Notes under the pieces: generated by a model | What the model saw: only the letters and a program-made list of their open reading frames with translations | Told to the model about the DNA's origin: nothing | Database searches by the model: none | DNA from: a virus | Direction: 5' to 3' (one strand) | Virus record (IMG/VR): IMGVR_UViG_3300050015_000917 | Location: 1-64,000 of that record | Length of the DNA stretch: 64,000 nt | Part shown: in pieces, positions 1-64,000 of the stretch | Position numbering within the stretch: the stretch's first letter is position 1 | How the letters are laid out: each line of letters begins with the position of its first letter | Translations under genes and position numbers: made by a program

Positions 1-2331
1 AATTGTTCCGTTTGCTGCAAAATCCCCTATAATTCCAACACCCCCATTTATTAGGCCTCCCGTAAGTGGTAAATAATTTGCTGCTTTTGCAAATCCAGCT
101 AATCCAATAGAAGCATTAGTTGCATATGGGAGTAATGATGTAGTAACATATAATGGGGTTGCATAATTTCCTAAAGGCTGCTTATTAGCATTTAGCCAAG
201 CAATTGAAACATCCCTTGCTGCCAGCTGAGCTGTTGTAACATCCCCTCCACCCCCTCCAGCAACGCTAACATCTAATATACCTACCGAGGTTTTTCCCCA
301 TATAAATTGTGTGTGATTAAGAGATGTGTCTGGAATATACAAAGATTTAATAGAATTATCTGCAACATCAACATAAGCTGTAGTAGCCCCTCCGATTTTT
401 GAATACAAATCTGTGATGGATGCATCTCTTATAAATAATGAACCATCAACATAAAGTTTCGTAACATCACTTGTCCCACCACCTCCACTTATATTGGTAC
501 TTCCATTAAAGGTTATATTATTCGATGTATCAATTGTAATTGCAGGAATCAAATTTCCTGTATAAAATGCCATTTCTCTAAAAATTGTAGAGCTACCAAG
601 GTTTAAAGGAGATCCCCAACTAAGAAGAGAATTTCCGCTTGCATCTTTAATGGCTTTTTCAATATAAATATCTTTTACTTTTAAGGATGCATCTATTTGA
701 ACTGGCCATTCAGGAGCATTATTAAAAAATCCTATATTACCATTTTTCATATAGATTGAAGAATCTACTAATGGATCATCTCCGGCAGAGAATAATGCAA
801 TTGTATTTTCTGTTCCTTGTATATCTTTAGAAATATCATTTACAACAAATTCAAGTTGATTGAGTTCATTTTGCATTTGAGTTTGAGCATTTTGAACTTG
901 AGTATATTGTCCGGAAATATAATTAATAACACTATTATTTTGAGTTAAAATATTAACGGCTTTTCCTAATTCATAGAATGCTTGACTCCAGTCCGCACCA
1001 GCTAATTGATCTGAAGTAGCTGCATCTACAATAATAGCAGCGGTATCATCCACCATATTATCGCTCTTAATATTAAGACGCAAATTATATGATGTTCCAA
1101 ATCCACTAGGTCCACTTTGAATTTTTTCAAGAGAAGGAAGAAGAATTCCAAGAGCTCCATCCCCAATTACTTGAGTATTTCCTGAAGGAGCATCTAAGAA
1201 TAAAATTCCTAATAAGTTTGTTGCAAGAATAGTATCTTGAACAGAATTATAAATGGAATAATAAATCATTACCGCATTAAATTCAAAGGTGTCATTTACA
1301 ACTAAATTCGAATCAGATGCTAATTTATCAAAAGTTAAAGTTGAATCTCCATAAATGGTTTGAAGTTTCTTTATATCTAAAACAAGTCCTAGACAATCTA
1401 CGTTAGAACGTTTAAATTCAATATTATCTCCACCACTTTGATATTTTATAGAAGCATCATAATCTCCAGATAAAATATAAGCAGAAGTATCTGTTAAATA
1501 AGTATTTTCATTAGCTGGAGTTATTCCTTCGGCTGTATACCATCCTCCTGGGTTACCATTGACCGTCATATTATATGACCCCAAATCCCAAACTTTTGTA
1601 GAACTATCAACATAATCGTAATAACCCGAAAAGCTTAATCCATCAGGATGAGGTTTTGTCCATCCATCTCTTCCTAGAATATTTTCTCCAAGATCCCCAA
1701 TTTGCATCCCGTGTTTGTAGTTGGTATCTTCAATTTGTTCAAAGTAAGGTTCCATTTGACCATGAGAGGTAGGAACAAGAATATAAGTTTCATTATAAGT
1801 TCCAAAAGAATCTTGTCTAACATTTCCTGCACTTACTAATCCAAAATATTTTACAACAGTATTATACCCTATATCTCCATCAGCATCTTCAGTTTCCATC
1901 CAATATCCATTTGATGGATTTGCCCATCTAATTGCCCCGGTTTCTTTCATCCATTTCCAAAATACTCTTTCAGAAACAGTTCTTGATAATGCTGAATCGT
2001 AACTACTTTGATTAAGAAGATTAGCTTCAAGATTAAGAGCATAATTCTGAAAACTTTCAGCAACAATTACTCTACCGTCTTTTATTGATCCCCCTGTTTT
2101 CCAATATTCAAAAGCACCAGGAATAGCAAGAACATTAAAACGATTCTCCGAAATATTATCGGGTTCATTGATCTTAGGTATATTAAGAAGAGCAAAATGA
2201 GAAATCTTGACGACATTATTTCTTTCATTGATATTTAAACCAATGTCCTCAACGGCAGAACTAAATGTGTAAATAGTTCCTCCGGTGGTTCTCATTCTCT
2301 TGACGAATGGTGTAATTCGATTATTAGACAT
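1..2331 (-). CDS. Tail fibre / baseplate-attached structural protein, C-terminus outside window
   Basis: The frame is open from the ATG at 2329-2331 (starting MSNNRITPFVKRM) to base 1, so at least 777 residues are present and the C-terminus is missing. The first ~450 residues look like a globular attachment region. The later part has the same fibre elements as the protein at 5841-8840: YVDGSLFIRDASI, ATNASIGLAGFAK and SVGILDVS. Such periodic Asn/Ser/Asp-rich segments are typical of trimeric phage tail fibres. It is the most downstream of five minus-strand adhesion genes seen here and has its own promoter-like box upstream. Which T4 protein it corresponds to, if any, cannot be told from this part. 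Confidence 0.7.
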   Translation of the reverse strand, partial: MSNNRITPFVKRMRTTGGTIYTFSSAVEDIGLNINERNNVVKISHFALLNIPKINEPDNISENRFNVLAIPGAFEYWKTGGSIKDGRVIVAESFQNYALNLEANLLNQSSYDSALSRTVSERVFWKWMKETGAIRWANPSNGYWMETEDADGDIGYNTVVKYFGLVSAGNVRQDSFGTYNETYILVPTSHGQMEPYFEQIEDTNYKHGMQIGDLGENILGRDGWTKPHPDGLSFSGYYDYVDSSTKVWDLGSYNMTVNGNPGGWYTAEGITPANENTYLTDTSAYILSGDYDASIKYQSGGDNIEFKRSNVDCLGLVLDIKKLQTIYGDSTLTFDKLASDSNLVVNDTFEFNAVMIYYSIYNSVQDTILATNLLGILFLDAPSGNTQVIGDGALGILLPSLEKIQSGPSGFGTSYNLRLNIKSDNMVDDTAAIIVDAATSDQLAGADWSQAFYELGKAVNILTQNNSVINYISGQYTQVQNAQTQMQNELNQLEFVVNDISKDIQGTENTIALFSAGDDPLVDSSIYMKNGNIGFFNNAPEWPVQIDASLKVKDIYIEKAIKDASGNSLLSWGSPLNLGSSTIFREMAFYTGNLIPAITIDTSNNITFNGSTNISGGGGTSDVTKLYVDGSLFIRDASITDLYSKIGGATTAYVDVADNSIKSLYIPDTSLNHTQFIWGKTSVGILDVSVAGGGGGDVTTAQLAARDVSIAWLNANKQPLGNYATPLYVTTSLLPYATNASIGLAGFAKAANYLPLTGGLINGGVGIIGDFAANGTI

Positions 2332-2342
2332 ATTAGATAATT

Positions 2343-2360
2343 GTTTTTTTTATATATTCT
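2343..2360 (-). promoter_or_regulatory. Late-promoter-like box upstream of the partial fibre gene
   Basis: On the minus strand the sequence GAATATATAAAAAAAAC lies about 15 bases before the ATG at 2331. It matches the box seen at 10241-10255, 25876-25891, 25908-25924 and 49961-49980. The core resembles the T4 late promoter TATAAATA. Promoter function is inferred from recurrence and position only. Confidence 0.5.
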
Positions 2361-2375
2361 GAATATTAAAATACC

Positions 2376-4505
2376 TTAAAAAATAGTTGTTAAATGTCTA
2401 GTTGTTGGTCCTCCTGAAGTAGAACTTATAATAGATCCATCATTGGTTCCTATTCTATCGGTCCATCCAGCATTTGTATTTCCGGTAGGATAGCCTTTCC
2501 ATTTTCCCGTTCTTGTGAATCGTAAATTCCAAAGAGTGGCTTTATTTAATATATTGGTATATGTTGTGCCATTATTGGTTATTGCTCCAAGAATAAAATA
2601 TGGATATTTTCCTGTTGTTACATGACCATGACCGCCAACATCCCATGTAAAAGTTTGGATAACCCCATTTATTTTAACTGCATCGAGTCTTCTTGTTGTA
2701 GGACCGGGGCTATGAAATATTTCTACAAATAAATTTTGACCATAAAGATTATCATCATATATGTTCAAAAATCCATTTGATGAAACATCAGTTGAGCCAA
2801 ATTCTATACTAAAAATGCTTCCATCTAGCATTATAGAAAAATTATTTTCGCATTCCTTTGTTGATGAACATGCATATATTAAACGTTTTGGGAAATAATT
2901 AGTTCCATATCTCGAAACATCTAAATGCATGCTAAAACTTATAGGAGAACCCCATGTTGAAACATTAGCTGTATTGTTAAATATTACATAAGTAGAACCA
3001 TCAAAATTAAGAGCATCAATAGAAGAATCCATTGGTTCTGGGTTAATAGTTATCGAAGCATTATATATTGTACTTCCATCAAATATATTTTGAATTTTAC
3101 ATAAATTTCTATTATCCAAACCATCTGTAGGCCATGCATTACCAGTTCCATCAAAACTACATATAAGATTAGCAATAGGAGCACTAGCGTCATATAAAGT
3201 ATGCAATTTTGCTAATGCAGCATCGATGGATGTAATGTTTAAAGAACAGTTCATAGCACTGAAGTATGAAAACTGTCTATTTAAAGTAGCTGGTAATGTA
3301 AGTCCTGTAAGCTTTGGATTATCATTTATAGAAAGATACCCTCCTAATCCAGTAAGCCCAGAAACATCTAAAATTCCGGTAAGATTACAGTTATATGCAG
3401 AATAATCTAATATTTGTGATGAATTTGGGTTAATTATATAATTAAGAGATGGATTATAGCTAACTTCGAAATACCCTCCTAATCCAGTAAGTCCAGATAT
3501 ATTTAAAGTTCCAGTAAGATTACAATTGTTTGCGTAATATGCGTTAAACGCTTGCGATGAATTTGGATTAAGTATCTGAGTAAGATTATGATTATTGTAT
3601 ACTCCAAAATATCCTCCTAAACCAATAAGTCCAGATACATCTAAAGTTTCAGTGAGATTGCAATTGGCTGCAGAATAACTTGAAAATATTTGAGATGAAT
3701 CTGGATTAAGTATCCGAGTAAGATTTGAATTACTATATACCATAAAATCCCCTCCTAATCCAGTAAGTCCTGACACATCTAATGTTCCATTTAAACTACA
3801 ATCATATGCATAATATGAATAAAATCGTGTCGAACTAGTTGGATTAAGGATATGAGTAAGATTTGGATTATTATGTACCTGAAAAACCCCACCTAATCCA
3901 GTAAGTCCTGACACATCTAATGTTCCGGTGAGATCGCAATTATATGCAATATATCCAACAACTTCTTGCGATGAAACAGAATTAAGTATTTGAGTAAGAT
4001 GCGGATTATTATTTACTTCAAAATCCACTAATCCTGTAAGTCCAGAAACGTCTAAGGTTCCAGTTAAGTCACAATACCAGCCATAATATTCATTAATTTG
4101 TGCCGAACTAGTTGGATTAAGAATTTTAGTAAGATTTGAATTGCCATTTACATAAAAAGACCCGCCCAATCCTGACAATCCTGACACGTCTAATGTTCCA
4201 TTTAAACTACAATCATAAGCTATCCATGCTGTAATTGCAGCAGAAGATACAGGACTTATAATTTTCGTTAATTTTTTATTAGTATTTACATCAAAATTAG
4301 TTAAACTTGTAAATGAACTAATATCTATAGTTCCAATTAGATCATCAGAACTCATATTAATCAGCGTAACATTTCCTGCTGAAACTGTTGTTCCTTGTTT
4401 TACAACAATATTTTTAGTTCCCGCAGATGAATATGTGTGAATAGGTGAGTTTGAATTTACATTATTAGAGGAATCCCCTAGATCCCAGTTTAATATTCCT
4501 GGCAT
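2376..4505 (-). CDS. LRR-like repeat adhesin with C-terminal LamG-like domain
   Basis: 709 residues. The start MPGILNWDLGD corresponds to about residue 52 of the neighbour at 4524-5825, so this protein begins inside what is a PKD-like segment there (LGDxSNNVN...HTY). Eight repeats of about 46 residues follow, each of the form LTGTLDVSGLTGLGG, x, V, xNNPNLTQILNP, SSQ, YYAYNC. A cap with DASAPIANLI and GTGNAWPTDG follows. The last ~200 residues look like a jelly-roll/LamG-type lectin fold (FDGSTYVIFN, ILGAITNNGT). It sits among tail-fibre genes, so a receptor-binding or surface adhesin role is likely. The LRR assignment rests on the repeat pattern by eye. Confidence 0.65.
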   Translation of the reverse strand: MPGILNWDLGDSSNNVNSNSPIHTYSSAGTKNIVVKQGTTVSAGNVTLINMSSDDLIGTIDISSFTSLTNFDVNTNKKLTKIISPVSSAAITAWIAYDCSLNGTLDVSGLSGLGGSFYVNGNSNLTKILNPTSSAQINEYYGWYCDLTGTLDVSGLTGLVDFEVNNNPHLTQILNSVSSQEVVGYIAYNCDLTGTLDVSGLTGLGGVFQVHNNPNLTHILNPTSSTRFYSYYAYDCSLNGTLDVSGLTGLGGDFMVYSNSNLTRILNPDSSQIFSSYSAANCNLTETLDVSGLIGLGGYFGVYNNHNLTQILNPNSSQAFNAYYANNCNLTGTLNISGLTGLGGYFEVSYNPSLNYIINPNSSQILDYSAYNCNLTGILDVSGLTGLGGYLSINDNPKLTGLTLPATLNRQFSYFSAMNCSLNITSIDAALAKLHTLYDASAPIANLICSFDGTGNAWPTDGLDNRNLCKIQNIFDGSTIYNASITINPEPMDSSIDALNFDGSTYVIFNNTANVSTWGSPISFSMHLDVSRYGTNYFPKRLIYACSSTKECENNFSIMLDGSIFSIEFGSTDVSSNGFLNIYDDNLYGQNLFVEIFHSPGPTTRRLDAVKINGVIQTFTWDVGGHGHVTTGKYPYFILGAITNNGTTYTNILNKATLWNLRFTRTGKWKGYPTGNTNAGWTDRIGTNDGSIISSTSGGPTTRHLTTIF
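3230..4345 (-). repeat. Eight tandem ~46-residue LRR-like repeats
   Basis: Roughly 138-bp units recur on the minus strand, each ending in a Cys-Asn/Ser/Asp junction (YNCDLTGTLDVSG). Most units keep the same phase and length. Nucleotide identity between units is partial, so recombination among them is possible but is not shown here. Confidence 0.8.
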
Positions 4506-4523
4506 ATATTTTTTATTTTATTT

Positions 4524-5825
4524 TTAAGTAATAGTAAATACTGGATCAAATGTGTTTGTTGAAGCTTCTGTTGAGAAGATCATATATGTACTTGATACTG
4601 GAGGAACATAAGGCGGATAATTAATACTTATGTCTGCAACTTTTCCTGCTGTGGCAAATGCACTTTTGATACCCAAATAGTCTACATTAGAACTTCCATC
4701 TGCTGGCCATGCATTTCCTGTTCCATCAAAATTTCCTATAAGATTAGCAATTGGAGCACTGGCATCAAATAAATTGTGTAATTTTAATAATGCAGCATCT
4801 ATAGACGCAGTATTTAAAGAACAGTTTTTAGCATTAAATGTTGTAAATTGTTGTGTTAAAGTAGTAGGTAAAATAAGTTCTGTAAGATTGTTATTATTTT
4901 GAATTTGAAAATTTCCTCCTAATCCAGTAAGCCCAGATATATCTAAAGTTCCATTTAAACTACAATTTTGAGCAAAATATATTGTAAATGCTTCTGATGA
5001 AACCGGGTTCTTTATCTGAGTAAGATTTTGATTATTATTTACATTAAAAATTCCCCCTAATCCTGTAAGCCCTGATACATCTAAAGTTCCGGTAAGATTG
5101 CATACATCTGCGTAATATCCAGTAAATATTTGTGATGAAATAGGATTTAAAATTTGAGTAAGATTTGGATTATTATCTACATAAAAAATACCTCCTAAAC
5201 CTGTAAGTCCTGACACATTTAAAGTTCCAGAGAGATCACAGTTATATGCATAATAACCCGTAAATGCTTGTGATGAATCCGGATTAAGTATTTGGGTAAG
5301 CTTTGGATTATCATATACTTGAAAATCCCCGCCTAATCCCGATAATCCGGAAACATTTAAAATCCCAGTGAGATCACATTGTGATGCATAATATCCCGTA
5401 AACACTTGTGATGATGTTGGATTAATTATTCTAGTAAGACTAGGATTATCCCAAACTAAAAAATCCCCCCCTAATTCGGTAAGTCCAGATATATCTAAAG
5501 TTCCAACTAAATTATCCTGGTACATATTGACACTTGTAATAGATGAAGCCCCTGCAGTTGTCCCTGCAAATACTTTTATAAGTTTATTTCCTGTTGTGGT
5601 ATATGTATGAATAAAACTATTTGCATTAACATTATTAGATCCATCTCCCAAATTCCAATTTAAGGTTCCAGCATTAACTATAAATTCAGGGTCAAATGCT
5701 AATGTTGAAGCATTTGTATAAAAATTAAGAAATCCTAAAATAGGAGGTATAGGAATTTCGTACACTAACGGAAATGTATTAAATATAAGAGGAGCATTAT
5801 TTCTCGTTAATATTTGTTTACTCAT
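4524..5825 (-). CDS. LRR-like repeat adhesin with PKD-like N-terminal segment
   Basis: 433 residues, starting MSKQILTRNNAPL. Residues ~35-85 contain a PKD-like module (FDPEFIVNAGTLNWNLGDG, then HTYTTTGNK). Five ~46-residue LRR-like repeats follow (LTGTLDVSGLTGLGG type), then the same cap as its downstream paralogue (DASAPIANLI, GTGNAWPADG). The C-terminus ends with STEASTNTFDPVFTIT, which looks like the beginning of another PKD-like module. The downstream protein resumes that module with LNWDLGD, so the pair looks like one longer architecture divided by a stop and a new start. It is a probable tail-associated adhesin, and the repeat number differs from the neighbour (five versus eight). Confidence 0.65.
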   Translation of the reverse strand: MSKQILTRNNAPLIFNTFPLVYEIPIPPILGFLNFYTNASTLAFDPEFIVNAGTLNWNLGDGSNNVNANSFIHTYTTTGNKLIKVFAGTTAGASSITSVNMYQDNLVGTLDISGLTELGGDFLVWDNPSLTRIINPTSSQVFTGYYASQCDLTGILNVSGLSGLGGDFQVYDNPKLTQILNPDSSQAFTGYYAYNCDLSGTLNVSGLTGLGGIFYVDNNPNLTQILNPISSQIFTGYYADVCNLTGTLDVSGLTGLGGIFNVNNNQNLTQIKNPVSSEAFTIYFAQNCSLNGTLDISGLTGLGGNFQIQNNNNLTELILPTTLTQQFTTFNAKNCSLNTASIDAALLKLHNLFDASAPIANLIGNFDGTGNAWPADGSSNVDYLGIKSAFATAGKVADISINYPPYVPPVSSTYMIFSTEASTNTFDPVFTIT

Positions 5826-5840
5826 ATTTTATTTTATATT

Positions 5841-8840
5841 TTAAAATACCCCGGCGTCTAATAATAATCTACCCCATTTATTAGTAGCTGTACAGATATA
5901 GAAATACGAAGCATCAAATGCCATATCTCCTAAAGATCCATCCCCTGTTGAAGTTTTTGCCCCCAGTGTTGCTTTTTCTTGGAAATAAAGCTCAGCGTCT
6001 AATCCTATAACGTTTTTCCATTTTGCTGTTGAACTATCATATTGTAATAAGGATTTATCTACAATAGAAATAATTGAAACATCAGTTAATGTTGCTAAAG
6101 TTCCTGCCCCTGTTGCTACAGAAACATCTAATATCCCAGCAACCCAATATAAACCAGTTCCAGTAGATGTACTAAGTACAAATTTTGATAAAGCAGTTCC
6201 TACTGAAGAGTTTGTAGCATATGGTGCTAGAGATAATCCTACACTCGCATTTGTAGCGAAAGGAGTAATTGCAGTTCCTACTGAAACATTTGTAGCATAT
6301 AAATTAAATGAAGCATTCTTAGCAAATGCTGCTATTCCTATAGAAGCATTTGTTACAAATCCAGCAAGTCCTACCGAAGCATTAGTTGCAAATCCAGATA
6401 TAGAACCATCAACATAAGCTCTGGTTACATCTCCTATAACTGAAACATCCAAAAGTCCGGCATTCCAGAAAAGACCAGTTCCTGTAGAAACACTTCTTAT
6501 AAAATCTGAATTATATAAATCATCAATTCTACCATTTATATTATATAAGGAGCCGTCTACATACTCATGGAAATATTCTGTTGTAATTTCCCCAGCAGTT
6601 TGTAACATTAACCAATCTATAGAGGAATCTTGTGTAGTATTTTTGTTTTGCAAAGAAGTAATTTGACTTTGCTGTGTCGCATTAGATCCTATTATGAGAG
6701 CAATAGTAGCATCTTGAGTTAATTGCCAATTCCAAAGAAAATTAAGTGATGAATTTTTTATAAATCCAGCAGCGTTTACGGAAGCATTTGTTGCATAATC
6801 CCCCATAGATGCTTCTAGTAAACCTAAAGACACTTCTGCTATATTATATCTAATTGTTAAAAGATCAAGAGAAGTGTCTGTTGAAAATAAGTTATTGAAT
6901 AATAAAATTATAGAACTATCCCTTGTAGCTAAAGAACCATCTACATAAATAAAATTTACATTACCCGTTGAACTTTCTAAAGTAGTTATCCTATTATCAA
7001 TGGAATTAATTTGAAGTTGCTGAAGGGCTAAAGATCCGTCAACATAAACTTGAGTTATATAATTTAGTAATTCTGTTTGTACTTGAGCAGATGTCCAATA
7101 ATTATAAAGTGCAGTACTAACATCTAGATTAGTTGCAAAATTATCATCTACATATACTATAGTTGCATAAGGAGTTAAATAGTTAGCTAATTCAGCTGGC
7201 CCTAATTTATTAGCAAAAAGCCAAATAATAGAGGAATCTATTGTCAATAACGATCCGTCAACATAGGCAAATGAAGGCCCTGTTCCGCCAACAATACTAA
7301 CATCTAAGATTCCTCCGGCCCAAGCTAAGGTTATTCCCGTTGAAGCAGATCTTATAAATTGGGTTAAAGCATTATTTACAGAAACATTTGTTGTGAATCC
7401 TGCTATATTAACAGATGCATTAGTTGCGAATCCGGCTAAACCTATTGAGACATTTGTAGCAAACGGGATAATTGCTAGTCCAACACTTGCATTTGTTGCA
7501 TAAGTATTTAATGCAGCATTGGTAAGCGTATTATTGTAAAGCCATGTTATTGAGGAATCCCTTAAAGATAATGATCCATCAAGATAGATTTGTTTTGCAA
7601 ATCCAGCAAGCCCTATGGAAGCGTTAGTTGCAAATCCTGCAGTATTTATGGAAGCGTTAGTTGCAAATGAATTTAAAGCTATTCCTATAGAAGCATTGGT
7701 AACATAAAGTCCAAAAGAAGCATTTTTAGCAAAAGCAGCAGTTCCTATAGAAGAGTTAGTTGCATAAAGTCCTAAAGATGCATTATTAGCTTTAAGTGCT
7801 AAAGAAGGATCTACATAAGCTTTCATTTGGGATTCTGTAATTCCAACTAAATTAACGGATACATCTAAAATTCCTCCAACCCACACAAGAGAAGTTCCTG
7901 TTGATGCACTTTTTATAAATTGAGTCAATGCAGTATTTACAGAAGCATTTGTTGCAAATGGATCTGTATATGCTAAATTTACAGCATCAGTAGAATTTGT
8001 AGGAGTTGCTACTCCAGTAATTTTTTTATTTGTTAAAGTAATTATTCCATCTACATTTATCTCTAAAGTATTAAGGGTGGTTCCCCCAGTTATTTCAAGC
8101 GGGGAATTAGTAATTGATGTTCCCGAATTAAAGAGAGGTATAAATCCTGCTGTTCCAGAACCGCCTATTCCACCACCGGTACTTCCACCGCCTGTTCCTA
8201 CAACAGGAAGTCCATGCTTGTATTGTGCCCATGTTGTTCCATAAGATGGATCATAAGTTGTAGCAATAAATTCGACATAAAATCCAGTTCCCATTGAAGG
8301 ATCCCCGGCATCTGAAGGATTTGCTACAAAATTTGCTCCTGTAATAGGATTAATTATTACCTTAAATTGATTAGTTGGGCTAACCAATGAAGGATCTAAA
8401 AATATTCCAATAACTTGAGATAAATTGCTATTAACAAAAACATAAGGGTCAAGACTATTTTGAATTTTATAATATGGTTTATTAACGTCCACATAGCTAA
8501 TGTTATCATATTCATGAGGCCAAAAAGTAACTGCTGTACAAGGATCTCTTGGTGCAACTGCTGGATCAATATAAAGTTTATAGAAATTATAATCAGCAGT
8601 TGTATTATTATCAAATAAATTTGTAAATTGATTTTTAACAATAAGATTATCCACAACAACAGTTACGAATTCTCCTTTAGCCCCTTTTATTCTTCCTGTG
8701 GTAGTTAAAGGTTTTGTCAAAATACCAAGACTTCCATCATAGAAAACATCAACATATCTACTAACAGATGCGAAGTTTCCATTAATTATTTTAGGATATT
8801 CAGGGATAAAAGTATCCAAATAAAGTTGAGTTAAATTCAT
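5841..8840 (-). CDS. Long repetitive tail fibre protein
   Basis: 999 residues. The first ~220 residues are non-repetitive and probably form the attachment end. A glycine-rich hinge follows (VGTGGGSTGGGIGGSGTAG). The remainder is a long series of short repeats of the type FATNASVGLAGF, interspersed with YVDGSLxxRDSSIxWLF elements and GLFWNAGLLDVSV elements. The last ~60 residues (GDGSLGDMAFDASYFYICT, NKWGRLLLD) resemble the small C-terminal domain common in Bacteroidetes phage fibres. The same elements appear in the gene at 1-2331, suggesting the two fibres are related or share segments by recombination. The start follows a TATAAAATAAAAATATA leader. Confidence 0.8.
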   Translation of the reverse strand: MNLTQLYLDTFIPEYPKIINGNFASVSRYVDVFYDGSLGILTKPLTTTGRIKGAKGEFVTVVVDNLIVKNQFTNLFDNNTTADYNFYKLYIDPAVAPRDPCTAVTFWPHEYDNISYVDVNKPYYKIQNSLDPYVFVNSNLSQVIGIFLDPSLVSPTNQFKVIINPITGANFVANPSDAGDPSMGTGFYVEFIATTYDPSYGTTWAQYKHGLPVVGTGGGSTGGGIGGSGTAGFIPLFNSGTSITNSPLEITGGTTLNTLEINVDGIITLTNKKITGVATPTNSTDAVNLAYTDPFATNASVNTALTQFIKSASTGTSLVWVGGILDVSVNLVGITESQMKAYVDPSLALKANNASLGLYATNSSIGTAAFAKNASFGLYVTNASIGIALNSFATNASINTAGFATNASIGLAGFAKQIYLDGSLSLRDSSITWLYNNTLTNAALNTYATNASVGLAIIPFATNVSIGLAGFATNASVNIAGFTTNVSVNNALTQFIRSASTGITLAWAGGILDVSIVGGTGPSFAYVDGSLLTIDSSIIWLFANKLGPAELANYLTPYATIVYVDDNFATNLDVSTALYNYWTSAQVQTELLNYITQVYVDGSLALQQLQINSIDNRITTLESSTGNVNFIYVDGSLATRDSSIILLFNNLFSTDTSLDLLTIRYNIAEVSLGLLEASMGDYATNASVNAAGFIKNSSLNFLWNWQLTQDATIALIIGSNATQQSQITSLQNKNTTQDSSIDWLMLQTAGEITTEYFHEYVDGSLYNINGRIDDLYNSDFIRSVSTGTGLFWNAGLLDVSVIGDVTRAYVDGSISGFATNASVGLAGFVTNASIGIAAFAKNASFNLYATNVSVGTAITPFATNASVGLSLAPYATNSSVGTALSKFVLSTSTGTGLYWVAGILDVSVATGAGTLATLTDVSIISIVDKSLLQYDSSTAKWKNVIGLDAELYFQEKATLGAKTSTGDGSLGDMAFDASYFYICTATNKWGRLLLDAGVF

Positions 8841-8854
8841 ATTATATTTTTATT

Positions 8855-10219
8855 TTATACTAAATTAACATTTTTTAATTTCATCATTGGGGCTTGATAA
8901 GTACTAGTAGTGTATAAAAAAGCATTACCCATATAGATAGTACTTCCATCAACTAACATACACTGTCCTTGACCATCGTGTCCTCCTGCCCAAGTATATC
9001 CTGGTGAACCCGGGACATTTTGCCAATTCATAGGAGCAATAAAGATTGGTCCTTTTGAATTAATTGACCATACTTGTGTATTTTCATCAAAATCAAGCAA
9101 TGCATGTGCTCTATCTCCATATCCTACGCCAGCTTTGTAATCATAAGTTTCTGTACCAAATAAGCCAAATACCTTTCCATTTATTTTATGAATAGTTGGC
9201 TGTTCAGTTGATAGATCCCAACAAACTCCAGCTGGCGAATGAACTGGATCAGCTGCATAAACAATCATTTGATAATCAGTATATGGCCCACCAATGCCTG
9301 CCGTAGATTTAGCTGCTTTGATATTTCTATAAGGAAGTGAGGTTGATATATCCTCATATAACATATGCCATTCGCTACCTATTTGAACGATACCTCCAGG
9401 AAGCGAATTATCTTTTATCATTCCAGTCATAGATAGGTTGGAAACATCTTTATCAAAAAATAAAATTCTTGATTCTGCTTTACCAGTATCGCTATTAACA
9501 TATTGAAGTGTAGTAAAGTAGCTACTATCAATTTGCCCTATATCTCCTGCTGCATAAACACTCAAACAATTTGCACCCAGCTGTGCTTTTGTAATCCAAG
9601 GACCTCCATTATTTTGAATTGTCCAATTTATCATGTCTAGAGATGCTGCTAATCCTATTTGATTATTAACGCCTGTTTGATATCCGTAAAATAGCCATTT
9701 ATAAGTACTGCCATCTTTGAACATACCAGAACCTCCTGTATAGGTTCCTCCCCAGCCGTTTAAATCTGTATATTTAATAGAGCCTTTAATTAGCTGATTT
9801 CCCATAAACTCATAATTAAGAAAAGGATTATATAAAGCAACTTTTGTGCCAACTGGAAAACGAGTAGAACTATCTGCAATAATCACGTTTTTTGCAATGG
9901 TATTTATTGACGTGCAAAAAACCGGATATTCCAAAAGCCCAGTTGTTGTTGCAACTACAACCCAAGAAGATGGATCATTAAATTCAGAATATGCAGGTAG
10001 ATTTCCTATATTTAAAACCCATGCTCCAGCTCCTCCGGTAATACTATCTACATTCAAATTTGTAGAAAGTGCATTACCTATAGCATTATCCATTTCCTGA
10101 TTACGAATAACAGATAATTTAAATGATAAATCATATGACGCTATAGGTACAGGTACCTCATAAAAACAATATTCATTTTTACGCTGAATAAATTTTCCAT
10201 TATGAGTTAGATATTGCAT
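8855..10219 (-). CDS. Beta-propeller protein, GH43/GH117-like, candidate depolymerase
   Basis: 454 residues. After ~130 N-terminal residues, the body (from about residue 145) has the periodic pattern of a five-bladed beta-propeller glycosidase: MFKDGSTYKWLFYGYQTG, ASLDMINWTI, GIVQIGSEWHMLYED, YRNIKAAKS, KINGKVFGLFGTETYDY and GGHDGQGQCMLVDGSTIYM. This resembles glycoside hydrolase families 43, 32 and 117. It is the first gene of the minus-strand adhesion operon, so degradation of or binding to host surface polysaccharide is plausible. Catalytic acids cannot be assigned with certainty by eye. It lacks the fibre repeats of its neighbours. Confidence 0.55.
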   Translation of the reverse strand: MQYLTHNGKFIQRKNEYCFYEVPVPIASYDLSFKLSVIRNQEMDNAIGNALSTNLNVDSITGGAGAWVLNIGNLPAYSEFNDPSSWVVVATTTGLLEYPVFCTSINTIAKNVIIADSSTRFPVGTKVALYNPFLNYEFMGNQLIKGSIKYTDLNGWGGTYTGGSGMFKDGSTYKWLFYGYQTGVNNQIGLAASLDMINWTIQNNGGPWITKAQLGANCLSVYAAGDIGQIDSSYFTTLQYVNSDTGKAESRILFFDKDVSNLSMTGMIKDNSLPGGIVQIGSEWHMLYEDISTSLPYRNIKAAKSTAGIGGPYTDYQMIVYAADPVHSPAGVCWDLSTEQPTIHKINGKVFGLFGTETYDYKAGVGYGDRAHALLDFDENTQVWSINSKGPIFIAPMNWQNVPGSPGYTWAGGHDGQGQCMLVDGSTIYMGNAFLYTTSTYQAPMMKLKNVNLV

Positions 10220-10328
10220 AATTTTATAGATAAAAAGTTTTATTTTATATATCCGCCGGGATTGAAAAGATAGAAAAGTTCCTATAATATATAACCTATA
10301 GTGTCAAACCTTTTTAAACCTAAAATAA
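10220..10328. promoter_or_regulatory. Divergent promoter region between adhesion operon and S1-like gene
   Basis: This 109-base spacer separates two divergent units. Toward the minus-strand gene it holds GGATATATAAAATAAAAC (complement of 10240-10257), matching the recurrent late-promoter-like box. Toward the plus-strand gene it holds TATAATATATAACCTATAG at about 10282-10300 and the leader CCTAAAATAAATG. No Shine-Dalgarno sequence is visible on either side. Confidence 0.5.
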
Positions 10329-11540
10329 ATGAGCGAAAATTTAGAAGATTTTAACTGGGAATTATTTAATAGCAACTACAAAGGCGGTAATAAACTTATT
10401 CCCAACCCAAACATCAAAGGATTAGATCCAAAAACCCAGGTATTCTCACATGAGCCCTACGCTCAAGAACAATTTAACCTCTATAATCAATCAGACATTA
10501 AATCCGTAAAAAAAGACTTAGCAAAAGGAGACTGTGTTCCTATTGTAGAAATTTCTTATGTGGATAAGGATAGAATGACGATTGAATTACTAGGGGGATT
10601 AACAATTGAGATAGATTTGAATCGAGAAAAAAGATTCATTCAAATTTATGGGTATGTAACACCAGGAGATTTTGCTCAAGCTCTAGCATCTTCTGAAACA
10701 AGGAAAAATTTTGTTTCCTCCGGATTTTATGCCTATGTTATTGAATCAAGTCCAGCACTTAAAATAAGTCTTTGGCAGGGTCATATAGAGAAAACCAAAA
10801 GCGAGTTTATGGAGCAGATTGGTTCTCCATCCAAAGCTTATGTAGCAAAAATACTTAATTGTAATCGTGGGGGATATTTTGTCGAAGTTTCCGGTGTAGA
10901 AGCATTCATGCCAGGATCTCTTGCAGCTCCAAATAAAATTATGGATTTCCAAACTTTAGTAGGTAAAGAAGTTATAGTCATGGTCGAAGACTTTCTAAAG
11001 GAAATGAATTCCTTTATTGTATCTCATAAAAAATATATCGATTATATTCTTCCTAAAAAAATTGCAGAATTGGATATGACTAAACCTTATTCGGGATCTA
11101 TAACTGGAACCTCTAAATATGGAATATTTGTAGAATTTGGAGAAATCTTTACGGGTCTTCTCCATCATTCGAAAATGAAAGAGGAAACAATTGCAAAATT
11201 CAGAAATAGAGAATTTAAACCTGGAGATCTGATCCAATTTTATATCGGTGAAGTGACCAAAGACAATAGGATAATACTTACAGAAGAAAGTCCGGAAGAA
11301 AAGAAAAAGAAGATTGAAGCTTTCATTGAAACTAGTAAAGGAAAAATTCTGGAAGCTAGTATTGCAGCCATAATGAATTTTGGAATTATTGTTAATGTTG
11401 GGGATATTGCAGGAATAATTCCTTCAAAGGAGTTCCGCTTAAGAAAGATTTCTACAAGAAATTTTGTTATCGGGGATTTGATTAAGGTAAAATTTTTAGA
11501 AGCCAAAGATGATAAAATTACATTTGGGTTAGATGTTTAA
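10329..11540 (+). CDS. Ribosomal protein S1-like protein with three or more S1 domains
   Basis: 403 residues. At least three S1-type OB-fold repeats are visible: residues ~168-240 (AYVAKILNCNRGGYFVEVSG ... EAFMPGSL), ~252-322 (YSGSITGTSKYGIFVEFGE ... TGLLHHSKM ... FKPGDLIQFYI) and ~337-403 (GKILEASIAAIMNFGIIVNV ... AGIIPSKEF). A degenerate repeat may lie at ~65-115. S1 domains bind RNA. In bacterial S1 they recruit mRNA, especially messages lacking a Shine-Dalgarno, which fits the A-rich leaders in this genome. The gene is a single-gene unit with a promoter region before it and a terminator after it. It is shorter than bacterial S1 (about 550-600 residues). RNA binding is likely; ribosome association is inference. 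Confidence 0.75.
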   Translation: MSENLEDFNWELFNSNYKGGNKLIPNPNIKGLDPKTQVFSHEPYAQEQFNLYNQSDIKSVKKDLAKGDCVPIVEISYVDKDRMTIELLGGLTIEIDLNREKRFIQIYGYVTPGDFAQALASSETRKNFVSSGFYAYVIESSPALKISLWQGHIEKTKSEFMEQIGSPSKAYVAKILNCNRGGYFVEVSGVEAFMPGSLAAPNKIMDFQTLVGKEVIVMVEDFLKEMNSFIVSHKKYIDYILPKKIAELDMTKPYSGSITGTSKYGIFVEFGEIFTGLLHHSKMKEETIAKFRNREFKPGDLIQFYIGEVTKDNRIILTEESPEEKKKKIEAFIETSKGKILEASIAAIMNFGIIVNVGDIAGIIPSKEFRLRKISTRNFVIGDLIKVKFLEAKDDKITFGLDV

Positions 11541-11564
11541 ATAAAGAAATTTGAATATAAAGAA

Positions 11565-11600
11565 AAGGAGAAGAAAAATTTAAGCTTCTCTTTTTTTTTG
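11565..11600 (+). terminator. Rho-independent terminator after S1-like gene
   Basis: GGAGAAG (11567-11573) pairs with CTTCTC (11585-11590), directly followed by nine T residues (11591-11599). The A-tract before the stem can extend the pairing. It ends the single-gene S1 unit. Confidence 0.85.
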
Positions 11601-11632
11601 CGGATAAATAAATAAAATAGTTGTGAAAGATA

Positions 11633-13060
11633 ATGAATAACGATATTTTATATAATCACACTTTTGATTACAGCATTCAAGAGGTTTTTAATAGTAGCTG
11701 GGTAGGTTTTGTATTTGAATTCTATAGTACTCAAGAAACTCCATTTATGGCTGAAGATCTTTCAAAGATTTGTGGTAAAACTGTTGCTGTTACTTCTGAA
11801 AAAATGATACCCACTTGGAATAATCCAGTTCTTTTAAAAGAATATGAAGGAAAAAATCCTAAATATAAACTTACGACTTCTCCTCAGGACTTTCTAAGTG
11901 TAGGTCCTATGCTTTTTGGAATTCTCGAATGGATTGATCAAAAAGCGAAAACTAACAAGAGCACAGGTTTACAAGTTAGTTTATCTTTTAATGGCCCTAT
12001 CCAGACTTTAAATACAATTTCTAATATGGATCCCACAAAACTGGTTCTTAAAATGGATGAAAATTATTTATTCCAGAGATTTCCAGAAAGAAAAAATTCT
12101 CCATATTCTGTAAGTGTAAAGAGCCTTTTGCTTACAAACGAATTCTTTTCTACTCCTGAAGCTATTGGTGCATTTAAGACTTATTTCTTACATCCATCAG
12201 CTCCTTATTATGGAATAGATTTTACGGATCAACCTATAGGGGAACTTAAATTTAATTATATTGGTGGTAAGAATTATGGCAAAAATCACAAAGCAATAAC
12301 AGAAGCTCTTCATTATTATATTTTATCTACTTATCAAACTCTTAATATTCCAGGTTATACTGCTGAGATGGGGGTTAGCCTTGAAAAAATATTTGAAAAT
12401 TATCATATTATTCGAAGAATTTATTATGACCCTAAATGGTTCTTAGAAAATATTAAGGATATTCAAGTTGGAATAGATCTTAAAAGAGATGCTAGAATTG
12501 TAGAATCCTTCTGGCCAAAATTAAGAGATCCTTTAACTCGCCTCATGCTTGAAAGCGGATTCACAAAGGGAAAATTTAATTGGGATACTCAGGAAGGAAG
12601 ATTCCAGATAAAGGAAGCGAGATTACTTGGTGGAAAAATTACAAGTTTAGATCTTGTTGATTGCGAAGTACAAGGAATCGTAGAAGACTGCGGATTATGG
12701 AATACTCGAATAAAAAATTCTCGTATCATTTTCTCTACTCTGGTTGAAAAAAATAAAATTGAGGATAGTATTCTTGAAAGAGTAAGAGCTGATAGAAACA
12801 ACTCTATTAGTAAAAGCTGGATTTATAATACCGGTGAAGTAATTAATTGCAAAGTTAATGAAAGTATTATAAAAGATGCTGCTATTGGAAAAGAAGCTAC
12901 CCTTGATGAAGAGTGTACAGTTATTGATCCAAAACACAAAAAGGTAAATTTGCCTAAGCCCGTTTCTTCACCAGAAATAAGAGATTATAAATGGCTTGCT
13001 GGATTAAATAAGGATCGTAAGGATAAGGGATTTCAAAATGAATTTAAACATAAATGGTAA
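11633..13060 (+). CDS. Amidoligase-like protein with C-terminal beta-helix-like segment
   Basis: 475 residues. Near the N-terminus WVGFVFEFYS resembles the GxExEF motif of the putative amidoligase (COOH-NH2 ligase) family found in phages, and KLTTSPQDF ... GPMLFGILEWI ... GLQVSLSF resembles that family's second conserved block. Residues ~335-440 form short repeats (CEVQGIVEDCGLWNTRIKNS, IIKDAAIG) like a beta-helix. Amidoligases form amide or peptide-like bonds and in phages have been suggested to modify virion or cell-wall targets. The assignment is by motif only and the substrate is unknown. It is followed after six bases by 13067 and preceded by an A-rich leader (GATAAATAAATAAAATAG). Confidence 0.45.
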   Translation: MNNDILYNHTFDYSIQEVFNSSWVGFVFEFYSTQETPFMAEDLSKICGKTVAVTSEKMIPTWNNPVLLKEYEGKNPKYKLTTSPQDFLSVGPMLFGILEWIDQKAKTNKSTGLQVSLSFNGPIQTLNTISNMDPTKLVLKMDENYLFQRFPERKNSPYSVSVKSLLLTNEFFSTPEAIGAFKTYFLHPSAPYYGIDFTDQPIGELKFNYIGGKNYGKNHKAITEALHYYILSTYQTLNIPGYTAEMGVSLEKIFENYHIIRRIYYDPKWFLENIKDIQVGIDLKRDARIVESFWPKLRDPLTRLMLESGFTKGKFNWDTQEGRFQIKEARLLGGKITSLDLVDCEVQGIVEDCGLWNTRIKNSRIIFSTLVEKNKIEDSILERVRADRNNSISKSWIYNTGEVINCKVNESIIKDAAIGKEATLDEECTVIDPKHKKVNLPKPVSSPEIRDYKWLAGLNKDRKDKGFQNEFKHKW

Positions 13061-13066
13061 TAAATT

Positions 13067-13801
13067 ATGATTAAAAGTGCATTTGTTCAAAGAATTGTTG
13101 GAGAACTAACAGCTTCGGGAGCTCTTCCATATAGTCCTCCCCCACAAGAATTCGAACGTATTGTAGATAAGGAAATGAGATTTCTTTATCGAGAATATAG
13201 AGAGCTTCTCTATGATAAAATTTATATTATTAATAGAAGATATTATCAAACTCAAGCTTGGAGAGATAGTAGAACCTTTCAGATGAATAACTGTACGGAA
13301 GGGATAAAACAGGTTAAGGAAATGACTGGGGGAAGTAGAGTATTTGGTATCAACGACCCAGATTTAAATTTTGATAGATTAATGGCTTCAGATTTATATT
13401 TAACTCCATTATCTTCAGATCAAATTACCTATCGTACAATTCAGTGGAGTTTTTGGGATCTTGCAAGAGCATTTAATCTTGTGGATATTAATCATGACTT
13501 TAATCCAAATACCCATAGGCTTTCAATTACTGGTCGTACTCCAATTCAGAGTTTATTTGTTTTAGCTTTGGATCAGATCCCTTTAGAGGATGCTTTCGAG
13601 GATACAATTGTTTTAGATTGGATGGTTGCTAAAAGTAAACTTTCGATGGCTCGTATTCTCGGAACTTTTAATTATCAACTTCTTGGCAATATTCAGATTA
13701 ATTATGATAATTTAAGAGTAGAAGGAACTTCAGAAATCGAAGCATTAAAGGAAAAAATTGCGTCGGACAACCCCCCAGATTGGTTCCTCATGTTTCCATA
13801 A
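13067..13801 (+). CDS. Putative virion connector/neck protein
   Basis: 244 residues without a family I can name with certainty. It has helical N-terminal segments (FERIVDKEMRFLYREYRELL) and a C-terminal part containing DWMVAKSKLSMARILGTF and YQLLGNIQINYDNL, a pattern I associate with small phage head-tail or tail-completion proteins. It follows the amidoligase-like gene by six bases and precedes the homing endonuclease. Function is uncertain. Confidence 0.35.
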   Translation: MIKSAFVQRIVGELTASGALPYSPPPQEFERIVDKEMRFLYREYRELLYDKIYIINRRYYQTQAWRDSRTFQMNNCTEGIKQVKEMTGGSRVFGINDPDLNFDRLMASDLYLTPLSSDQITYRTIQWSFWDLARAFNLVDINHDFNPNTHRLSITGRTPIQSLFVLALDQIPLEDAFEDTIVLDWMVAKSKLSMARILGTFNYQLLGNIQINYDNLRVEGTSEIEALKEKIASDNPPDWFLMFP

Positions 13802-13816
13802 AGAATTGATATTCAA

Positions 13817-14482
13817 ATGTTTATAGGAGTTATATATCGAGTAACAAGTCCTAGCAATAAAAAATACTATGGACAAACAACTTCAAAATTTGAGGCTCGA
13901 AAGAAAAGTCATTATAAAGATGCTTTTATTAGACAACTTCAAGGTTCCTTTCAGAGATCATTAAGAAAATACGGATGGGACAATTTTAAATGGGATATAA
14001 TAGAAACTTATGAAAATGATGATAAAATAGAACTTGTAAAAATATTAAATGATAGAGAGTTATTTTGGATTAAAAAGGATTTGACCTATCTGCCGGAATT
14101 TGGGTATAATATGAAAATAGGACCTAGTTATGGCTTTCATAATGATGAATGTAAAGATAAAATTAGACAGACTTTATTGGGGGTTGAACATACAGAAGAA
14201 AGAAAACATAATCAGTCACTTTCTCAAATTGGTTTACCACATGCTCAAAATTTTGGACCTCCTAGATATGGAAAGGATAATAGTTCATATAAAATAGTTT
14301 CTAAGGAAGATAGAGATTTAATTTTAGATTTATATAACAAAGGATTTGGTTCTCGAAGAATTGAGACAGCATTAGATAATAAATATAGTTTTATAAAAAT
14401 TCTTAAAATAATAAAAGCTGCTGGAGTTTATAAACCTCACAAATTTGATGGAAATATAAATAGAGCAAAGACGGTAAAATGA
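13817..14482 (+). CDS. GIY-YIG homing endonuclease
   Basis: 221 residues. The N-terminus has the GIY-YIG signature in variant form (GVIYRV ... KKYYGQT), followed by R/H-containing helix segments (ARKKSHYKDAF) and the catalytic-region element NDRELFWIKK. Residues ~110-140 contain a NUMOD3-type DNA-binding motif (HNDECKDKIRQT ... HTEERKHNQSLSQIG), and the C-terminus looks like a helix-turn-helix (GFGSRRIETALD). These free-standing enzymes cut intron-less or endonuclease-less alleles and spread between phages. It overlaps the next gene by four bases (ATGA) and sits at the upstream edge of the tagged-protein array. Confidence 0.85.
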   Translation: MFIGVIYRVTSPSNKKYYGQTTSKFEARKKSHYKDAFIRQLQGSFQRSLRKYGWDNFKWDIIETYENDDKIELVKILNDRELFWIKKDLTYLPEFGYNMKIGPSYGFHNDECKDKIRQTLLGVEHTEERKHNQSLSQIGLPHAQNFGPPRYGKDNSSYKIVSKEDRDLILDLYNKGFGSRRIETALDNKYSFIKILKIIKAAGVYKPHKFDGNINRAKTVK

Positions 14483-14946
14483 TAGTTAAAGAAAGCATAA
14501 ATTTTGAAAGAGGATTAGAACCCAAACAAGCTTTGAATGTTGGAAAACTTCATTTAATTCAGCAATGGTTAGATGATGCTGGTGTTGGAATAAAAAATTT
14601 TAAAATTAATGATGATTTTTCTATAGATCTTTTTTTACCATTTACAATGAATCAGCAAAGACCAGATTTATTTCCAGATGGTAAGTTACCAGAATATATC
14701 GAATTTAAATCTACAAAAGATTTTGATGTTGATGATTGTGGTATAGTTTCTTTAGAAAGATTTCCTCTTTTTGTTATAGGATATTTTTCTTGCCAAATGA
14801 ATAAAATAACTTCTCTAGAAGGATTTCCTAGAAAAATAGTTAGGAATGCTTATGTGATGGGAAATGAAAAGAGATTTACGGAACACGATATTAGACAAAA
14901 ATGTAACGTCGTTGGTGATGTAGAAGCAGATGATTCGGATGTATGA
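14479..14946 (+). CDS. Tagged LRR-like protein (NFERG tag)
   Basis: 155 residues. Residues 3-22 are the shared tag (VKESINFERGLEPKQALNVG). The C-terminal half is an LRR-like module: short repeats around SLERFP, NKITSLEGFP and YVMGN, ending with FTEHDIRQKCNVVGDV. The same module, with the same ending, occurs at 16041-16916 (twice) and in the 21991-22434 protein, each time after a tag. Start ATG overlaps the stop of the endonuclease. If the tag is a packaging signal, as I propose, this would be a small internal virion protein. Its biochemical role is unknown. Confidence 0.6.
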   Translation: MIVKESINFERGLEPKQALNVGKLHLIQQWLDDAGVGIKNFKINDDFSIDLFLPFTMNQQRPDLFPDGKLPEYIEFKSTKDFDVDDCGIVSLERFPLFVIGYFSCQMNKITSLEGFPRKIVRNAYVMGNEKRFTEHDIRQKCNVVGDVEADDSDV

Positions 14947-16916
14947 AATTAGTTAGCGAAAATATTAACTTTGAGAGGGGAATGGATCCTATGACTGCCA
15001 TGGATATTGGTATGTTCCATTTTGATGTTGAATTCTCTGGAGATCTTGAAGGATGGGAAGAGTCAGAAAAAACTAAAGCTAAAAAATGGCACTATGGAGA
15101 TGTAAAAATTTTATCTATTGAAGGAAGTACTGATGAAACCAATGCGGAACTTTATATAAATTTATCTGATGGCGATTATATTAGATTTATTTCTTATTAT
15201 AGTTTTGAACCATTTCATTCAGATAAATATCATGGGAAAAAAGATTGTGCTTTAATATCTATAAAATCAAGAAAACTAGTAGATTCTGATGTTTTTGAAA
15301 AATATGAGGAGGAACTTGAAAATGGTTCTATCATTTTGGCTGTCATGAGAATATATGAAAATATAAAAAATGAATCTATTAAAGAAAGTATTAATTTTCA
15401 AAGAGGTCAGGATCCTAAAAAAGCTATGGAAATTGGAATACCCACATGGGAAACTTTACAAGAGGGTGATATAATATACGTGCCAAAAGGGGTAGGAATA
15501 AAAAACGATAGAATTTCGGAATCGCACGCTCATGGTTATTTCCCGGGTGGAACTATTTTAAAAGTTCGAGAATTAGATAATGCTTCTACAAAAGAATGGG
15601 TTCTTCGATATATTTATTTTTCTAGTATGGAAGATTATAATGGAAAAAATGAACAAGATAGATTTGGATATCTTGCAGGAACTCCTAAACAATTTAGAGA
15701 AAAATTCAAATTACTCCCAAGAAGCATGAATGAAGTTCAGAATTTCGAAAGAGGAATAGATCCTAAAGAAGCTATGGAAATAGGAGATAAAGTTCTTACT
15801 AGAAAAATTATTGAAGAAACTATATGGGAATTACCTCAGGATCTTATTCATCAAAATTTTAATATTTTAGGATTAATCAAAAAATTTCGAGGAGAACCCA
15901 TCCTAATAATGAAAACTAAAAGCGACGGGGATGGAGATGGAAAAAAATACATTGCAATGGCTCCAGATTATAGATCTGATTATTATAAAACTCCAAAAGA
16001 AGCTGTAGAAGAGGTAAAAGCTTATTTAGATAAACATCCGATTAAGGAATCTTTGAATTTTGAAAGAGGAATAGAGCCTAAAAGTTCAATGGGCATCGGT
16101 AAAAAAGCTCTTATCGAAACTTGGTTAAAGGAACAAGATTTATACGAGGATGCAATTATCGACAAGGATCTTATTATAAACATTCCTTCGGAAATTAATT
16201 TAGTAGTTTCTTTAAGAAATAAAGATATAGAAGAACTTCCTCCGTATATTCAATTTGGAAAAGTTTGTGGAGGTTTTGATATTTCAGATAATAATTTAAA
16301 AACTTTAAGAGGTTGTCCTACACAGGTTCTTGAAACTCCCGATCTTAAAGGGAATTTCAAATGCTTTGGTAATCAACTTAGCTCTTTAGAATTTGCGCCA
16401 AAAAGAATAGATGGAAATTTTCTTTGTCAAGGGAATCCCGGGCATTTTACTCGAAAAGATGTTATAAAAGTTTGTAAAGTAAAATCCGGAATAATTTGGT
16501 CTGATGATAATATGATAAAGGAATCTATGGATTTTCAAAGAAACGAAGATCCTATGGAAGCTATGGATTTAGGATTTCATGCTCAAATAATAAATTGGTT
16601 TAAGTCCTATGGAATATATCAGGATGAAATTAATGAGCATTATATAGAATATAGAATAAATAAAGATGGAACTATTGATGTATTAGAAGATATAAATCTT
16701 GTAGGAGCTCATATAAATAATTTCCCTTATTTTATTCATTTTAATAAAATATATGGAGGTTTCTATGTAGCTCATAATATTTTCACAAATCTGAGAGGAT
16801 TTCCAAAAGAAGTAGATGGAGATTTTAGTATTTACTCAGCTCAACCAGGAGCTAAAAAATGGAAAGAATCAGAGATTAGGAAAAGGGTTAAAGTAAAAGG
16901 AACAATTTGGAATTAA
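14943..16916 (+). CDS. Five-tag multi-module protein (candidate polyprotein)
   Basis: 657 residues made of five units, each opened by the shared tag: residue 3 (VSENINFERGMDPMTAMDIG), ~146 (IKESINFQRGQDPKKAMEIG), ~262 (NEVQNFERGIDPKEAMEIG), ~367 (IKESLNFERGIEPKSSMGIG) and ~525 (IKESMDFQRNEDPMEAMDLG). Unit 2 is an SH3/OB-like beta module (EGDIIYVPKGVG). Unit 3 is the ETxW/LIKKFRGEPILIMK module also found in minus-strand tagged proteins. Units 4 and 5 are LRR-like modules ending FTRKDVIKVCKV and KESEIRKRVKV. The reading frame is intact, so the units are translated as one chain. Either this is one modular protein or it is cut at the tags. Confidence 0.6.
   Translation: MKLVSENINFERGMDPMTAMDIGMFHFDVEFSGDLEGWEESEKTKAKKWHYGDVKILSIEGSTDETNAELYINLSDGDYIRFISYYSFEPFHSDKYHGKKDCALISIKSRKLVDSDVFEKYEEELENGSIILAVMRIYENIKNESIKESINFQRGQDPKKAMEIGIPTWETLQEGDIIYVPKGVGIKNDRISESHAHGYFPGGTILKVRELDNASTKEWVLRYIYFSSMEDYNGKNEQDRFGYLAGTPKQFREKFKLLPRSMNEVQNFERGIDPKEAMEIGDKVLTRKIIEETIWELPQDLIHQNFNILGLIKKFRGEPILIMKTKSDGDGDGKKYIAMAPDYRSDYYKTPKEAVEEVKAYLDKHPIKESLNFERGIEPKSSMGIGKKALIETWLKEQDLYEDAIIDKDLIINIPSEINLVVSLRNKDIEELPPYIQFGKVCGGFDISDNNLKTLRGCPTQVLETPDLKGNFKCFGNQLSSLEFAPKRIDGNFLCQGNPGHFTRKDVIKVCKVKSGIIWSDDNMIKESMDFQRNEDPMEAMDLGFHAQIINWFKSYGIYQDEINEHYIEYRINKDGTIDVLEDINLVGAHINNFPYFIHFNKIYGGFYVAHNIFTNLRGFPKEVDGDFSIYSAQPGAKKWKESEIRKRVKVKGTIWN
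14949..16573 (+). repeat. Five in-frame copies of the NFERG tag
   Basis: Copies lie at about 14949-15011, 15378-15437, 15726-15786, 16041-16100 and 16514-16573. Each encodes about 20 residues of the form x-E-S-(I/L)-(N/D)-F-(E/Q)-R-(G/N)-x-(D/E)-P-x-x-(A/S)-M-x-(I/L)-G. The spacing (105-160 codons) matches one folded module between tags. Confidence 0.85.
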
Positions 16917-16936
16917 AATATTAAAATATAAAAAAT

Positions 16937-18694
16937 ATGAAAGAATTTTATCCTAAATTAAGAAATTTTATATCTGAAGCAAAGGGAGGATTAGAAATTC
17001 CGAAATCCGCTAAAATAGAGGATTATGGATACGTGTTTGCTAAAGATGGAACTAAAATAGACATGAGACATTTAAAGACCGAAATGGATAGTGCTAAAAC
17101 TGCTATCGTTTCTCAAAGCCAATTATTTGCTCCTTATGTTCATAAGTTTACTCCAATTTATACATGGTTAGTTCCTACTATGGCAACTGATGGAACTCGT
17201 CTCTTTGTTAATCCTAGCTTTGCTAATAAATTAAGCTGGAATCAAATAATATTTGTTCTTGTTCATGAGATTATGCATTGCGTACTTCTTCATATGGATA
17301 GAATGAAAACTAGAAATGCTATAGTTCAAACTTCAGACGGCAAACCTGCTTCTCTTTTTAATATTGCAGGGGATTATGAAATAAATGATATTATCGTTGA
17401 TACTTTAAATGATTTTGATGAAGAATTTGTTAAAAAACTTGGAGGTCTTTATGATGCTAAGTGGCTTAATATACCCGTTGAAGTTATTTATGACGAACTT
17501 AAGAAAACAATTCCCAAAATGCCACCTAATCCAGCTTCAAAGAATAATCAAGGACAAAATCAAGGAGAAGGAGGATCTGGCGGGGGAGCTGGAGGTCAAG
17601 GACAACCAGGGGGAAAAGGAAAAGGGGGAGGAAAACAGCCTTTAGCGGTTGGTTCCAAAGTTAAAATTAAAGCTACAGGTCAAAAGGGAATTGTTACAGC
17701 TGTTAACGCAGATGGAACTTTTGAAGTAAATCCCCTTAATGAAGCTTTTATTTATCCTAGATTAATTAATGAAGGATATAAACAAGAAGAATTAATTTCT
17801 ATTAGTGATGGGGGAGATGGTGAAGGAGAAGGTGAAGGAGGAGAAGGCGGAGGTGAAGGAGATAATAGTGGCGGTGTAGGGGGAGCTGGTGATGAAGGAT
17901 ATGATGAAACATTAGATCAAACTGGAGAATTTGATCCTGCAGGAACTGGCGGCATTATTTCTCCTGAAATGGGAAAGAAAATTGCTAAAGCTAGCGGATA
18001 CGGTGAAGGAGAAATGGGTCCTGATGAAAATCCAACCGATAAATGGAGAGTTGAAGGATCTAAGATGCTTGACCGTGCTGAAAAGGGACAAAAAGGAAGA
18101 GGGCGGGGAAAGGGAGAATCCCTTGTAAAAGCTCTTTATCGTCTCCATAGAGGGGATGTTAACTGGAAAAATCTTTTTAGAAGATATGTTGCGACAGCAC
18201 TTTCCCCTGAGGTTTATCAAAAAATTGGAAATAAAAAACATCTAGGCGGAGAATATCTTCGTTATGGAGAAAAGCATAAGCAAGATGCTATGGAAAATAT
18301 AGTCGTCTTAGTTGACGTTTCCGGATCTATGGGTCAAGAAGCTCTTAATAAAATTATTAATGAAATAAATCAAATTATCTTTTCAAAAAGAGTAAACAAA
18401 ATAACTATTGCTTTCTTTGATGATGGGGTTGACGATAAGAGTGTTCAAACTATTAAAAGAATGGGAAAACCTTATATTCCTAAAGGAATTAGCGGGGGAG
18501 GGGGAACAGACTTCCAGAAAGCTCTTGATTGGGTTCATGAACATTTAAAAGACCGAGTTTCCCTATTGGTATTTATGACTGATGGGGGTGCTCCTAATCC
18601 AAAGAAACCACCTTATGCTCATAAATTTATTTGGATAATTTATGGTAATCCAGGATGGAAACAGCCATTTGGTAAACAAATTAATTTAGGATAA
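16937..18694 (+). CDS. VWA-domain protein with HExxH metallopeptidase-like N-terminal domain
   Basis: 585 residues. The N-terminus MKEFYPKLRNFISEA resembles the T4 internal-protein targeting peptide. Residues ~100-120 contain the zinc-peptidase motif VHEIMHCVLLH (H110, E111, H114), as in the DUF2201 metallopeptidase-like domain. A glycine-rich linker holds a KOW-like piece (VGSKVKIKATGQKGIVTAV, ~235-260). The C-terminal third is a VWA domain with the MIDAS residues DVSGS (~460), GGTD and FMTDGG. DUF2201/VWA proteins normally work with MoxR AAA+ ATPases. One is encoded nearby at 20356-21975, with two ankyrin genes between. The target is unknown. Confidence 0.75.
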   Translation: MKEFYPKLRNFISEAKGGLEIPKSAKIEDYGYVFAKDGTKIDMRHLKTEMDSAKTAIVSQSQLFAPYVHKFTPIYTWLVPTMATDGTRLFVNPSFANKLSWNQIIFVLVHEIMHCVLLHMDRMKTRNAIVQTSDGKPASLFNIAGDYEINDIIVDTLNDFDEEFVKKLGGLYDAKWLNIPVEVIYDELKKTIPKMPPNPASKNNQGQNQGEGGSGGGAGGQGQPGGKGKGGGKQPLAVGSKVKIKATGQKGIVTAVNADGTFEVNPLNEAFIYPRLINEGYKQEELISISDGGDGEGEGEGGEGGGEGDNSGGVGGAGDEGYDETLDQTGEFDPAGTGGIISPEMGKKIAKASGYGEGEMGPDENPTDKWRVEGSKMLDRAEKGQKGRGRGKGESLVKALYRLHRGDVNWKNLFRRYVATALSPEVYQKIGNKKHLGGEYLRYGEKHKQDAMENIVVLVDVSGSMGQEALNKIINEINQIIFSKRVNKITIAFFDDGVDDKSVQTIKRMGKPYIPKGISGGGGTDFQKALDWVHEHLKDRVSLLVFMTDGGAPNPKKPPYAHKFIWIIYGNPGWKQPFGKQINLG

Positions 18695-19620
18695 TGATTG
18701 TTAGGGAAAGTATTAATTTCACTCGAAGCGGAAATCCTATTGAAACAATGAGAATAGGAAAAGCAGGACTCTTTCTTCAAATTATAGAGAAAATAAGGAA
18801 TGAATTTGCTTGGGATCCGGTAAAAGATAAAGATTTAATCCCACAATCTCTATCTCAGTTAACTGAAAATAATTTATATGGAATTGATACAAAGAAATTT
18901 CTAAGATTATATGCTGAAGAGCATAAAAATAAAAATTCTGTTATTCGTGAAATTCTAAAAGAAATTATGGATAAAGTTTTAACATTTAATCCAAATAAAT
19001 TAGAGCATCACGCTGGATTCTGGGTAAACTTATTTTTTGTTTTAGGAAGAGCAGAAGATATATGGAGTAATCCAAAATGGATAAACGATTTTACCTTTAA
19101 TGAATTTCGTCAGTATGATTCAAAGAGAACACTTGAAGAAACAAAAAAACTTGGAGCAAATAAAGCTTTTCTTTTAGGATCCACTCGAGGGGAAAGAGAA
19201 TTAGAAATATGGGGGATTGAAAATGGAGCAACAAACTTGAATCATACTTATAACGAACCTATTCAAAATGCTTGTCAACAAGGAGATGCAGAATTGGTAA
19301 AATTATTATTAGCAAGCCCAATAGTTAACCCAGGCGATAATACAAAAAGTGGTAAAAGATATAAAAGTGACGAAACAAATTTCTGTATTAGAAGAGCAGC
19401 AAAAGAAGGGCATTTAGAGGTTGTAAAATTACTATTAAATGATAAAAGAGTAAATCCAGCAAGCAAAGCAAATTGGGCTTTAGCTGCTGCTTTGTCTAAT
19501 GAAAATATAAAAATGTGTCAATTACTTTTAACTAATCAAAGGGTTAGAGATAATATTTTTAATATGAAGGAATCTTCTATAAAAAAATTCAATAGTTACA
19601 AAGGAGCGGGGGAGTTATGA
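18694..19620 (+). CDS. Tagged ankyrin-repeat protein
   Basis: 308 residues. The tag is at residues 2-22 (IVRESINFTRSGNPIETMRI). The middle is helical and unassigned. Residues ~185-290 form ankyrin-type repeats: NEPIQNACQQGDAELVKLLL, NFCIRRAAKEGHLEVVKLLL and NWALAAALSNENIKMCQLLL, with the linkers NPGDN and VNPASK. Ankyrin repeats mediate protein-protein binding. Start overlaps the stop of the VWA gene by one base. Together with the tag this suggests a binding protein carried in the virion or attached to the VWA/MoxR machinery. Ankyrin assignment is firm; role is inference. Confidence 0.75.
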   Translation: MIVRESINFTRSGNPIETMRIGKAGLFLQIIEKIRNEFAWDPVKDKDLIPQSLSQLTENNLYGIDTKKFLRLYAEEHKNKNSVIREILKEIMDKVLTFNPNKLEHHAGFWVNLFFVLGRAEDIWSNPKWINDFTFNEFRQYDSKRTLEETKKLGANKAFLLGSTRGERELEIWGIENGATNLNHTYNEPIQNACQQGDAELVKLLLASPIVNPGDNTKSGKRYKSDETNFCIRRAAKEGHLEVVKLLLNDKRVNPASKANWALAAALSNENIKMCQLLLTNQRVRDNIFNMKESSIKKFNSYKGAGEL

Positions 19621-20336
19621 TAGTTAGAGAATCCTTAGGATTTACAAGAGGGGGTGATGTCAAAGCCGAAATAGGTATTGGCAGAGAAAAACTTATTGGC
19701 GATTTTGTAAAAGAAGTAAGCAATATTCCTCAACAAAGGCATCAGATATTAGATCCTGCAAATAAAAATGAAGTTCTTTATAAAGCAGCTTTAATGGGAA
19801 GAGCCGATATTATTAAACTTCTTCTTTCAGATCCTTCAGCTAATCCAGCATATCGAAAAAATGCTGTTGTTGCTATTGCTGCTATGAAAGGATCAGTTGA
19901 AGCTGTAGATGCTCTTTTAAAAGATGATAGGGTAAATCCTGCTGATAATCATAATGAAGCTTTATATCAAGCTGTTAAAAATAATCAATTGGAAGTTGTT
20001 AAGAGACTTATGGAGGATCCGAGAGTTAATCCAGCCGATAGTAAAGAATCCTTGGATAGGAATTCTAATACAGTTTTAAATGACAATTATATTATTTTAG
20101 AAGCTGCTTCTAATCAATATATTGCTATTATAAAAGAATTAATAAAAGATCCAAGAGTTAAGATTAAAAGATCCATACAATTAGTTGCTTCTAAATTAAG
20201 TAAAGTAGGAATAATGGGTCCTCAAATAGAAGCTTGGAAACCAATTTTAGATTTTTTAATTAATCATCACAAAGCTCAAGAGGAATTAACAGACAAAGAA
20301 ATAATAAGATTTAAAGAAAAGATAAATAAAGTATAA
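19617..20336 (+). CDS. Tagged ankyrin-repeat protein, second copy
   Basis: 239 residues. A diverged tag is at residues 2-22 (IVRESLGFTRGGDVKAEIGI). Ankyrin repeats follow from about residue 45: KNEVLYKAALMGRADIIKLL, NAVVAIAAMKGSVEAVDALL and NEALYQAVKNNQLEVVKRLM, each followed by D-x-R-V-N-P-A-D-type loops, then a shorter one (YIILEAASNQYIAIIKELI). It overlaps the previous ankyrin gene by four bases (ATGA) and precedes the MoxR-type ATPase. The two ankyrin proteins share the tag and the repeats but differ in their middle parts. Confidence 0.75.
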   Translation: MIVRESLGFTRGGDVKAEIGIGREKLIGDFVKEVSNIPQQRHQILDPANKNEVLYKAALMGRADIIKLLLSDPSANPAYRKNAVVAIAAMKGSVEAVDALLKDDRVNPADNHNEALYQAVKNNQLEVVKRLMEDPRVNPADSKESLDRNSNTVLNDNYIILEAASNQYIAIIKELIKDPRVKIKRSIQLVASKLSKVGIMGPQIEAWKPILDFLINHHKAQEELTDKEIIRFKEKINKV

Positions 20337-20355
20337 AAATAAAACTTGAACTACA

Positions 20356-21975
20356 ATGAAGAAACAATTAGTATTTGAATCCCTTCAGGATTTTCAAATT
20401 AACCAGGGAGAATTAAATGAAGCTATATTTAGCAAAATCGGGGGAGCTATTAAGAAATTTTTCCAAAAAATAGGAAAACTCTTCTTTTTTATGTTCCAAG
20501 GCAAACCAACTACAGAAGCTATGGCTCCTGTTAATATTGGTATCCTGGTTAAAGAAGGCGCTCTTTTTAAAGGAATTTCTTATGTTCCATCAAAATCAGA
20601 TATTGAGGTAAACCCCCAATTAGGATCTCTTACTAGAGAAATGCTTATTCAAAAAAGAGGAGGAAATAATGTTCAAGAAAGTGTTGTTAATGAGGCTAAA
20701 ATCTCTCTTGATCATCCCGATAAAAATGTACCAAATGTAGATAAAAAAGGATTTCAAAGAAGGGTTCGTATGTGTATTAAATATCCCAGAATTAAACCTG
20801 TTATGATTTGGGGAGCACCTGGGATAGGAAAAACACAAATAGTAAAATCTGTTTTGGAATTAGTAAATCCTCAAGGAAGACTTATTGATGTACAAACATC
20901 TAAAATGGCTCCTGATGATTGGTCACTTCCTGCAACTTATAAAATAGATGATGAACTTAAAGCAAGGGATATTCCTAAATCCTGGCTTCCTGTTTACATT
21001 AAAAGCGATGATGCAGCTGAAAATAAAAGAAGAGATGAGATTGCTAATTTTGGCGATGGCGGGGTTCTTTTCTTAGATGAACTTTCTCGTGCACCTAGTT
21101 CAGTTCAAAATACTTGTTTGAAACTTATCGATGAAAGAATAATTGGTGATGCAATTTTAGGTTCTAAATGGTCAATTATTTCAGCATCTAATAGAGCAGG
21201 AGATGATTCAGAAAGCGTTCAGAACTTTTCAACAGCTTTAGGAAATAGATTTTCCCAGATAAATTATATTCCTGATTTCAAAGGATGGAAAGAATGGGCT
21301 TCAACTAAAGGAAGAGAAACCCCAGAAAAAACTCAGGAAAAAGGTAAAAAGCAAGAATATAATAAAACGGATCCTTCTAAAAGTCCAATAGATTCTCGTA
21401 TTGTTGACTTCTTGGAATTTAATCAAGAATATTTCTATACTCTTGATGATGATCCGGAAAAGAGTATCTTTGCATCTCCTCGTTCATGGGAAGCTGCTTC
21501 AAATAATATAGCTGCTCTTATGCAAGATGCTAAAGATGAAGGCTATAATGTAACCAATAAGGATATTACTGAGGTAGTTGGTTCTGATGTTGGTATGGAT
21601 ATTGCAACAGAATTTCAGACATTCCTAAGACTTCTTGAATCATTCAAAAAAGAAGATATTAAAGAAGTTCTTACCCACCCAGATAAGGCACGTATGCCTA
21701 AAAAAGCTGGTTCAGGATTTGATCAGTCAGAAGCTAATGCTCTTATCTCTCTCGTTTGTACATCAACAAGGGGAAGAGATATTACTCCAGATGAATTTAA
21801 TAACTTTGTAACATATCTTATTCGTCTTGATAATGGTTCACTTGCAACAAGAGGATTAAAAATGATGATTGATATTCATCCTTATATTCACGAAGAACTT
21901 GGTGAAGTTGAAGGAAGAGACAAATACAAAGAAGGCGTAGATAGATTTATTGTTAAATACAAAGATATTTTCTAA
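20356..21975 (+). CDS. MoxR-type AAA+ ATPase
   Basis: 539 residues. An N-terminal extension of ~125 residues begins MKKQLVFESLQDFQ, related to the shared tag, and contains a hydrophobic/basic stretch (IKKFFQKIGKLFFFMFQGK). The AAA+ core shows Walker A GAPGIGKT (~153-160), Walker B GGVLFLDELSRAP (~235-247) and a sensor-like SIISASNRAG. MoxR ATPases remodel or activate partners together with VWA proteins, and the VWA/HExxH protein upstream is the obvious candidate. It has its own A-rich leader (TATAAAAATAAAAC) 20 bases before the ATG. The N-terminal extension is unusual for MoxR proteins and might target it to the capsid or a membrane. Confidence 0.8.
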   Translation: MKKQLVFESLQDFQINQGELNEAIFSKIGGAIKKFFQKIGKLFFFMFQGKPTTEAMAPVNIGILVKEGALFKGISYVPSKSDIEVNPQLGSLTREMLIQKRGGNNVQESVVNEAKISLDHPDKNVPNVDKKGFQRRVRMCIKYPRIKPVMIWGAPGIGKTQIVKSVLELVNPQGRLIDVQTSKMAPDDWSLPATYKIDDELKARDIPKSWLPVYIKSDDAAENKRRDEIANFGDGGVLFLDELSRAPSSVQNTCLKLIDERIIGDAILGSKWSIISASNRAGDDSESVQNFSTALGNRFSQINYIPDFKGWKEWASTKGRETPEKTQEKGKKQEYNKTDPSKSPIDSRIVDFLEFNQEYFYTLDDDPEKSIFASPRSWEAASNNIAALMQDAKDEGYNVTNKDITEVVGSDVGMDIATEFQTFLRLLESFKKEDIKEVLTHPDKARMPKKAGSGFDQSEANALISLVCTSTRGRDITPDEFNNFVTYLIRLDNGSLATRGLKMMIDIHPYIHEELGEVEGRDKYKEGVDRFIVKYKDIF

Positions 21976-21990
21976 AATAAAACTTAATAT

Positions 21991-22434
21991 ATGAAGCTTG
22001 TTCTTGAAAGCTTACTAGAATTTCAGAGGGGAAGAAACCCCTCTGAAGTTTTGTCATTAGGTAAGAAAAAGGAAATTGATATATGGTTAAAGCAATATAT
22101 TCCTTTTTCTCGAGCTAGGATCAATTCAGAGTGGACCATTGATACAAAAGAAGTGGTTATTCCTCAAAATAAAGCTATTTATGAAATTCCAGAAGATATT
22201 CAATTTAATATTTGCAGTGGAAATTTTTTTATAAGAGATAATTATTTAAAATCTATGAATGGATGTCCAAAAATAGTGAAGGGTGATTTTATGGTAGATG
22301 GGAATAAATTAGTGAATCTTGATGGATGTCCTGAAGAGGTTAGTGGGGATTTCTATATTAAGAAAAATGAAAATAAATTTACTGTTGACGAAATCAAAAA
22401 AATCTGTAACGTTGGCGGTCGTATTGTTGTATGA
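21991..22434 (+). CDS. Tagged LRR-like protein
   Basis: 147 residues. Tag at 3-24 in the variant form LVLESLLEFQRGRNPSEVLSL. An LRR-like module follows (IRDNYLKSMNGCP, MVDGNKLVNLDGCPEEVSGD), ending FTVDEIKKICNVGGRIVV. This is the fourth copy of the same tag-plus-LRR unit in the region. It overlaps the next gene by four bases. The LRR assignment is by pattern; its binding target is unknown. Confidence 0.6.
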   Translation: MKLVLESLLEFQRGRNPSEVLSLGKKKEIDIWLKQYIPFSRARINSEWTIDTKEVVIPQNKAIYEIPEDIQFNICSGNFFIRDNYLKSMNGCPKIVKGDFMVDGNKLVNLDGCPEEVSGDFYIKKNENKFTVDEIKKICNVGGRIVV

Positions 22435-22730
22435 TAGTTCAAGAAACCATAGATTTTCAAAGAGGAAAAGATCCTAGAGATACTTTACAACTAGGTAGGA
22501 AAATTATTCTTAAATTATGTAATGATTATCGAATTGAGGGGTTTTTAAGAAATAAAAAAGAAGCGGAATATTTCATAAGACAAATTAATGTTGATATGCG
22601 ACAAGCTTATGAAGAAGCTGGGGATGATGGCCAAAGGGAATCAGATGCAAGAGAGATAAGAGATAATGTTTTTTATAAATATGAAAAACAATTAGAAGAA
22701 GAAACTGGATTTAAATTAGTTGATGAATAA
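22431..22730 (+). CDS. Small tagged hypothetical protein
   Basis: 99 residues: the tag at 2-22 (IVQETIDFQRGKDPRDTLQL) and then a charged helical segment (KEAEYFIRQINVDMRQAYEE). No known domain is recognised. It lies between tagged neighbours with overlaps at both ends, so it is probably co-translated with them. Confidence 0.55.
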   Translation: MIVQETIDFQRGKDPRDTLQLGRKIILKLCNDYRIEGFLRNKKEAEYFIRQINVDMRQAYEEAGDDGQRESDAREIRDNVFYKYEKQLEEETGFKLVDE

Positions 22731-23908
22731 TGGCTTTGGTAAAAGAATATATCGATTACGATCGAGAGGATAGGCAAGAATTAGAACTTATTAAAATTCT
22801 TGAAATCGGTCTTCTTAAAAAAGTTAGGGAGTATGCAAAAGAAAAAGGCTGGGATTCTCCAGAAGAATGGATTCCAAATATACTTAATGACCCTCAGCTA
22901 GGAGAAGAAACCCGGGATTTTTGGGTTCAAGCTCTTCTTAATCATGGCCATTTTAAATCTGGGGTAGTTAGGGAATCCCTTGATTTCGAAAGAGGATTAA
23001 CTCCTAAGCAATCTCTTGGAATAGGTATTGAAGAAACTATTAGAAATTTTTTAGATGATAAAACAAGTTCAAGCCCATCTTTATGGATTTCATATTTATT
23101 AAATGAAGGAAGAGAAGAAGAGCTAGACAGGGAAACCAGAGACAAATGGATCAAATTTCTTATTACAAAACCAGAATATAATAAGGATCTAGATGAAAAT
23201 GATTATCTTGAATTAGCATATAGAGAAATTGAATGGATTCCCTATGCTCCGTTTAAAGATGATAATTTTAAATATAAATTTACAGAAAATAGTTATGTTC
23301 TTTATTTTAAGGATTGGGGTAATTTTGCAGATTATTTTGATACAACTTCAAGAGATGTAAATTCGCAATTTATCGAAGCAGTTTTATCTGGAGATGGTTC
23401 TTATGAATATTTTGATTATGGCGTAAGAGAATATAAAGACATTACGGATTTTGCATGGCCTATTAATAGAGTTCTGCAAAAAGGAAAACAAATCCCTGCT
23501 ATAAAAGATCTAAAAGATAAAGCTATTGAAATGGGAGCAGACCCGAATAAAACGGAAACAATAGATGATCTTTTAGAAGAAATTCAGGAAAATGAAGATC
23601 TATCAGATCTCTGTGATGCTGTTAGATTTGCTTATAGTGAAGCTACAGCTCTTGCTGATGAATCTGAAGCTTATATGGATTTACAAAGAGCTATTAAAAA
23701 GCATTATCATATTGGGGATGCTAAATATGATGAAAGCAAAGAATTTTTTGTAGCTCCTTGTGATTTTGAAGGTATTAAACTTTTATCATTTACACTAGCA
23801 ACCGGAGAAGATAAAATTGAATATAATCCTCCACAAAGTTATAGCGGAGATATGACAATGGAAGATATAAATGATTCGCTCATTAATAAATTAGATGATT
23901 TGGAATGA
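22730..23908 (+). CDS. Two-unit tagged protein
   Basis: 392 residues. The N-terminus LVKEYIDYDREDRQELELIK is a degenerate tag, and a clear one lies at about 79-99 (VVRESLDFERGLTPKQSLGI). The two short helical segments after each tag are similar to one another (EWIPNILNDPQLGEETRDFW and LWISYLLNEGREEELDRETR), so the unit was duplicated. The C-terminal ~200 residues are acidic, with the element LCDAVRFAYSEATALADE, and are not recognised. Start ATG overlaps the previous TAA by one base. Confidence 0.55.
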   Translation: MALVKEYIDYDREDRQELELIKILEIGLLKKVREYAKEKGWDSPEEWIPNILNDPQLGEETRDFWVQALLNHGHFKSGVVRESLDFERGLTPKQSLGIGIEETIRNFLDDKTSSSPSLWISYLLNEGREEELDRETRDKWIKFLITKPEYNKDLDENDYLELAYREIEWIPYAPFKDDNFKYKFTENSYVLYFKDWGNFADYFDTTSRDVNSQFIEAVLSGDGSYEYFDYGVREYKDITDFAWPINRVLQKGKQIPAIKDLKDKAIEMGADPNKTETIDDLLEEIQENEDLSDLCDAVRFAYSEATALADESEAYMDLQRAIKKHYHIGDAKYDESKEFFVAPCDFEGIKLLSFTLATGEDKIEYNPPQSYSGDMTMEDINDSLINKLDDLE

Positions 23909-24537
23909 AAAAGCTAGTTTGCGAATCCATAGAACAATTATTTGAGAGCCCAGATGAGATTTCTCTTCCTAATCTTACTTATAATAGATTTGGGGAACCC
24001 GTGAATAGTGATCCATCTAAATCTCCTTATTTTACAGATGAAGACGCTCATCCTTTTTGGTATGATGAAGAAGGTAATTTTATTTTAGGACCAGCAGGGC
24101 AAACGCATCCAGAGGGGATTAGGAAACAGGGAAGATTTTTCTCAGGAAGAGTATGGCTAAATAAAAAAATGATTAGTTTTTGGGAATATCCGGATGCTGA
24201 AGATTTTTTGCTTCTTATTTCGGATCTTGAAAAAGAACTTGGCCAGCCTATTTTAGGTAAAAAATGGAAGATTGAAGTATTAGATATGGATTGGCAGAAA
24301 TTAAAAGATCAGAAAAGACCAGATGGATTTAAAACGGAATTAGTTTCTGTAAAAGATTATCAAAGAAGCGAACAAAGAACTGAAGAAGATTTTGGGCAGG
24401 AACATATTAAATCTCCTTTATTCAAAGCAAAACATGTTGCTCCGGGATTTGGTTCTAAAGATCCAGCTTATCAAGTAAAAAGAGCATGGCAAATGGCCTC
24501 AATTACAAGTGAAGGATTCAAAAAATTAAAATATTAG
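23905..24537 (+). CDS. Hypothetical protein with MKKLVCES N-terminus
   Basis: 210 residues. The first 13 residues, MKKLVCESIEQLF, are nearly the same as those of the unrelated protein at 36393-37130 (MKKLVCESLEELY). That points to a second, shorter version of the targeting N-terminus. The rest (FWYDEEGNFILGP, RFFSGRVWLNKKMISFW, WKIEVLDMDW) is not recognised. It overlaps its upstream neighbour by four bases. Confidence 0.5.
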   Translation: MKKLVCESIEQLFESPDEISLPNLTYNRFGEPVNSDPSKSPYFTDEDAHPFWYDEEGNFILGPAGQTHPEGIRKQGRFFSGRVWLNKKMISFWEYPDAEDFLLLISDLEKELGQPILGKKWKIEVLDMDWQKLKDQKRPDGFKTELVSVKDYQRSEQRTEEDFGQEHIKSPLFKAKHVAPGFGSKDPAYQVKRAWQMASITSEGFKKLKY

Positions 24538-24541
24538 AATC

Positions 24542-25057
24542 ATGATAGTACGAGAAGGATTGAATTTTGAAAGAGGGCAAGATCCAAAGGATGCTATGAA
24601 TATAGGCAATGAGAAAATTCGAAATTTAAGTCGAGATTATAATTATTTAGGCCCTATTATTAAAAATCTTCAAGCACCTGATGATGAATTTACTTTTGGG
24701 ACAATAAGACATAAAATAGATGGGCTTAAGAAAGTCATTGAATTAATTATTATTGAATTCTTACGAAAAAAATACGAAATACAATTTCAAGAAGATTCTG
24801 AACTAACTAGTGGATCCGGTGATAATTTATTTGCTTCCGCAAAAGTTGGTAATTATCAATACGAGCTTCGAAAAAATGGAGTTGGTAGCACTTATTGGGC
24901 AAAAGTTATAAGTCTTAAAGGAGAAACTTTAAATACTAGAAACTCAATTTTTGTAAATGAGCCACCTATAAAAGAAGATTTTTTCCAAACTTCTCAATCT
25001 TCTTCACTAAGGATTTTTGATGAAAAATTTCAAAAGCTTCTGAAAAAATATCATTAA
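24542..25057 (+). CDS. Tagged hypothetical protein
   Basis: 171 residues. Tag at 2-22 (IVREGLNFERGQDPKDAMNI). The remainder is mixed alpha/beta with no recognised family (VIELIIIEFLRKKYEIQFQE, NYQYELRKNGVG). It is the last plus-strand gene before the lysozyme, and its TAA overlaps the converging lysozyme gene's end by four bases. No terminator hairpin is visible between them. Confidence 0.5.
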   Translation: MIVREGLNFERGQDPKDAMNIGNEKIRNLSRDYNYLGPIIKNLQAPDDEFTFGTIRHKIDGLKKVIELIIIEFLRKKYEIQFQEDSELTSGSGDNLFASAKVGNYQYELRKNGVGSTYWAKVISLKGETLNTRNSIFVNEPPIKEDFFQTSQSSSLRIFDEKFQKLLKKYH

Positions 25058-25863
25058 ATTAATCCCTTCAAAAATAATTTCTTTTCAGCTTCTCTTCTTG
25101 GTTCTAATCCAGGAAATTTATCATCAGTATTCGTAGTTAAAATACTATCTGCTGCTGTTAGATAATCTTCTTGTTTTAAAGCTTGAACTATATCAGATCC
25201 TCTTAGACCATTTACTCCCATATTAAATGCCATTGAAATCATAGAATCCCACATACTTTGAGAAATCTGAACAACTAATCCCTGACCCATCCATTTTTTA
25301 AAAAGTCTTCTTATTCCATCTTCAGTCTTTTTAATGTCCTTTTTAAAAAGTCTCTCAGCTTCATATTTAGATATTTTTTGTCCTATAACGTATTTAGAGA
25401 TGCCTACGGGCTCAGCATGACCCCAACCAATGGTTATCATACCATCTCCCATTTCATAAGCTTCTAGATAAAGCTTTTCATATCCTCGTATAAAATTTAA
25501 ACCATTATTACTAGTTTTTAAGATTAGCGGGTCTTGAAGAATATCATAATTGAGTTTTGTCCCTTGCTCCTTTTCTTTCCAAAAATAAAGATTAAAAAGA
25601 TCATCAAATTTTTCATCTACCTCAGATTTAGTTAATTCTGGATTTTTAGCCATAAGAAGAACCAGAGGAGTATTTTGTACTTCCTGTTTTGAAGGAAGTT
25701 CCTTAAATCCTTTATCACTGGCTGTTAATAGAAATAAGGATGCTATGATAGCAGCTTTTTTAACTTTATCTTTAATAGAATTAATATCCAAACGTTCATT
25801 GAGAATTTCATGAGCAAGAAATTCCTCATTTAGAAATGGATATACGGATTCAGCAATAAACAT
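25054..25863 (-). CDS. GH24-type lysozyme with targeting-like N-terminus and hydrophobic segment
   Basis: 269 residues. The N-terminus MFIAESVYPFL has the same x-E-S pattern as the tagged proteins. A hydrophobic stretch follows at ~36-50 (KAAIIASLFLLTAS). The C-terminal domain from about 125 matches phage (T4-type) lysozyme: GYEKLYLEAYEMGDGMITIG and WGHAEPVG, with a catalytic Glu candidate and Thr 15 residues later as in T4 lysozyme, then MWDSMISMAFNMGVNGLRGS. The Asp usually nine residues after Glu is not exactly in register, although Asp lies two residues further on. It could be an endolysin, possibly signal-anchor type, or a virion-associated lysozyme. It is a lone minus-strand gene with its own promoter-like box. 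Confidence 0.8.
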   Translation of the reverse strand: MFIAESVYPFLNEEFLAHEILNERLDINSIKDKVKKAAIIASLFLLTASDKGFKELPSKQEVQNTPLVLLMAKNPELTKSEVDEKFDDLFNLYFWKEKEQGTKLNYDILQDPLILKTSNNGLNFIRGYEKLYLEAYEMGDGMITIGWGHAEPVGISKYVIGQKISKYEAERLFKKDIKKTEDGIRRLFKKWMGQGLVVQISQSMWDSMISMAFNMGVNGLRGSDIVQALKQEDYLTAADSILTTNTDDKFPGLEPRREAEKKLFLKGLI

Positions 25864-25929
25864 TGGATCTAGTTTTCTTTATATATTCTGGTCTTTCGTT
25901 AGTATAAAGATATATAAATAAAAACTGTA
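25864..25929. promoter_or_regulatory. Divergent late-promoter-like pair between lysozyme and baseplate operon
   Basis: In 66 bases two copies of the recurrent box face away from each other. On the minus strand it reads GAATATATAAAGAAAAC (complement of about 25874-25890), and on the plus strand GATATATAAATAAAAAC (25909-25925). The plus copy contains the exact T4 late promoter core TATAAATA, 12 bases before the gp25-like start. Function is inferred. Confidence 0.6.
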
Positions 25930-26292
25930 ATGGTTAAAGAAATATACATCAGAAACCCTGAAGACCCTAATTATCAATATTCCGTTTTCGAACATACGGA
26001 TCCAATAGAAAGCATTATTGCGAAACTCAGAATGATACTAGGAACAACACAGGGACAAGTTTTCGGAGATATAAATTTTGGTGTAGGAATCGAAGATCTT
26101 ATTTTTGAAACTCGAGTCAATAAGGTAGAATTAGAAGAAAAGATATTAAAACAAATACAAAGTTATATTTCTGAATCAAGCCAATATAAGATTCAGCCGT
26201 CGGTTTCTTTTGGCAAAGCTGATGGATTTGATTATTGTATCATTGATATTTATATAAATGATCAGAAAGCCATCGGGGTCTTAGTTAAGTAA
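25930..26292 (+). CDS. Baseplate wedge protein, gp25-like
   Basis: 120 residues, the usual gp25/W family length. It shows the family pattern SIIAKLRMILGTTQGQVFGD followed by NFGVGIEDLIFE, a helical middle (KVELEEKILKQIQSYI) and a beta C-terminal part (DYCIIDIYINDQ). In T4, gp25 sits at the core of each wedge, contacting gp6, gp7 and gp53. The gene heads the plus-strand baseplate operon directly upstream of the gp6-like gene, as expected in contractile tails. Confidence 0.85.
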   Translation: MVKEIYIRNPEDPNYQYSVFEHTDPIESIIAKLRMILGTTQGQVFGDINFGVGIEDLIFETRVNKVELEEKILKQIQSYISESSQYKIQPSVSFGKADGFDYCIIDIYINDQKAIGVLVK

Positions 26293-26308
26293 AATATAAA
26301 AATAAATT

Positions 26309-28204
26309 ATGAATATAATACGTGTAGCAAGAATTAGGCTCAGTGAACTCTATCAAGATTCAATCAATTTCATAAAACAAACATATGATGATGCTGGTCA
26401 GTATTTTACTATGGCATCCCCAATGGGGCAACTTCTTCAGGTTCTTTTGAATCTAGGAAGAGTCATTCTTTACTATGTTGAAGATTCTATTACAGAGTTA
26501 AATATTTTAACTGCTTCTAGATCCCAAAGTGTAAAAGGTCTTGCATCTTTAACAGGTCATAATTCTTCTAGAGGGGTAGCCGCACGAGGAACTCTTAGAT
26601 TATATTACAATGGAGAAAAACTCGATATTTATGGAAATACAGCAGTTATTCCTAATTATACTAGACTTACTTCTACTTTTAATGGGCTTACATATACAAT
26701 AACTCTTCCTGGAAATGAGACTCGTTTAGATTTAGGTTCAATTACGAATTATGTTGATGTAAATATAGTCCAGGGTAAATTAGAATATCAGCAAGCAACA
26801 GGAACGGGGGATGCATTGCAAAGTTTTAATTTTCAGGCTAAGAAGGGATCTATGATTGATAATTTCTTTGTAAATATTTACGTAAATGGAAAAAAATGGG
26901 CAAGCAAAGATTCAATTCTTGATATGAATTTTAGAGAAGAAAGTGTAATGGTAAAAACTGGTCAAACTGGAGGCATTGATATTTTCTTTGGCAATGGTTA
27001 TAATGGGTCAGTTCCTCCTCTTGGAGCTACTATTCTTGCCGAATATCTTTTAACGGATGGTGAAGCAGGTAATATTAGAACTGCTGAAGCCAAAACCACT
27101 ACTAATTGGAAATTTGAAGGAAAAGGATATTCTCTTAATAGCCAAGAAATCGATCTCAATAAAATACTTAGAGTAGCTATTCAAAAAGACGTTTTATTTG
27201 GAACTCAAGAAGAACCTGTTTATTTAACTCGTCTCTTAGCTCCTCATATGTCAAGAAGTTTTGTTTTAGCAAATCCAAACAATTATATCTACTTTTTAAG
27301 TAAATTAAATATGTTTACTATTGTAGATGCTATTCCGGGATTTGCAACTTTCGAAGATAAATTTACTCTCGATAAATATAATCAGGCTAAAACTACTTTT
27401 GAAAATATTCAAGAACAATATCGTACACTTTTAGCAACAGTTGGAGCTTCTTCATCTAAATCTCTTACAAAGAAAACAGAATTAGATAATGCTCAAAATC
27501 AAGTTTCCTATTGGCAAGGTCAGGTTGATGAACAGAAAAAAGATGACAATACGGTTTATCTCTATTTGGTTCCTGATGTAAATCAAAGAATCCCAGCAAA
27601 TCAGAATTATTTTTCATGTGGATTAGATTCATTTCAATTAACTAATTTGGAAAAAAGAGGAATTCTGGACTTAATCGAAGAAAGTGGTCAAAGAATTATC
27701 ACTGTAGATAATGCTATTATGACTCTTAAATATCCGAGGTTTGTTTTAAATGTTGTATTAATTATTTATGAAGGATATGAATTAAATAATATTAGGGAGG
27801 ATATAATTTCAAAAACTTCTGATTATTTCTTAAAAAATACTAGAAGAGATAGAATTCCTCAATCCGATATTGTAAGAATTATTGAACAGATTGATGGAGT
27901 AGATTCTGTCTCCGTTTGGTTTGATGCAGATAAAAATAATTTCCAAATTTATGGAAATGGATATGGAATTGATGATTACGGAGACGTTCTTCTTGAAAGA
28001 TATGTTTCAGATGCTTTTAATAATAAAGTAACTGTTAAAGATCTTTATCCTCTTATTCGTGGTGGATTTGAAAGTTCTAATGGAATTACTTATGATGACT
28101 CAGTTGCTAAAGATCGTCTTTCAACTGTGAATATTAATCTAAGAGGTATTACTCCGGTTAATTTCAATAGTAATCAAAATAAAAATATTGTATCTAGTTT
28201 ATAA
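26309..28204 (+). CDS. Baseplate wedge protein, gp6-like (baseplate J family)
   Basis: 631 residues, close to T4 gp6 (660). The N-terminal part is helical (FTMASPMGQLLQVLLNLGRV, LTASRSQSVKGLASLTGHN). The middle contains baseplate-J-like beta segments (GGIDIFFGNGYNGSVPPLGA, ILAEYLLTDGEAGN). The C-terminal domain has RDRIPQSDIVRIIEQIDGVD, typical of wedge proteins. It forms the iris-like inner ring of the baseplate in T4. It follows the gp25-like gene after 16 bases, with leader TATAAAAATAAATTATG. Confidence 0.8.
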   Translation: MNIIRVARIRLSELYQDSINFIKQTYDDAGQYFTMASPMGQLLQVLLNLGRVILYYVEDSITELNILTASRSQSVKGLASLTGHNSSRGVAARGTLRLYYNGEKLDIYGNTAVIPNYTRLTSTFNGLTYTITLPGNETRLDLGSITNYVDVNIVQGKLEYQQATGTGDALQSFNFQAKKGSMIDNFFVNIYVNGKKWASKDSILDMNFREESVMVKTGQTGGIDIFFGNGYNGSVPPLGATILAEYLLTDGEAGNIRTAEAKTTTNWKFEGKGYSLNSQEIDLNKILRVAIQKDVLFGTQEEPVYLTRLLAPHMSRSFVLANPNNYIYFLSKLNMFTIVDAIPGFATFEDKFTLDKYNQAKTTFENIQEQYRTLLATVGASSSKSLTKKTELDNAQNQVSYWQGQVDEQKKDDNTVYLYLVPDVNQRIPANQNYFSCGLDSFQLTNLEKRGILDLIEESGQRIITVDNAIMTLKYPRFVLNVVLIIYEGYELNNIREDIISKTSDYFLKNTRRDRIPQSDIVRIIEQIDGVDSVSVWFDADKNNFQIYGNGYGIDDYGDVLLERYVSDAFNNKVTVKDLYPLIRGGFESSNGITYDDSVAKDRLSTVNINLRGITPVNFNSNQNKNIVSSL

Positions 28205-28500
28205 TGGCAAATCTAACTCAAAAACAAAATGCTATAAGTAGCAAAAGTCAGAGATTTAGGGTCAGATCTTCTTATCTGAATTCAGCAAAACATCTTTCTG
28301 ATAATTATTTAAATCTTGGATATCCATATCAAGGAAAAATTTTTCAAAAGATGACTTCTCAGGAACTTTGGGCAAATCCAAGACAGAAACCTCTTTTTGC
28401 TCAACTTGAAGGAATGATCACATTTATTTTGGAACAAGTTAAGTATATTAAAAAGACTTTTTCTATAGCACATGATAAAGATAGTGTAAACGTTAATTAA
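28204..28500 (+). CDS. Small basic protein in baseplate operon
   Basis: 98 residues, basic N-terminal half (QKQNAISSKSQRFRVRSSYL). It starts with a TAATG overlap after the gp6-like gene and lies six bases before the large wedge gene, so it is probably a minor baseplate component. No family recognised. Confidence 0.5.
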   Translation: MANLTQKQNAISSKSQRFRVRSSYLNSAKHLSDNYLNLGYPYQGKIFQKMTSQELWANPRQKPLFAQLEGMITFILEQVKYIKKTFSIAHDKDSVNVN

Positions 28501-28506
28501 TAATCT

Positions 28507-31500
28507 ATGAATATTCAGAATTGGAAGATTTTTGATAAAAGTGGCTCTCTGCTTAATCTATATGCTGATGCATATTTGCCTCTTACTTTTACACCTAGTA
28601 ATCAGAATGCAACTGGCGCTTCTGGATATGCTATAACGGATCCAAGTAACTATATTATTAAGGGAATTAACGGTGTAAAAATTACAAATAGCGGTTGGGG
28701 ATATACTGGATTACAAACAGATCCTCAGATTCAATTAAATTCCTCTTTTACCGATTATACTCATATCTTATTAAGCCCCTCTGAAGTTTCTATTGGATTT
28801 AAGGATGTGTCGATTTTTAATCCCGATCCGGGCAATTCTAAAGCTATAGAAAGCGTTTTAATAACGTTAGTACCGGATGTTTCTTTCCTTTATCCTTCTA
28901 TTTCTTTCAGCTCAGCTATCTTCCTCAATCCTATTTCTCAGGGGCTTGTGGAAACTGAACACTTAACTATTATCGAAGAAACTTCTCCCGGGCTTTTTAT
29001 TAGTCCTAATGATCCGGATAATTCGATTTTGGTTTTCCGTTTTACTGATGGAGATCCTGAAATTAAATTATTTGAAATTGATGAACATGAGCAATTACTT
29101 TCTTGGTCAGATGAATTAGTTGTTGATGTATCTCGAGGAATTGTAAGTTCTGGATTAATGATTAATATCGGATTCCGCTCAGACAATGAAGGAGTTTATG
29201 AAAGAAGACTTCGAGTTTATCATCGAGTAGGAACTACAGACTATCTCATTGCAGAAATTCTTATTAATGCTGAATCTATTGGGCCTGATGAAAGATTTGA
29301 TACCCTTATAACTAATTTTGGATTACCAAGCCCAAAAGCTACTCCTATCTTATTTAAGGAAGCGGATATTAATGAAGCTCTTCCTGATTGGAAACTTCTT
29401 AATCAAAAATCAAAGCATATGATTCTGGAGCATGATAAAATCATGCCTTATATAGGAACATATAAAGCTCTTATTAATGCTATTAAATGGCTGGGGTATG
29501 ATGATATAAGTGTCAAGGAATGGTATAGAAACGTTAAAGAGAGAACAAAATTGTCTTTAACAGTTCCATATGATGCTGCAGAAAGAACAAAAACAATTCT
29601 TTATTTTAGTCCCGAAGAAAGAAGAAATCTTAAAAAATTAAATCAGCTTTCCCTGGTTTATTGTCTTACCCGAGAAACAGGAGAAATTGATGAATGGGGA
29701 AATCCATTAACTGAAGATTGTTATAGCTATAATCTAAATGAAATTCTTATTAAATTATATGCTCTTAAACAATGGCTTGAAAGATGGATTATAGGGGTAA
29801 ACGCCCGTATTACAGATATTACAGGAGAAGGTATTTATTTTGAAAGATATCAGAATTTTATTTATGCTACTCAAAATATAGGAATAGAATCAAATTATAG
29901 ACAATCTGTTTCTCCATATGTATTAGCTAAAAGTACAGAATTGGTTGCTGGGGATGCTAGCATGGCTTTAACTTTAGAAGAATTAAGATCATCTACAGTT
30001 CAAAATCTTCCTATGAGAGCAATAGATTTTATTAAATTTGCTTGGAATCCTTCTTATGGATATTTCGATATTACGGATACTTCAGCTCTTTTATCAGATT
30101 CTTCAACTATTTTTATTGGTCCATCGGCTCAATTTCCTTTAGTAGATCTTTTTGATATTCAATGGAAACTTTCTGTAGAAAAAACAGATTCTGGAGTTGT
30201 TACTAATAACTTAGTAACAAAACCATTATGGATTTATGATAATGAAATAAGATTTTTCAATGTTTTGGATACTTCTTCTCAATTTTATGATAATAGTAAT
30301 TTAAATATTTTATTAGAGAAAGCTTATTTAAAGGATGCGGATCCATCAAATGATATCTGGGAAGACTCAATTGCTTATTCCATTTATTCGGATCCTTGCA
30401 CTGGAGGATATTGGATTGATAATTCTGCAGGATTTCATGTTTGGCAATCCTTTGATTATGTAAATCTAGTTCCTGATACAAATTCAAAATTAATTTATGA
30501 ATTTGATGCTAATTATAGAGTTCCTTTATTAAGTTTTGAAAATTATAAATTTACAGATGCTTCAGATAATGTTATTTCTTTAAATAAAAAATATTTCTTA
30601 GATATTATCGATGGCAAGATTATGATGGATTCTAGTATCCTAGGAATTAAAGATTGGGTAACAGATCCAAGCACAGCCGGAATTGAAAATTTAGAAACTA
30701 CTATAAATTGGAATTATGATTCATCTTTAGGCGAGCAGAAAATTACCTTAAATGTTGTTTATAGATCTCCAAGAATGCCTCTATACATTTATGATCCTTC
30801 AGCTTATTATTGGTCACAAGGCTCGGATCCTTCTATAGCAAAGGTAGTTGATAACCAGGTTTATCTTTTTAGAGTAAATCATACTGGGGATTTTCATATT
30901 GAACTTTATGCATGGGACGGGTTTAATAACATTTTTACAAATCAAATGGAATATACTCATCCAGTTTGGACAAAATTTCCAAGGATTTATTCTTTAGTAG
31001 ATAGTTCTAATTATTTAACTTATGAAGTAAGTACTTTTATGAATTTAAATGATGTGAGCGCTCTTATTTCTGCAAATCGTTTTCCACTATTTGATAAATA
31101 TATTCCCTTACAAGGACTAAGTCTTGAATTTGATCCATCTGGAGATCCTTATATTACTATTCCTTCGATTACTTATTTTCAGGATCTTCCGGAAACAGAT
31201 TCTTTGAATAGATTTATAAACTTAACAGAAAGAGTTGTAAATATAGCAGGTTCTACTATTGAAATTGATCCGGATTATCAGAAATTTTACACTGGAGATG
31301 ATATTCAACTTGTTAAATTTGATAAGGGAAAATATCATTTAACTTTAGAAGCTAGTGCTCATATTGCATCATCTAGTTCAGTTTATCCAGGATCTGCACA
31401 ACCTACATTAGCTATTTTGGATCAGATACCTGTTGAAATTACAATAGATGCTAGTTCAGAACTTTATATTCTTAATAATACTCATAGAAATACTTCAAAT

Positions 31501-32187
31501 GCTCAAAATATAGGTTCTAATTTAATATTGGATGTAATTGATTATCAATTTGAACCTGGCCAATTAGTAGGAGTTATAGTTTCTGATGGAAGTACGGGAT
31601 ATTCCTGGGGATCTTCTTATAGAGTTATAGATGTATCCGGAATGACCCATACATTTAATCAGAATATTCCTCAATTCTTTATTGATTCAAGCAAGTATAC
31701 GATTAAAATTAAACATGCTTTTTCAACTTATTCAGATTTTACAATTGAAACAGATCATGCTGTTGAAATCGCAAATAATTTTAAAATCTATTTAAAGAAT
31801 AGTTATTGTCAGGAATATTTCTTGGATAATACATTTGTAGTTATTAATATGTTATTTGATCAGGATTATGTAAATCAGCAATGGTACGATCCTTCAGATA
31901 ATTTAGTAAATTCAACTTTCTTTTTATATAATGAAGCAATTACAGTAGATACTAGCACTCTTGTTATATTTAAGTCCTTATATGATGTAAGTAATTATAT
32001 GTTGGATCAGCATAATGTGTGGACTGTAAAAAACCACGATCCAAATCAGATTATCTTCAAAGTATTTAACGATAGCGTTCCATTTATTTTTAATCAAATA
32101 GGAACTTATGACGTTCAGGTTGAATCCTTTGATAAATACGGCAACTTAAAAACCCAGATTTGGGAAGGATTAATAAAAGTTCAATAA
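28507..32187 (+). CDS. Large baseplate wedge protein, gp7-like candidate
   Basis: 1226 residues. The position after gp25-like and gp6-like genes matches gp7 in T4 (1032 residues). Residues ~290-420 contain a helical block (LPDWKLLNQKSKHMILEHDK, YKALINAIKWLGYDDISVKE, LYALKQWLERWIIGVNARIT). The flanking parts are beta-rich, with many short D-S-S, D-P-S and D-V-S turns like the tail-fibre genes. I cannot confirm the gp7 relationship by sequence alone; the call rests on size, gene order and beta/helical composition. Confidence 0.5.
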   Translation: MNIQNWKIFDKSGSLLNLYADAYLPLTFTPSNQNATGASGYAITDPSNYIIKGINGVKITNSGWGYTGLQTDPQIQLNSSFTDYTHILLSPSEVSIGFKDVSIFNPDPGNSKAIESVLITLVPDVSFLYPSISFSSAIFLNPISQGLVETEHLTIIEETSPGLFISPNDPDNSILVFRFTDGDPEIKLFEIDEHEQLLSWSDELVVDVSRGIVSSGLMINIGFRSDNEGVYERRLRVYHRVGTTDYLIAEILINAESIGPDERFDTLITNFGLPSPKATPILFKEADINEALPDWKLLNQKSKHMILEHDKIMPYIGTYKALINAIKWLGYDDISVKEWYRNVKERTKLSLTVPYDAAERTKTILYFSPEERRNLKKLNQLSLVYCLTRETGEIDEWGNPLTEDCYSYNLNEILIKLYALKQWLERWIIGVNARITDITGEGIYFERYQNFIYATQNIGIESNYRQSVSPYVLAKSTELVAGDASMALTLEELRSSTVQNLPMRAIDFIKFAWNPSYGYFDITDTSALLSDSSTIFIGPSAQFPLVDLFDIQWKLSVEKTDSGVVTNNLVTKPLWIYDNEIRFFNVLDTSSQFYDNSNLNILLEKAYLKDADPSNDIWEDSIAYSIYSDPCTGGYWIDNSAGFHVWQSFDYVNLVPDTNSKLIYEFDANYRVPLLSFENYKFTDASDNVISLNKKYFLDIIDGKIMMDSSILGIKDWVTDPSTAGIENLETTINWNYDSSLGEQKITLNVVYRSPRMPLYIYDPSAYYWSQGSDPSIAKVVDNQVYLFRVNHTGDFHIELYAWDGFNNIFTNQMEYTHPVWTKFPRIYSLVDSSNYLTYEVSTFMNLNDVSALISANRFPLFDKYIPLQGLSLEFDPSGDPYITIPSITYFQDLPETDSLNRFINLTERVVNIAGSTIEIDPDYQKFYTGDDIQLVKFDKGKYHLTLEASAHIASSSSVYPGSAQPTLAILDQIPVEITIDASSELYILNNTHRNTSNAQNIGSNLILDVIDYQFEPGQLVGVIVSDGSTGYSWGSSYRVIDVSGMTHTFNQNIPQFFIDSSKYTIKIKHAFSTYSDFTIETDHAVEIANNFKIYLKNSYCQEYFLDNTFVVINMLFDQDYVNQQWYDPSDNLVNSTFFLYNEAITVDTSTLVIFKSLYDVSNYMLDQHNVWTVKNHDPNQIIFKVFNDSVPFIFNQIGTYDVQVESFDKYGNLKTQIWEGLIKVQ

Positions 32188-32705
32188 TGGATGTCTTAAT
32201 TGTAGTTGATGTTCAAGTTCATTTCAAATCTGTCTCAGATGAATATGTTGAGGGAATATTTGAATTGTGCGAACAATTTGACGAAGTCTATCAAATATGG
32301 GATGCTGTTGATGTAAATACTCCCGATTTTAAGTTTCCAAATGAATTAGATCGAATTCGTAAAGAATATGGAGGAGAATTGGCTGAAGAGGATGTTGAGC
32401 ATTACGATTTTTCTGAAAAAGATAAAGCTGGTTTAAAAGAAGGTTTTAAATTTCATTTTGAATCTGGAGAATTATTTGTTGCAGGAAAAGAACCAAAACG
32501 TATGTGGTTTCTTTATGTAGGAGGAATACATCCCTGGTTTATTTTTGAAGAAAAACTATTCGCATTATTCGAAAAATTGAAAAAGGAAGGAAAACGAACT
32601 ATTCTTTGCGGAGGTGCAGAAGAAGAATGTTTAGAAGATATTAGAGTTCTTGCAATGTCAATGGATTTAAAAGCAGAAGTTTTAGGAACTCACACATATA
32701 ATTGA
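32187..32705 (+). CDS. Hypothetical protein, isochorismatase-like beta-alpha fold possible
   Basis: 172 residues from the ATG at 32187, which overlaps the previous TAA (TAATG). A TTG nine codons earlier is possible but lies inside the wedge gene. MDVLIVVDVQVHF at the N-terminus and RTILCGGAEEECLEDIRVLA near the C-terminus recall cysteine-hydrolase/isochorismatase-type folds (D near the N-terminus, Cys after a GG-x-x-x-x-C turn). This remains a weak resemblance. Confidence 0.4.
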   Translation: MDVLIVVDVQVHFKSVSDEYVEGIFELCEQFDEVYQIWDAVDVNTPDFKFPNELDRIRKEYGGELAEEDVEHYDFSEKDKAGLKEGFKFHFESGELFVAGKEPKRMWFLYVGGIHPWFIFEEKLFALFEKLKKEGKRTILCGGAEEECLEDIRVLAMSMDLKAEVLGTHTYN

Positions 32706-32710
32706 TAAAT

Positions 32711-33175
32711 ATGGAATTAAAATATGGAAAATGGCCGAGAAAAGGCTATTCAGAAGGATATCCATCTTGGATTTTATATAATAATAAAAAACCAGTAGCC
32801 GGGATTTCTAATGATAGTAAAGATAAAAAGAATGTAATTATCAGACATATTGAAGCATTTGAAAAAGGGAAGGGATATGGGCCAAAACTTATATTTATAT
32901 TACTCGATAACGGAATTAGCTTAATAACAGGGAAACCAGATTATAATTCTATATCTACATCAGCATATTATATGAATAAGAAGATAAATGAATTGATAAA
33001 AAGCAGTGATGGAAAATATAAATCTACTGTTTTGGGAAAAGCCAATAACAAAGGAAAAGAGGATGAAGAAAAATACAAAGATGTTATTGACAAAAAAGAT
33101 AACTATCATTATAAATGGGGAAAAAACAAATTGGTAAAAGAATCCTTAATAAATTTTGAAAATTATGGAAGATAG
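32711..33175 (+). CDS. GNAT-like hypothetical protein with tag-like C-terminus
   Basis: 154 residues from the ATG at 32711 (a TTG at 32702 is less likely). HIEAFEKGKGYGPKLIFILL resembles the acetyl-CoA binding motif A (Q/R-x-x-G-x-G/A) of GNAT acetyltransferases, but the protein is short. The last residues, NKLVKESLINFENYGR, look like the first half of the shared tag placed at the C-terminus, immediately before the next gene. This could be a remnant of a tag that once joined it to a downstream module. Confidence 0.45.
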   Translation: MELKYGKWPRKGYSEGYPSWILYNNKKPVAGISNDSKDKKNVIIRHIEAFEKGKGYGPKLIFILLDNGISLITGKPDYNSISTSAYYMNKKINELIKSSDGKYKSTVLGKANNKGKEDEEKYKDVIDKKDNYHYKWGKNKLVKESLINFENYGR

Positions 33176-33491
33176 ATTTTATAAAGGAAATAGGATAGAA
33201 GAAGCAAATCCAAATAATACTTTTTTACCAGTCGATTCCAATGAATGGAGAAAAGCAGGTATTCTTTCTATTGAAAAACTCGGAAATATTATTCAAATAC
33301 AATTAGATGAAGATATATTTAAAAGAAATGTTACAGCTGTTGCTTTTTCTAAACAGGATGAAATAGTGGAATTACCGCCAGAGAGTCTTCCAGTAGATCC
33401 TAGAACTCATATATCAGTTGATGAAAATTATTTGTATGTGTGGATTCCACAATCAAAAAGATGGAAAAGAATTCCATTATCCGTGTGGTAA
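33165..33491 (+). CDS. Small hypothetical protein, possibly tail-associated
   Basis: 108 residues from the ATG at 33165, overlapping the previous gene by 11 bases. The C-terminus HISVDENYLYVWIPQSKRWK followed by RIPLSVW resembles the short end-domains of Bacteroidetes phage fibre proteins (compare ASYFYICTATNKWGRLLLD at 5841). It ends two bases before the end of the converging minus-strand gene. No terminator is visible. Confidence 0.45.
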   Translation: MEDRFYKGNRIEEANPNNTFLPVDSNEWRKAGILSIEKLGNIIQIQLDEDIFKRNVTAVAFSKQDEIVELPPESLPVDPRTHISVDENYLYVWIPQSKRWKRIPLSVW

Positions 33492-33492
33492 T

Positions 33493-34902
33493 TTATTGGT
33501 GCATAATCCATCTATCTTCGTCTGGATTTTCTGGTTGAATGGCATAATTAGCTGTTCGGATTTCTCCTAAATATCGAACCCAAATTCTTCTAACTTTCCA
33601 AGCAGGTTTTTTATTTGAAAGCATGGTTTTCGTTATTGGGTTGTCATTCGAATCTGTGTCCTCATCCTCATTTATTCTAAGTTCTACAAGTCTTTTCTCA
33701 CTGGGTATCCAAACTTTTACCCTATCCCCTTTTTTATATGGTTGAGTATATTTTCCAATTCTCATAGACTTTTTGGGTTCCATTCCTCTTTGAAAGTGAT
33801 AAACTTCCCGAACTGGATCATGTGGTAACGGAGTTAATTGTTTAAGAATTTCTGTTAATCCTTCTTCAGCAGTTGCGAGAATTTTCTCTTTCATTATTTT
33901 TCCCTCAATACGATAGCCATAAGAAAAATAATCTTCTTGGGTTTCTATTTCTGTGGATGCTTTAGCAGGATAATATCGAATAAAAAAATTATCTGCTCTA
34001 AAAATTTTATCATATCCCGGGGGCATAAAATATGTTCCTTCGATAATACCTAGTGAATAAGGAAAAACATTAGATATTTTATATTCCCCTCCTCTTATTT
34101 CAACCAATAGATCTAGGACCTTTTTAATAGCACGTTCTCCTACTCTCCCTATTTTCATACTATCTTTAGGATCCTGTCCTCTTTCAAAATTTTGGGACTC
34201 ATTAGTTTTATTAATATGAGCATCTATAGCCTTTTTGACTTTTTCCAAAGCCTTTTCTGGAATTTTTGATACCTCTCCCCCCAATTTTGTTATAAATGCA
34301 GAAGTTCCTATATAATAAGTTTCCCCGGCAAAATAAGTTTCCCCCTCATCCTCTACCTTTTGGGGAACTTTTGAACTCATAAGTAATATTGGAAATCCTT
34401 TATAATCTTTTATTAAATCAATAATTTTATATTCTTTTGGATTATAAGTTACCCACCAATCGGTTTCTTCAATAAATTTTATGTCTAAATAAGTTTGACC
34501 AATAGTCATAGATTTTTTGGGTTCTACCCCTCTTGTAAAATACTGAGCTTCTTGCATTCTCGGAACTAATTCTAATAGGTTTTCTAATTGAAGAGGAGTT
34601 CCCCAGATAAAAATATCATCAGAAGTTCGAGTATTTTTATCTCCGAGATAAGCTGTAAATCCGATACAACCATCATCATATAATTCAGAGTCTGTATTAA
34701 TTTGAAGATAATACCCTTTCGGAAAAATATGATAGCGGGAATCATCCCTAATTTCATGTTGAGAATCGGTTGTAAATTCTTTTATTATTTTTAAAATATC
34801 CCCTTTTTTTAAAGACAACCATTTTTGGACAAGACCAATTCTCATAGATTTTTTGGGGTCTATTCCACGTTCAAAATGAATATTTTCCCTAACTAGTTTC
34901 AT
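33493..34902 (-). CDS. Four-tag multi-module protein (candidate polyprotein)
   Basis: 469 residues in four units, each opened by a tag: LVRENIHFERGIDPKKSMRI, QEAQYFTRGVEPKKSMTIG, NESQNFERGQDPKDSMKIG and REVYHFQRGMEPKKSMRIG. Unit 1 is an SH3/OB-like module (KKGDILKII). Unit 2 is the ETDW ... LIKDYKGFPILLMS ... YYIGTSAF module. Unit 3 is unrecognised. Unit 4 is a small beta module (KKGDRVKVWIPSEKR). Units 1-2 have the same order as units 2-3 of the plus-strand protein at 14943, and even the junction is alike (LVPRMQEAQYF versus LLPRSMNEVQNF). Confidence 0.6.
   Translation of the reverse strand: MKLVRENIHFERGIDPKKSMRIGLVQKWLSLKKGDILKIIKEFTTDSQHEIRDDSRYHIFPKGYYLQINTDSELYDDGCIGFTAYLGDKNTRTSDDIFIWGTPLQLENLLELVPRMQEAQYFTRGVEPKKSMTIGQTYLDIKFIEETDWWVTYNPKEYKIIDLIKDYKGFPILLMSSKVPQKVEDEGETYFAGETYYIGTSAFITKLGGEVSKIPEKALEKVKKAIDAHINKTNESQNFERGQDPKDSMKIGRVGERAIKKVLDLLVEIRGGEYKISNVFPYSLGIIEGTYFMPPGYDKIFRADNFFIRYYPAKASTEIETQEDYFSYGYRIEGKIMKEKILATAEEGLTEILKQLTPLPHDPVREVYHFQRGMEPKKSMRIGKYTQPYKKGDRVKVWIPSEKRLVELRINEDEDTDSNDNPITKTMLSNKKPAWKVRRIWVRYLGEIRTANYAIQPENPDEDRWIMHQ
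33755..34897 (-). repeat. Four in-frame copies of the NFERG tag
   Basis: Copies lie at about 34838-34897, 34499-34554, 34147-34203 and 33755-33811 on the minus strand. All retain the P-K-(K/D)-S-M-x-I-G end. Only the FERG/FTRG/FQRG core and the residues before it vary. Confidence 0.85.
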
Positions 34903-34904
34903 TA

Positions 34905-35723
34905 TTATTTATAGCAATATCCTGGGAGACTTCCTCCATAAACTCTAATAAGTTCTTTAAGTTCAGATTCAGGGACATAATCTTTAAGAGTCCATGACGT
35001 ACCTCGACCTCCGCTCAGAGATTTCATAGTTTGATCATTAACAAATTCTGCAAAATCCTCAAGCTTTCCAAGAGGCTTATCTCCGGAAGTAAATATTACT
35101 TTAAAATGTCCATTATAATCTTTCCAAATTTCAGCAGTACTACCTTTATAGATATCATGAACATTAAAATACTCGCATTCTCCTGTTCCAAAATTAACTC
35201 TACCAATAGAAGCTATATAGCCTTTGCTTAAACGTTTTCCCCCGATTTCAGTTGCACCGGCTTCAGAAAATCTTCCTATTCCTAGATTTTTAAATATTTC
35301 AGAATTTCCTCTTTGAAATCCACCGCCACCACCGGATTGCTTTTCTGCATTAGCACCAGCAACTCTTTCAGATGGAAGAAGATATTGAGTTTTAAATTTT
35401 CTTTCTAGCTTTTCTCCTTTTCCAACAGGTCCTACTACAGGAGCAAGAACATCTGCCGAAGCTTTTGATCTTACACCAGAACCACCTAGATCAACAGCTC
35501 TATCATGGAATATCTGAGATATATCACTTCCCGCACCAAATACTTCTATAGCAGCTTCAGCTCTTGCTTGAGCTTTACCAGGATCCTGAATAATATTTGC
35601 TTGAGTTCTAGCTAAAGAAAGTTCTTTCTCGTGATTTCCTGCAGATTTGGTTTTTATATCGGTCATACGTACAAGATCCTTCTGTCCGAATCCTTCATTT
35701 AATAATACAAATTTTGCTCTCAT
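34905..35723 (-). CDS. Hypothetical virion-cargo candidate, paralogue of 58275-58958
   Basis: 272 residues. N-terminus MRAKFVLLNEGF resembles the short targeting version (compare MKAKFVFES at 42769). Residues ~14-85 align with the start of the protein at 58275: KDLVRMTDIKTKSAG, IQDPGKAQARAEAAIEVF and FHDRAVDLGGSGVR. The C-termini also align (SWTLKDYVPE ... YGGSLPGYCYK). An inserted middle (GGGGGFQRGNSEIFKNLGIG) contains a tag-like FQRG ... LGIG piece that the paralogue lacks. Function unknown. Confidence 0.5.
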   Translation of the reverse strand: MRAKFVLLNEGFGQKDLVRMTDIKTKSAGNHEKELSLARTQANIIQDPGKAQARAEAAIEVFGAGSDISQIFHDRAVDLGGSGVRSKASADVLAPVVGPVGKGEKLERKFKTQYLLPSERVAGANAEKQSGGGGGFQRGNSEIFKNLGIGRFSEAGATEIGGKRLSKGYIASIGRVNFGTGECEYFNVHDIYKGSTAEIWKDYNGHFKVIFTSGDKPLGKLEDFAEFVNDQTMKSLSGGRGTSWTLKDYVPESELKELIRVYGGSLPGYCYK

Positions 35724-36157
35724 GGGTATAATGTTTTTTTATATTTTTCTCGAATGTAATAGTTCTCTATATCTATTTTAGCATCATGGATAGCTATTTC
35801 CTCAGTTTCAACCATATCAGTTTTATCTGCTGGAGAAATTCCTATATAAAGCTCTTGGCCAACAGCAAAGTTTTCAGGACGAAATTTAATAATAAGTATA
35901 GGATAATTTTGATAATTTCTAATTAGTTTCACAATGTCAGCTACTTGTAAAATATTGTCAAGATTTTCACTCCAATTAGTTTCTTCAATAATTTTTTTAT
36001 CAAGAACTGTTAATCCAATTCCCATAGATTTTTTAGGTTCTAATCCTCTTTCAAAATTCAAAGATTCTTTTAATTTTTTTTGTTCCTCTTTCCATGCATT
36101 ATGAGAAGTATCTTCTTTTGCTATTTCGCTATCGATACTTCTTTTTAGATTATCCAA
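35720..36157 (-). CDS. Tagged protein, downstream half of a broken two-unit gene
   Basis: 145 residues if translated from a TTG at 36157. The first ~30 residues (NLKRSIDSEIAKE) match the end of a preceding module, and the clear tag comes after them (LKESLNFERGLEPKKSMGIG), followed by the ETNW ... LIRNYQNYPILIIK ... LYIGISPA module. The TTG start is doubtful. The frame upstream reads on into TATTPEKALDNLKRS, which would join the gene at 36145-36384 if a frameshift were repaired. It is probably either initiated internally or a fragment of a formerly continuous gene. Confidence 0.5.
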   Translation of the reverse strand: MDNLKRSIDSEIAKEDTSHNAWKEEQKKLKESLNFERGLEPKKSMGIGLTVLDKKIIEETNWSENLDNILQVADIVKLIRNYQNYPILIIKFRPENFAVGQELYIGISPADKTDMVETEEIAIHDAKIDIENYYIREKYKKTLYP

Positions 36158-36384
36158 AGCTTTTTCGGGGGTAGTTGCTGTTTATTTTTCAGAACAAGAA
36201 TAGGATAACCTCTGTAATCTCTAATGAGTTTAATAATATCATAAAGAAATAAATGCTTTTCGAGATCAATTGCCCAATCAGTTTCATCCATAACTTCTTG
36301 ATCAAGATGAGATTTACCTACATTCATGGAAGTTTTTGGCTCAAGCCCACGTTCAAAATTTAAAGATTCCCTGATTATTCCCAT
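36145..36384 (-). pseudogene. Tagged module truncated by deletion/frameshift
   Basis: 79 residues. The tag IIRESLNFERGLEPKTSMNV is followed by the ETDW ... LIRDYRGYPILVLKNK module. At this point the relatives continue for about 25-40 more residues (YYIGTS ...), but here the frame turns into QQLPPKKLWII and stops. The other frame at that spot reads TATTPEKALDNLKRS and connects to the gene at 35720. A deletion with frameshift (or a sequencing error) therefore split a two-unit tagged gene. The short product may still be made. Confidence 0.55.
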
Positions 36385-36392
36385 TCCTCTAC

Positions 36393-37130
36393 TTAAAATT
36401 TTCTGGCTAAATTTGGATCATTCTTAAGATTGGTCTTAATTATTGTGCGAAGATCCTCGGGGGACAACTTATATTCTGTGGAAAGTTTATTAACAACTGC
36501 CTTTGGTGCTTTTTCACCCAAAACTCTTCTGAGTTGATTGTATAAATCATAGGTGGCTTGAATAATTTTCGCATTTCTTTTCTGAATTTTTTCTCTTGTT
36601 TTTCTACCTTGATCCGATGTTTCTTCAGCCCATTTGTCGGATATCTCTGTACCTGCATCCATATTAACAGCTTCGCTGGCTAATGAGTATAACTCTCCAG
36701 AAAGACCTTGATCCTCCATTCCTTTAAATTCATCAAACGCATTTATTATTTTATCATATAAATCATTGCCAAAGATTCCTTCACGATTTCCTTGTAATAA
36801 AAGTCTAAATTTAGATATTGTATAACTAACCGTACGAGGTTTGAGACCCAATACATCTCCTAGTCTTGGAGCAGATAGCTTTTGGAAATCTGTATTCTCT
36901 TCTTTGCCCATTTTTAGTGCATTACGTGTCATTCCGCTATCGCCTCTACCTCGAGTATCTTCTGATCTTCCCATAGCATCTTTAGCAGCTAAATACATCG
37001 CAGCTAGTTGTGGTTTGGTTATAACATCATTACCTCTTGATATAGCAGCTTTTTCACCACCTGAATATTCTATTTCAGGTTGATCGGTTCCATATAATTC
37101 CTCTAGGGATTCGCAAACAAGTTTTTTCAT
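36393..37130 (-). CDS. MKKLVCES protein with helix-turn-helix-like segment
   Basis: 245 residues. The N-terminus MKKLVCESLEELY is almost the same as in the unrelated protein at 23905. Around residues 85-110, RLGDVLGLKPRTVSYTISKF looks like a helix-turn-helix of the sigma/LuxR type, so DNA binding is possible. The rest is helical and charged (DQGRKTREKIQKRNAKIIQA). If the N-terminus is a packaging signal this could be a DNA-binding internal head protein. It is preceded by a ~96-base spacer with promoter-like sequence. Confidence 0.5.
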   Translation of the reverse strand: MKKLVCESLEELYGTDQPEIEYSGGEKAAISRGNDVITKPQLAAMYLAAKDAMGRSEDTRGRGDSGMTRNALKMGKEENTDFQKLSAPRLGDVLGLKPRTVSYTISKFRLLLQGNREGIFGNDLYDKIINAFDEFKGMEDQGLSGELYSLASEAVNMDAGTEISDKWAEETSDQGRKTREKIQKRNAKIIQATYDLYNQLRRVLGEKAPKAVVNKLSTEYKLSPEDLRTIIKTNLKNDPNLARKF

Positions 37131-37226
37131 CTCTTCGTTTTTTATATTTATCTACTGCAAATATACGAAAAAGACTTCAAAATAAAAAATAAATTATATA
37201 GGCAACGGTGGCATGCTAGGAAAAGA
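37131..37226 (-). promoter_or_regulatory. Promoter-like spacer upstream of 36393-37130
   Basis: On the minus strand this gap contains GTATATTTGCAG (about 37159-37170), which matches the Bacteroidetes -7 element TAnnTTTG, then GATAAATATAAAAAAC close to the ATG. A TTTG lies further upstream but the spacing (about 12) is shorter than the usual 19-21. So it may be a host-type promoter, a phage late-type promoter, or both. Confidence 0.4.
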
Positions 37227-40200
37227 TTACGGAAAACCAGGAAATCCATAACAGGTTTTTCCGGTTGGAGCCCATTCTTTTAATAAGAAAGTCATCCAGG
37301 GTAAATTACTTGGCTTTAAATTTTCCCACTTAGGAAATGGATCCGATTGAATAATAGTTGGCATTGCTGCTTTTAAAGCAGCCTTATAAGCTTTAAAATT
37401 ATTAAACGATTTGGATAAAGCAGGACCGTAATTCGATTTCATCAAATCTTCATTCTTTAATTCAAATTTATCTATGATAGCATTCAAAGGACCATAATTA
37501 ACATTTTGGTCTATATCCGCAGCCATTTTGATTATAGGTTTTGGGTTCTTTAATGTAAAGGCAAAATTAGCGGTTTCGGGTTTTGTAGCAATAGGAAGAG
37601 GAGCTAAAAATTTATCCATATTAGCTAATAAAGTATCGAGTTTAGCGAATTGCTTATCGATTTGATCCTGTGTTTTTTGTAATGCTTGTATTTTAGGATC
37701 CGGATTTTGAGCAATAGAAGATCCAGCATAAGCATCTTTAATTATTTTATATTTTATTTCGAATTGAACTTTATCTTTTTTATCAATAAGAATTTGTTCG
37801 CTCAAACTTGTCATATCAGTTGTCCATAAATAAAGAGCAGACATATATCTTGGTATATCTTCTTTAGTATCCACCGAACGATCTCTTTTTGGTTTTTTAG
37901 TCTGCAAATCTCGTTTTTGATTTTGCAAATTAATTATTCTATTTTCAATTTCTTTAATATCTGCTTTTGCTTTATCTAAGTAAGTTTTTAATCGATCTTT
38001 TTTAAATTGAGATAACTGATCGGTTAAAGCTTTCTTTAATGCTTCTATTTCTTTCTTTAGTAATGTTGCAGGATCGGCTAGAGGAACATGGTGTTCTGTT
38101 GACCAATTAACAAATAAAGCCCAGGGGAAGGGATAGATTCCTGTAATAGTAAGGCCTACAACAATAAATCCCCAATTAGTTTCAAAAGCCCTAATCGGAA
38201 TATAAACGATTGGAAAAGGGGTAGGTCCAATCGGAGGGGGCAAACCTGTTGACCAGCTTGTTGCAGGATTAGCTACACTTGCTAAAGTTGCAAAAGCACA
38301 ATAACGCATCCAATAAGATAAATCCCCATATTTCTTTTTAGTATTTGGAGAAAGATAAGGATCATCTTCATCAGGAGGTTGACAAGATTGATCTGCAATG
38401 GAATATAATCTATATTGTTCGCCATTAATAACTGCAATAGAATATGTAGCAAAAGTACTTGAAATACTATCTAAGTTCTTTAAGAGAACTTCAATTTCTT
38501 CTGGAAGTGCATTATATCTTTTCCAAAGACCCGTAAAAAACTGCTCAATTTGGTTTCCTTCTAATTCTGTTTCTACCCATTTTGTTTTATTTGGGGAGTA
38601 TTTTGTTTCAACTAGTTTGTCTATCTCAATACTAAAATTAAATAAAAATAAAATATAATTTCTTATTGTTATTTTTTCATTATCTATTTTCTTTTTATTA
38701 TTTTTTTGTAAATCTAATAAATAGTTTTCTCCAGCTGTAAAACGAGTTCCGACTTTAGCATTAGCTTCATCCCATTTTTGACGAAGAACATCATAAAAAT
38801 TAGGATCAATAGAAAAGAAAGTTCCTTCAGAGAGTTCTTTACAATAAGCATTAATTTTATCTTTAATCTTTTTAACACTATATTTGTCAGTAAAAAATCT
38901 ATTCCTTAAAAATTCATCTATTTTATTTATAAAAGCTGTGGTAATATTGTTCTTATCAAAATAAGAAGATAACTGAGCAGCAAGAGAAAAATAAAATTCA
39001 ATAAGTTCAAATTCCTTTTCATCCGGCTTTGTTATCTTAGCCTGATTTATTCCATTTTGGCCATCTGATTTAAGATATTTAAAAAGAATTTGTTCGCTTT
39101 GATCCAATTCAATTTTAATATCTCCCATTTGTTCTGCTTCGGCTTTTGCTTTTACTTTATCACTACCTGCAATATCCTTATTTCTTTTTTCCCAACTTTT
39201 TTTCTGTTTGGAGAAAGTTGTTATAATTCCATCCCATCTTTGTTTAACCCCTCCAATTTTATAAATTAAGGACAATGATTCTTTAATAGAAAGGCTTCCA
39301 TCTATTAGTGGAGAATATTTAAGCATTACAGGATAAATGGTAGGCAAATAAAATTCACTCATAAAAAATTTTGTATCATTTTGTTCTTTATAAGCTTCAT
39401 TTAATTTGTTTATAGTTTCTTCTAAATATGTCTGATTTGGATCTGAAATATTCTGAACATAAATTTTATTGGGTTCAACCAATTCAACAATTCCATTTAC
39501 ACTAGAATAAATCTTATTTCCATCATAAGTTGCCATAGGAACATTAACGCTGAGAGTATCCCCTGCTTTAACAAGAATATTTAAATTGGTACTTGAATTA
39601 TTTTGAAATAGAGCTTTTGTAGCAATATCAGGTTGGGAACCTTCTATAATTGAAGTATCTTGATTTTGTACAATTTCGCAGGAAATATTTTTTTCCTCCA
39701 TTGGAAAATGGGGAACAAGATTATCATCAATATCCACAGGACAAGAAATTATTTGTTCTGCAAAAAGTTGTGGAATAATTTCTATATCACTCGGATTTGG
39801 GGTAGGTTCACATATTTGAGATAAAGTAATTTCTTGAAAGGAATTTAAAGCAGTGCTCTGTAGCTTTTTTCTATTTGTAACATAAATTAGGGAGGCAAGT
39901 AAAACCCCAGAAATAACAGCATCCATTATTTTAAAAGATCCTATAAGAGCTTGAATCTCTTTTCTTTTATTAGTCTCTAACCTTTCTTGACTTAGTATTG
40001 AAGAAACACTTCGAATAAGTCTTTGTAGATATTTTCCTCTATGAGGAGAAGGTGTTTCGTTTTGATTTAGAAAATCCTTTATTTTTAAAACTATAACATA
40101 TGTTAGAAAAAGCCACGGAGCTATTCCAGCTATTCTATAAGCAGCTTGGTATACCTTAGATGAATTAGAAACCTTATTATCAAATTCGTCCGAATTATTA

Positions 40201-40580
40201 AAAAGATTAATATAGTCTTCAGCGAAAAGATCCTTATCTCCTAATGATTTAAGAAAATTATCGAATTCCTGAGCATAAAAATCTGAATTTTCGCAAGCGA
40301 GAACAATTTCATTTAGATCGGATTCATCAATATCATTTCCGATCTCTCCTAAAAGCTTTTGGAGATCTCTATGATTTTTAACATAATTTAACGCTTCATC
40401 ATCCGTAATGTTTTTACCAATTTGTTTTTTAAGTTCATCAAGAATTTTATTAAGTAGAATAAAAGCAGCAAGCTTTAAAGCGAGAAGAACAGCGGGTTTC
40501 TTTAAAAACCCTTTAAATTTCTCGATTGATGATTGAAGCTTTCCAAAAGCTTCTTTTATTAATTTTTCTTTAAGACCCAT
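37227..40580 (-). CDS. Large virion protein with membrane segments and coiled coils
   Basis: 1117 residues. Hydrophobic segments lie at ~28-45 (PAVLLALKLAAFILLNKI), ~145-165 (GIAPWLFLTYVIVLKI), ~222-240 (AVISGVLLASLIYV) and ~800-830 (WGFIVVGLTITGIYPFPWAL). A beta module at ~335-375 (ILVKAGDTLSVNVPMATYDG) resembles a lipoyl/barrel-sandwich fold. Long charged helices fill the C-terminal third (KADIKEIENRIINLQNQKRD). It could be a tape-measure or a membrane-penetrating ejection protein. It lies between the gp5-like/baseplate genes and tagged genes, which supports a virion role, but no family is recognised. Confidence 0.45.
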   Translation of the reverse strand: MGLKEKLIKEAFGKLQSSIEKFKGFLKKPAVLLALKLAAFILLNKILDELKKQIGKNITDDEALNYVKNHRDLQKLLGEIGNDIDESDLNEIVLACENSDFYAQEFDNFLKSLGDKDLFAEDYINLFNNSDEFDNKVSNSSKVYQAAYRIAGIAPWLFLTYVIVLKIKDFLNQNETPSPHRGKYLQRLIRSVSSILSQERLETNKRKEIQALIGSFKIMDAVISGVLLASLIYVTNRKKLQSTALNSFQEITLSQICEPTPNPSDIEIIPQLFAEQIISCPVDIDDNLVPHFPMEEKNISCEIVQNQDTSIIEGSQPDIATKALFQNNSSTNLNILVKAGDTLSVNVPMATYDGNKIYSSVNGIVELVEPNKIYVQNISDPNQTYLEETINKLNEAYKEQNDTKFFMSEFYLPTIYPVMLKYSPLIDGSLSIKESLSLIYKIGGVKQRWDGIITTFSKQKKSWEKRNKDIAGSDKVKAKAEAEQMGDIKIELDQSEQILFKYLKSDGQNGINQAKITKPDEKEFELIEFYFSLAAQLSSYFDKNNITTAFINKIDEFLRNRFFTDKYSVKKIKDKINAYCKELSEGTFFSIDPNFYDVLRQKWDEANAKVGTRFTAGENYLLDLQKNNKKKIDNEKITIRNYILFLFNFSIEIDKLVETKYSPNKTKWVETELEGNQIEQFFTGLWKRYNALPEEIEVLLKNLDSISSTFATYSIAVINGEQYRLYSIADQSCQPPDEDDPYLSPNTKKKYGDLSYWMRYCAFATLASVANPATSWSTGLPPPIGPTPFPIVYIPIRAFETNWGFIVVGLTITGIYPFPWALFVNWSTEHHVPLADPATLLKKEIEALKKALTDQLSQFKKDRLKTYLDKAKADIKEIENRIINLQNQKRDLQTKKPKRDRSVDTKEDIPRYMSALYLWTTDMTSLSEQILIDKKDKVQFEIKYKIIKDAYAGSSIAQNPDPKIQALQKTQDQIDKQFAKLDTLLANMDKFLAPLPIATKPETANFAFTLKNPKPIIKMAADIDQNVNYGPLNAIIDKFELKNEDLMKSNYGPALSKSFNNFKAYKAALKAAMPTIIQSDPFPKWENLKPSNLPWMTFLLKEWAPTGKTCYGFPGFP

Positions 40581-40589
40581 GAGATTGAT

Positions 40590-41999
40590 TTAGAAATTGA
40601 CATTCATTCCAGAGTTTCTCATTATCTGTCTCATAGCTGAATCACTATGTATAGACATCCAGTATCTAGATTGGGATGCAATTTGATCTTTAATATACCA
40701 TGTAATATTTTTGTAATCTTTTTTTCTGAAATCAATTGCCGAAATATGATCAAGAATATCATCCAAAGTATCAGCAAAAAATCTGCTTAACTCATTATCA
40801 TTTATTTCTGGAATATTTTTCCTAATAATTTCAGCTATTTCTTTATTGTTTATATCGTAAGTATATCCTTCGTGTTCAAGTCCTTGTATATTTTTTATAA
40901 GAAAACCTCCCCAGCCTATATTCATAGCTTTTTTCGGTTCTTGTCCTCTCTCGAAATCCAGGGATTCATTATTATATCTTTTTAATCTTTGCTCTGCTTG
41001 TTTCTTTTCAATTCTTTCCCACTTTTTGAGATATTCTAAAGCATGCCGAAGTTCTTCTGTAGAGGCTTCTTCTAAAGTCGAAAGATCCCATGACCGAGAG
41101 CCAAAATGATGAGGGCTCAATGCATTCCGTATATAATCTGATAAGACAGAACTACCACTCCAGGATTCTGGATCATATTCTGTAATTTCTGCAATTAATT
41201 TTTGTTTTCTTTCCTCCACTCTTCCAATAGACATAGCATCTTTTGGATCTTGTCCTCTTTCAAAATTTAATGATTCTTTAATAAGTCCATCCGGTGTGAA
41301 AGCATTTTTAAAAAATTGCTGATATTCTGATTTAATAATTAATTTATGTTCAGTTCTCCAGGATCTTCCTTTTATTCTTGATAGTTTTTTCTGAATAGGT
41401 TTTATTTCTATATCACTAAAAAAGTCACTTCCGAAATTTTTCTTAACATAATTTAAGAAAAGTTTTTCATTATCAATATAATCTGTAACATCTAACCACG
41501 CACAATCTCTATTCCCCGAAATATTAATGGTGGAAACTCCCCTTTCACTTGAAAGCCCCCATATTCCTTTTTTAATTTTTGTAGGGAGACCCAATTTTAG
41601 GATTTCTCTCGGATTCTGTCCTCTCTCAAAATTTAACGATTCTTTGATAAGCCCATCTGGCGTAAAAGCATTTTTAAATATCTGGTGATATTCTGGTTTA
41701 ATGACAAGATGAAAAGTCCATCCTCCTTTTTTAAGAGAATTATTTCTTTGATCAATATCGCTAAAGAATTCTGTTCCAAAATTTTTGTAAACATTCTTTC
41801 TAAATATCTCTGAATCAGTGCCATAATCTTCTACTCTAAGCCAAACACGATCAAATCTCTCCATTAAATTAATAGAACCTGTTCCTCTTTCATGATAAAG
41901 ACCCCACAATCCATTTTTAATTTTTGTAGGGAGACCAATTTTCATGGAGGATTTAGGATCTAATCCTCTTTCGAAATTTATGTTTTCTTTAACTATCAT
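40590..41999 (-). CDS. Four-tag multi-module protein with a duplicated module
   Basis: 469 residues in four units after tags IVKENINFERGLDPKSSMKI, IKESLNFERGQNPREILKLG, IKESLNFERGQDPKDAMSIG and NNESLDFERGQEPKKAMNIG. Units 1 and 2 are clear duplicates of ~115 residues: both start GLPTKIKxGxWGL and end IFKNAFTPDGLIKES or FFKNAFTPDGLIKES. Unit 3 is a charged helical module and unit 4 is another alpha module (DDILDHISAIDFRKKDYKN). The stop of the gp5-like gene upstream overlaps its start by four bases. A cleavable polyprotein or a flexible modular protein are both possible. Confidence 0.6.
   Translation of the reverse strand: MIVKENINFERGLDPKSSMKIGLPTKIKNGLWGLYHERGTGSINLMERFDRVWLRVEDYGTDSEIFRKNVYKNFGTEFFSDIDQRNNSLKKGGWTFHLVIKPEYHQIFKNAFTPDGLIKESLNFERGQNPREILKLGLPTKIKKGIWGLSSERGVSTINISGNRDCAWLDVTDYIDNEKLFLNYVKKNFGSDFFSDIEIKPIQKKLSRIKGRSWRTEHKLIIKSEYQQFFKNAFTPDGLIKESLNFERGQDPKDAMSIGRVEERKQKLIAEITEYDPESWSGSSVLSDYIRNALSPHHFGSRSWDLSTLEEASTEELRHALEYLKKWERIEKKQAEQRLKRYNNESLDFERGQEPKKAMNIGWGGFLIKNIQGLEHEGYTYDINNKEIAEIIRKNIPEINDNELSRFFADTLDDILDHISAIDFRKKDYKNITWYIKDQIASQSRYWMSIHSDSAMRQIMRNSGMNVNF
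40916..41995 (-). repeat. Four in-frame copies of the NFERG tag with tandem module duplication
   Basis: Tags lie at about 41936-41995, 41590-41649, 41225-41283 and 40916-40970. The two segments between the first three tags are homologous at DNA and protein level, so the unit duplicated with its tag. Confidence 0.85.
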
Positions 42000-42772
42000 T
42001 TTGAAACTAAAACATTAGTTGAGGTAGCTGCTTGTTTTGCTTGCTGAACCAACCCCACATTTACTCCAGGAGTAAAAGGAGCTTTGGAATCTATTGCTGT
42101 TGCCATAGTTTGTAATAAAGGAAATAAAACTTCTGCTAAAACTGCATGATAATAGGGGCCTGGTCCCAATTTTGTTATTTGGTTTCCACTTGCTATAACT
42201 TCATCAGCATTAATAGAAACTTTAGCTGAAGCAGAAACATTAACTTCATTCTTTGTTACAATATTTAATTTATCCCCATCAAGTTGAATCATAGAATCCT
42301 GATTAGCATGTTGAATTGTAATCATACTATCTGGAGAAATCTGAACAAAACTTCCTCTATAAAATATTTGAAATCCACTGCCTCTTTGATAAATGGCCGT
42401 TAATTCTTCATCGGGATCATAAAGTAAAACATGTGTTCCATCGTAATCATCCTTGATCCTTTGTATTAATTGCGTATCTATATTTTGAATAGTTGTATAT
42501 TCAGGCGAGTAAATATCTCCATTGTTAAACTGGATACGGACTATCTGGCCTATCTTAGGAATTGATAATGATCCTGCTCCGTCTCCTGCAAAAATTGTAG
42601 AGTTGATTGGTACAGCCCAGGGAAGATCTGCTGCATTAAGATTATCCATTAACCTATACACACGAATTTGGCATCGACCTGAAAAAGTTGGATCAATATT
42701 GTTCGTGATAACTCCAAGCCAATCATTGTCATGAAGATCTTTAAACGTTAAATGTAGGCCATCTGGTATCAT
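41996..42772 (-). CDS. Baseplate spike protein, gp5-like OB-fold
   Basis: 258 residues. The N-terminal ~100 residues match the gp5/VgrG OB-fold: NDWLGVITNNIDPTFSGRCQ, IRVYRLMDNL, LPWAVPINST, GSLSIPKIGQIVRIQFNNGD. The remainder has short beta repeats (QISPDSMITIQHANQDSMIQ, KLNIVTKNEVNVSASAKVSI) typical of the trimeric beta-helix spike stem. There is no lysozyme domain inside, unlike T4 gp5; a lysozyme is encoded separately at 25054. It should form the central membrane-piercing spike of the tail. Confidence 0.8.
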   Translation of the reverse strand: MIPDGLHLTFKDLHDNDWLGVITNNIDPTFSGRCQIRVYRLMDNLNAADLPWAVPINSTIFAGDGAGSLSIPKIGQIVRIQFNNGDIYSPEYTTIQNIDTQLIQRIKDDYDGTHVLLYDPDEELTAIYQRGSGFQIFYRGSFVQISPDSMITIQHANQDSMIQLDGDKLNIVTKNEVNVSASAKVSINADEVIASGNQITKLGPGPYYHAVLAEVLFPLLQTMATAIDSKAPFTPGVNVGLVQQAKQAATSTNVLVSK

Positions 42773-43080
42773 TTCTTCTTTATTCGATTATAATATTTAA
42801 GAAGTATATTTTTTATGTTTTCAAATTCATCTTCATCTAAAATAAACATAGGAGTATCTAAATTTCCCCATCCAACATCTGGTTTATATCTACGAGGGAT
42901 AAAATCATTAACTTCTTTAATAAAAGGTTTTCTGTATTCTGTTTGTATAGTTATAATTAATAATTCTTTATAAATATTAATTAAATCTTCAGGAGTCCAC
43001 TCCTTGCCTATTCCCATAGCAGTTATTGGATCTAATCCACGTTCAAAATTAATACTTTCAAATACAAACTTAGCTTTCAT
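42769..43080 (-). CDS. Small tagged hypothetical protein
   Basis: 103 residues. Tag at 5-25 (FVFESINFERGLDPITAMGI) after MKAK. The remainder is a small helical/basic unit (EDLINIYKELLIITIQTEYR) with an acidic C-terminal element (MFILDEDEFENI). It lies between the spike gene and a baseplate gene, overlapping both, which places tagged proteins inside the tail operon. Confidence 0.55.
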   Translation of the reverse strand: MKAKFVFESINFERGLDPITAMGIGKEWTPEDLINIYKELLIITIQTEYRKPFIKEVNDFIPRRYKPDVGWGNLDTPMFILDEDEFENIKNILLKYYNRIKKK

Positions 43081-45400
43081 TTATAGGTTTATTTATATTT
43101 CCTTTATCCGGTCTAGGTATTGGTTGAAGCTTTGTATCATCTGTTGCTTCTCCGGGTTTTCGCCTTTCAATAGCTTTTTGAGTTATTCCTTGTTTTTTTG
43201 ATACATTGCCAAAAAGATATTTTGCATTTTCTATTTCTCCTTTTGTTGCTTGTCCTGGATCAGAAGTATTTAATCCTCCTTCTGTAATTCCTGCCTTTGA
43301 AGAAGATCCTATAAATGCTCCTTTTTCTAAAATATCTTTTTTAGAAGTAGCTAAGCTAGGAACAATCGTAGTAAATCCTCCATCCTGAATTCCTATTTTA
43401 GGTTTTGATCCTGAAAATTCTGCTGGCTGCAATCCATCTTTAGAAGTAGCAGCACTCGGAGGAATAGTATTTAATCCTCCTTCTTCAATTCCTGTATTGG
43501 GTTTTGATCCTAAAAATTCTACTGGTTGTAATTGTCCTTCTATAGTTGAACTGGTCCCTGCAAATTCCCCATTTTGAACTTCCCCTTCTGTGGATCCTAA
43601 TTTTGTTCTTGTTACGCCTTTATTATCAATGGATCCAGAAGTAGATGTACTTGTAAGAATTCCATTATAAACTAAAGGACCCCCTACTAATTTAAGGGTG
43701 CCAAGATCTGTTGCTAGCGATCTATCTCCATTGGTAAGTGCCTCTGTATTTAATTTTAATGCATTTTTATTTTCTAGAGGTTTACCTATATTAATCTCAC
43801 CTAATGCTTGAGAAATTAAATCAGTTGCTTTAGACATATCTTTAATTTGTTCCCAGATTCCTCTATCACTTAAAACCTGATTTGCAGCTCTAGTTAATTC
43901 CATACCTTCAGCATCAGTAGCTTTTGATTTGGACATTTTTGAAACAAAAGCTCTAAATGCTCCATCAATTATATCTCCCTCTAATTCTTGAGAAGGCATT
44001 GTGGCTGAAAGTCTTTGAGTCATTGCTTGACGAACTAAACCAAATACTGTAAAAACATTCTTACTTTGAATAGCTGCAAGAGCTTCGCCGAAAGAAACTC
44101 CCAATCCCGGAATTTTTGTTATTTTTCCTTTACTAATAGTTGTTTCAAGAAGATTTTCTGCAAATGCTTTTCCAAAAGTTAAAGTATTTCCAATCCAAGT
44201 TGGCGGTTGTATAGCTTGTGAGGCATTTAAAAGATTTGATTGGCCTGATCCCCCGGATTCAATAAAAGGTTTTCCCGATATATGAGATCCTTTTTGTCCA
44301 TAATCCACATCGGGATTTATAAATGGACGGGCATTAGTATTTCCCGAAATTTTTGAAGGAGTATATGGAATATTTTCCATAGCAGGAATTAATCCTATTC
44401 CCAACCCTGATATGATAGGAAGAGCTTCACCAGCGGCCAAAGAAAATTCTCGAGTCCTTTCTAAACCATTTATAATTCGATCCGTGTAATAATAATCTAA
44501 AAGGGGATTTCTATATTCTTCTGTAAGTGTTCCTACTTTAATATCAAAGCTTACTTCTGTCATTGATGGTTCACTAACATTTAAATCATTGAAGTGAGTG
44601 TTTAAAGAAGTTATATCTATTTCACATCTTTCACAATGAAGAACATAAGTTGGCATCAAATCATCCATCGCTGTAAGAATCATTTCGGGAACTTCAGAAC
44701 TTTGATATTTTCCCGAAGGATTTGAAAGTTCTGGTAAATATTTTTGAACAGCAGTTTGTTTTGGAGGATAAATTTTATCACTAGATTGAGTTTGAGAATT
44801 TATTTTTAGATTTGATTGATGGAAAATTCTAAATTCAGTAATATAAATATCCATCATAAAATATCTCATCATATCTGGAAGAATCCATCTTTGATAAACA
44901 TCATCCCAGGCAATCTTACGATATAAATTTAAGAGATGGGTTACCCTCAAATCAAGGCCTTCAAGCATTTTCATAGTAACCTTGCCATCTTTTGAAACAC
45001 GAATACCTCTTTTTGGGTCAATTTTTAATAGGGAGTCAATGCCCGAAATATTTTGAAAATAATATTGATAATTATTTTGAAGAGTATTCCATTTTTCGAT
45101 GAAATCCAAAAGCATTTGTTCACGACCAAATTCATTAGCGTCTCTTAGAAATTGTCTCGTCGAATAAAAATTCCTAGCATTAATATCATCTTCTTTGTAT
45201 AATTCGAAAAGAGGATGAGGCATTTTATCATAATTAGTTAATTCTAAGCTTGTATTAGCTGAACGAAATCCAACACGAAAAGTTAGATAGGTTGGTTCAT
45301 CAAAAGTTTTTGATAATTTACCACCAGAAATAGCATCCCCTGTAAAAATTGATCCAGTAGATCTAAATGATTGAAATATATTTTGAGCTAAAGTTGGCAT
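43070..45400 (-). CDS. Baseplate / tail-tube-end protein with C-terminal repeats
   Basis: 776 residues. The first ~310 residues (EPTYLTFRVGFR, FYSTRQFLRDANEFGREQML, YYFQNISGIDSLL, LRVTHLLNLYRKIAWDD, RYFMMDIYITEFRIFHQ, EVSFDIKVGTLTEEYRNPL) look like a tail-tube or baseplate-junction structural domain found in large phages. The last ~170 residues hold four imperfect 33-37-residue repeats built on LQPVEFLGSKPNTGIEEGG, then SAATSKDG. It sits between the spike and gp53-like genes. The exact T4 counterpart is not clear. Confidence 0.5.
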   Translation of the reverse strand: MPTLAQNIFQSFRSTGSIFTGDAISGGKLSKTFDEPTYLTFRVGFRSANTSLELTNYDKMPHPLFELYKEDDINARNFYSTRQFLRDANEFGREQMLLDFIEKWNTLQNNYQYYFQNISGIDSLLKIDPKRGIRVSKDGKVTMKMLEGLDLRVTHLLNLYRKIAWDDVYQRWILPDMMRYFMMDIYITEFRIFHQSNLKINSQTQSSDKIYPPKQTAVQKYLPELSNPSGKYQSSEVPEMILTAMDDLMPTYVLHCERCEIDITSLNTHFNDLNVSEPSMTEVSFDIKVGTLTEEYRNPLLDYYYTDRIINGLERTREFSLAAGEALPIISGLGIGLIPAMENIPYTPSKISGNTNARPFINPDVDYGQKGSHISGKPFIESGGSGQSNLLNASQAIQPPTWIGNTLTFGKAFAENLLETTISKGKITKIPGLGVSFGEALAAIQSKNVFTVFGLVRQAMTQRLSATMPSQELEGDIIDGAFRAFVSKMSKSKATDAEGMELTRAANQVLSDRGIWEQIKDMSKATDLISQALGEINIGKPLENKNALKLNTEALTNGDRSLATDLGTLKLVGGPLVYNGILTSTSTSGSIDNKGVTRTKLGSTEGEVQNGEFAGTSSTIEGQLQPVEFLGSKPNTGIEEGGLNTIPPSAATSKDGLQPAEFSGSKPKIGIQDGGFTTIVPSLATSKKDILEKGAFIGSSSKAGITEGGLNTSDPGQATKGEIENAKYLFGNVSKKQGITQKAIERRKPGEATDDTKLQPIPRPDKGNINKPINES

Positions 45401-45422
45401 CGATCTATTATTTTTTTATTTA

Positions 45423-47015
45423 TTATGCTTTTTTCTTTACTGGTTGCACTGGAATTGGTGAAGGCCATTCTCTTCGAGATAGCATAAAGGTTTGGGAAAA
45501 TTGAGAATAAACTTGCGTATCATTTCTTAACCACGATAAAGTAAATCCCTTGACATAATACCACCCTGTATAGAAAAATTCGAGAGCTGCATCTGCTATA
45601 AAATCCTTGCTAACTAAAAGATTTTCAACTCTATCTTTTTGAATAAGAACTATTGGGACTTTATCTCCTTTAATAATGTTTAAATTTGTTCCCTGAACCG
45701 AAACTTCTACAGTAAGTTTTTCAAGTTCAACCCTATTGAGAATATTTTGTATTTGAGACCTAGCATAATTTCTGTGATGATTACCTGTCCATTTACTATT
45801 ATCGTCATTTGGATTTGAAATTGTATATTGAATTCCTAACCATGGCGAAATATTATATAAGTCCAGATAATTATAATTTGCTTTTGCTGGTTCGGTCTTT
45901 GAGTTAAGAGATGCATCCCAATGAGCTCTTCCTCTCAAAAGAATATGGGAATTTACTTTTTCGGGATCATAAGCGGGTTCTATTTTAAAAGACCAATATT
46001 TTGTTTTACTAGGATCTTCATAAATAACTTTATTGTGTTCAAAAAAACATGCTTGAACAGATGTTCCATAATCATAAGTTATTGCAGTTGATCTGTTAAT
46101 CGGTTTCCAATCCGTAATATAAAAGCTAGTTGTTCTATATCCGTGAAAATTAGAAAATACTTTTGGAGTCTCTATTGTTTTATCTGTCGATTTTCCCCAA
46201 TAAAATTCTGTAGGGACATTTCCTAAAGAAGCGGCAATATCAATTTCATCTTCTGAGGAAAGAAGTTGTTTTTGAACATTTACAAAATTAAAATTATAAT
46301 AAACATCTATCCACCAATCAAAAAAACTATTTTCATCTTTCCACGCTCTTGAAGCAATTTCTTCAATCGAAAGATCAAAAGCTGTAGAAATAAACCACAT
46401 TTGTTTATCATCCGTATTTTCTTCATTAGTATTAAATCCGAGATTTAAACTTTTTGCTATAGATTTTAAAGCATCCATAGTAGTCATTTTAAATGCTGAA
46501 GATCCTCTAAAACCAGATAATCCGGGTATAAATAATTCGCCAAAGAAAGTAACCATATTTCCTTCTTTAATAGTAGTACTTTTCTTAAGAGGACTTGCTC
46601 CAGTTATTACATAATCATTTCTAATAGGAATAAGAAGATCCGATTTGTTTGTAATTGCTACAGAGATAATATCTCCATCCTTAGGCATTTCTTTAGTAAA
46701 AAATTTATCATTTGCAAAACTAAGAGTTAAAATTATTGTCGGAAGTCTTCTTGTAGAATCTATTTGAAAATAATCTATTTCTCCCTTAGCAACTATATAA
46801 TCATTTATTTTAATAAATGGAAATTCTAGAGAAGTTTTGTCTTCTATTCTTTGTGTTTTTCCCCCTGGATTAGTTTCTTGTAAAGACATTTCATCCAAGA
46901 CAATCGAGGGTTTGAAAACATTATAAATTCTATATTTTTCTTTACCTGAATCATTGCTGTTTGATTGTCTAGGAGCATTCAAACTTCCAGATGGATTAAA
47001 AGTGTAATCTGCCAT
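45423..47015 (-). CDS. Baseplate hub-like protein
   Basis: 530 residues. The beta-rich sequence contains IVAKGEIDYFQIDSTRRLPT, ILTLSFANDKFF, FGELFIPGLSGFRGSSAFKM and LTVEVSVQGTNLNIIKGDKV, the latter being typical of gp27/VgrG-hub or gpD-like domains. The C-terminus is basic and proline-rich (PSPIPVQPVKKKA). It adjoins the gp53-like gene with a one-base overlap and lies near the spike gene, so a hub role is a good fit. Homology to gp27 is not demonstrated here. Confidence 0.5.
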   Translation of the reverse strand: MADYTFNPSGSLNAPRQSNSNDSGKEKYRIYNVFKPSIVLDEMSLQETNPGGKTQRIEDKTSLEFPFIKINDYIVAKGEIDYFQIDSTRRLPTIILTLSFANDKFFTKEMPKDGDIISVAITNKSDLLIPIRNDYVITGASPLKKSTTIKEGNMVTFFGELFIPGLSGFRGSSAFKMTTMDALKSIAKSLNLGFNTNEENTDDKQMWFISTAFDLSIEEIASRAWKDENSFFDWWIDVYYNFNFVNVQKQLLSSEDEIDIAASLGNVPTEFYWGKSTDKTIETPKVFSNFHGYRTTSFYITDWKPINRSTAITYDYGTSVQACFFEHNKVIYEDPSKTKYWSFKIEPAYDPEKVNSHILLRGRAHWDASLNSKTEPAKANYNYLDLYNISPWLGIQYTISNPNDDNSKWTGNHHRNYARSQIQNILNRVELEKLTVEVSVQGTNLNIIKGDKVPIVLIQKDRVENLLVSKDFIADAALEFFYTGWYYVKGFTLSWLRNDTQVYSQFSQTFMLSRREWPSPIPVQPVKKKA

Positions 47016-47599
47016 TATACTTTTTTACTTTTTATAATCGTGGTTAAAAATTCACTGGAGCTCATTCCGTTTTTTAAACATGCACTTTCACTAACACCCT
47101 CTCCAAAGTAAACTCTTCCGTTTCTATGAACAATTTGTTGTGCTCCTTCTTCAGCAATATTTGGGGGTAAAGCCCCTTCTTTAAGATTTCTATCTTCAAA
47201 ATTAATAGCAATTTTATCTTTTGACGGGGCTTTAGTTGGATCAAGATACTTATATGATAACCTGATTTTATTTTCTGGAGAATCTGCACCCTCTCCTTCT
47301 TTTCTAATATTATCCTGCGCTGAATTTAAATCGGGGATAAGAATTATATCTCCAGGACTAATTGAAAAAGCATTACTAATACCGTTATATTTAAGAATAA
47401 ATTCTGCTTGAAGAGTATTATTATAAACCGATTGAGAAATTAAATCTGGTCTCATAGCATATTCTGTTGGCACTTTATAAGCTTGATAACTAATATAATT
47501 ATTAGTCTTAAAAGTAAACATAGATTGGGTTAAATCTCTTATAACCAATCCATCATCTTTAACTAATAATGGTTTCTTATCTATTGAATTTAAAAACAT
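47015..47599 (-). CDS. Baseplate wedge protein, gp53-like
   Basis: 194 residues, nearly the length of T4 gp53 (196). It shows the family pattern: YQAYKVPTEYAMRPDLISQS followed by a LysM-like segment (LKYNGISNAFSISPGDIILI, PDLNSAQDNI). In T4, gp53 clamps neighbouring wedges around gp25 and gp6. It starts one base after the next gene ends and overlaps the hub-like gene. Confidence 0.7.
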   Translation of the reverse strand: MFLNSIDKKPLLVKDDGLVIRDLTQSMFTFKTNNYISYQAYKVPTEYAMRPDLISQSVYNNTLQAEFILKYNGISNAFSISPGDIILIPDLNSAQDNIRKEGEGADSPENKIRLSYKYLDPTKAPSKDKIAINFEDRNLKEGALPPNIAEEGAQQIVHRNGRVYFGEGVSESACLKNGMSSSEFLTTIIKSKKV

Positions 47600-47600
47600 A

Positions 47601-49955
47601 TTACTTAAGTGATTTTAGCATTACCCAATTAGCAGATCTATAAGCACTTCTGTTTAGTACTGTATTTCCTGTAAAAGATAAATCTTGATTTGCAGAAACT
47701 GCTGTGAATTTTTCTCGATTCCAAACACTAACTGCTCCAGCTAATTTATTTTCTATAATAGCTGATTTGCCAACCTTACCCCCCGTTGTTCTAGAATCAG
47801 CAATAAAAGTTCCTCCGGCAAAATTTGGGGTAGTTCCTGTAGCAGATTGATTTCCGGTAACCTTATCTACTTTTGTTTCATAATCTCCAGTACTGGTAAA
47901 AGAATCAGGAAGATCATATATACGACCCATACCTCTGTTGAAAATACTTTGAATAGCATCTTTATCACGAATCATTCCATGATCTAGATTAACTGTAACT
48001 TTTATATCAAGTGGAAAATCATCAGGGCCAAGTTCATCTCCAAGTTCTACTTCAATACTATCGCAAATAAGGTTTCCAATCATTGCTATAGGATTTAAAG
48101 GATTACCTATTGTAACATGCCATTCCCCAACCGGTTCTCCAATAAGAAGAGCTTTTAAACCCGTTAAATATGGAATAGTTCCTTCTGATTTTTCTGCAGA
48201 TTTTGCACGAATAATTTTACCAGCAACATTATTTCCTGTTAATAAACTTTTAATATCCATATTTCCCTTGCCTAAAATCGCATTAAAAACTCCTTCAGCT
48301 AATTTAGCAATTTCGGATCCAGCCTCTGCAAATTTATTGGAAAAACTCTCTATAGAAGATTGACCCCATCCAATAGCATCTCCTCGGTACCATTTTTGAG
48401 CACCCTCATCTCCACCCATAAATGGATATTGTTGCGGATTTGCCATAAATCTATGCTGGCCTCCCCAGAACATAGCTGAAGCAGTTCCTATAATCAGGAA
48501 GTTAGAAAGTATATCTAATAAAACTGCTTTTGTATTTATTCCCCCAATTGGTCTGGCAGCATACTCAAAAACAATAGAAATTTTATTATCATATTTTAAT
48601 CCTGCTTCTCTTTTCTTAACAGTATCAATTCTATTTACAGGACCAATAATTCTATTTTCATAAGGCCCGTTTGAATAAGGATCCGGGGGCAAATTTCCTT
48701 TATTAAGGATTGCTTTTTGATCAAAATTACCGCTAGCAATATTAAGCATTTTAGCAAATTTAGTTAATCCGCCAAAAAGACCAGCAGGACCAGCTGCCAT
48801 ATCAGGATCTGCTTGGGATTGAACCTCAAATACTTTTGCTTGAACTTCGCCCCAATTTAATCCAGCAGTAAATTTAAGAATAGAGCTTAAGGAGTTTCCG
48901 GTTTCCTCTCCAAAATAAGTTATAGCTGAAGCCATTGGAGGAAAAGCAACTTTTTTTCCTGAACCTTGATCCTGACCTCCATCGTTTGAATGAGCAGTTA
49001 AACCAGCTGACGCATCAGATTGAGATGCAGCTGATCCCATATCAGCAAGACCATCCATACCTGGGAATTTTAAGTTATCTACAATAGGAGCTGCATATCT
49101 TCGAAGAGTTATCATTCGGTTATTTGGTACAATATTCCAATATTTACAAAAAACAAAATCACTAAATTGATAAGGGGTTCTTCCATAAGGATCCCCTTTT
49201 CCCCAAGATATAATTGAAGATGTAGTTGGGTTAAGACTGAATCCCAAATCGTCTTCAGATGTTTCGTCTAATTCATACCATTTTCTTTGGCCTTTTTGAT
49301 TGATAAGATAATTTCCCCCTTTACTTCCATAAAGACGAGTAATAGCATAAAGATTTATAAGAGAAGGAGGTCCTATATAAAAATCATCCTTTTTAAGCTG
49401 TTCTCTTCTTTGTGCTAAAGCAGAAATAATATCTCCTTGTTCAGCTATCTGAGCTTCTTGCACTTTAGAATCAGAAATAAGATATCCAGTAGTTGATACT
49501 TGTCGAAATCTAGTATCATAAGGAGTGATTAAAGAATTTCCATTTTCAACTTCAAATAATCTTTGAAGTCTTTTATCAAATGGACCTACAGCAGATCCTT
49601 CTAAGGGTTTACCATCAAAATCGGTTAAAGGAACTTTAGAAGACACTGTATCATTTACAGTTTTAGTATATTGCTCTCTTAAACAATTCCCAAGAAATTG
49701 TTTTGCTCTATCAAGAGCTTCTTTATAAATTCTTGCAGCAGCAATTGGATGAATATGATGCAATCCGTCAGGTTGAATATCTTTGCTGAAAAAACCATCT
49801 CCTGTGATTAATTCATTAAAAAGAGTATTAACCTGTATACGAAAACATTCATTGGTAGCATAATAATCTGTAAACTCAAGAGCATTTTCAATAGATTTTA
49901 AAGCTCTGTCAACTAATTGATCAATTTTGCTATTATTTGTGACCACTTCTGCCAT
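47601..49955 (-). CDS. Large tail/baseplate structural protein
   Basis: 784 residues. Recognisable pieces: a helical N-terminus (KIDQLVDRALKSIENALEFT), a middle with WGEVQAKVFEVQSQADPDMA, and a C-terminal beta domain (VGEWHVTIGNPLNPIAMIGN, ICDSIEVELGDELGPDDFPL, DIKVTVNLDHGMIRDKDAIQ) that looks like a tube or hub-associated fold. It heads the minus-strand tail operon and is preceded by the late-promoter-like box. No confident T4 counterpart; a gp48/gp54-type tube-initiator role is one possibility. Confidence 0.5.
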   Translation of the reverse strand: MAEVVTNNSKIDQLVDRALKSIENALEFTDYYATNECFRIQVNTLFNELITGDGFFSKDIQPDGLHHIHPIAAARIYKEALDRAKQFLGNCLREQYTKTVNDTVSSKVPLTDFDGKPLEGSAVGPFDKRLQRLFEVENGNSLITPYDTRFRQVSTTGYLISDSKVQEAQIAEQGDIISALAQRREQLKKDDFYIGPPSLINLYAITRLYGSKGGNYLINQKGQRKWYELDETSEDDLGFSLNPTTSSIISWGKGDPYGRTPYQFSDFVFCKYWNIVPNNRMITLRRYAAPIVDNLKFPGMDGLADMGSAASQSDASAGLTAHSNDGGQDQGSGKKVAFPPMASAITYFGEETGNSLSSILKFTAGLNWGEVQAKVFEVQSQADPDMAAGPAGLFGGLTKFAKMLNIASGNFDQKAILNKGNLPPDPYSNGPYENRIIGPVNRIDTVKKREAGLKYDNKISIVFEYAARPIGGINTKAVLLDILSNFLIIGTASAMFWGGQHRFMANPQQYPFMGGDEGAQKWYRGDAIGWGQSSIESFSNKFAEAGSEIAKLAEGVFNAILGKGNMDIKSLLTGNNVAGKIIRAKSAEKSEGTIPYLTGLKALLIGEPVGEWHVTIGNPLNPIAMIGNLICDSIEVELGDELGPDDFPLDIKVTVNLDHGMIRDKDAIQSIFNRGMGRIYDLPDSFTSTGDYETKVDKVTGNQSATGTTPNFAGGTFIADSRTTGGKVGKSAIIENKLAGAVSVWNREKFTAVSANQDLSFTGNTVLNRSAYRSANWVMLKSLK

Positions 49956-49960
49956 ATAAT

Positions 49961-49980
49961 TTTATTTTATATATTCGAGA
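49961..49980 (-). promoter_or_regulatory. Late-promoter-like box upstream of the tail operon
   Basis: On the minus strand CGAATATATAAAATAAAA lies just before the ATG at 49955, directly after a terminator hairpin. It matches the boxes at 2343, 10241 and 25864-25929. Confidence 0.55.
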
Positions 49981-49986
49981 AATAAA

Positions 49987-50013
49987 AAAGTCTAACCTTG
50001 TGGGTTAGACTTT
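49987..50013 (-). terminator. Terminator hairpin containing the stop codon of 50005-50439
   Basis: An 11-bp perfect stem (AAAGTCTAACC, 49987-49997, with 50003-50013) and five-base loop is followed on the minus strand by TTTTTTATT. The TAA stop of the upstream gene lies inside the 5' arm, so coding and terminator overlap. Confidence 0.85.
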
Positions 50014-50439
50014 CCAATTTAATTTCTCCTGTATGGGTTTACATTCGATAAGACGAACCTTCTTGACTGAGGGAAAGAAAATTATTTCCTCAAATAAATC
50101 ATAATATTCTTCAAGTTTTGAGACATATTTATCATCTAGAAGAACTAAATCTGATATTTTCTCACAGGGTTCTAATTCTGTAAAAAGATTTTCTATAATG
50201 TCTCTATTAAGATTTGGATTAGAATAAAAAATCCCTCTAATTCTTTTGGATTTGGCATAATTGTCAATCATATTCATAATCTTTTGATTGATTATGAAAG
50301 CCCCATATTCATCTATTGTAGAATAAGTATATCCTAAGTCCGATAAAATTTCAGGAACACTGACAATTGAATATAATTTCAGATTTAAAAAAGCCCGCTT
50401 TAATTTTGGTAAACCCTCAACTGTTATATAAAACTTCAT
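50005..50439 (-). CDS. Hypothetical protein
   Basis: 144 residues (MKFYITVEGLPKLKRAFLNL). The pattern of short beta strands and helices ending in FPSVKKVRLIECKPIQEKL suggests a small alpha/beta protein such as a nucleotide- or helicase-like fragment, but no motif is present. It is the last gene of its unit; its stop lies in the terminator. Confidence 0.4.
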   Translation of the reverse strand: MKFYITVEGLPKLKRAFLNLKLYSIVSVPEILSDLGYTYSTIDEYGAFIINQKIMNMIDNYAKSKRIRGIFYSNPNLNRDIIENLFTELEPCEKISDLVLLDDKYVSKLEEYYDLFEEIIFFPSVKKVRLIECKPIQEKLNWKV

Positions 50440-50441
50440 GA

Positions 50442-50723
50442 TTATTTAGAAAACTCCTTTTTCGCAAGTTCCGTAGCTGAGTAATAATCCATATCCTCCT
50501 TCATCATTAAATCCAATGCTCTGTCTGCTACTTTTTGATTTATTTCAGCATCAACTTTAGCATTATCTTTAACTCTTATATCTTCTTTGAGTTTGTTTTG
50601 CATTTTTTTACCTTCAATGATATTTTGTCGTATCATTTCGAATCGCTGATTCAAGGGTAATGATTTTCTGTATTTAACAAGACCAAGTTTTTTTTCCATG
50701 GCTTTTCTTTCGCGTCTGTTCAT
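50442..50723 (-). CDS. Small charged helical protein
   Basis: 93 residues, almost wholly helical and rich in Lys, Glu and Met (RRERKAMEKKLGLVKYRKSL). Could be a small coiled-coil or scaffold-like protein. Not recognised. It precedes 50005-50439 by two bases. Confidence 0.45.
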   Translation of the reverse strand: MNRRERKAMEKKLGLVKYRKSLPLNQRFEMIRQNIIEGKKMQNKLKEDIRVKDNAKVDAEINQKVADRALDLMMKEDMDYYSATELAKKEFSK

Positions 50724-50728
50724 AGAAT

Positions 50729-50959
50729 TTATGTATTAAGATTTAAAAAATATTTTAATTCTTCTTCAGATGGAATATTACCTTTTCCATCTTGATTAAA
50801 TGTTTCTAAAAATTTCTTTTTTAATTTAGATGGAATTATTTTTGAACTTATAGTTAAAGGTAATTTTGTTATTTCCCCTTCTTTAATTGGAACTCCAGAT
50901 TTTAGATAATACGCAATATAGCCTGCAACTGGTGGTTCATTTAGATTTTCCTTTTTCAT
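50729..50959 (-). CDS. Small hypothetical protein
   Basis: 76 residues with no recognised motif (PPVAGYIAYYLKSGVPIKEG). It overlaps its upstream neighbour by four bases, so translational coupling is likely. Confidence 0.4.
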   Translation of the reverse strand: MKKENLNEPPVAGYIAYYLKSGVPIKEGEITKLPLTISSKIIPSKLKKKFLETFNQDGKGNIPSEEELKYFLNLNT

Positions 50960-51489
50960 TTTTTGCTAAGACTTTTTACGTAGAAAACGTTGAACAACCT
51001 AAAATACGCTGCCAAGAAAAGGATTTCATCAGTTCTAATAACTGAAGAAGCATCCATTAATTTAAATTTTTTCTTCTGGGGGGTTACTTCAGCTTCTTCC
51101 TGAATTCTTAAATTACTTATATCAACTGCATAAAGTTTAATAGGGGAATCCGAGGTTAGATTACTATAAACAGCACCAAGATACATCCAATCTTTTGCAG
51201 CTTTAACATTGATTTTTGTAGTTTCAAAAAGAACTCTATTAGCAGCAACTAGATCCGTTGAATCATCAGAAGAAACATAATCATTAAGAAGAGTTAAAAC
51301 TTCTTCTTCCTCTATATAATTCCAGTCTTGTACAACTCCGATCTTATCAATTAATCCTTCAGAAGATATTGTAAAAGGAATTACTGCAACTTTATCTTTT
51401 TTATCTTGGAGATAATAATGGCCATCTATTTCAAAGACATCTTCATATTCTCCTTGAACAATAAGTTTCTTTTTAGGTTCTTCTTCCAT
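50956..51489 (-). CDS. Hypothetical acidic protein
   Basis: 177 residues, acidic N-terminal half (EEEPKKKLIVQGEYEDVFEI) and a conserved-looking C-terminal segment (DEILFLAAYFRLFNVFYVKS). Not recognised. Position among small genes upstream of the tail operon gives no firm functional clue. Confidence 0.4.
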   Translation of the reverse strand: MEEEPKKKLIVQGEYEDVFEIDGHYYLQDKKDKVAVIPFTISSEGLIDKIGVVQDWNYIEEEEVLTLLNDYVSSDDSTDLVAANRVLFETTKINVKAAKDWMYLGAVYSNLTSDSPIKLYAVDISNLRIQEEAEVTPQKKKFKLMDASSVIRTDEILFLAAYFRLFNVFYVKSLSKK

Positions 51490-51498
51490 TATAAAAAT

Positions 51499-52272
51499 TT
51501 ATTTTTCTTTCACTATTTGAGATTCCCCTATTACCGGTGCTTCAACTTCATAAGGAAGATCTGAATTTGGATCCTTCCAACTAGGATCATAAGCTTCTAA
51601 AAGAGCTCGTTTTAAACTTTCCTTTAATAGTTTATCATCTAAGCTGTGAATTATATATTCAATAACTTTTGTCCCTCCATCTTCGAAGCTTTCCTTTGCA
51701 ACATTATATAATGATTGCTTAGGGAGAGAGATTTCTAGAGTCATCTCAATATATTGATCAAACTTTTTCGCTTTTTCGCACATTATCCAGACAGGGTCCC
51801 CAGAATTACTTGTCTCTACCTTGCCAGATGCTTGCTGCTGAGTTTTTGTATCGGAGACAGATGAAGCATTAGATTGAGGGGGAATCGTGTTAAACATATT
51901 TATTTGACCAAATTTTGATTTTGTCGGTCTTGGAGGAACAGGAGTAAGTTTTCGTTTTCCCGGTTCAAAGGGTTGAACACAAACTTTATTCTCACCATGA
52001 TTACTTTCATCTTGCCATACCCATTTTTCTTCTTGCCTTCCAACCCATTCTTCCTTTATAGACCAAAGATTAGAAGGACTATCAACTTCAGCCATTAATT
52101 CGCTGGTATAATTAGTACTATTTAGCGGAATAATCAATTGTTCGTTACATCTAGAACCATCTCTAAAACATATAAAAATTATTCCATCTTCTTCTTCAAT
52201 TTTATCAAATATTACTACATCACCATTACGGGGTCCAGCTAAATATTGGAAGTATCTTATATTCTCTGCCAT
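51499..52272 (-). CDS. Hypothetical protein with Pro/Ser/Gln-rich linker
   Basis: 257 residues in two parts: an N-terminal beta domain (FQYLAGPRNGDVVIFD), a low-complexity linker (~125-155, PPRPTKSKFGQINMFNTIPP), and a C-terminal helical part (DDKLLKESLKRALLEAYDPS). Not recognised. The two-domain layout is seen directly; function is unknown. Confidence 0.4.
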   Translation of the reverse strand: MAENIRYFQYLAGPRNGDVVIFDKIEEEDGIIFICFRDGSRCNEQLIIPLNSTNYTSELMAEVDSPSNLWSIKEEWVGRQEEKWVWQDESNHGENKVCVQPFEPGKRKLTPVPPRPTKSKFGQINMFNTIPPQSNASSVSDTKTQQQASGKVETSNSGDPVWIMCEKAKKFDQYIEMTLEISLPKQSLYNVAKESFEDGGTKVIEYIIHSLDDKLLKESLKRALLEAYDPSWKDPNSDLPYEVEAPVIGESQIVKEK

Positions 52273-52273
52273 T

Positions 52274-52456
52274 TTATTTTAGTTTTAACTTTTTATTGAA
52301 ATCAATTATTTCCCAATCATATTTAGACTCTCCGATTTTTGGATAGGGTTTTTCAAACAATGTTCTAAAAGCAATACAATGTTTTCTCTTACAATCTTGC
52401 TCGTATTTATCTGTTTCATCCCATTTATGACCAAAAATTTTGCAAATTATATTCAT
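52274..52456 (-). CDS. Small Cys/His protein, DUF1660-like
   Basis: 60 residues starting MNIICKIFGHKW, with a second Cys pair region (EQDCKRKHCIAF). This resembles the phage DUF1660 family (C-x-x-FGHKW), probably a small metal-binding protein. Ends one base after the 51499 gene's start. Confidence 0.5.
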   Translation of the reverse strand: MNIICKIFGHKWDETDKYEQDCKRKHCIAFRTLFEKPYPKIGESKYDWEIIDFNKKLKLK

Positions 52457-52506
52457 CTTAATTTTTGATTTCTATTTTTTTTATTTTAACTTCTTTCACC
52501 TTTATC

Positions 52507-52836
52507 TTATAAGGAGATATACTTTGAGAAGTCATTTCTGTACTCTTCACTCCATTCGGTGTTCCATCCTTGTTTTGACCAGTCGACATAATCCTCCCGA
52601 AAAGATTCAAGAGCTTCATTAAAATGCATTTCATAATTGCCCGAGCTTAAAAAATTCATCCTCATTACCGGAATAACAAATGTATGCTTTGTTCCTTTAA
52701 CCCTCCAAAAATACGAAGGGATTGTTCCGTGAATCCCCATTCCATATTCTACAAAAAGAGGTTCAACCCATCCCTTGGGATGTACCCCCATTTCTTGGAC
52801 AATAATTAATTTAGAAAAATCATATATGTGAGGCAT
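52507..52836 (-). CDS. Hypothetical protein
   Basis: 109 residues, rich in aromatic residues (FWRVKGTKHTFVIPVMRMNF, FREDYVDWSKQGWNTEWSEE). Not recognised. Starts at the stop of its upstream neighbour (one shared base). Confidence 0.4.
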   Translation of the reverse strand: MPHIYDFSKLIIVQEMGVHPKGWVEPLFVEYGMGIHGTIPSYFWRVKGTKHTFVIPVMRMNFLSSGNYEMHFNEALESFREDYVDWSKQGWNTEWSEEYRNDFSKYISL

Positions 52837-53201
52837 TACTCTTTATTTTCATCTTTTTCTTCTGCAATATCTACTGCTTTTACTTCTGTAATTTCAGCTT
52901 TTATAACTGTCTCTGTTACAGTTGCATCAGCATCTGCTATACTTTTGCTATTAATATCTCCAGATAATCTTCTTACCCCAAGTAATATTGTTGAAGCTAA
53001 AACCAATTTTAAAATTACTCCAAGATATTCTAGAGTATTCGGAACTTCGCAAAAATATCCTACTGTTCCTGCTATCATTCCAGCACCAGCAATTATTCCA
53101 AGTATTACCCCTATAAATCCAGATCCAGAAGTTTTTCCAGTTGCGTTATTAAATGTTTCTGAAAAAACAAATTTCGATCTGTCATATTTTATTACACTCA
53201 T
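52836..53201 (-). CDS. Small membrane protein with two transmembrane segments
   Basis: 121 residues. Two hydrophobic segments: ~28-50 (GFIGVILGIIAGAGMIAGTV) and ~58-76 (YLGVILKLVLASTILLG), then an acidic tail (AVDIAEEKDENKE). Size and topology would fit a holin or another phage membrane protein, but no lysis gene is adjacent. A long perfect hairpin lies upstream of the start. Confidence 0.5.
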   Translation of the reverse strand: MSVIKYDRSKFVFSETFNNATGKTSGSGFIGVILGIIAGAGMIAGTVGYFCEVPNTLEYLGVILKLVLASTILLGVRRLSGDINSKSIADADATVTETVIKAEITEVKAVDIAEEKDENKE

Positions 53202-53206
53202 AATTA

Positions 53207-53252
53207 TATTAATTTTAGTTGGATTATATTATTTATCCAACTAAAATTAATA
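53207..53252. promoter_or_regulatory. Perfect 18-bp hairpin before the small membrane-protein gene
   Basis: The arms TATTAATTTTAGTTGGAT (53207-53224) and its exact complement (53235-53252) flank a 10-base loop. It lies in the 5' leader of the minus-strand gene starting at 53201, six bases away, after the gene at 53265. Without a clear T-tract on the minus strand it may be a processing, stability or regulatory hairpin more than a terminator. Confidence 0.7.
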
Positions 53253-53264
53253 GGGCCCTGAAAA

Positions 53265-53474
53265 TTATCTTAAAATGTCAACAATATTTGTGACAACAAT
53301 TGAAGAAATGGTATAGTCTGTAACACTTCCTTCCATATGCTTAGCAATTTTTGCTTCAACATCAGTTGGGCTTATTGCTTCAACAATATAGGATTCGGAT
53401 CTTTTTTTAAGTCTTCCTTTTGCATCTTCAAAATCCTCTTTGATTTGGGCTTTGTAATAATTTTTTTCATCCAT
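53265..53474 (-). CDS. DUF4494-like small protein
   Basis: 69 residues (MDEKNYYKAQIKEDFEDAKG). The pattern YKAQIKEDFEDAKG ... ESYIVEAISPTDVEAKIAKH is that of DUF4494, a small family abundant in Bacteroidetes and their phages, of unknown function. It supports a Bacteroidetes host. It lies between a structured RNA candidate and the 18-bp hairpin. Confidence 0.6.
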   Translation of the reverse strand: MDEKNYYKAQIKEDFEDAKGRLKKRSESYIVEAISPTDVEAKIAKHMEGSVTDYTISSIVVTNIVDILR

Positions 53475-53500
53475 GTTTTTAAATATTTAAAGTTAATAAA

Positions 53501-53525
53501 TTTTAACAAAAAGGGCCGAAGCCCT
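53501..53525 (-). terminator. UUCG-loop rho-independent terminator
   Basis: On the minus strand AGGGC-TTCG-GCCCT forms a 5-bp stem with a UUCG tetraloop, followed by TTTTTG. It ends the untranslated segment that follows the gene at 53721. Confidence 0.85.
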
Positions 53526-53715
53526 ACCCTGTTTCAGCAACTGTTGACACGTTAGCGCTTTAGGATTTTTAAGCGTCTTTACCATAAGCATACCATCGGA
53601 GATTTATATTACGGTTTACTCTTTACTCTTTGCTTATCCGGCGGTATCCTTCTCATCCTTAGTCCGCATACCTACTAATGAAAATTAAGCCTTCGATTCT
53701 GAAACTTACAGACTA
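53526..53715 (-). ncRNA. Candidate structured non-coding RNA
   Basis: This ~190-base untranslated stretch can fold into a closed multi-branch structure. The outer helix is 53531-53537 with 53699-53705 (GTTTCAG/CTGAAAC). Inside it are a hairpin 53556-53560/53571-53575 (CGCTT/AAGCG), a helix 53584-53590/53631-53637 (ATAAGCA/TGCTTAT) and a hairpin 53641-53644/53664-53667. It ends in a UUCG terminator on the minus strand. No ORF of useful length and no tRNA or tmRNA signature is seen. Local base composition is less AT-rich than its surroundings. Family unknown. Confidence 0.5.
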
Positions 53716-53720
53716 GATTA

Positions 53721-54014
53721 TTAAAGTGATTTTGCCCGTATTTCTTCGGGTAAAATATTCTGTGCATCGAAAATACTAGGAACTTTTCCACAGTTTGTAC
53801 AAACAAAAACCGGCATAGGAATTGTTTCTTCTTTTCCACTTGGAGAAATTAGGGCAGAAAGAATTTTAAAGAAAATCTTTTCTTGAAAAAGCATTCCTCC
53901 GCATTCACATGTTATTGATTTAGAGTTTCTAATCATATCAGAAGTTACCTTCATCTGAATTCTGTCTTGTGCTGCTCCATCAAGTTGTGCAGCTCTTTGA
54001 TCTCTTATGTTCAT
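53721..54014 (-). CDS. Zinc-ribbon protein
   Basis: 97 residues with two Cys pairs, CECGG and CTNCGK, about 35 residues apart, as in a zinc ribbon. The linker includes FFKILSALISPSG. Small phage zinc-ribbon proteins of this type are common, but their role is unknown. It is followed directly by the structured RNA candidate. Confidence 0.55.
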   Translation of the reverse strand: MNIRDQRAAQLDGAAQDRIQMKVTSDMIRNSKSITCECGGMLFQEKIFFKILSALISPSGKEETIPMPVFVCTNCGKVPSIFDAQNILPEEIRAKSL

Positions 54015-54024
54015 ATTATTTAGT

Positions 54025-54402
54025 TTAATTTACAATTTTTTTATCTCTATCTTTATCTTTATATACTGAAACAATTGTTCCTAGAGGACCGGAAATTTCC
54101 AAATAAGAAACGTAATACTTATTTGGATCCATTTCAAAAATTTGAAAAGCTTCGGGAGATTGAATTTTAATATAACGTCCTCTTGTAATATACATATTCC
54201 ATCTTACCCCTAAGATTTCTTCTCTTGTAACCCTATGAGCTTCTTTAAGAAAATATGTTTTTAATCTTTCTTCAAAAATATTACTCTTGACAAGAAGAGG
54301 ACCAACTTCTCCAGTATCTATTGTAAATATGTAAAATTCAGAAAGTTTGCGAATATCTGTTATCTTAACTTCCTTATTTGTCCAATCCTTTATTATGTCC
54401 AT
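54025..54402 (-). CDS. Hypothetical protein
   Basis: 125 residues, mostly beta (EVKITDIRKLSEFYIFTIDT, RWNMYITRGRYIKIQSPEAF). No family recognised. It has an A/T-rich leader of 42 bases that contains AATATAAAAA on the minus strand. Confidence 0.4.
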   Translation of the reverse strand: MDIIKDWTNKEVKITDIRKLSEFYIFTIDTGEVGPLLVKSNIFEERLKTYFLKEAHRVTREEILGVRWNMYITRGRYIKIQSPEAFQIFEMDPNKYYVSYLEISGPLGTIVSVYKDKDRDKKIVN

Positions 54403-54444
54403 GATCCTAATTTTTATATTATATGTAAAATTTTTAACGAAGTT

Positions 54445-54999
54445 TTAAATCTGAGATGGTTCTTTTTCGAAAAAGTATTCGGATTTTAAAAATATTTGAG
54501 GGGGCTGTATTCCCAAAGATATTACTCCAATTGATTGAACTACTAAATAAAAAGTAATATACCAATCAGAAGAAATCATTGCATTAAAATCATCTGCAGC
54601 TTTTTTAACTAGAGAATCTTCAAGATAAATTATAGGTGAAGAATTATATTTCAACTTAAATATATCGTCTTGTGTTACTGGCAAAATGAATTCATGAGCT
54701 ACGATTTTGAAATAATCCGGATCATCTTTCTTGATAAATCTTACTTTTGATAAATCACTGATATTTTTTAAAATATTGATAGCTATAGGCAAAGTAGATG
54801 TTTCAACTTTACCCAAATCAATTTCTTGAACGCTATTAATTCTTAAAGGATCCCCTTTTATTGGAAGAGCTAGGGTATCTAATGTAGCATGATGGTGAGC
54901 ATATTGGCTTACCTTATCAATATACATCCGGCGAATTCCTAGTTGTTCTAGCATAGGACCCCATTTTGTGGTTATTTCAGCTTGAGTTAATTCTTTCAT
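54445..54999 (-). CDS. Hypothetical protein
   Basis: 184 residues. Contains RRMYIDKVSQYAHHHATLDT near the N-terminus and a C-terminal ISSDWYITFYLVVQSIGVIS segment. Not recognised. Lies three bases before its neighbour at 55003. Confidence 0.4.
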   Translation of the reverse strand: MKELTQAEITTKWGPMLEQLGIRRMYIDKVSQYAHHHATLDTLALPIKGDPLRINSVQEIDLGKVETSTLPIAINILKNISDLSKVRFIKKDDPDYFKIVAHEFILPVTQDDIFKLKYNSSPIIYLEDSLVKKAADDFNAMISSDWYITFYLVVQSIGVISLGIQPPQIFLKSEYFFEKEPSQI

Positions 55000-55002
55000 T
55001 TT

Positions 55003-55446
55003 TTAAAGTTTAAAATCCTCAATTCTTTTATATTCTAATTTAGTTAATTGTTCAAAGGAAAGACCAGGATCTCCAGAAGGTAAAGTAACAGGGAAATTTA
55101 TTTCTAGTAATCTCAAGTATATAGGTTCAAAAATAAGACATTCCTGTAATGAAGAATTCCAAATAAAAAAATAATCTCCTTGAAATTTTTGAATAGATTT
55201 TAAAGATATGTAATTTTTTTTCACATCAATTAAAATCCGATCATCAAGAATAAGATCTCCTAAAATTAAATCTACAGTTGCTAGAATGTTGCCATGCCAT
55301 TTAGCAACTATCCAAAGAACAGGAGAGATAACATTTTCACATTTATATCCTTTTTCTTCAAAATACTTTTTTGTATGATCAGTAGCTTCCATTCCTCTTT
55401 GCAACCGATCTTCAAAAGACATAATAGAATTTTTATTTGCTTCCAT
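55003..55446 (-). CDS. Possible PD-(D/E)xK-fold nuclease-like protein
   Basis: 147 residues. The segment ATVDLILGDLILDDRILIDV followed by KKNYISLKSIQKFQGDYFFI resembles a PD-(D/E)xK core (D ... IDVKK). The resemblance is weak, and active-site residues cannot be fully assigned. It overlaps the asparagine synthetase gene by 14 bases. Confidence 0.35.
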   Translation of the reverse strand: MEANKNSIMSFEDRLQRGMEATDHTKKYFEEKGYKCENVISPVLWIVAKWHGNILATVDLILGDLILDDRILIDVKKNYISLKSIQKFQGDYFFIWNSSLQECLIFEPIYLRLLEINFPVTLPSGDPGLSFEQLTKLEYKRIEDFKL

Positions 55447-56791
55447 TTATTTTTTTCCAATTAATATAATTTTCGATTAATTCTCTTCTATATTTTGTTT
55501 CATTTTCTCGTATCTGACTGATTTTTAAAGGATTTTTCTTTCTTTCAATTATTTCATCCGGAATTAATCCTTTGAATTCATCTTTAAGAATCTTTTTATG
55601 AGTTCTTTCCGAATAGGGCAATTGTAAAGCTGCTCTTACAACATCGTGTCCTAAAAATGGATTCCTGCATTCAATTGTAAAATTCATACTCATACGATCG
55701 ATTCTAATCATATGATAGAAAGGAAGTTCTTGGAATACATCACTCTTTTGAGAATCATATTCACTTATTCTTCTATATCCCCCAAAGAGCTCATCTGCTC
55801 CATCGCCAGTTAAAACAATTTTATCTTTAATGTCTTTGAAAAGATAATATTGAGGAATTACTGATCCAAGGTCGATCATCGAATCATTTATATCATAAAT
55901 TCTCATTTTTTCAACTAATGAAAGTTCTTCGGGTTTAACATCAAGATAATTTATATCTAACCCCCATTTATTCTGGATTGATTGAACAAACACTCCGTCT
56001 TCAGCATTATTGATAGAATAGATATTGACATCTGCTCCAAATTTCTTTAAGAAATAAAGAATAATCATACTATCTAATCCTGCTGAAAATAATGTAGATA
56101 CTTTATATTTTTTAGTAAGTAATCTTCTTTGAACAGATTTTTCAATAAGATCATGAATGGAATCAAGAGGTACATTGCTATTCCAATCAAAATAATTTTC
56201 GATAATTCGAGGTGCTATATTTCTTCCTTTTTCCCAAATATAAATGCTGTTAGGCATTATTCTCTGAACATCTTCATAAAGAGTTCTATTATCTGTATTG
56301 TATCCCCATTTATTGACGATGCTTATGAAAATGGGATCAATGATTTTGGAATTGCTTAATCCCTTAACTTCGCTGGATACTTCTCCAGTTATCTTATTAA
56401 TATAAAGCTGTTTTTTACCAAGAGGATCTGTAAAGATAATAACTTTATTTTTTCTAACGATAACGATACTCCAGAATCCATCCCATTTGTTTATTTCTTT
56501 GAGCTTCTTTTCTATTGGTTCGTCATTATCGAAAAAATCTTGAAGATATTGGGAATCATTTTCCCATTCCTCTCCAGTGATTTCATTACAGTTAAAAATC
56601 TCCCCATTAAAAAGAAGAAATCCATCATGCAAATTAATTGGTTGAAACCATTTATCTTCTTTGAGAGTTTGAATAGGAAGTCTATGATGACCATAAACCC
56701 ATCCATCTTTTTCTATAGATGTAAATTGTATTCCTCGATGCTTTATCGAATCAATTTTGTTTCTGTCCGGACTTATAATAATCCCACACAT
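55433..56791 (-). CDS. asnB: Asparagine synthetase (glutamine-hydrolysing), AsnB-like
   Basis: 452 residues from the ATG at 56791. This start was chosen over one 45 bases upstream because it gives MCGI, placing the catalytic Cys at position 2 as required for class II glutamine amidotransferases. The N-terminal domain has YGHHRLPIQ and LFNGEIFN. The synthetase domain has STLFSAGLDS (variant PPi loop, SGGxDS) and LTGDGADELFGGY. It is shorter than E. coli AsnB (554). The enzyme makes asparagine from aspartate, glutamine and ATP. It may supply Asn, which is abundant in this phage's fibres, or act on another substrate, as AsnB-like proteins sometimes do. Confidence 0.85.
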   Translation of the reverse strand: MCGIIISPDRNKIDSIKHRGIQFTSIEKDGWVYGHHRLPIQTLKEDKWFQPINLHDGFLLFNGEIFNCNEITGEEWENDSQYLQDFFDNDEPIEKKLKEINKWDGFWSIVIVRKNKVIIFTDPLGKKQLYINKITGEVSSEVKGLSNSKIIDPIFISIVNKWGYNTDNRTLYEDVQRIMPNSIYIWEKGRNIAPRIIENYFDWNSNVPLDSIHDLIEKSVQRRLLTKKYKVSTLFSAGLDSMIILYFLKKFGADVNIYSINNAEDGVFVQSIQNKWGLDINYLDVKPEELSLVEKMRIYDINDSMIDLGSVIPQYYLFKDIKDKIVLTGDGADELFGGYRRISEYDSQKSDVFQELPFYHMIRIDRMSMNFTIECRNPFLGHDVVRAALQLPYSERTHKKILKDEFKGLIPDEIIERKKNPLKISQIRENETKYRRELIENYINWKKINGSK

Positions 56792-56792
56792 A

Positions 56793-57125
56793 TTATAAAA
56801 GTTGTTTATATATTTCTTTTTCCGTAAAAAACTCAAATTCCGAATCTACATTTCTTGTGTCAATTCTCGTATATTGTTCTGTATATTTTAAAAACGATAA
56901 GAAAGCAGAAATATTACTATCTTTTATCTTATAATCATCTTCTTTATAAGTTTCGGTATTCCAAATACACATTGTATTTTCTGTTCCTCTGAAGAAATTA
57001 GTCCATAACATTTTATCCATCTCAAATAAAAATAAATGGAATGCAACAGGTTTAGCCCAAATTCCTTGTTTGAGTTCCCTGTATCCCATTTTCAGAAGAG
57101 ATTGTTCAATCCTTTCTTTTTCCAT
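56793..57125 (-). CDS. Hypothetical protein
   Basis: 110 residues (MEKERIEQSLLKMGYRELKQ). Acidic and aromatic, no motif recognised. It ends one base before the asparagine synthetase start, supporting that start choice and suggesting co-translation. Confidence 0.4.
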   Translation of the reverse strand: MEKERIEQSLLKMGYRELKQGIWAKPVAFHLFLFEMDKMLWTNFFRGTENTMCIWNTETYKEDDYKIKDSNISAFLSFLKYTEQYTRIDTRNVDSEFEFFTEKEIYKQLL

Positions 57126-57136
57126 TTTGATTTATT

Positions 57137-58264
57137 TTAATAATTCCACTTTTTGGTTTTTTTTAAAAATTCCATAAAATCCTTTATGGCTTCATTATAA
57201 CCCTCCCTTAATCCTGCTTGATATCCAAGATCATGTAATTCGGCAATCGGAACTGATTTTTTTATAGGATTAATTTTTTTATCTAAAGGATTAATTTCTC
57301 TTATAACCTTGGGATATTCAACAGGATATCCAGGATCTAAAAAATTTCCTCTCTTTCTTAAAACGATTCCTGCTTGATAAAGAGGAATCTGAATCCCGGG
57401 AAATCTCTTAAGATAAGTATTAATGAACATAGTTGTGGGAATATGCTTATGAAGAAAGAATCCATATGGAACCATATCCGGATTATTTTCTATAACAATA
57501 TCTATAATTTCTTTATGTAAAAGATAGGGTTCTTTATTCTGAACAAGATCTTTTATAATGATAACAAAATATCCACCAGGTTTAAGAAATCTAATGGCTT
57601 TTGTATACATAGTTTTCACAAGATCATGATAGGCATTTCCCTTGGTCAAGCCTATATTATCTTCATGCATGTAATCAAAACTCTTATCTACTTTTGTGGC
57701 AAGATTTTTTCTTTCTGGTGCATCAGAGCTTTTACCTGAAATTTTCGGATAAGGAGTTCCATTAATGATAAGATCTAAGAAAGGTTCTTTGAATCCCCAT
57801 TCCTTGAAATATTCATCAAGTTTCGTAGCATCTCCTTGACGAAAATAAGAGGTTACCCCAGGTGGAACACGATTTAAATTCCATTGATTATCAATATTCT
57901 TTTGAGCAACCTCAGGATATTCAAGTTCTATTCCAATTCCATTTCTTCCATTAAGAATAGCTTCAATAATAGCTGTTCCAGTCCCTACGGTTGGATCAAA
58001 AACAAATCCCCCTTTTGGGCAAAGATTCTGAACAGCCCATTTATATCCAATAATATGACCAGCATCTAAATGATCCCCAGCTTGATCAATATAATATCCT
58101 CTACGAATACGGTTGCTATAATATTTGTCATTTTCAACATTATAAATCTCTCCCATAAAATTTTGGCAATATGGACAAGTACAATGATAATCGCTTGGAA
58201 TATTAGGTCTTGATTGAACTATATGATCAATCGGAATTAAATTTAAATGTTTTGGTTCAGCCAT
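57137..58264 (-). CDS. DNA methyltransferase (N6-adenine/N4-cytosine type)
   Basis: 375 residues. The N-terminus contains a CxxC pair (CTCPYCQNF). The AdoMet-binding motif is FDPTVGTGTAIIEAI with a following acidic residue in GIGIELEYPE. Catalytic motif IV appears as NGTPYP, a variant of the usual (D/N/S)PPY. KPGGYFVIIIKDL is the following strand. It is of the DNA MTase class seen in many phages, and may protect phage DNA or modify it epigenetically. No restriction enzyme is adjacent. Specificity cannot be read from sequence. Confidence 0.75.
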   Translation of the reverse strand: MAEPKHLNLIPIDHIVQSRPNIPSDYHCTCPYCQNFMGEIYNVENDKYYSNRIRRGYYIDQAGDHLDAGHIIGYKWAVQNLCPKGGFVFDPTVGTGTAIIEAILNGRNGIGIELEYPEVAQKNIDNQWNLNRVPPGVTSYFRQGDATKLDEYFKEWGFKEPFLDLIINGTPYPKISGKSSDAPERKNLATKVDKSFDYMHEDNIGLTKGNAYHDLVKTMYTKAIRFLKPGGYFVIIIKDLVQNKEPYLLHKEIIDIVIENNPDMVPYGFFLHKHIPTTMFINTYLKRFPGIQIPLYQAGIVLRKRGNFLDPGYPVEYPKVIREINPLDKKINPIKKSVPIAELHDLGYQAGLREGYNEAIKDFMEFLKKTKKWNY

Positions 58265-58274
58265 TATTTAGTTA

Positions 58275-58958
58275 TTAATTGTACATAAATCCTGTTATAG
58301 ACGTACCATATAAAGGTTGTAAATTCATCATATTATAAACCTCTATATAATCAACCATTGTCCAGGTTTCTCTTTTTCCATCAAATTTGAAATCTTTCTG
58401 ATCATGTATTCCCGAAAGAGGAACTGAACTACCAGTATAAATAAGACGAATTTTTTGCTCGGGATTTTTCCAAACTTCTACAGTTCCGTTTTTCATAATT
58501 TTTAAGTCAAATCCTGGACCTGTTCCTTTTACAACATTGATTTTAGCTAAAGAAGTAATACTAGAATACCCTATTTTATTAGAATTATATGCTGTATCAC
58601 GAGCTTCTACTGGTCTTCGACTTGCAGGTTGTTTTTCAATAGGAATTCTGCTAAATGCGACTTCAATAGCTTCTTCATCATCTCCTACAGAATTCATTGA
58701 TGCCATTATTCGAATATTTCGAATATCATTTTCCCCACTTAAATCGCAAGCTCTTGTAAAAAATACTCCTGCAATAGGAGAATAAAGACTCTTATAAACT
58801 TCTATGGATGCATATCCTCGAGCTAAAGCTTTACCTGGTTCTTCTATTTCGCCGGCCATTCGAACAGCTAATTTAAAAGCTTCATAAAGATCCCCATCGG
58901 ATTTTTTCTGAATATCCAGGATTCTCATTAAATCCTTTGTTCCGTATTGTGCTGTCAT
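58275..58958 (-). CDS. Hypothetical protein, paralogue of 34905-35723 without tag
   Basis: 227 residues. It aligns with the protein at 34905-35723: KDLMRILDIQKKSDG, IEEPGKALARGYASIEVY, FFTRACDLSGENDIR and the C-terminal TWTMVDYIEV ... LYGTSITGFMYN. It begins MTAQYGTKDL, lacking the MRAKFVLLNEG leader of its paralogue and the middle insertion with tag-like residues. Function unknown. It overlaps the HicB-like gene by four bases. Confidence 0.5.
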   Translation of the reverse strand: MTAQYGTKDLMRILDIQKKSDGDLYEAFKLAVRMAGEIEEPGKALARGYASIEVYKSLYSPIAGVFFTRACDLSGENDIRNIRIMASMNSVGDDEEAIEVAFSRIPIEKQPASRRPVEARDTAYNSNKIGYSSITSLAKINVVKGTGPGFDLKIMKNGTVEVWKNPEQKIRLIYTGSSVPLSGIHDQKDFKFDGKRETWTMVDYIEVYNMMNLQPLYGTSITGFMYN

Positions 58959-59212
58959 TTTGGCAAAATTTTCTTTATATTTAATTTTATGTTATCTGTT
59001 ATTAGGGTTGTATTAAAAGTATCCAAAAGATTAATTATTGCTGTTTCTTTTGTTTCTCCCTGGCTAATAATTCCATAATCTGGTTTAAAAAAAGCAGTAT
59101 ATCCACCGAGAGTTATATCTTCTACCAAAATAATTTTCCCAAGTTTTACCTCAAAGGCCTTTTGCTCTCGAGTTTCCCCTTTTTCAAAATTTTCATATTT
59201 AACTCTACTCAT
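58955..59212 (-). CDS. HicB-like protein with degenerate tag-like N-terminus
   Basis: 85 residues. Residues ~28-70 (IILVEDITLGGYTAFFKPDY, GIISQGETKETAIINLLDTF) match the HicB antitoxin-like fold (Y-x-A-x-x-P ... S-x-G-x-T-x-x-E-A). No HicA toxin gene is adjacent. The N-terminus, VKYENFEKGETREQKAFEVK, looks like a worn version of the shared tag (NFERG ... AM-x-I-G). Possible orphan antitoxin or RNA-binding protein. Confidence 0.5.
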   Translation of the reverse strand: MSRVKYENFEKGETREQKAFEVKLGKIILVEDITLGGYTAFFKPDYGIISQGETKETAIINLLDTFNTTLITDNIKLNIKKILPK

Positions 59213-59213
59213 A

Positions 59214-59972
59214 TTAAAAAGTATCGAATTTTTGTATATCTGAGTCTAACATTAGTTTTTCACCATCCCAGCAATGGAGACTTCCAAGCCAGCAAAAGAA
59301 TTCCCCCATTTTAAGCTCTTTATCAACCTGATCCCTAACATATTGGCCAAGTCTAATACTCATATACATATCATTTTTAAAATGACGACGAATATCGCAA
59401 CTTCGAATAAGATAAGTCATATTCAATTTTCCTCGTCGTATTAAAAAATGATAACCAATTGTACAGGGTAGGCGAACCCCATTTTCTGCAGAATCTTGAG
59501 GATGCCAAATAGCATAAAAAGCCTGTCTCCCCCCTGGATCATTTTTTAATCTTGTAATTAAATCATTAAAATCCCCAAAGTTATATCCCATTTTGCCAGT
59601 TCCTTTGAGAGTTTTATCTGGCCAAAATCTTTCTTGATAAGTATGAGAGAAAAAGTGTTCCCCTTCAGCTCGGAAAACCCCATCATGTTTTTCTGGAGTA
59701 TAATAAGGCCAATTTAGATATTCAACTCCAGGATTTGTTGGTTCCCCAGCAATCCTTTCTTGAAAATGATCTTCAGACCAAGGATAATCGCATTTTGTTT
59801 CTCTTTTGAGTTCATCCTGGCTTTCTGGCATTTTAGTAATTTTGAAATTATAATTAATGATTTCAAAAAGAGCGTCAGGAGGAGTGGTAGCTTGCCATTT
59901 TTCTGAAGTTACAATTTCTCCTTTGCTTTTTAAGGTCTCGAAAGCTTTTCTTAATTCATCACGTGTATTCAT
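59214..59972 (-). CDS. Thymidylate synthase / dCMP-dUMP hydroxymethylase family enzyme
   Basis: 252 residues. Family motifs: RLPCTIGYHFLIRRGKLNMT with the catalytic Cys, then YLIRSCDIRRHFKNDMYMSI, corresponding to the R-S-x-D ... N region of ThyA, plus a C-terminal GSLHCWDGEKLML. The sequence is quite divergent from ThyA, so substrate (dUMP or dCMP) and product (dTMP or a 5-hydroxymethyl nucleotide) cannot be told. It lies two bases from the kinase/UDG-like fusion gene, suggesting a joint role in pyrimidine or modified-base metabolism. Confidence 0.7.
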   Translation of the reverse strand: MNTRDELRKAFETLKSKGEIVTSEKWQATTPPDALFEIINYNFKITKMPESQDELKRETKCDYPWSEDHFQERIAGEPTNPGVEYLNWPYYTPEKHDGVFRAEGEHFFSHTYQERFWPDKTLKGTGKMGYNFGDFNDLITRLKNDPGGRQAFYAIWHPQDSAENGVRLPCTIGYHFLIRRGKLNMTYLIRSCDIRRHFKNDMYMSIRLGQYVRDQVDKELKMGEFFCWLGSLHCWDGEKLMLDSDIQKFDTF

Positions 59973-59974
59973 TC

Positions 59975-60907
59975 TTATTTTATTTCTTTTATTGGATAAT
60001 CCATAATTTCTTTTAATTGCTGAATATATTCATTATATTGAACTTTCTTAAAGCGTTTTATATAAGCAGGATGATAAATAGTTTCTCCAAAGCCAACTTG
60101 TTCTCGAACCTCTTTCCCCAAACAAATAACTTTTCGAGGTTTAATTATTTCATATTCTTCTTTTAGTGCTTTGGCATTTAATTCTCTGTTGCCTTCACAT
60201 TTATTCCAATTTGTAAAATATGGCATTTGCTTAGTAGGATAAACCCCGGCATCAAATAAGCAATGATGAAAAAATTCTGAAGATCCAGTATTACTTGAGA
60301 ATGCACGAACAAATCCTTTACCAATTGAATAATTACTTGGCATATCCCCAATAAACATAATGCATCCTTCTTCGTAATAATTTCCTGTAGAAAGAAATTT
60401 TTGAAGTCTGACAGCTTTTTCCTGTCTCATTCGATGAATATCTTCTATGACTTTAAGTATAGTATCAATATTATTTTGCTTATAGTCATAAGTAAAAACC
60501 GGAACATAAGTATCTTCCATGACAGCATCATAGAAATGGATCATTTGATCAATTTCTTCAATTTTCACATAATCATCCCCACGAACATGGATATTTTTTA
60601 ATATGGTTTCTTTGGTAGGGCGAAGGTAGAGAATAACTGGAGCAAATGGCATTAAACCTGCTTCAATAAGATATTGATGCCAAGGTTGCATTTGATCCCT
60701 TCCTTCTTTAAATTGAGGGTATACGAGCTCGCTCGTGTAATATCTTTCAAGATAAAAAGGAGCATAATGAGCTGGGGAATGAAGATAATAACTAAGCTGA
60801 TTTTGTTTAGGATAAAATGGTTTAACCACCGGAATTTGAGAATGGGACTTAATATATTCTACCAAGAAACTTTTACCTCCTCCATCTGGTCCGTCAATGC
60901 AAATCAT
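59975..60907 (-). CDS. Thymidylate-kinase-like / uracil-DNA-glycosylase-like fusion
   Basis: 310 residues, two domains. Residues 1-155 are a dNMP/thymidylate kinase-like P-loop domain: CIDGPDGGGKSFLVEYI (Walker A), APVILYLRPTKETILKNIHV (lid-like region with Arg), then MIHFYDAVMED. Residues ~178-300 are a family-4 UDG-like domain: CIMFIGDMPSNYSIGKGFVR, AFSS, then TNWNKCEGNRELNAKALKEE, PRKVICLGKEV and TIYHPAYIKRF. The motif order matches UDG superfamily members. Such a fusion beside a thymidylate-synthase-type gene suggests base modification or control of dUTP/dTTP-related nucleotides. Activity of either domain is unproven. Confidence 0.65.
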   Translation of the reverse strand: MICIDGPDGGGKSFLVEYIKSHSQIPVVKPFYPKQNQLSYYLHSPAHYAPFYLERYYTSELVYPQFKEGRDQMQPWHQYLIEAGLMPFAPVILYLRPTKETILKNIHVRGDDYVKIEEIDQMIHFYDAVMEDTYVPVFTYDYKQNNIDTILKVIEDIHRMRQEKAVRLQKFLSTGNYYEEGCIMFIGDMPSNYSIGKGFVRAFSSNTGSSEFFHHCLFDAGVYPTKQMPYFTNWNKCEGNRELNAKALKEEYEIIKPRKVICLGKEVREQVGFGETIYHPAYIKRFKKVQYNEYIQQLKEIMDYPIKEIK

Positions 60908-60980
60908 TAGATTATGTATTAAATGTTTATATGTTTTACGTATTAAATCTTAAAAAGTTTTGATTCAATAAGAAAAATAT
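60908..60980 (-). promoter_or_regulatory. Leader of kinase/UDG gene with short direct repeats
   Basis: The 73-base spacer contains GTATTAAAT twice (60917-60925 and 60940-60948). No hairpin terminator is visible. It is likely the promoter/leader region of the 59975-60907 unit, but no consensus box stands out. Confidence 0.3.
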
Positions 60981-61667
60981 TTAGGATCCTACTAATTTAT
61001 CTGTTCCTTCCCACACAAATTCCTCAACTGGTAAATGTTTATTGCAGCCACAGCAAAATGTTGCTCCATAAAATTTTGGATTTCTTGCATATGTTTCAGA
61101 AAGCGCATTTCCCATAGTCGTTGTAGTTCCACAACCGCCAAGTTTATTGCCCAATCTCCAAGCATCAAATTCTTTTTGAGTTACATAAGCTCCTCCAAGA
61201 TGTTTCCCATCAGTTCCATTTATACCTAGAATTGCTACATATTTCTTATTTTTATCTTCCGGATATTTTTCATGAAATTCTTGTTTTTCTTCTTCTGTAA
61301 GCATTTTATCTATGCCCGCATAATTGTGTATCCTACCAACATGGATATAAGAATTTCTTACAGGGCGAACAAATCCTTTTGCTCTTTCTTCTTCTGAAAG
61401 AACTAAATAAATTTCATGTTGTCCGGTTTCATTTTTTTGACCTTCTTTTAATTTAGGGTCATTATGATCAGTTGTTAAATGATTTGATTTAACTGGGATA
61501 AGTTTAGGTTTAATCGGTTCTTTATATTCAATCTTAGGATCTTCTTTATATTTAAGAAAATTTTCTGCATTTCTGCCGGAATATTCAGGATCACATTGAA
61601 TAGCTGTTGCATATCCTTCCATAAGCTCTATAAGCTCTTTTCTTGATTTTGGCAATTTTGTTGTCAT
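60981..61667 (-). CDS. Hypothetical protein with C-terminal Cys cluster
   Basis: 228 residues. The N-terminal half is charged and low in hydrophobic residues. The C-terminal half contains GRIHNYAGIDKMLTEEEKQE and the Cys-rich element FYGATFCCGCNKHLPVEEFV, which may bind zinc. The end (WEGTDKLVGS) is conserved-looking. Not assigned to a named family. Confidence 0.4.
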   Translation of the reverse strand: MTTKLPKSRKELIELMEGYATAIQCDPEYSGRNAENFLKYKEDPKIEYKEPIKPKLIPVKSNHLTTDHNDPKLKEGQKNETGQHEIYLVLSEEERAKGFVRPVRNSYIHVGRIHNYAGIDKMLTEEEKQEFHEKYPEDKNKKYVAILGINGTDGKHLGGAYVTQKEFDAWRLGNKLGGCGTTTTMGNALSETYARNPKFYGATFCCGCNKHLPVEEFVWEGTDKLVGS

Positions 61668-61945
61668 ATTATTTTATATTTTTGGGTCCATTCTGATTCA
61701 GGATATGCTTCTTTTACTAATTGAGCATATGACATATTTTTTGGAATTTTTTTCATGTATTCATATGCCCCAGAGTATTTTGTTCTTAAGTATCCTGCAT
61801 GTGTAAGATAATTTCTATAATTATCTGCGGTAGAAGCTCCCGTCCATCTTCCATTTAATTTTATGAGATCTTGTCTATAGATAAGATCCCCAATTTTTTT
61901 ACTTTGGATGTAAGTAATAACTGCTGGTAATACTATTCCTTCCAT
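61664..61945 (-). CDS. Small helix-turn-helix-like protein
   Basis: 93 residues (MEGIVLPAVITYIQSKKIGD). The segment IYRQDLIKLNGRWTGASTAD followed by NYRNYLTHAGYLRTKYSGAY looks like a winged-helix DNA-binding protein. Weak resemblance; it could be a small transcription factor. Overlaps the next gene by four bases. Confidence 0.4.
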   Translation of the reverse strand: MEGIVLPAVITYIQSKKIGDLIYRQDLIKLNGRWTGASTADNYRNYLTHAGYLRTKYSGAYEYMKKIPKNMSYAQLVKEAYPESEWTQKYKII

Positions 61946-61951
61946 ATTAAT

Positions 61952-62164
61952 TTATTTTATTATTTCTTCTTTATCTAAAAAATAATTTAACTGATTTATG
62001 CTTTCAAGTACAGCAAATGCTGCATCTGCCATATATTTTTCAAGATTATTTGGAATCCATCCAATATTATTATCTTCTTTAGTTTCATCTTCAAGAAATT
62101 TATCCATAACCCCAATAAGATGGAACTTAAGTTCAGCTTTTTCTTTATCTGTTAATTGATTCAT
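61952..62164 (-). CDS. Small hypothetical acidic protein
   Basis: 70 residues (MNQLTDKEKAELKFHLIGVM). Helical, no motif. The 50-base leader contains TAATATATTAAAATAAATTATG on the minus strand, similar to the A-rich leaders elsewhere. Confidence 0.4.
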   Translation of the reverse strand: MNQLTDKEKAELKFHLIGVMDKFLEDETKEDNNIGWIPNNLEKYMADAAFAVLESINQLNYFLDKEEIIK

Positions 62165-62206
62165 AATTTATTTTAATATATTATAGATCTTTATATGACT
62201 AAAAAA

Positions 62207-62226
62207 GGGACTAGTTTTAAAGTCCC
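62207..62226 (-). terminator. Terminator hairpin overlapping a stop codon
   Basis: On the minus strand GGGACT (complement of 62221-62226) pairs with AGTCCC (complement of 62207-62212) and is followed by six T residues. The TAA of the gene ending at 62217 lies in the loop side of the stem, the same design as the hairpin at 49987-50013. Confidence 0.8.
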
Positions 62227-62954
62227 ATATCATATTGATCTAAATATTTTTGTTCCCAATCTAGAGCTTCTTCTGGAGTAGGATACACCGGAGGGGTACT
62301 ATTATAAGGTTCTCCTGAATTATTAAGAGCCATATAGTAACCAATTCCATCTGAACCAGATACTTTAGTAATTTTAATCAAATGATTATTATAATTAATA
62401 ATATCCCACATAACTCTATCAAAAACAGCAGGGATTTCAAATCCCCAATCTGTTTCTTGGTCCAATTTTTTAAGTTGAGCTTTTTTACCAATGCCCATTG
62501 ATGCTTTAGACTCTAATCCTCTTTCAAAATCAAGAGATTCATAAACAAATTTTGCTTGGAGTTTTTCTAAAATGAAATCATAAAATTCTTCCTTTTGCAT
62601 CGGAAGATAAAAATTCTTAGTAGGATTCATTCCAATACCCGTCCACTCTTCAATATGAACTTTATTTTCTCCTCTTTTTAATCTTTCAAGAAATTTATCT
62701 CTAACGATAGCTTTCATCTTATAAAGACTTTTGCCATTTACAGCAAGATCCCATCCATTTCGAGAATTTTCTTTTAACTCAATTCTAATCCATCCGCCAT
62801 CAAAGATTGTATCCCAAAAATCTTCATTATAATCTTCTTCATCAGGAAAAAAGTTCATAAGATATTCAAGATGATGGGTATTCGGATCCATCTTCTCAAG
62901 TTTACCCTCAGGATCAACCATATATAATTCATCTCTAAGACCAATATCACTCAT
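62217..62954 (-). CDS. Protein with internal NFERG tag and ETDW module
   Basis: 245 residues. An N-terminal ~135-residue unit (GGWIRIELKENSRNGWDLAV) is followed by a tag at ~138-158 (FVYESLDFERGLESKASMGI) and the ETDW-type module (LDQETDWGFEIPAVFDRVMW, DIINYNNHLIKITKV, GYYMALNNSGEP) found in other tagged proteins. It shows that a tagged module can be attached behind an unrelated domain. Its stop codon lies in a terminator hairpin. Confidence 0.55.
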   Translation of the reverse strand: MSDIGLRDELYMVDPEGKLEKMDPNTHHLEYLMNFFPDEEDYNEDFWDTIFDGGWIRIELKENSRNGWDLAVNGKSLYKMKAIVRDKFLERLKRGENKVHIEEWTGIGMNPTKNFYLPMQKEEFYDFILEKLQAKFVYESLDFERGLESKASMGIGKKAQLKKLDQETDWGFEIPAVFDRVMWDIINYNNHLIKITKVSGSDGIGYYMALNNSGEPYNSTPPVYPTPEEALDWEQKYLDQYDMGL

Positions 62955-63318
62955 TGATTGGAATAGACATTTTAATTAGCTCGAAAATTGGAATAATTCC
63001 TTTTTCCCCATATTGTTGAATTCCTTCTAAGGCTGATATAGTCATAGAATTTTCATAATCTTTTTCTCCTACTGTAAGCCAAACTCCAACACTATCAAAT
63101 TCATCTTTCGTTTTTTCTATAAGATCCTGATAGATTAATTGAGAAGCTTCTTTAAGAATTTGTAATCTATCTTTTTCGTTTGCTTCAGTTTTTTCTACAT
63201 ATGCGTTAAATTGAAAAGATCCCGACGTTTTTATAATATAATCATTCTTTCCAGTAGAAGGATCTACTTCCCCTCGAGTTTCCATAAGAGAAATTTTTAT
63301 TTGTTTAATGTCTGTCAT
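62947..63318 (-). CDS. Hypothetical protein
   Basis: 123 residues (MTDIKQIKISLMETRGEVDP). Mixed alpha/beta, no motif. Overlaps the next gene by eight bases. Confidence 0.4.
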   Translation of the reverse strand: MTDIKQIKISLMETRGEVDPSTGKNDYIIKTSGSFQFNAYVEKTEANEKDRLQILKEASQLIYQDLIEKTKDEFDSVGVWLTVGEKDYENSMTISALEGIQQYGEKGIIPIFELIKMSIPINE

Positions 63319-63327
63319 ATTAAGAAT

Positions 63328-64000
63328 TTATTGTTGTCCTATACCTTGAATGGGTATCCCCGATACCGCTGGATTCTGAGTTGCATTTGGTTGTCCAAAA
63401 GCCATTTTAGTTGCATTTGCATCTATATCAGTAGAATTTGGTTGTACTGCACTTTCATTCTCAGGTTTTGGAGCTGGTTCAAGTCCTTGATTAGCACCTG
63501 GTATTTCAGCAACTGTATTAAAGTTTGTTCTTTCTGCCCAATAATCAGATCCGTAGTTAATAGTAAGTTCTTGGTGCATACTAATAGGACGATTTGTTAT
63601 AAAATACATTTGTCGACTTTTTGGATTATAAGCATAATCTAAATTAGGTTTATCCGAATGCCTATAAAGAGAGCCATATCCTAAAACAAGACCCCATTGA
63701 CCCTTATTTTTATCAAGTTCAAAAATAAGATCCTTAACTTTTTCAATGGTTTTAGCAATTTCCCCAACAAGAACTACCGGGCAAATTTCTACAACTTCCC
63801 CTTTGGCAAATTGAGTTTTTCCCATAATAGTATAATCCCCACCGGGACGTTTAGAATATTCTACTCTTCCCAGATTAAAAGATTCCTTTTTAAGTTTAAA
63901 AAATCCCCCAAAATCTTTTACCTGTTGGGGTTCTTTTTTCTTAAATTTATCTTCTTCATCAAATGGATTGTAAAAATCCTCATTAAGTTTTTTTTCAAAC
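63328..64000 (-). CDS. SET-domain protein, N-terminus outside window
   Basis: The frame is open from the stop at 63328 to the right edge, so at least 223 residues are present. The ATG at 63825 is internal: codons upstream read LGRVEYSKRPGGDYTIMGKT and fit the start of a SET domain. Diagnostic pieces are KTQFAKGEVVEICPVVLV, YGSLYRHSDKPNLDYAYNPK (the N-x-x-H-like region), and ELTINYGSDYWAER (the ELxxxY signature). SET proteins are lysine methyltransferases. The C-terminal ~70 residues are Pro/Gln/Asn-rich and disordered-looking. The substrate is unknown. Confidence 0.75.
   Translation of the reverse strand, partial: FEKKLNEDFYNPFDEEDKFKKKEPQQVKDFGGFFKLKKESFNLGRVEYSKRPGGDYTIMGKTQFAKGEVVEICPVVLVGEIAKTIEKVKDLIFELDKNKGQWGLVLGYGSLYRHSDKPNLDYAYNPKSRQMYFITNRPISMHQELTINYGSDYWAERTNFNTVAEIPGANQGLEPAPKPENESAVQPNSTDIDANATKMAFGQPNATQNPAVSGIPIQGIGQQ

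Follow-up and report, generated by a model that had tools for sequence, protein, structure and literature searches.

A five-unit tagged chain in a T4-like virus: a candidate polyprotein of small head-internal proteins

Why would a virus string several domains into one polypeptide and open each of them with the same short sequence? The question is raised by a 657-aa frame in the window analysed here, a stretch of 64,000 nucleotides comprising bases 1-64000 of a 78.4-kb virus record. The genes of the window include those for baseplate proteins, a head-tail adaptor and an endolysin; the end of the record holds the gene for a gp23-like capsid protein. Together these point to a T4-like contractile-tailed virus. 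A 132.8-kb contig (G001) is nearly identical to the record and extends beyond it.

As first annotated, the frame is open and intact, and it carries five copies of the tag (profile E values from 5e-16 to 1.5e-5). Its parts are given below, where the vertical bar marks the putative cut.

14943-16916, plus strand: five-unit tagged chain P0001, intact open frame of 657 aa with five tag matches
14943-15011, plus strand: tag 1 with start leader, MKLVSE|NINFERGMDPMTAMDIG, profile match
15012-15377, plus strand: unit 1 module, type B (MFHFDVEFSGD...), low-confidence fold, with a homologue inside the nine-tag chain of contig L011
15378-15437, plus strand: tag 2, IKE|SINFQRGQDPKKAMEIG, profile match with E value 5e-16
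15438-15725, plus strand: unit 2 module, type C, matching unit 1 of the 33493-34902 chain
15726-15785, plus strand: tag 3, MNE|VQNFERGIDPKEAMEIG, profile match, pLDDT below 50 up to chain residue 278
15786-16040, plus strand: unit 3 module, type A (KVLTRKIIEETIW...), pLDDT 72-94, family of nine members
16041-16100, plus strand: tag 4, IKE|SLNFERGIEPKSSMGIG, pLDDT below 50 at residues 368-385, between folded units
16101-16514, plus strand: unit 4 module, LRR-like by sequence pattern, of the same family as unit 5, pLDDT about 80-90
16515-16574, plus strand: tag 5, IKE|SMDFQRNEDPMEAMDLG, profile match, pLDDT below 50 at residues 522-543
16575-16913, plus strand: unit 5 module, LRR-like, of the family common to unit 4, with an AlphaFold2 fold

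The modules had been described as five different ones; there are four kinds only, units 4 and 5 belonging to one LRR-like family. The two four-unit chains annotated at 33493-34902 and 40590-41999 are both real and lie on the minus strand. An assembly join as the origin of the chain was ruled out by an identical 657-aa chain in contig IMGVR_UViG_3300050014_001197 and by an orthologous three-unit chain (51% identity) in another virus, G009. Pfam and PHROGs gave no match to the 657-aa chain, hence none to catalogued polyvalent domains, and a PDB fold search with the chain and with module A gave no significant match. Among cultured phages there were weak local matches only, mostly to the LRR-like units, the 22-aa tblastn query with the tag being insensitive.

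The tag spans about 20 residues, with the consensus [ILVM]-x-E-S-x-N-F-x-R-G-x-[DE]-P-K-x-[AS]-M-x-I-G. A profile built from 75 tags and run over all contigs read found 199 copies (near-duplicates counted) in chains of two to six, with 36 matches in G001 and internal tags in 17 contigs; the longest chain has nine tags in one 1105-aa frame of L011. The same profile gave zero matches in nine more distant related phage genomes (3.4 Mb), and this silence, together with the profile scores, excludes a chance repeat. A DNA-level repeat or recombination site was also rejected, since tag codons differ synonymously (TCT, AGT, TCC or TCG for serine; CCT, CCC, CCA or CCG for proline); mean pairwise DNA identity among tags is 0.61, and the constraint therefore acts on the protein. 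By these searches, the F-x-R-G-x-D-P tag and the chains are found only in the group around the window.

The window holds further tagged genes and one untagged gene with a related kind of leader:

14479-14946, plus strand: single-tag LRR-like gene adjoining the chain (MIVKE|SINFERGLEPKQALNVG), with a syntenic single-tag gene in G009
16937-18694, plus strand: VWA/metallopeptidase-like protein, untagged, with a T4-CTS-like leader (MKEFYPKLRNFISE|A) whose motif is kept in the syntenic G009 gene
18694-19620, plus strand: single-tag ankyrin protein
19617-20336, plus strand: single-tag ankyrin protein
21991-22434, plus strand: single-tag LRR-like protein
22431-22730, plus strand: single-tag protein
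22730-23908, plus strand: protein with one internal tag (VVRE|SLDFERGLTPKQSLGIG)
24542-25057, plus strand: single-tag protein
33493-34902, minus strand: four-unit tagged chain, 469 aa, found by the tag profile
35720-36417, minus strand: two type A tagged units (36148-36417 and 35723-36181) split by a deletion and a frameshift
40590-41999, minus strand: four-unit tagged chain, 469 aa, found by the tag profile
42769-43080, minus strand: single-tag protein (MKAKFVFE|SINFERG)
62217-62954, minus strand: protein with one internal tag 5' of a type A-like module

In all, about 11 other genes of the window carry a single tag, mostly at or near the N-terminus, so the 657-aa chain belongs to a larger family of tagged proteins, of which it is the multi-unit form. 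The type A pair at 35720-36417 looks like a former two-unit chain, and its split is no sequencing slip, because it is identical in the second contig. The VWA/metallopeptidase-like protein and a MoxR-type ATPase (20356-21975) are encoded as a pair amid the tagged genes, and each opens with a gp21-type leader.

In the AlphaFold2 model of the whole chain, units 3, 4 and 5 are folded (pLDDT about 75-95), and pLDDT falls below 50 at residues 368-385 and 522-543, which correspond to tags 4 and 5; with the shallow alignments behind the models (2-10 rows), such low values are weak evidence of disorder. A single-unit model of unit 3, with ten homologues as input, each bearing its own tag, placed 87 residues at pLDDT 72-94 between two tags that scored below 50 (residues 1-21 for its own and 109-126 for the next). 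Units 1 and 2 gave low-confidence models. The suggestion in the initial annotation that the tags might be linkers agrees with these models: where units 3-5 fold, the tags lie outside them and none falls in a domain core. The tags are thus predicted to be disordered linkers between folded domains.

Linkers of this kind would also suit a chain that stays whole, as a packaged or intracellular multidomain protein in which the tags dock a partner through N-F-x-R-G-x-D-P and hydrophobic-x-E-S is part of the docking motif. Phage proteins of 2-15 domains are known, some of them packaged unprocessed (PMC5512222), and the conserved F, R, G, P and G downstream of the supposed cut would be needless for a protease site alone. 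We consider a permanently whole chain unlikely, given where the conservation of the tag begins. For the counts of glutamate we used a core-only profile (N-F to I-G), so that the site itself was not selected for. Four residues before the phenylalanine (F-4), 41 of 42 internal tags have E, the remaining one being shifted by one, and 37 of the 42 have a hydrophobic residue at F-6. Column entropy is 3.3-3.8 bits from F-12 to F-7, 2.55 at F-6 and 0.16 at F-4; with this drop from F-6 and near-random columns upstream, conservation starts at P3.

N-terminal tags, on the other hand, have E at F-4 in 50 of 81 cases against 41 of 42 for internal ones (Fisher 6e-6, on counts drawn from related sequences that are not independent). 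In a laxer set, E is found at F-4 or F-5 in 65 of 93 (for example MIVKE|S and MKAKFVFE|S). These tags take two forms: one has a leader of about 4-9 residues that ends in E, with mostly V instead of L or I at P3, and the other has the start Met at the tag and no E. The start Met lies 2-4 residues before the phenylalanine in 23 of the 28 N-terminal tags that lack the glutamate, which leaves nothing to remove. Conservation from P3, and a glutamate that is near-invariant only where residues precede the tag, argue against a chain that stays whole. Judged by its residues, the start of an internal tag is of the P3-x-P1 shape of T4 gp21 sites, gp21 cutting after L/I-X-E (PMC9026906); P3 is T, N or Q at some internal tags (KTNE|S, YNNE|S), including both in the G009 orthologue. 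Internal translation starts in place of cutting were discarded, there being no Met near most internal tags. Selection against the site motif within modules was likewise dismissed: the short motif occurs there 81 times for 87 expected. This lack of depletion favours the uncut chain, and it means that a protease would need disorder or the tag itself to pick its site.

A second difficulty for the uncut chain is that the tag motif equals the end of the capsid propeptide. When eleven gp23-like capsid proteins of the lineage are aligned, the propeptide, with its cut placed by analogy with T4, ends in [ILM]-x-E|[N/S/A/D]: LNE|A here, and LYE|N, INE|N, MNE|N, INE|S, ILE|S, LME|N, LNE|S, IYE|S and LNE|D in the set. 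A Peptidase_S77 domain lies directly before the capsid gene in G001, and another S77 domain is found in G005. The protease, like the beginning of the capsid gene, was read from G001, since the record of the window stops short of the protease. The S77 prohead protease forms the N-terminal part of an 844-aa protein (L049:8768-11302), which is probably a protease-scaffold fusion.

Untagged late proteins of the virus open with leaders of T4 type (MKEFYPKLRNFISE|A, MKYSQFLEFGKLLE|A, MKKLVCE|S and MFIAE|S), and a 462-kb phage and Lak have the leaders MKYIQTYKDFLIE|S and KKLYE|S, respectively. A leader ending in a gp21-type site thus seems to be a trait of this lineage. In the 462-kb LR756500 (L157-L158), unlike proteins share the N-terminal leader MKYIxxYxDFIxE|[SA]; in Lak-B5 (L149-L155), unlike proteins carry a KxLYE|S leader and several have LYE|S[LI] near the start. 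These are candidate capsid-targeting sequences of huge phages.

Comparison between viruses provides a third line of evidence. The locus in G009 that is syntenic to the chain, with common flanks (adaptor, GIY-YIG endonuclease and single-tag LRR-like gene; VWA protein), encodes A-LRR-LRR with its own start at A, and the window has B-C-A-LRR-LRR. A second locus, whose flanking genes are common to L011 and the window (identities of 84.8% and 54.2%), is occupied in L011 by its single nine-tag chain; the window has there a two-unit chain that is broken, an untagged gene, and a chain of four units. Tag-plus-module units are thus gained or lost whole and in frame at a syntenic locus, and the modules of the chain recur elsewhere as separate tagged genes: the type A family has members both in chains and standing alone, the LRR-like family of units 4 and 5 numbers ten, and units 2-3 are 35% identical over 259 aa to units 1-2 of the 33493-34902 chain. 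Type B has a single relative, the internal unit in L011. A unit can thus apparently be exchanged between a chain and a gene of its own, which is what one would predict if the two arrangements gave the same products; this speaks further against a chain that stays whole.

Fusions and splits clearly occur, one two-unit chain of the window being broken by a deletion and a frameshift, and the chains might be accidental tandem fusions of paralogous single-tag genes, functionless and with internal tags as leftovers. This account is disfavoured and in our view very improbable: E stands at F-4 in nearly all internal tags across 17 contigs amid random flanks, and the fused three-unit part has been kept between two viruses at 51% identity.

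These observations lead us to propose, with a probability of roughly 0.57, that the chain is a polyprotein from which small proteins of the head interior are released, each tag being a putative prohead-protease site followed by a retained address. The chain has one open frame, several autonomous domains and stand-alone homologues, as a polyprotein should. Mechanistically, it would be made late and enter the prohead as one molecule. Tag residues 1-4, [ILVM]-x-E|[SNA], would serve as the site for a T4-type prohead protease (gp21/S77 family), and during head maturation a cut at every tag would yield proteins of about 80-150 residues. The next ~15 residues (N-F-x-R-G-x-D-P-K-x-A/S-M-x-I-G) would stay on the N-terminus of each unit as an address, which would either take the unit to the prohead core or let it be retained and then ejected along with the DNA. 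Since a leader is missing from some tagged genes (MNFxRG), the address would have to lie in the retained tag; being conserved, the retained part must act after the cut, presumably in this role. The small proteins are probably ejected. Cutting at the tags, presence in the head and entry into the host are what we infer from the whole. The idea of tagged-chain cargo, already put forward in the initial annotation, gains from the predicted disordered linkers, the capsid-site motif at the tags and the separate units in relatives, and loses its count of five modules.

Tagged genes sit among baseplate and tail genes, and LRR-like, ankyrin, GNAT and 2H-phosphoesterase modules could act in the cell; the tag might then be an address for a place or step other than the head (tail, baseplate, phage-induced compartment or host target), cut or uncut. 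We hold this to be quite unlikely, since processing in the head is what the T4-type leaders and the capsid motif suggest, and packaged enzymes of the T4 Alt type in T4-like phages also adjoin baseplate genes (PMC5512222).

The proposed polyprotein of head cargo has close precedents in parts, namely the capsid-targeting sequences of T4 and the polyvalent proteins, and the earlier remark that no phage cargo was known to be made this way has to be narrowed accordingly. The internal proteins IPI-IPIII and Alt of T4, which carry capsid-targeting sequences cut by gp21, are likewise late small proteins, in which one short leader that ends in hydrophobic-x-E precedes mature parts of various kinds; their virus, too, has an S77 protease and a gp23-like capsid. 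T4, however, has one leader per gene, whereas up to nine leader-like tags lie inside one chain here; and its address is a removed leader, whereas here a conserved element follows the supposed cut and would be retained. The targeting information of T4 IPIII resides in residues 4 and 7 of the removed leader. In phiKZ and SPN3US, many head proteins are cut after x-x-E by a gp21-like protease and many small proteins are packaged, as proposed here. The cuts identified in SPN3US yield N-terminal propeptides, the protease's own excepted, and a chain divided into several units that are retained has not been reported there (PMC10052503), so there is no direct precedent for a chain chopped in this way.

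Polyvalent proteins (Iyer et al. 2017; P1 DdrB, N4 virion RNAP) resemble the chain in that dissimilar domains are joined in a single polypeptide whose gene lies among virion genes, and share with our reading counter-defence type domains and a proposed processing and injection; they differ in having no repeated short tag between domains and in that processing is proposed to be by a built-in metallopeptidase. The nearest capsid proteins are those of the Lak megaphages and the 462-kb LR756500 (48% and 40% identity), which have paralogous N-terminal leaders ending in L-Y-E|S or F-I-x-E|[SA]; the F-x-R-G-x-D-P tag was not found in them, nor were chains seen in the parts read.

If the reading holds, a tailed phage would produce its cargo in a way otherwise best known from RNA viruses of animals and plants, in the form of a polyprotein, and the release of that cargo would be tied to the maturation of the head. 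Sequence alone would then reveal the address: any gene of these viruses with the tag could be counted as encoding virion cargo, among them probable counter-defence proteins (2H phosphoesterase, GNAT, ankyrin). The tag might also be tested as a short loading signal that brings proteins into phage heads. A wider version, at slightly less than even odds, is that such phages deliver dozens of small effectors, partly from polyproteins of up to nine units freed by the capsid protease, each with a 15-residue address, the repertoire growing by tag-plus-domain cassettes added in frame.

Most of the 103 tagged proteins searched against Pfam belong to no family; the others include ankyrin repeats (7), one GNAT, one 2H phosphoesterase that also gives a weak Acb1 match, and one gp23-like fragment. 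One tagged module lies behind the 2H phosphoesterase (L080:587-1492; Acb1 is anti-CBASS) and another, on a different contig, behind a GNAT-like stretch (L033:1011-1571); both fusions are possible counter-defence cargo. In two small single-tag proteins (L050:1384-1842 and L052:1401-1856) the C-terminus is similar to a short part of the gp23 capsid protein (positions 11-61 of the Gp23 model), so that a tag is joined to what looks like a piece of capsid protein. Between head-like genes and the capsid gene, a run of glycosyltransferase- and methyltransferase-like genes is found at L009:8485-16702 (G000 68.5-76.7 kb).

Follow-up and report, generated by a model that had tools for sequence, protein, structure and literature searches.

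The window analysed here, 64,000 nucleotides of viral DNA (positions 1 to 64,000 of IMG/VR record IMGVR_UViG_3300050015_000917), encodes a MoxR-type AAA+ ATPase and a DUF2201-type metallopeptidase-VWA protein, and sequence comparison supports a removable capsid-targeting propeptide on both (Table 1). Because both leaders match the sites at which head proteases cut, this two-part, ATP-driven machine is apparently sent into the head of its T4-type phage. We consider it rather likely that the pair is capsid-targeted, that the prohead protease trims it and that it travels inside the head, from which it might be ejected. The MoxR-VWA pair itself is already published; the leader region is the new element, and in the passages retrieved from the open-access literature (preprints being outside the scope) we found no description of a capsid leader on a MoxR protein.

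Table 1. Features of the window; the arrow marks the predicted cut.
Feature	Positions	Strand	Basis
Putative polyprotein, five NFERG modules	14943..16916	+	
DUF2201-type zinc-metallopeptidase (HExxH) and VWA protein, 585 aa	16937..18694	+	Pfam, alignments, AF2 model, VWA fold
VWA protein, predicted leader MKEFYPKLRNFISE↓, site ISE14↓A	16937..16978	+	Site scan; residues 1-14 pLDDT <50 (AF2)
VWA protein, HEIMH (HExxH), residues 110-114	17264..17278	+	Invariant 23/23
VWA protein, MIDAS DVSGS (DxSxS), residues 460-464	18314..18328	+	D460, S462, S464 invariant 23/23
Ankyrin-repeat protein, capsid-leader-like start MIVRE↓SINFTR	18694..19620	+	ORF list, Pfam, site scan
Second ankyrin-repeat protein, start MIVRE↓SLGFTR	19617..20336	+	ORF list, Pfam, site scan
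MoxR-type AAA+ ATPase, 539 aa, 125-residue N-terminal extension	20356..21975	+	ORF list, Pfam, alignment, structure model
ATPase, predicted propeptide, residues 1-22, end ELNE22↓A; extra VFE8↓S inside	20356..20421	+	Alignment
ATPase, amphipathic segment and small domain, residues 23-113; C-terminal bound VNE113↓A, disordered linker	20422..20694	+	
ATPase, Walker A WGAPGIGKT, residues 152-160	20809..20835	+	Alignment
ATPase, Walker B FLDE, residues 239-242	21070..21081	+	F239, D241, E242 invariant 34/34
Putative polyprotein, four NFERG modules	33493..34902	-	
Putative polyprotein, four NFERG modules	40590..41999	-	

The two reading frames, and the domains and motifs that a first-pass annotation had assigned to them from the letters of the DNA, are all present. 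The VWA protein matches the Pfam models DUF2201_N (E=8.7e-22; 78.4 bits against a cut-off of 23.2) and DUF2201 VWA (E=5.4e-17; 62.5 bits against 26.4), with VWA_2 also above its curated cut-off. Its residues H110, E111 and H114 and its MIDAS residues D460, S462, S464 and D549 are invariant in 7/7 and in 23/23 relatives, and T524, also of the MIDAS, is kept in 7/7 and in at least 90% of the larger set; the loss of catalytic residues in relatives, which that annotation had named as grounds for giving up its proposal, is thus not what we find. By structure, Foldseek links the N-terminal peptidase domain only weakly to selecase, a minigluzincin (E about 0.1), and a second list of structure matches consists of VWA rows throughout and is hence uninformative on this domain. 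The label HNH endonuclease, carried by the family phrog_1314, is ruled out by the DUF2201_N and VWA matches together with the HExxH and MIDAS motifs.

The ATPase matches AAA_5 above the curated cut-off (E=4.2e-10), and its best Foldseek matches include NorQ-NorD VWA complexes and CbbQ2 (first match E=8.2e-7). For the comparisons that follow we align 34 of the 57 extended ATPases, leaving out near-duplicates, the incomplete L053 and six divergent sequences (L070, L076, L082, L084, L090 and L103); 11 ATPases in which a very long N-terminus places Walker A beyond residue 320 stand outside the site analysis, and the related-locus scans take the best 80 of 281 and, for cellular relatives, the best 80 of 545. 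Across the 34 sequences, Walker A is invariant from W152 to K159 except at I157 (at least 90%), as are N279 (sensor 1) and R298 (arginine finger). The VWA gene lies directly upstream of the ATPase gene, with a gap of less than 60 bases, at loci L009, L010, L012 and L013, and two reading frames separate the genes in the window.

The N-terminal extension of about 125 residues is indeed unusual for the family, as had been suggested: among the best 80 of 545 cellular relatives, Walker A starts within 60 residues of the N-terminus in 71, at 61-100 in 1 and beyond 100 in 4, with 4 unmatched, and the extension is absent from the four named phages checked. Among the matches listed, the N-terminal domain has none at E<0.5 outside ATPases; a weak match (E=0.52) is a separate reading frame just upstream of the ATPase at locus L085. 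Among 50,697 phage records we found no isolate of the extended type: of the 394 records with a match, a single one, from a metagenome, spans 80% or more of the ATPase.

What points to the head is the pattern of conservation within this extension. Ahead of the AAA+ domain, just two residues are unchanged in all 34 extended ATPases, Glu22 and Glu113; both lie in hydrophobic-x-Glu↓small sites within segments predicted to be disordered (pLDDT <50; residues 103-114 around the second). The first site reads [L22 I4 V3 M1, 4 others]-[N29 D5]-E34↓[G16 A7 S5 N5 I1], and the second has a hydrophobic P3 in 33 of the 34. A strict form of the site occurs in residues 2-45 of 25/30 non-redundant extended ATPases (shuffle mean 0.85, maximum 5 in 2000 shuffles) and a looser form in 23/31 VWA partners (mean 6.6, maximum 14), although these counts overstate independence since the sequences are related and shuffling does not remove shared descent; in other reading frames of the same loci the strict site is found in 17/272. 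Counted by non-redundant pair (n=26), the loose site is present in both partners in 16, in the ATPase only in 8 and in the VWA protein only in 2. The claim that both parts carry targeting-like N-termini is therefore borne out above chance.

The same phage also encodes a candidate enzyme and a capsid protein with a matching site. We find an S77 prohead protease (E=3.3e-16) and a Gp23-type major capsid protein (E=8.1e-38) whose N-terminus holds LNE43↓AEMGG at the maturation position, equivalent to LTE65↓AEIG of T4 gp23. Our T4 control sites, which include ITE6↓LFDE in Alt and LRE10↓STTT in gp24, agree for all three proteins with the cuts given in passages of PMC9958956 and PMC5694885. Immediately after the catalytic domain, 11/11 S77 proteases of extended-type phages carry [LIVF]NE↓[SAGN], so that a [LIV]-N-E↓[A/S/G/N] site is common to the ATPase leader, the capsid maturation position and the proteases. 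Both proteins do start like head-interior proteins of the T4 type, in line with the earlier proposal of a virion-internal start, and a removable capsid-targeting propeptide is supported by the relatives, by the capsid protein and protease of this phage and by the T4 controls. Of 18 extended-type records tested that reach 100 kb or more, 15 have an S77 protease, while G005, G024 and G032 gave no match. RaK2 and PA5oct have the protease yet a short leaderless pair, which means that protease and leader are not always together and rules out a strict association between them.

On this evidence the leaders would act like the T4 capsid-targeting sequence and direct both proteins to the core of the prohead, where the S77 (gp21-type) protease would cut after E14 of the VWA protein and after E22 and probably E113 of the ATPase. 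These cuts would release, inside the head, an AAA+ motor stripped of its N-terminal domain and a peptidase-VWA adaptor. NorQ-NorD suggests how these might work: the VWA domain would dock on the AAA+ ring and use its MIDAS metal to recognise a target, on which the ring would pull with ATP and which the HExxH domain would cut. If the pair is packaged, we lean slightly towards ejection with the DNA and action in the newly infected cell over work in the head only, because the short form is intracellular in N4-like phages and in cells. An intact AAA+ ring would be too large for a tail tube, so ejection would require monomers or unfolding. A more elaborate version, which we hold to be rather doubtful, has an inactive MoxR unfoldase packed together with its adaptor, the motor freed from its N-terminal domain by the prohead protease during maturation in the manner of a zymogen, and both ejected with the DNA and with other leader-tagged proteins, among them polyproteins cut into several units. 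The machine would then attack host proteins by unfolding and cutting them, ahead of the expression of any phage gene.

How do these predictions compare with known systems? Iyer et al. 2021 (PMC7824862) describe, in jumbo phages, MoxR-vWA pairs with an N-terminal peptidase domain and propose a role in virion assembly and processing, citing a MoxR-vWA required for an archaeal virus tail. Their group 2.2 pair is alike in setting a MoxR AAA+ protein beside a peptidase-VWA protein in large T4-like phages; the passages on it mention no propeptide, protease sites or head packaging, and it is by this description, rather than by the sequence ASV44729.1, that we set it apart. The N4 gp24/gp25-type pair (Schitoviridae, RaK2, PA5oct, S-TIM5) is homologous in both its ATPase (phrog_1297, E=1.3e-48) and its DUF2201 protein (phrog_1314, E=1.6e-60), but in those checked the AAA+ domain stands at the very N-terminus without a leader, unlike the extended ATPase here. 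The CGN-type MoxR/VWA chaperones NorQ-NorD and CbbQ-CbbO share the AAA+ fold and a VWA partner with a MIDAS, but they are bacterial metabolic chaperones without a capsid leader, and the passages on NorD in PMC9976466 mention no HExxH domain, which the phage VWA protein has. T4 internal proteins and Alt likewise have a short N-terminal leader ending in hydrophobic-x-E (a CTS or propeptide) cut by a gp21-type protease; here, in contrast, the cargo is an AAA+/metallopeptidase pair, and a second conserved site would allow removal of a whole N-terminal domain.

The leader and protease-site evidence also fits a prohead-core chaperone and peptidase that remodels or trims scaffold, portal or capsid proteins, with E22/E113 cleavage activating or disposing of the machine and host entry unnecessary. 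This is close to the assembly role of Iyer et al., for which their archaeal tail example speaks (PMC7824862), but we regard it as fairly unlikely. The N4-like phage KPP21 has a short leaderless pair near its DNA polymerase and no S77 protease was found there, and short leaderless homologues also sit in bacterial chromosomes, so the core activity is independent of a T4-type head; nor are head genes enriched around the pairs. Scanning 106 of 135 listed neighbour reading frames of extended pairs, we see no virion gene block but a mixture of thymidylate synthase, homing endonucleases, RuvC, endolysin, NAD synthetase and Nudix genes; as a test of virion function, neighbourhood is not discriminating and we dropped it.

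Those mixed neighbourhoods would also suit a machine that stays in the cytoplasm and is never packaged, its extension a regulatory or membrane-binding domain (the structure model has a possible amphipathic helix at residues 26-39) and its glutamates structural or otherwise employed. That short forms function without leaders, and that RaK2 and PA5oct keep short pairs beside a protease, agrees with this. Such a machine is, however, quite improbable, as it hardly explains two invariant glutamates with a hydrophobic P3 and a mostly small P1' in variable, disordered segments, or the identical motif at the capsid-protein and protease sites.

Published virion data touch on relatives of the pair. A MoxR-like ATPase is reported from a Staphylococcus jumbo-phage virion preparation, for which the authors ask for confirmation (passage in PMC10638138), and the PA5oct record carries an ESI-MS/MS annotation at its short ATPase. 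The passages on the S-CREM1 virion proteome (14 proteins; PMC9964418) do not report its MoxR, which may be a short form, and for an extended member we found no report of a virion proteome, expression or cleavage in the open-access literature.

The articles at hand assign no target to jumbo-phage MoxR-VWA pairs. If the head protease does cut the leader, this would locate the machine in the virion, which simple N-terminal proteomics could test, and an ATP-driven remodelling machine would join the known cargo of T4-type heads. A [LIV]-N-E↓[GASN] site near the N-terminus would then offer a sequence rule by which the head cargo of uncultured phages could be predicted.

Other genes of this phage carry similar starts. 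On its 132.8-kb contig, N-terminal sites occur in 22/83 genes of the virion half and 5/123 of the other half (p=3.6e-6). In the putative five-module polyprotein, VSE↓N precedes the N-terminal NFERG copy and a hydrophobic-x-E site precedes each of four internal copies; in the open-access literature (preprints outside the scope) we found nothing that combines prohead protease, polyprotein and jumbo phage. An Rfam search of positions 10000-30000 found nothing. The two reading frames between the VWA and ATPase genes, absent from the first-pass annotation, both encode ankyrin-repeat proteins.

The record that contains the window is 78,425 bases long, and a second copy of the same phage, with identical proteins, is found as a 132,831-base contig (G001). 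Two ankyrin-repeat ORFs separate the VWA gene from the ATPase gene in the window; because the VWA gene lies immediately upstream of the ATPase gene in the related loci L009, L010, L012 and L013, either this branch gained the ankyrin genes by insertion or other lineages lost them. Inspection of the upstream regions reveals no clear Shine-Dalgarno sequence at either start, and the annotated starts are backed by conserved N-termini in relatives.

Coordinates of the genes discussed (a slash marks a cut site)
Feature	Sequence	Position	Strand	Remark
VWA protein	window	16937-18694		same direction as ATPase
ATPase	window	20356-21975		same direction as VWA protein
Tandem NFERGxDPKxxMxIG ORF	window	14943-16916	+	three to five modules
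Tandem NFERGxDPKxxMxIG ORF	window	33493-34902	-	three to five modules
Tandem NFERGxDPKxxMxIG ORF	window	40590-41999	-	three to five modules
Tandem NFERGxDPKxxMxIG ORF	G001	30889-32472	+	three to five modules
gp21-type S77 protease	G001	60768-63302		
Gp23-type capsid protein	G001	63376-65145		next after S77 protease
N-terminal-segment ORF	L085	9479-9823		carries INE/G
ATPase ORF	L085	9953-10732		downstream of N-terminal-segment ORF

Pfam and PHROG profiles identify the two proteins as DUF2201_N plus a DUF2201 VWA domain and as a MoxR-type AAA+ ATPase, as the first-pass annotation had proposed. The residues it singled out also hold in relatives: H110, E111 and H114 and the MIDAS residues D460, S462, S464 and D549 are invariant in all 23 aligned VWA proteins, as are H119 and D146. 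The 34 aligned ATPases show no or almost no variation at Walker A, Walker B, sensor 1 and the arginine finger. The AlphaFold2 model of the ATPase (mean pLDDT 79) has NorQ–NorD VWA complexes as its top PDB matches, with CbbQ2 lower in the list; for the VWA protein (mean pLDDT 73), the VWA part superposes on VWA domains (148 residues at rmsd 2.9 and Z 12.7 for the best) and Foldseek matches include the NorD VWA and the MDN1 MIDAS domain.

Both proteins carry a conserved leader. Taking the single best ATPase ORF from each source gave 79 in which Walker A could be matched; it lies at residue 100-320 in 57, which we call extended, below 100 in 11 and beyond 320 in 11. Removing redundancy at 50% over 70 residues leaves 30 of the 57, and 25 of these have a strict site, [LIVM][ND]E[GASN] within residues 2-45 (shuffle mean 0.85, maximum 5 in 2000 shuffles); L003 is not counted because its LNE is at residue 62. 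Among 272 other ORFs from these loci that are 200 aa or longer the same pattern occurs in 17, and among 150 windows taken within the AAA+ domain it occurs in 6. Upstream of that domain, E22 and E113 are the sole invariant residues in the 34 aligned extended ATPases, and both fall within segments modelled at pLDDT <50 (1-51 and 103-114) that flank a small domain at about 52-100. At locus L085 the N-terminal segment is an ORF of its own just upstream of the ATPase ORF, either a natural split or a frameshift. A looser site, [ILVMF]xE[AGSTND] in residues 2-30, is present in 23 of 31 non-redundant, HExxH-bearing VWA partners (shuffle mean 6.6, maximum 14); across 26 non-redundant pairs it occurs in both proteins in 16, in the ATPase alone in 8, in the VWA protein alone in 2 and in neither in 0.

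That this ATPase N-terminus is unusual for the family, as had been remarked from the sequence, is borne out by the best 80 of 545 cellular relatives: Walker A lies within 60 residues of the start in 71, and a strict site precedes it in only 2 of these 71. Walker A lies beyond 100 in four; three (L137-L139), in bacterial MAG bins, have the site and phage-like N-termini, and in L148, the remaining one, the start seems to be false.

The protease that would recognise such sites is encoded in the same genome. In G001 the capsid protein reads KYAHYHALNE/AEMGG, and T4 reads LTE/AEIG at the known cut after residue 65 of its capsid protein; further T4 cuts, after Alt residues 6 and 619 and gp24 residue 10 (all in the parts of PMC9958956 and PMC5694885 available), fall at ITE6/LFDE, LTE619/SVIY and LRE10/STTT. 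Capsid proteins of several related genomes (e.g. L121, L122, L129, L131) have LNE/S or LNE/N at the corresponding place, and those of another related group [IV][FY]E/[GA]. Directly behind the catalytic domain, 11 of 11 aligned S77 proteases have [LIVF]NE/[SAGN], where C-terminal self-cleavage would be expected. Judged from these capsid and protease sequences, the protease's preference likely matches the ATPase site at E22, down to Asn at P2. The G001 protease is a single 844-aa ORF with VNE/LNE sites recurring in its long C-terminal part; it may be a fusion of protease and scaffold. By eye, the first 40 residues of a 184-aa protein (54445-54999, minus strand) resemble the G001 major capsid N-terminus (KWGPM...YAHxHA); it is possibly a stand-alone capsid-propeptide paralogue.

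Genome-wide, [ILV]xE[SNAGTD] within residues 2-14 is enriched in the half of G001 that carries the head and tail genes, where 22 of 83 genes have it (shuffle mean 5.0), compared with 5 of 123 genes in the remaining half (shuffle mean 6.1; Fisher p=3.6e-6). Of 18 extended-type records that reach 100 kb or more, 15 have S77, and the search gave no match in G005, G024 and G032. Short pairs occur in RaK2, PA5oct, S-TIM5 and KPP21; RaK2 and PA5oct also have S77, and the search of KPP21 gave no match.

The motifs and their conservation are direct observations, as are the protease and the matching sites; with its leader, a known phage pair becomes predicted head cargo. The pair would be directed to the prohead core, cleaved at its leader sites and packaged in the head, the ATPase shedding the leader and the 23-113 domain. 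By analogy with NorQ–NorD (as described in the accessible text of PMC9976466), the VWA protein would dock on the AAA+ ring and its MIDAS would pick the target. Iyer et al. 2021 (PMC7824862, in the text available), who report MoxR–vWA pairs carrying a metallopeptidase fusion from group 2.2 jumbo phages, favour a role in virion assembly with proteolysis. Gene neighbourhoods fit neither a host nor a head target better. However, short pairs in KPP21, without a match to the T4-type head protease, and in bacteria imply that the core activity needs no head, and for this reason we lean towards a target in the host.

The pair itself is thus already known, a MoxR pair is also on record for phage 0305phi8-36 (accessible text of PMC2147016), and what is new is its conserved leader: the open-access literature, as far as its text was available, yielded no description of leaders or protease sites on it. 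Precedent for such leaders comes from the T4 internal proteins and Alt (PMC5694885, PMC9026906, PMC9958956).

Similar sites punctuate another family, the NFERGxDPKxxMxIG module, with 28 copies in G001; in those ORFs that were tested, the modules match nothing in Pfam or PHROG. E stands at -2 or -3 before 24 of the 28, with a hydrophobic P3 in 22 of these 24. Several ORFs have three to five tandem modules, the internal ones behind an E site (usually hydrophobic-x-E), which suggests from sequence that they may be polyproteins cut by the prohead protease. An endolysin-like protein (25054-25863, minus strand; phrog_7 E=1.1e-37) begins MFIAESVYPFLNEEFLAHEILNERL; here a lytic enzyme may carry a leader containing several LNE sites. 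A GIY-YIG homing endonuclease gene (13817-14482, plus strand; Pfam E=2.4e-6, phrog_314 E=6e-21) has a head-tail adaptor-like gene on one side and the leader-tagged genes on the other, and at 2376-5825 (minus strand) lie two neighbouring proteins made of repeats such as GTLDVSGLTGLGGxFxV.

Follow-up and report, generated by a model that had tools for sequence, protein, structure and literature searches.

What does a phage gain from a single protein that carries a nucleotide-kinase fold and a uracil-DNA glycosylase (UDG) fold, encoded next to a thymidylate synthase (TS)-like gene? The question arises from 64,000 nucleotides of the IMG/VR record IMGVR_UViG_3300050015_000917 (the window), in which an earlier note had read the three activities as a plausible set for making or handling a modified pyrimidine such as 5-hydroxymethyluracil (hmU). 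The window's virus is an uncultured tailed phage, represented by contig G000 (78,425 bases) and by the overlapping contig G001 (132,831 bases).

Architecture of the Fusion Protein

The fusion described in the note is borne out: the window ORF is a YorR/thymidylate-kinase-like domain joined to a UDG-fold domain, and both folds could be matched within the one reading frame (Table 1). The identical protein (100%) is encoded on a second IMG/VR contig, the contigs being 99.999% identical across 68,620 bp. An AlphaFold2 model of the fusion, calculated with 24 aligned sequences, has a pLDDT of 85.8 and a pTM of 0.84, and its top three structural matches in BFVD are phage G gp315 and two other full-length phage proteins. 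The TS-like ORF lies downstream, its ATG separated by 2 nt from the fusion stop codon.

Table 1. Features of the kinase-UDG locus, in window coordinates
Feature	Position	Strand	Basis or conservation
Kinase-UDG fusion gene	59975..60907	(-)	310 aa; single uninterrupted ORF
P-loop deoxynucleoside/dNMP kinase domain, fusion aa 1-165	60413..60907	(-)	YorR/TMPK fold and motifs
UDG-superfamily domain, fusion aa 175-310	59975..60385	(-)	PF03167, 1ui0 fold match, profile A5
D188 codon, motif 1 (Tth UDGa E41 position)	60344..60346	(-)	D64/E6/Q2, 72 distinct fusions listed
N233 codon, uracil-recognition Asn (Tth UDGa N80 position)	60209..60211	(-)	N70/Q2, 72 distinct fusions listed
H279 codon, leaving-group His (Tth UDGa H155 position), HPAYIKRF	60071..60073	(-)	H 72/72 fusions listed
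Thymidylate-synthase-family gene, predicted dCMP 5-hydroxymethylase, 252 aa	59214..59972	(-)	PF00303 E 5.5e-9
D201 codon of TS-like gene (cytosine-type Asp, E. coli TS position 177)	59370..59372	(-)	Alignments

The kinase half matches phrog_761 (E = 2.8e-18) and YorR (PDB ID 2axp; E = 8e-8). The YorR structures 3kb2/2axp align with it at Z 15.3 across 162-165 residues and thymidylate kinases (TMPKs) at Z 13-14 (VIA-align). Its motifs (the P-loop GPDGGGKS, ERYYTSELVY and an RGDD lid) place it among the YorR/thymidylate-kinase-like P-loop kinases, as defined by P-loop, DR..(S/G)E..Y nucleotide motif, RGDD lid and fold, and Lys-12, Arg-55 and Tyr-63 are each invariant in the 72 distinct fusions among the matches listed. 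Homology to T4 gp1 beyond the P-loop was looked for and not found (hhalign probability 23.9, 40 columns).

The UDG half exceeds the Pfam cut-off for PF03167 (E = 6e-6, 26.8 versus 24.3 bits), our profile A5 matches Tth UDGa with E = 4.8e-7, and the closest fold is that of this family 4 enzyme (PDB ID 1ui0; Z 13.5, r.m.s.d. 3.2, 138 residues in VIA-align), in agreement with the kinship claimed at the outset. The sequence is divergent: in its UDG part the window protein shares only 15-28% identity with the 20 other sequences of the alignment, and the PF03167 model detects only 6 of 25 members of the fusion family at E 0.01. The comparison with curated models proposed in the note had a divided outcome, as PF03167 and YorR/TMPK-like relationships hold, but the window fusion stays far below the cut-offs for the dTMP kinase equivalog TIGR00041 (22.5 bits versus a curated 83.25) and for family 4 UDGa, TIGR00758 (14.4 versus 125.3 bits). 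By sequence inspection, the window protein contains no CxxC ahead of motif 1, and the set of four Cys ligands for a [4Fe-4S] cluster that marks family 4 UDGa was not seen.

Catalytic Residues of the UDG Half

We transferred the Tth UDGa residues Glu-41, Phe-54 and Asn-80 to Asp-188, Phe-203 and Asn-233 of the window protein through the profile alignment, and His-155 to His-279 through the HP motif. Phe-203 is Phe in 70 and Trp in 2 of the 72 distinct fusions listed; the other three positions are given in Table 1. In Tth UDGa, Asn-80 is reported to read N3 and O4 of uracil, with N80A strongly reducing activity, H155S to cost more than 3 orders of magnitude of activity, and N89A to slow the catalytic step almost six-fold (PMC5387724). 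A HPS(S/A)(L/V)(L/V)R motif is described for family 4 and UdgX (PMC10359453).

Examined in this way, as the note had suggested, the catalytic residues are partly retained: the Phe-54, Asn-80 and His-155 equivalents are kept and Glu-41 is mostly Asp, but Glu-47 is not kept, and the motif-3 loop, which carries the Asn that positions the water (Asn-89), is deleted in most members of the family, which renders catalysis in most members uncertain. Motif 1 in the fusions is replaced by GD[TKR]RN. The window protein and its phage G counterpart have an Asn in the motif-3 loop, the window protein reading KCEGNR there with Asn at the Asn-89 position.

Median dN/dS ratios are 0.104 for the kinase and 0.090 for the UDG half, from the 76 valid of 85 pairs at 72-97% identity (9 pairs were dropped, their estimate being missing, zero, or at least 2.5). 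A decaying remnant is ruled out for the UDG half by this low, kinase-like dN/dS together with the invariant catalytic His, and the note's idea that the domain may have become a synthase finds no support, given the same leaving-group His and the conserved Asn-80 equivalent. The alternative offered there, a base-flipping domain, is possible. The retained His and Asn, the low dN/dS and an Asn where the glycosylase Brig1 has Glu make the domain look selected for recognition of uracil-type bases.

Distribution among Phages

The fusion, unfamiliar to the earlier note, is not unique. A tblastn search of 50,697 phage records returned three at 80% coverage or more, two of phage G and one of Actinomycetia phage DSL-LC01, whose proteins are 23.5% (gp315) and 19.8% identical to the window fusion, respectively. 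Pfam recognizes a PF03167-type UDG domain in gp315 (E = 1.5e-12), and the UDG part of DSL-LC01 falls below the Pfam model in the same kind of search. Two profile scans of IMG/VR together with local HMMs yielded at least 125 fusion ORFs in at least 125 loci, of which at least 72 are distinct once ORFs with identical last 120 aa are merged, alongside at least 8 ORFs with the kinase alone and at least 1 with the UDG part alone. The second scan covered 80 of 169 confirmed relatives, and the true size of the family therefore exceeds these counts; most of the 72 distinct fusions share one clade, and their counts are therefore not independent events. Two loci were left out of the fusion count: L059, which is incomplete, and L056, a phage-G-like contig on which kinase and UDG occupy different frames (4873-5427 and 5465-5872) through a frameshift, an assembly error or a true split.

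The fusion genes, where annotated, carry only the label "thymidylate kinase." The PHROG of that name, phrog_761, matches 25 of 25 members of our set A2 and spans the full length of gp315. Text searches of a literature collection listed no publication describing a kinase-UDG fusion, and a scan of cellular-genome contigs returned at least 5 weak partial loci (23-156 residues matched), with no full-length fusion among the matches listed. The fusion is widespread and conserved among phages and under-described. The gp315 UDG part (L003:7995-8990) is also matched by phrog_4335 (421 aa, function unassigned) at profile positions 252-359, and a further phage protein family may hence combine a UDG-like domain with some other partner.

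The TS-like Neighbor and Its Genomic Context

The divergent TS-family gene noticed beside the fusion is confirmed by its PF00303 match (Table 1). In an alignment with T4 gp42, SPO1 gp29 and M6 gp58, its Cys-170, Thr-171 and Asp-201 match T4 gp42; the window enzyme and gp42 have Asp at position 177 and Thr at position 147 (E. coli numbering), whereas SPO1 gp29 and M6 gp58 have Asn at both. A catalytic Cys, Asp at 177 and the TS fold define it as a cytosine-type TS homolog, and the Asn-177 that characterizes dUMP hydroxymethylases of the SPO1 gp29/M6 type is replaced by Asp. An Asn-to-Asp change at position 177 is reported to be able to switch preference from dUMP to dCMP, and positions 177 and 147 to separate modified-cytosine from unmodified contigs best (PMC8670742); MilA and T4 are described as following an identical position-177 specificity rule (PMC5175136).

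A profile of 12 TS-like proteins matches the CMP hydroxymethylase MilA with E = 2.3e-48, TS with 3.3e-28, the phage dCMP hydroxylase 9iqc with 4.1e-26 and T4 dCMP hydroxymethylase with 1.8e-25, and we predict the window gene to encode a dCMP 5-hydroxymethylase. The best folds for the structural model of its product (pLDDT 73, middle part poor) are the dCMP-acting 9iqu and 9iqc (Z 19.4 and 19.1), with TSs at about 18, a near tie that leaves 5-hydroxymethyl-, 5-hydroxy- or 5-methyl-dCMP as candidate products.

A TS-like gene is present in the locus of 70 of the 72 distinct fusions listed, and 69 of these 70 fusion-linked genes, found by scans not selected on the TS gene, combine Asp-177 with Thr-147, the remaining one being gapped at both positions. 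The gene is absent from locus L127, where the contig ends just past the fusion, and from L014/L058. In all but one locus listed, the TS ORF begins at or overlaps the fusion stop, usually by 15 nt, an overlap that may be overstated as ORFs were taken from the first possible start codon; the exception is phage G, with 1.5 kb between TS gene and fusion. A dCMP deaminase is encoded in the loci of 67 of the 72 distinct fusions listed, and the window's virus has its own (G001 9643-10149). Phage G additionally encodes two T4-type DNA alpha-glucosyltransferases (PF11440, E = 1.2e-10 and 3.4e-9) within 8 kb of gp315. From Asp-177/Thr-147 in the TS genes and from these alpha-glucosyltransferases, the modified base is predicted to be a 5-substituted cytosine, most likely 5-hydroxymethylcytosine (5hmC). 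The modified-pyrimidine setting envisaged in the note is retained in this reading, and hmU gives way to a base made by a cytosine-type enzyme like T4 gp42.

Some cytosine-type phages lack a fused UDG (PMBT14, Serbin, L038 and L050), which shows that the UDG half can be dispensed with. The possibility that PMBT14 and Serbin encode a UDG separately was rejected, since the 262- and 269-aa proteins encoded between dUTPase and TS have no UDG match.

In searching the window for a known modification pathway, we located an asparagine-synthase-like protein with a glutamine amidotransferase domain (55433-56836, (-)) and, a few genes downstream of the TS-like gene, an N6/N4-type DNA methylase-like protein (57137-58264, (-)), neither of which could be tied to the fusion. 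An asparagine synthase is also listed for phage PaBG (PMC7412058). Outside the window, G001 65935-74502 (-) (about 68135-76702 on G000) encodes two GT25 proteins, a GT10 fucosyltransferase, a NodZ/FUT8-like protein and a DUF5672 protein, a cluster that could decorate modified bases or the capsid or host surface. An NAD synthase, an isochorismatase/nicotinamidase-like protein and a nicotinate phosphoribosyltransferase (G001 11571-12506, 13069-13704 and 18188-19372) possibly form a phage NAD salvage route, and a lysine-2,3-aminomutase-like radical SAM protein is found at G001 27897-29069. An ES-NFERG-DPK-AM-IG-like N-terminal motif recurs in G001 ORFs (e.g. 99557-99868, 100638-102047 and 127691-128158); a regular expression finds it in the first 70 aa of 15 of 157 ORFs, compared with 9 of 313 internal 70-aa windows, and it may serve as a tag by which virion proteins are targeted or processed.

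A Proposed Route to 5-Substituted dCTP

We propose a 5-substituted-dCTP pathway, most likely for 5-hydroxymethyl-dCTP, in a phage with modified cytosine in its DNA; in it the kinase half acts on modified dCMP and the UDG half on uracil or hmU. The fusion itself, its folds and residues, their conservation and the order of the genes are observed, whereas every reaction is one that we infer, and we regard the proposal as a whole as evenly balanced between right and wrong. Its parts differ in strength: a cytosine-modification pathway is very probable and a kinase acting on modified dCMP is probable, while activity of the UDG half on uracil-type bases is plausible and somewhat in doubt. Judged by specificity residues, fold and neighbors, the TS-like enzyme would convert dCMP to 5-hydroxymethyl-dCMP (hmdCMP). 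The kinase half would then phosphorylate hmdCMP to hmdCDP, towards 5-hydroxymethyl-dCTP, which is the job of gp1 in T4, where this protein is annotated as the dNMP kinase for the hmdCMP step. The phage dCMP deaminase could convert dCMP or hmdCMP to dUMP or hmdUMP, and the UDG half may provide quality control on such uracil or hmU by-products, excised from new DNA or hydrolyzed as mononucleotides. A precedent is the human pair of DCTD and DNPH1, in which DNPH1 removes the hmdUMP that arises from deamination of hmdCMP (PMC9142498). The retained HPxY..R motif, which resembles that of family 4 and UdgX, leans towards a DNA substrate, and the kinase partner, an enzyme of nucleotides, towards the pool.

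Alternative Readings

Deletion of the Asn-89 loop in most members and the replaced motif 1 would suit a non-catalytic UDG half that binds a uracil-type nucleotide and serves either to control the kinase or to tether it to DNA. This is possible, yet we do not favor it: a pure scaffold need not keep the His found in all fusions listed, dN/dS matches the low value of the kinase, and the window and phage G proteins have an Asn in the motif-3 loop.

A second reading, which we think unlikely, places the whole protein in the nucleotide pool, with the kinase committing modified dCMP and a retooled UDG fold hydrolyzing free hmdUMP or dUMP that the phage dCMP deaminase has produced. Such a protein would be the phage analog of human DNPH1, constructed from the fold of a repair enzyme.

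The TS-like enzyme might instead be a flavin-dependent dCMP 5-hydroxylase, its product 5-hydroxycytosine, perhaps then glycosylated, replacing 5hmC. Its top folds, titled phage HY126 dCMP hydroxylase AfhB and monooxygenase with dCMP and FAD, point that way; the near tie with TSs, the modest pLDDT of the model and the far better profile match to MilA than to 9iqc make it quite unlikely.

We consider improbable a kinase that transfers phosphate to the hydroxymethyl group of hmC within DNA, with base flipping supplied by the UDG fold, in analogy to the 5-hmU DNA kinases of M6/ViI-type phages. UDG folds do flip bases, the HPxY..R motif is kept, and the SP10 5-hmdU DNA kinase ranks 49th in a viral fold search (E = 4.4e-3). 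The kinase half has, however, the motifs of a YorR/TMPK-like nucleotide kinase, the base-reading residue is the uracil-type Asn, and M6 gp54, which we take to be the hmU DNA kinase of that phage, aligns with it across just 38 columns (probability 94.6) and is not clearly related. Hypermodification derived from hmU is described as proceeding via a 5-hmdU DNA kinase (PMC6449724).

An hmU pathway appears very improbable; in it, hmdUMP would come from the TS-like enzyme and hmdUDP from the kinase, with hmU dealt with by the UDG-like part. SPO1, an hmU phage whose gp29 is annotated as dUMP hydroxymethylase, does have a UDG domain on the N terminus of its DNA polymerase gp31 (PF03167, E = 2.3e-22, with Ser replacing the uracil-reading Asn), and the UDG part of phage G matches this domain; Asp-177/Thr-147 in place of the Asn pair of SPO1 and M6 and the T4-type hmC glucosyltransferases of phage G argue against it. 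An attack of the UDG half on host DNA through its unmodified cytosine, or on rival phages through their modified cytosine, which Brig1, a UDG-fold glycosylase excising alpha-glucosyl-hmC, might suggest, is hardly credible, as Brig1 is reported to read the base with Glu (PMC11078745) and the fusions keep the uracil-type Asn.

If the proposed 5-substituted-dCTP pathway with a uracil-directed UDG half is true, it shows how modified-cytosine phages shield their nucleotide supply from deamination errors, a problem that human cells share. The kinase-UDG fusion together with an Asp-177 TS would serve as a sequence marker for likely modified-cytosine phages in metagenomes, and it corrects a large gene group labeled only as thymidylate kinase. 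An isolate exists in phage G, a phage of Bacillus megaterium, which makes the prediction directly testable.

Comparison with Known Systems

The closest relatives of the window protein, phage G gp315 and the DSL-LC01 protein, share the kinase-UDG architecture, an Asp-177 TS-type neighbor and a nearby dCMP deaminase, and differ in their low identity and in being annotated as thymidylate kinase only. YorR of SPbeta has the same kinase fold and motifs without a UDG domain. Tth UDGa shares the fold and the Phe-54, Asn-80 and His-155 positions, with Asp conservatively replacing Glu-41, whereas the fusion UDG half has no visible four-Cys Fe-S set and no Glu-47, has mostly lost the motif-3 loop and is joined to a kinase. 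A UDG domain fused to a phage DNA-synthesis enzyme is also present in SPO1 gp31 and PaBG gp205, the partner there being a DNA polymerase, as published for PaBG (PMC7412058).

In function, T4 gp42 and gp1 carry out the two steps predicted here; gp42 has the same Asp and Thr at its specificity positions, while gp1 has no detectable kinship with the fusion kinase and no UDG domain. Human DNPH1 belongs to a different protein family from the UDG-fold half and provides a comparison by function only, in the removal of hmdUMP.
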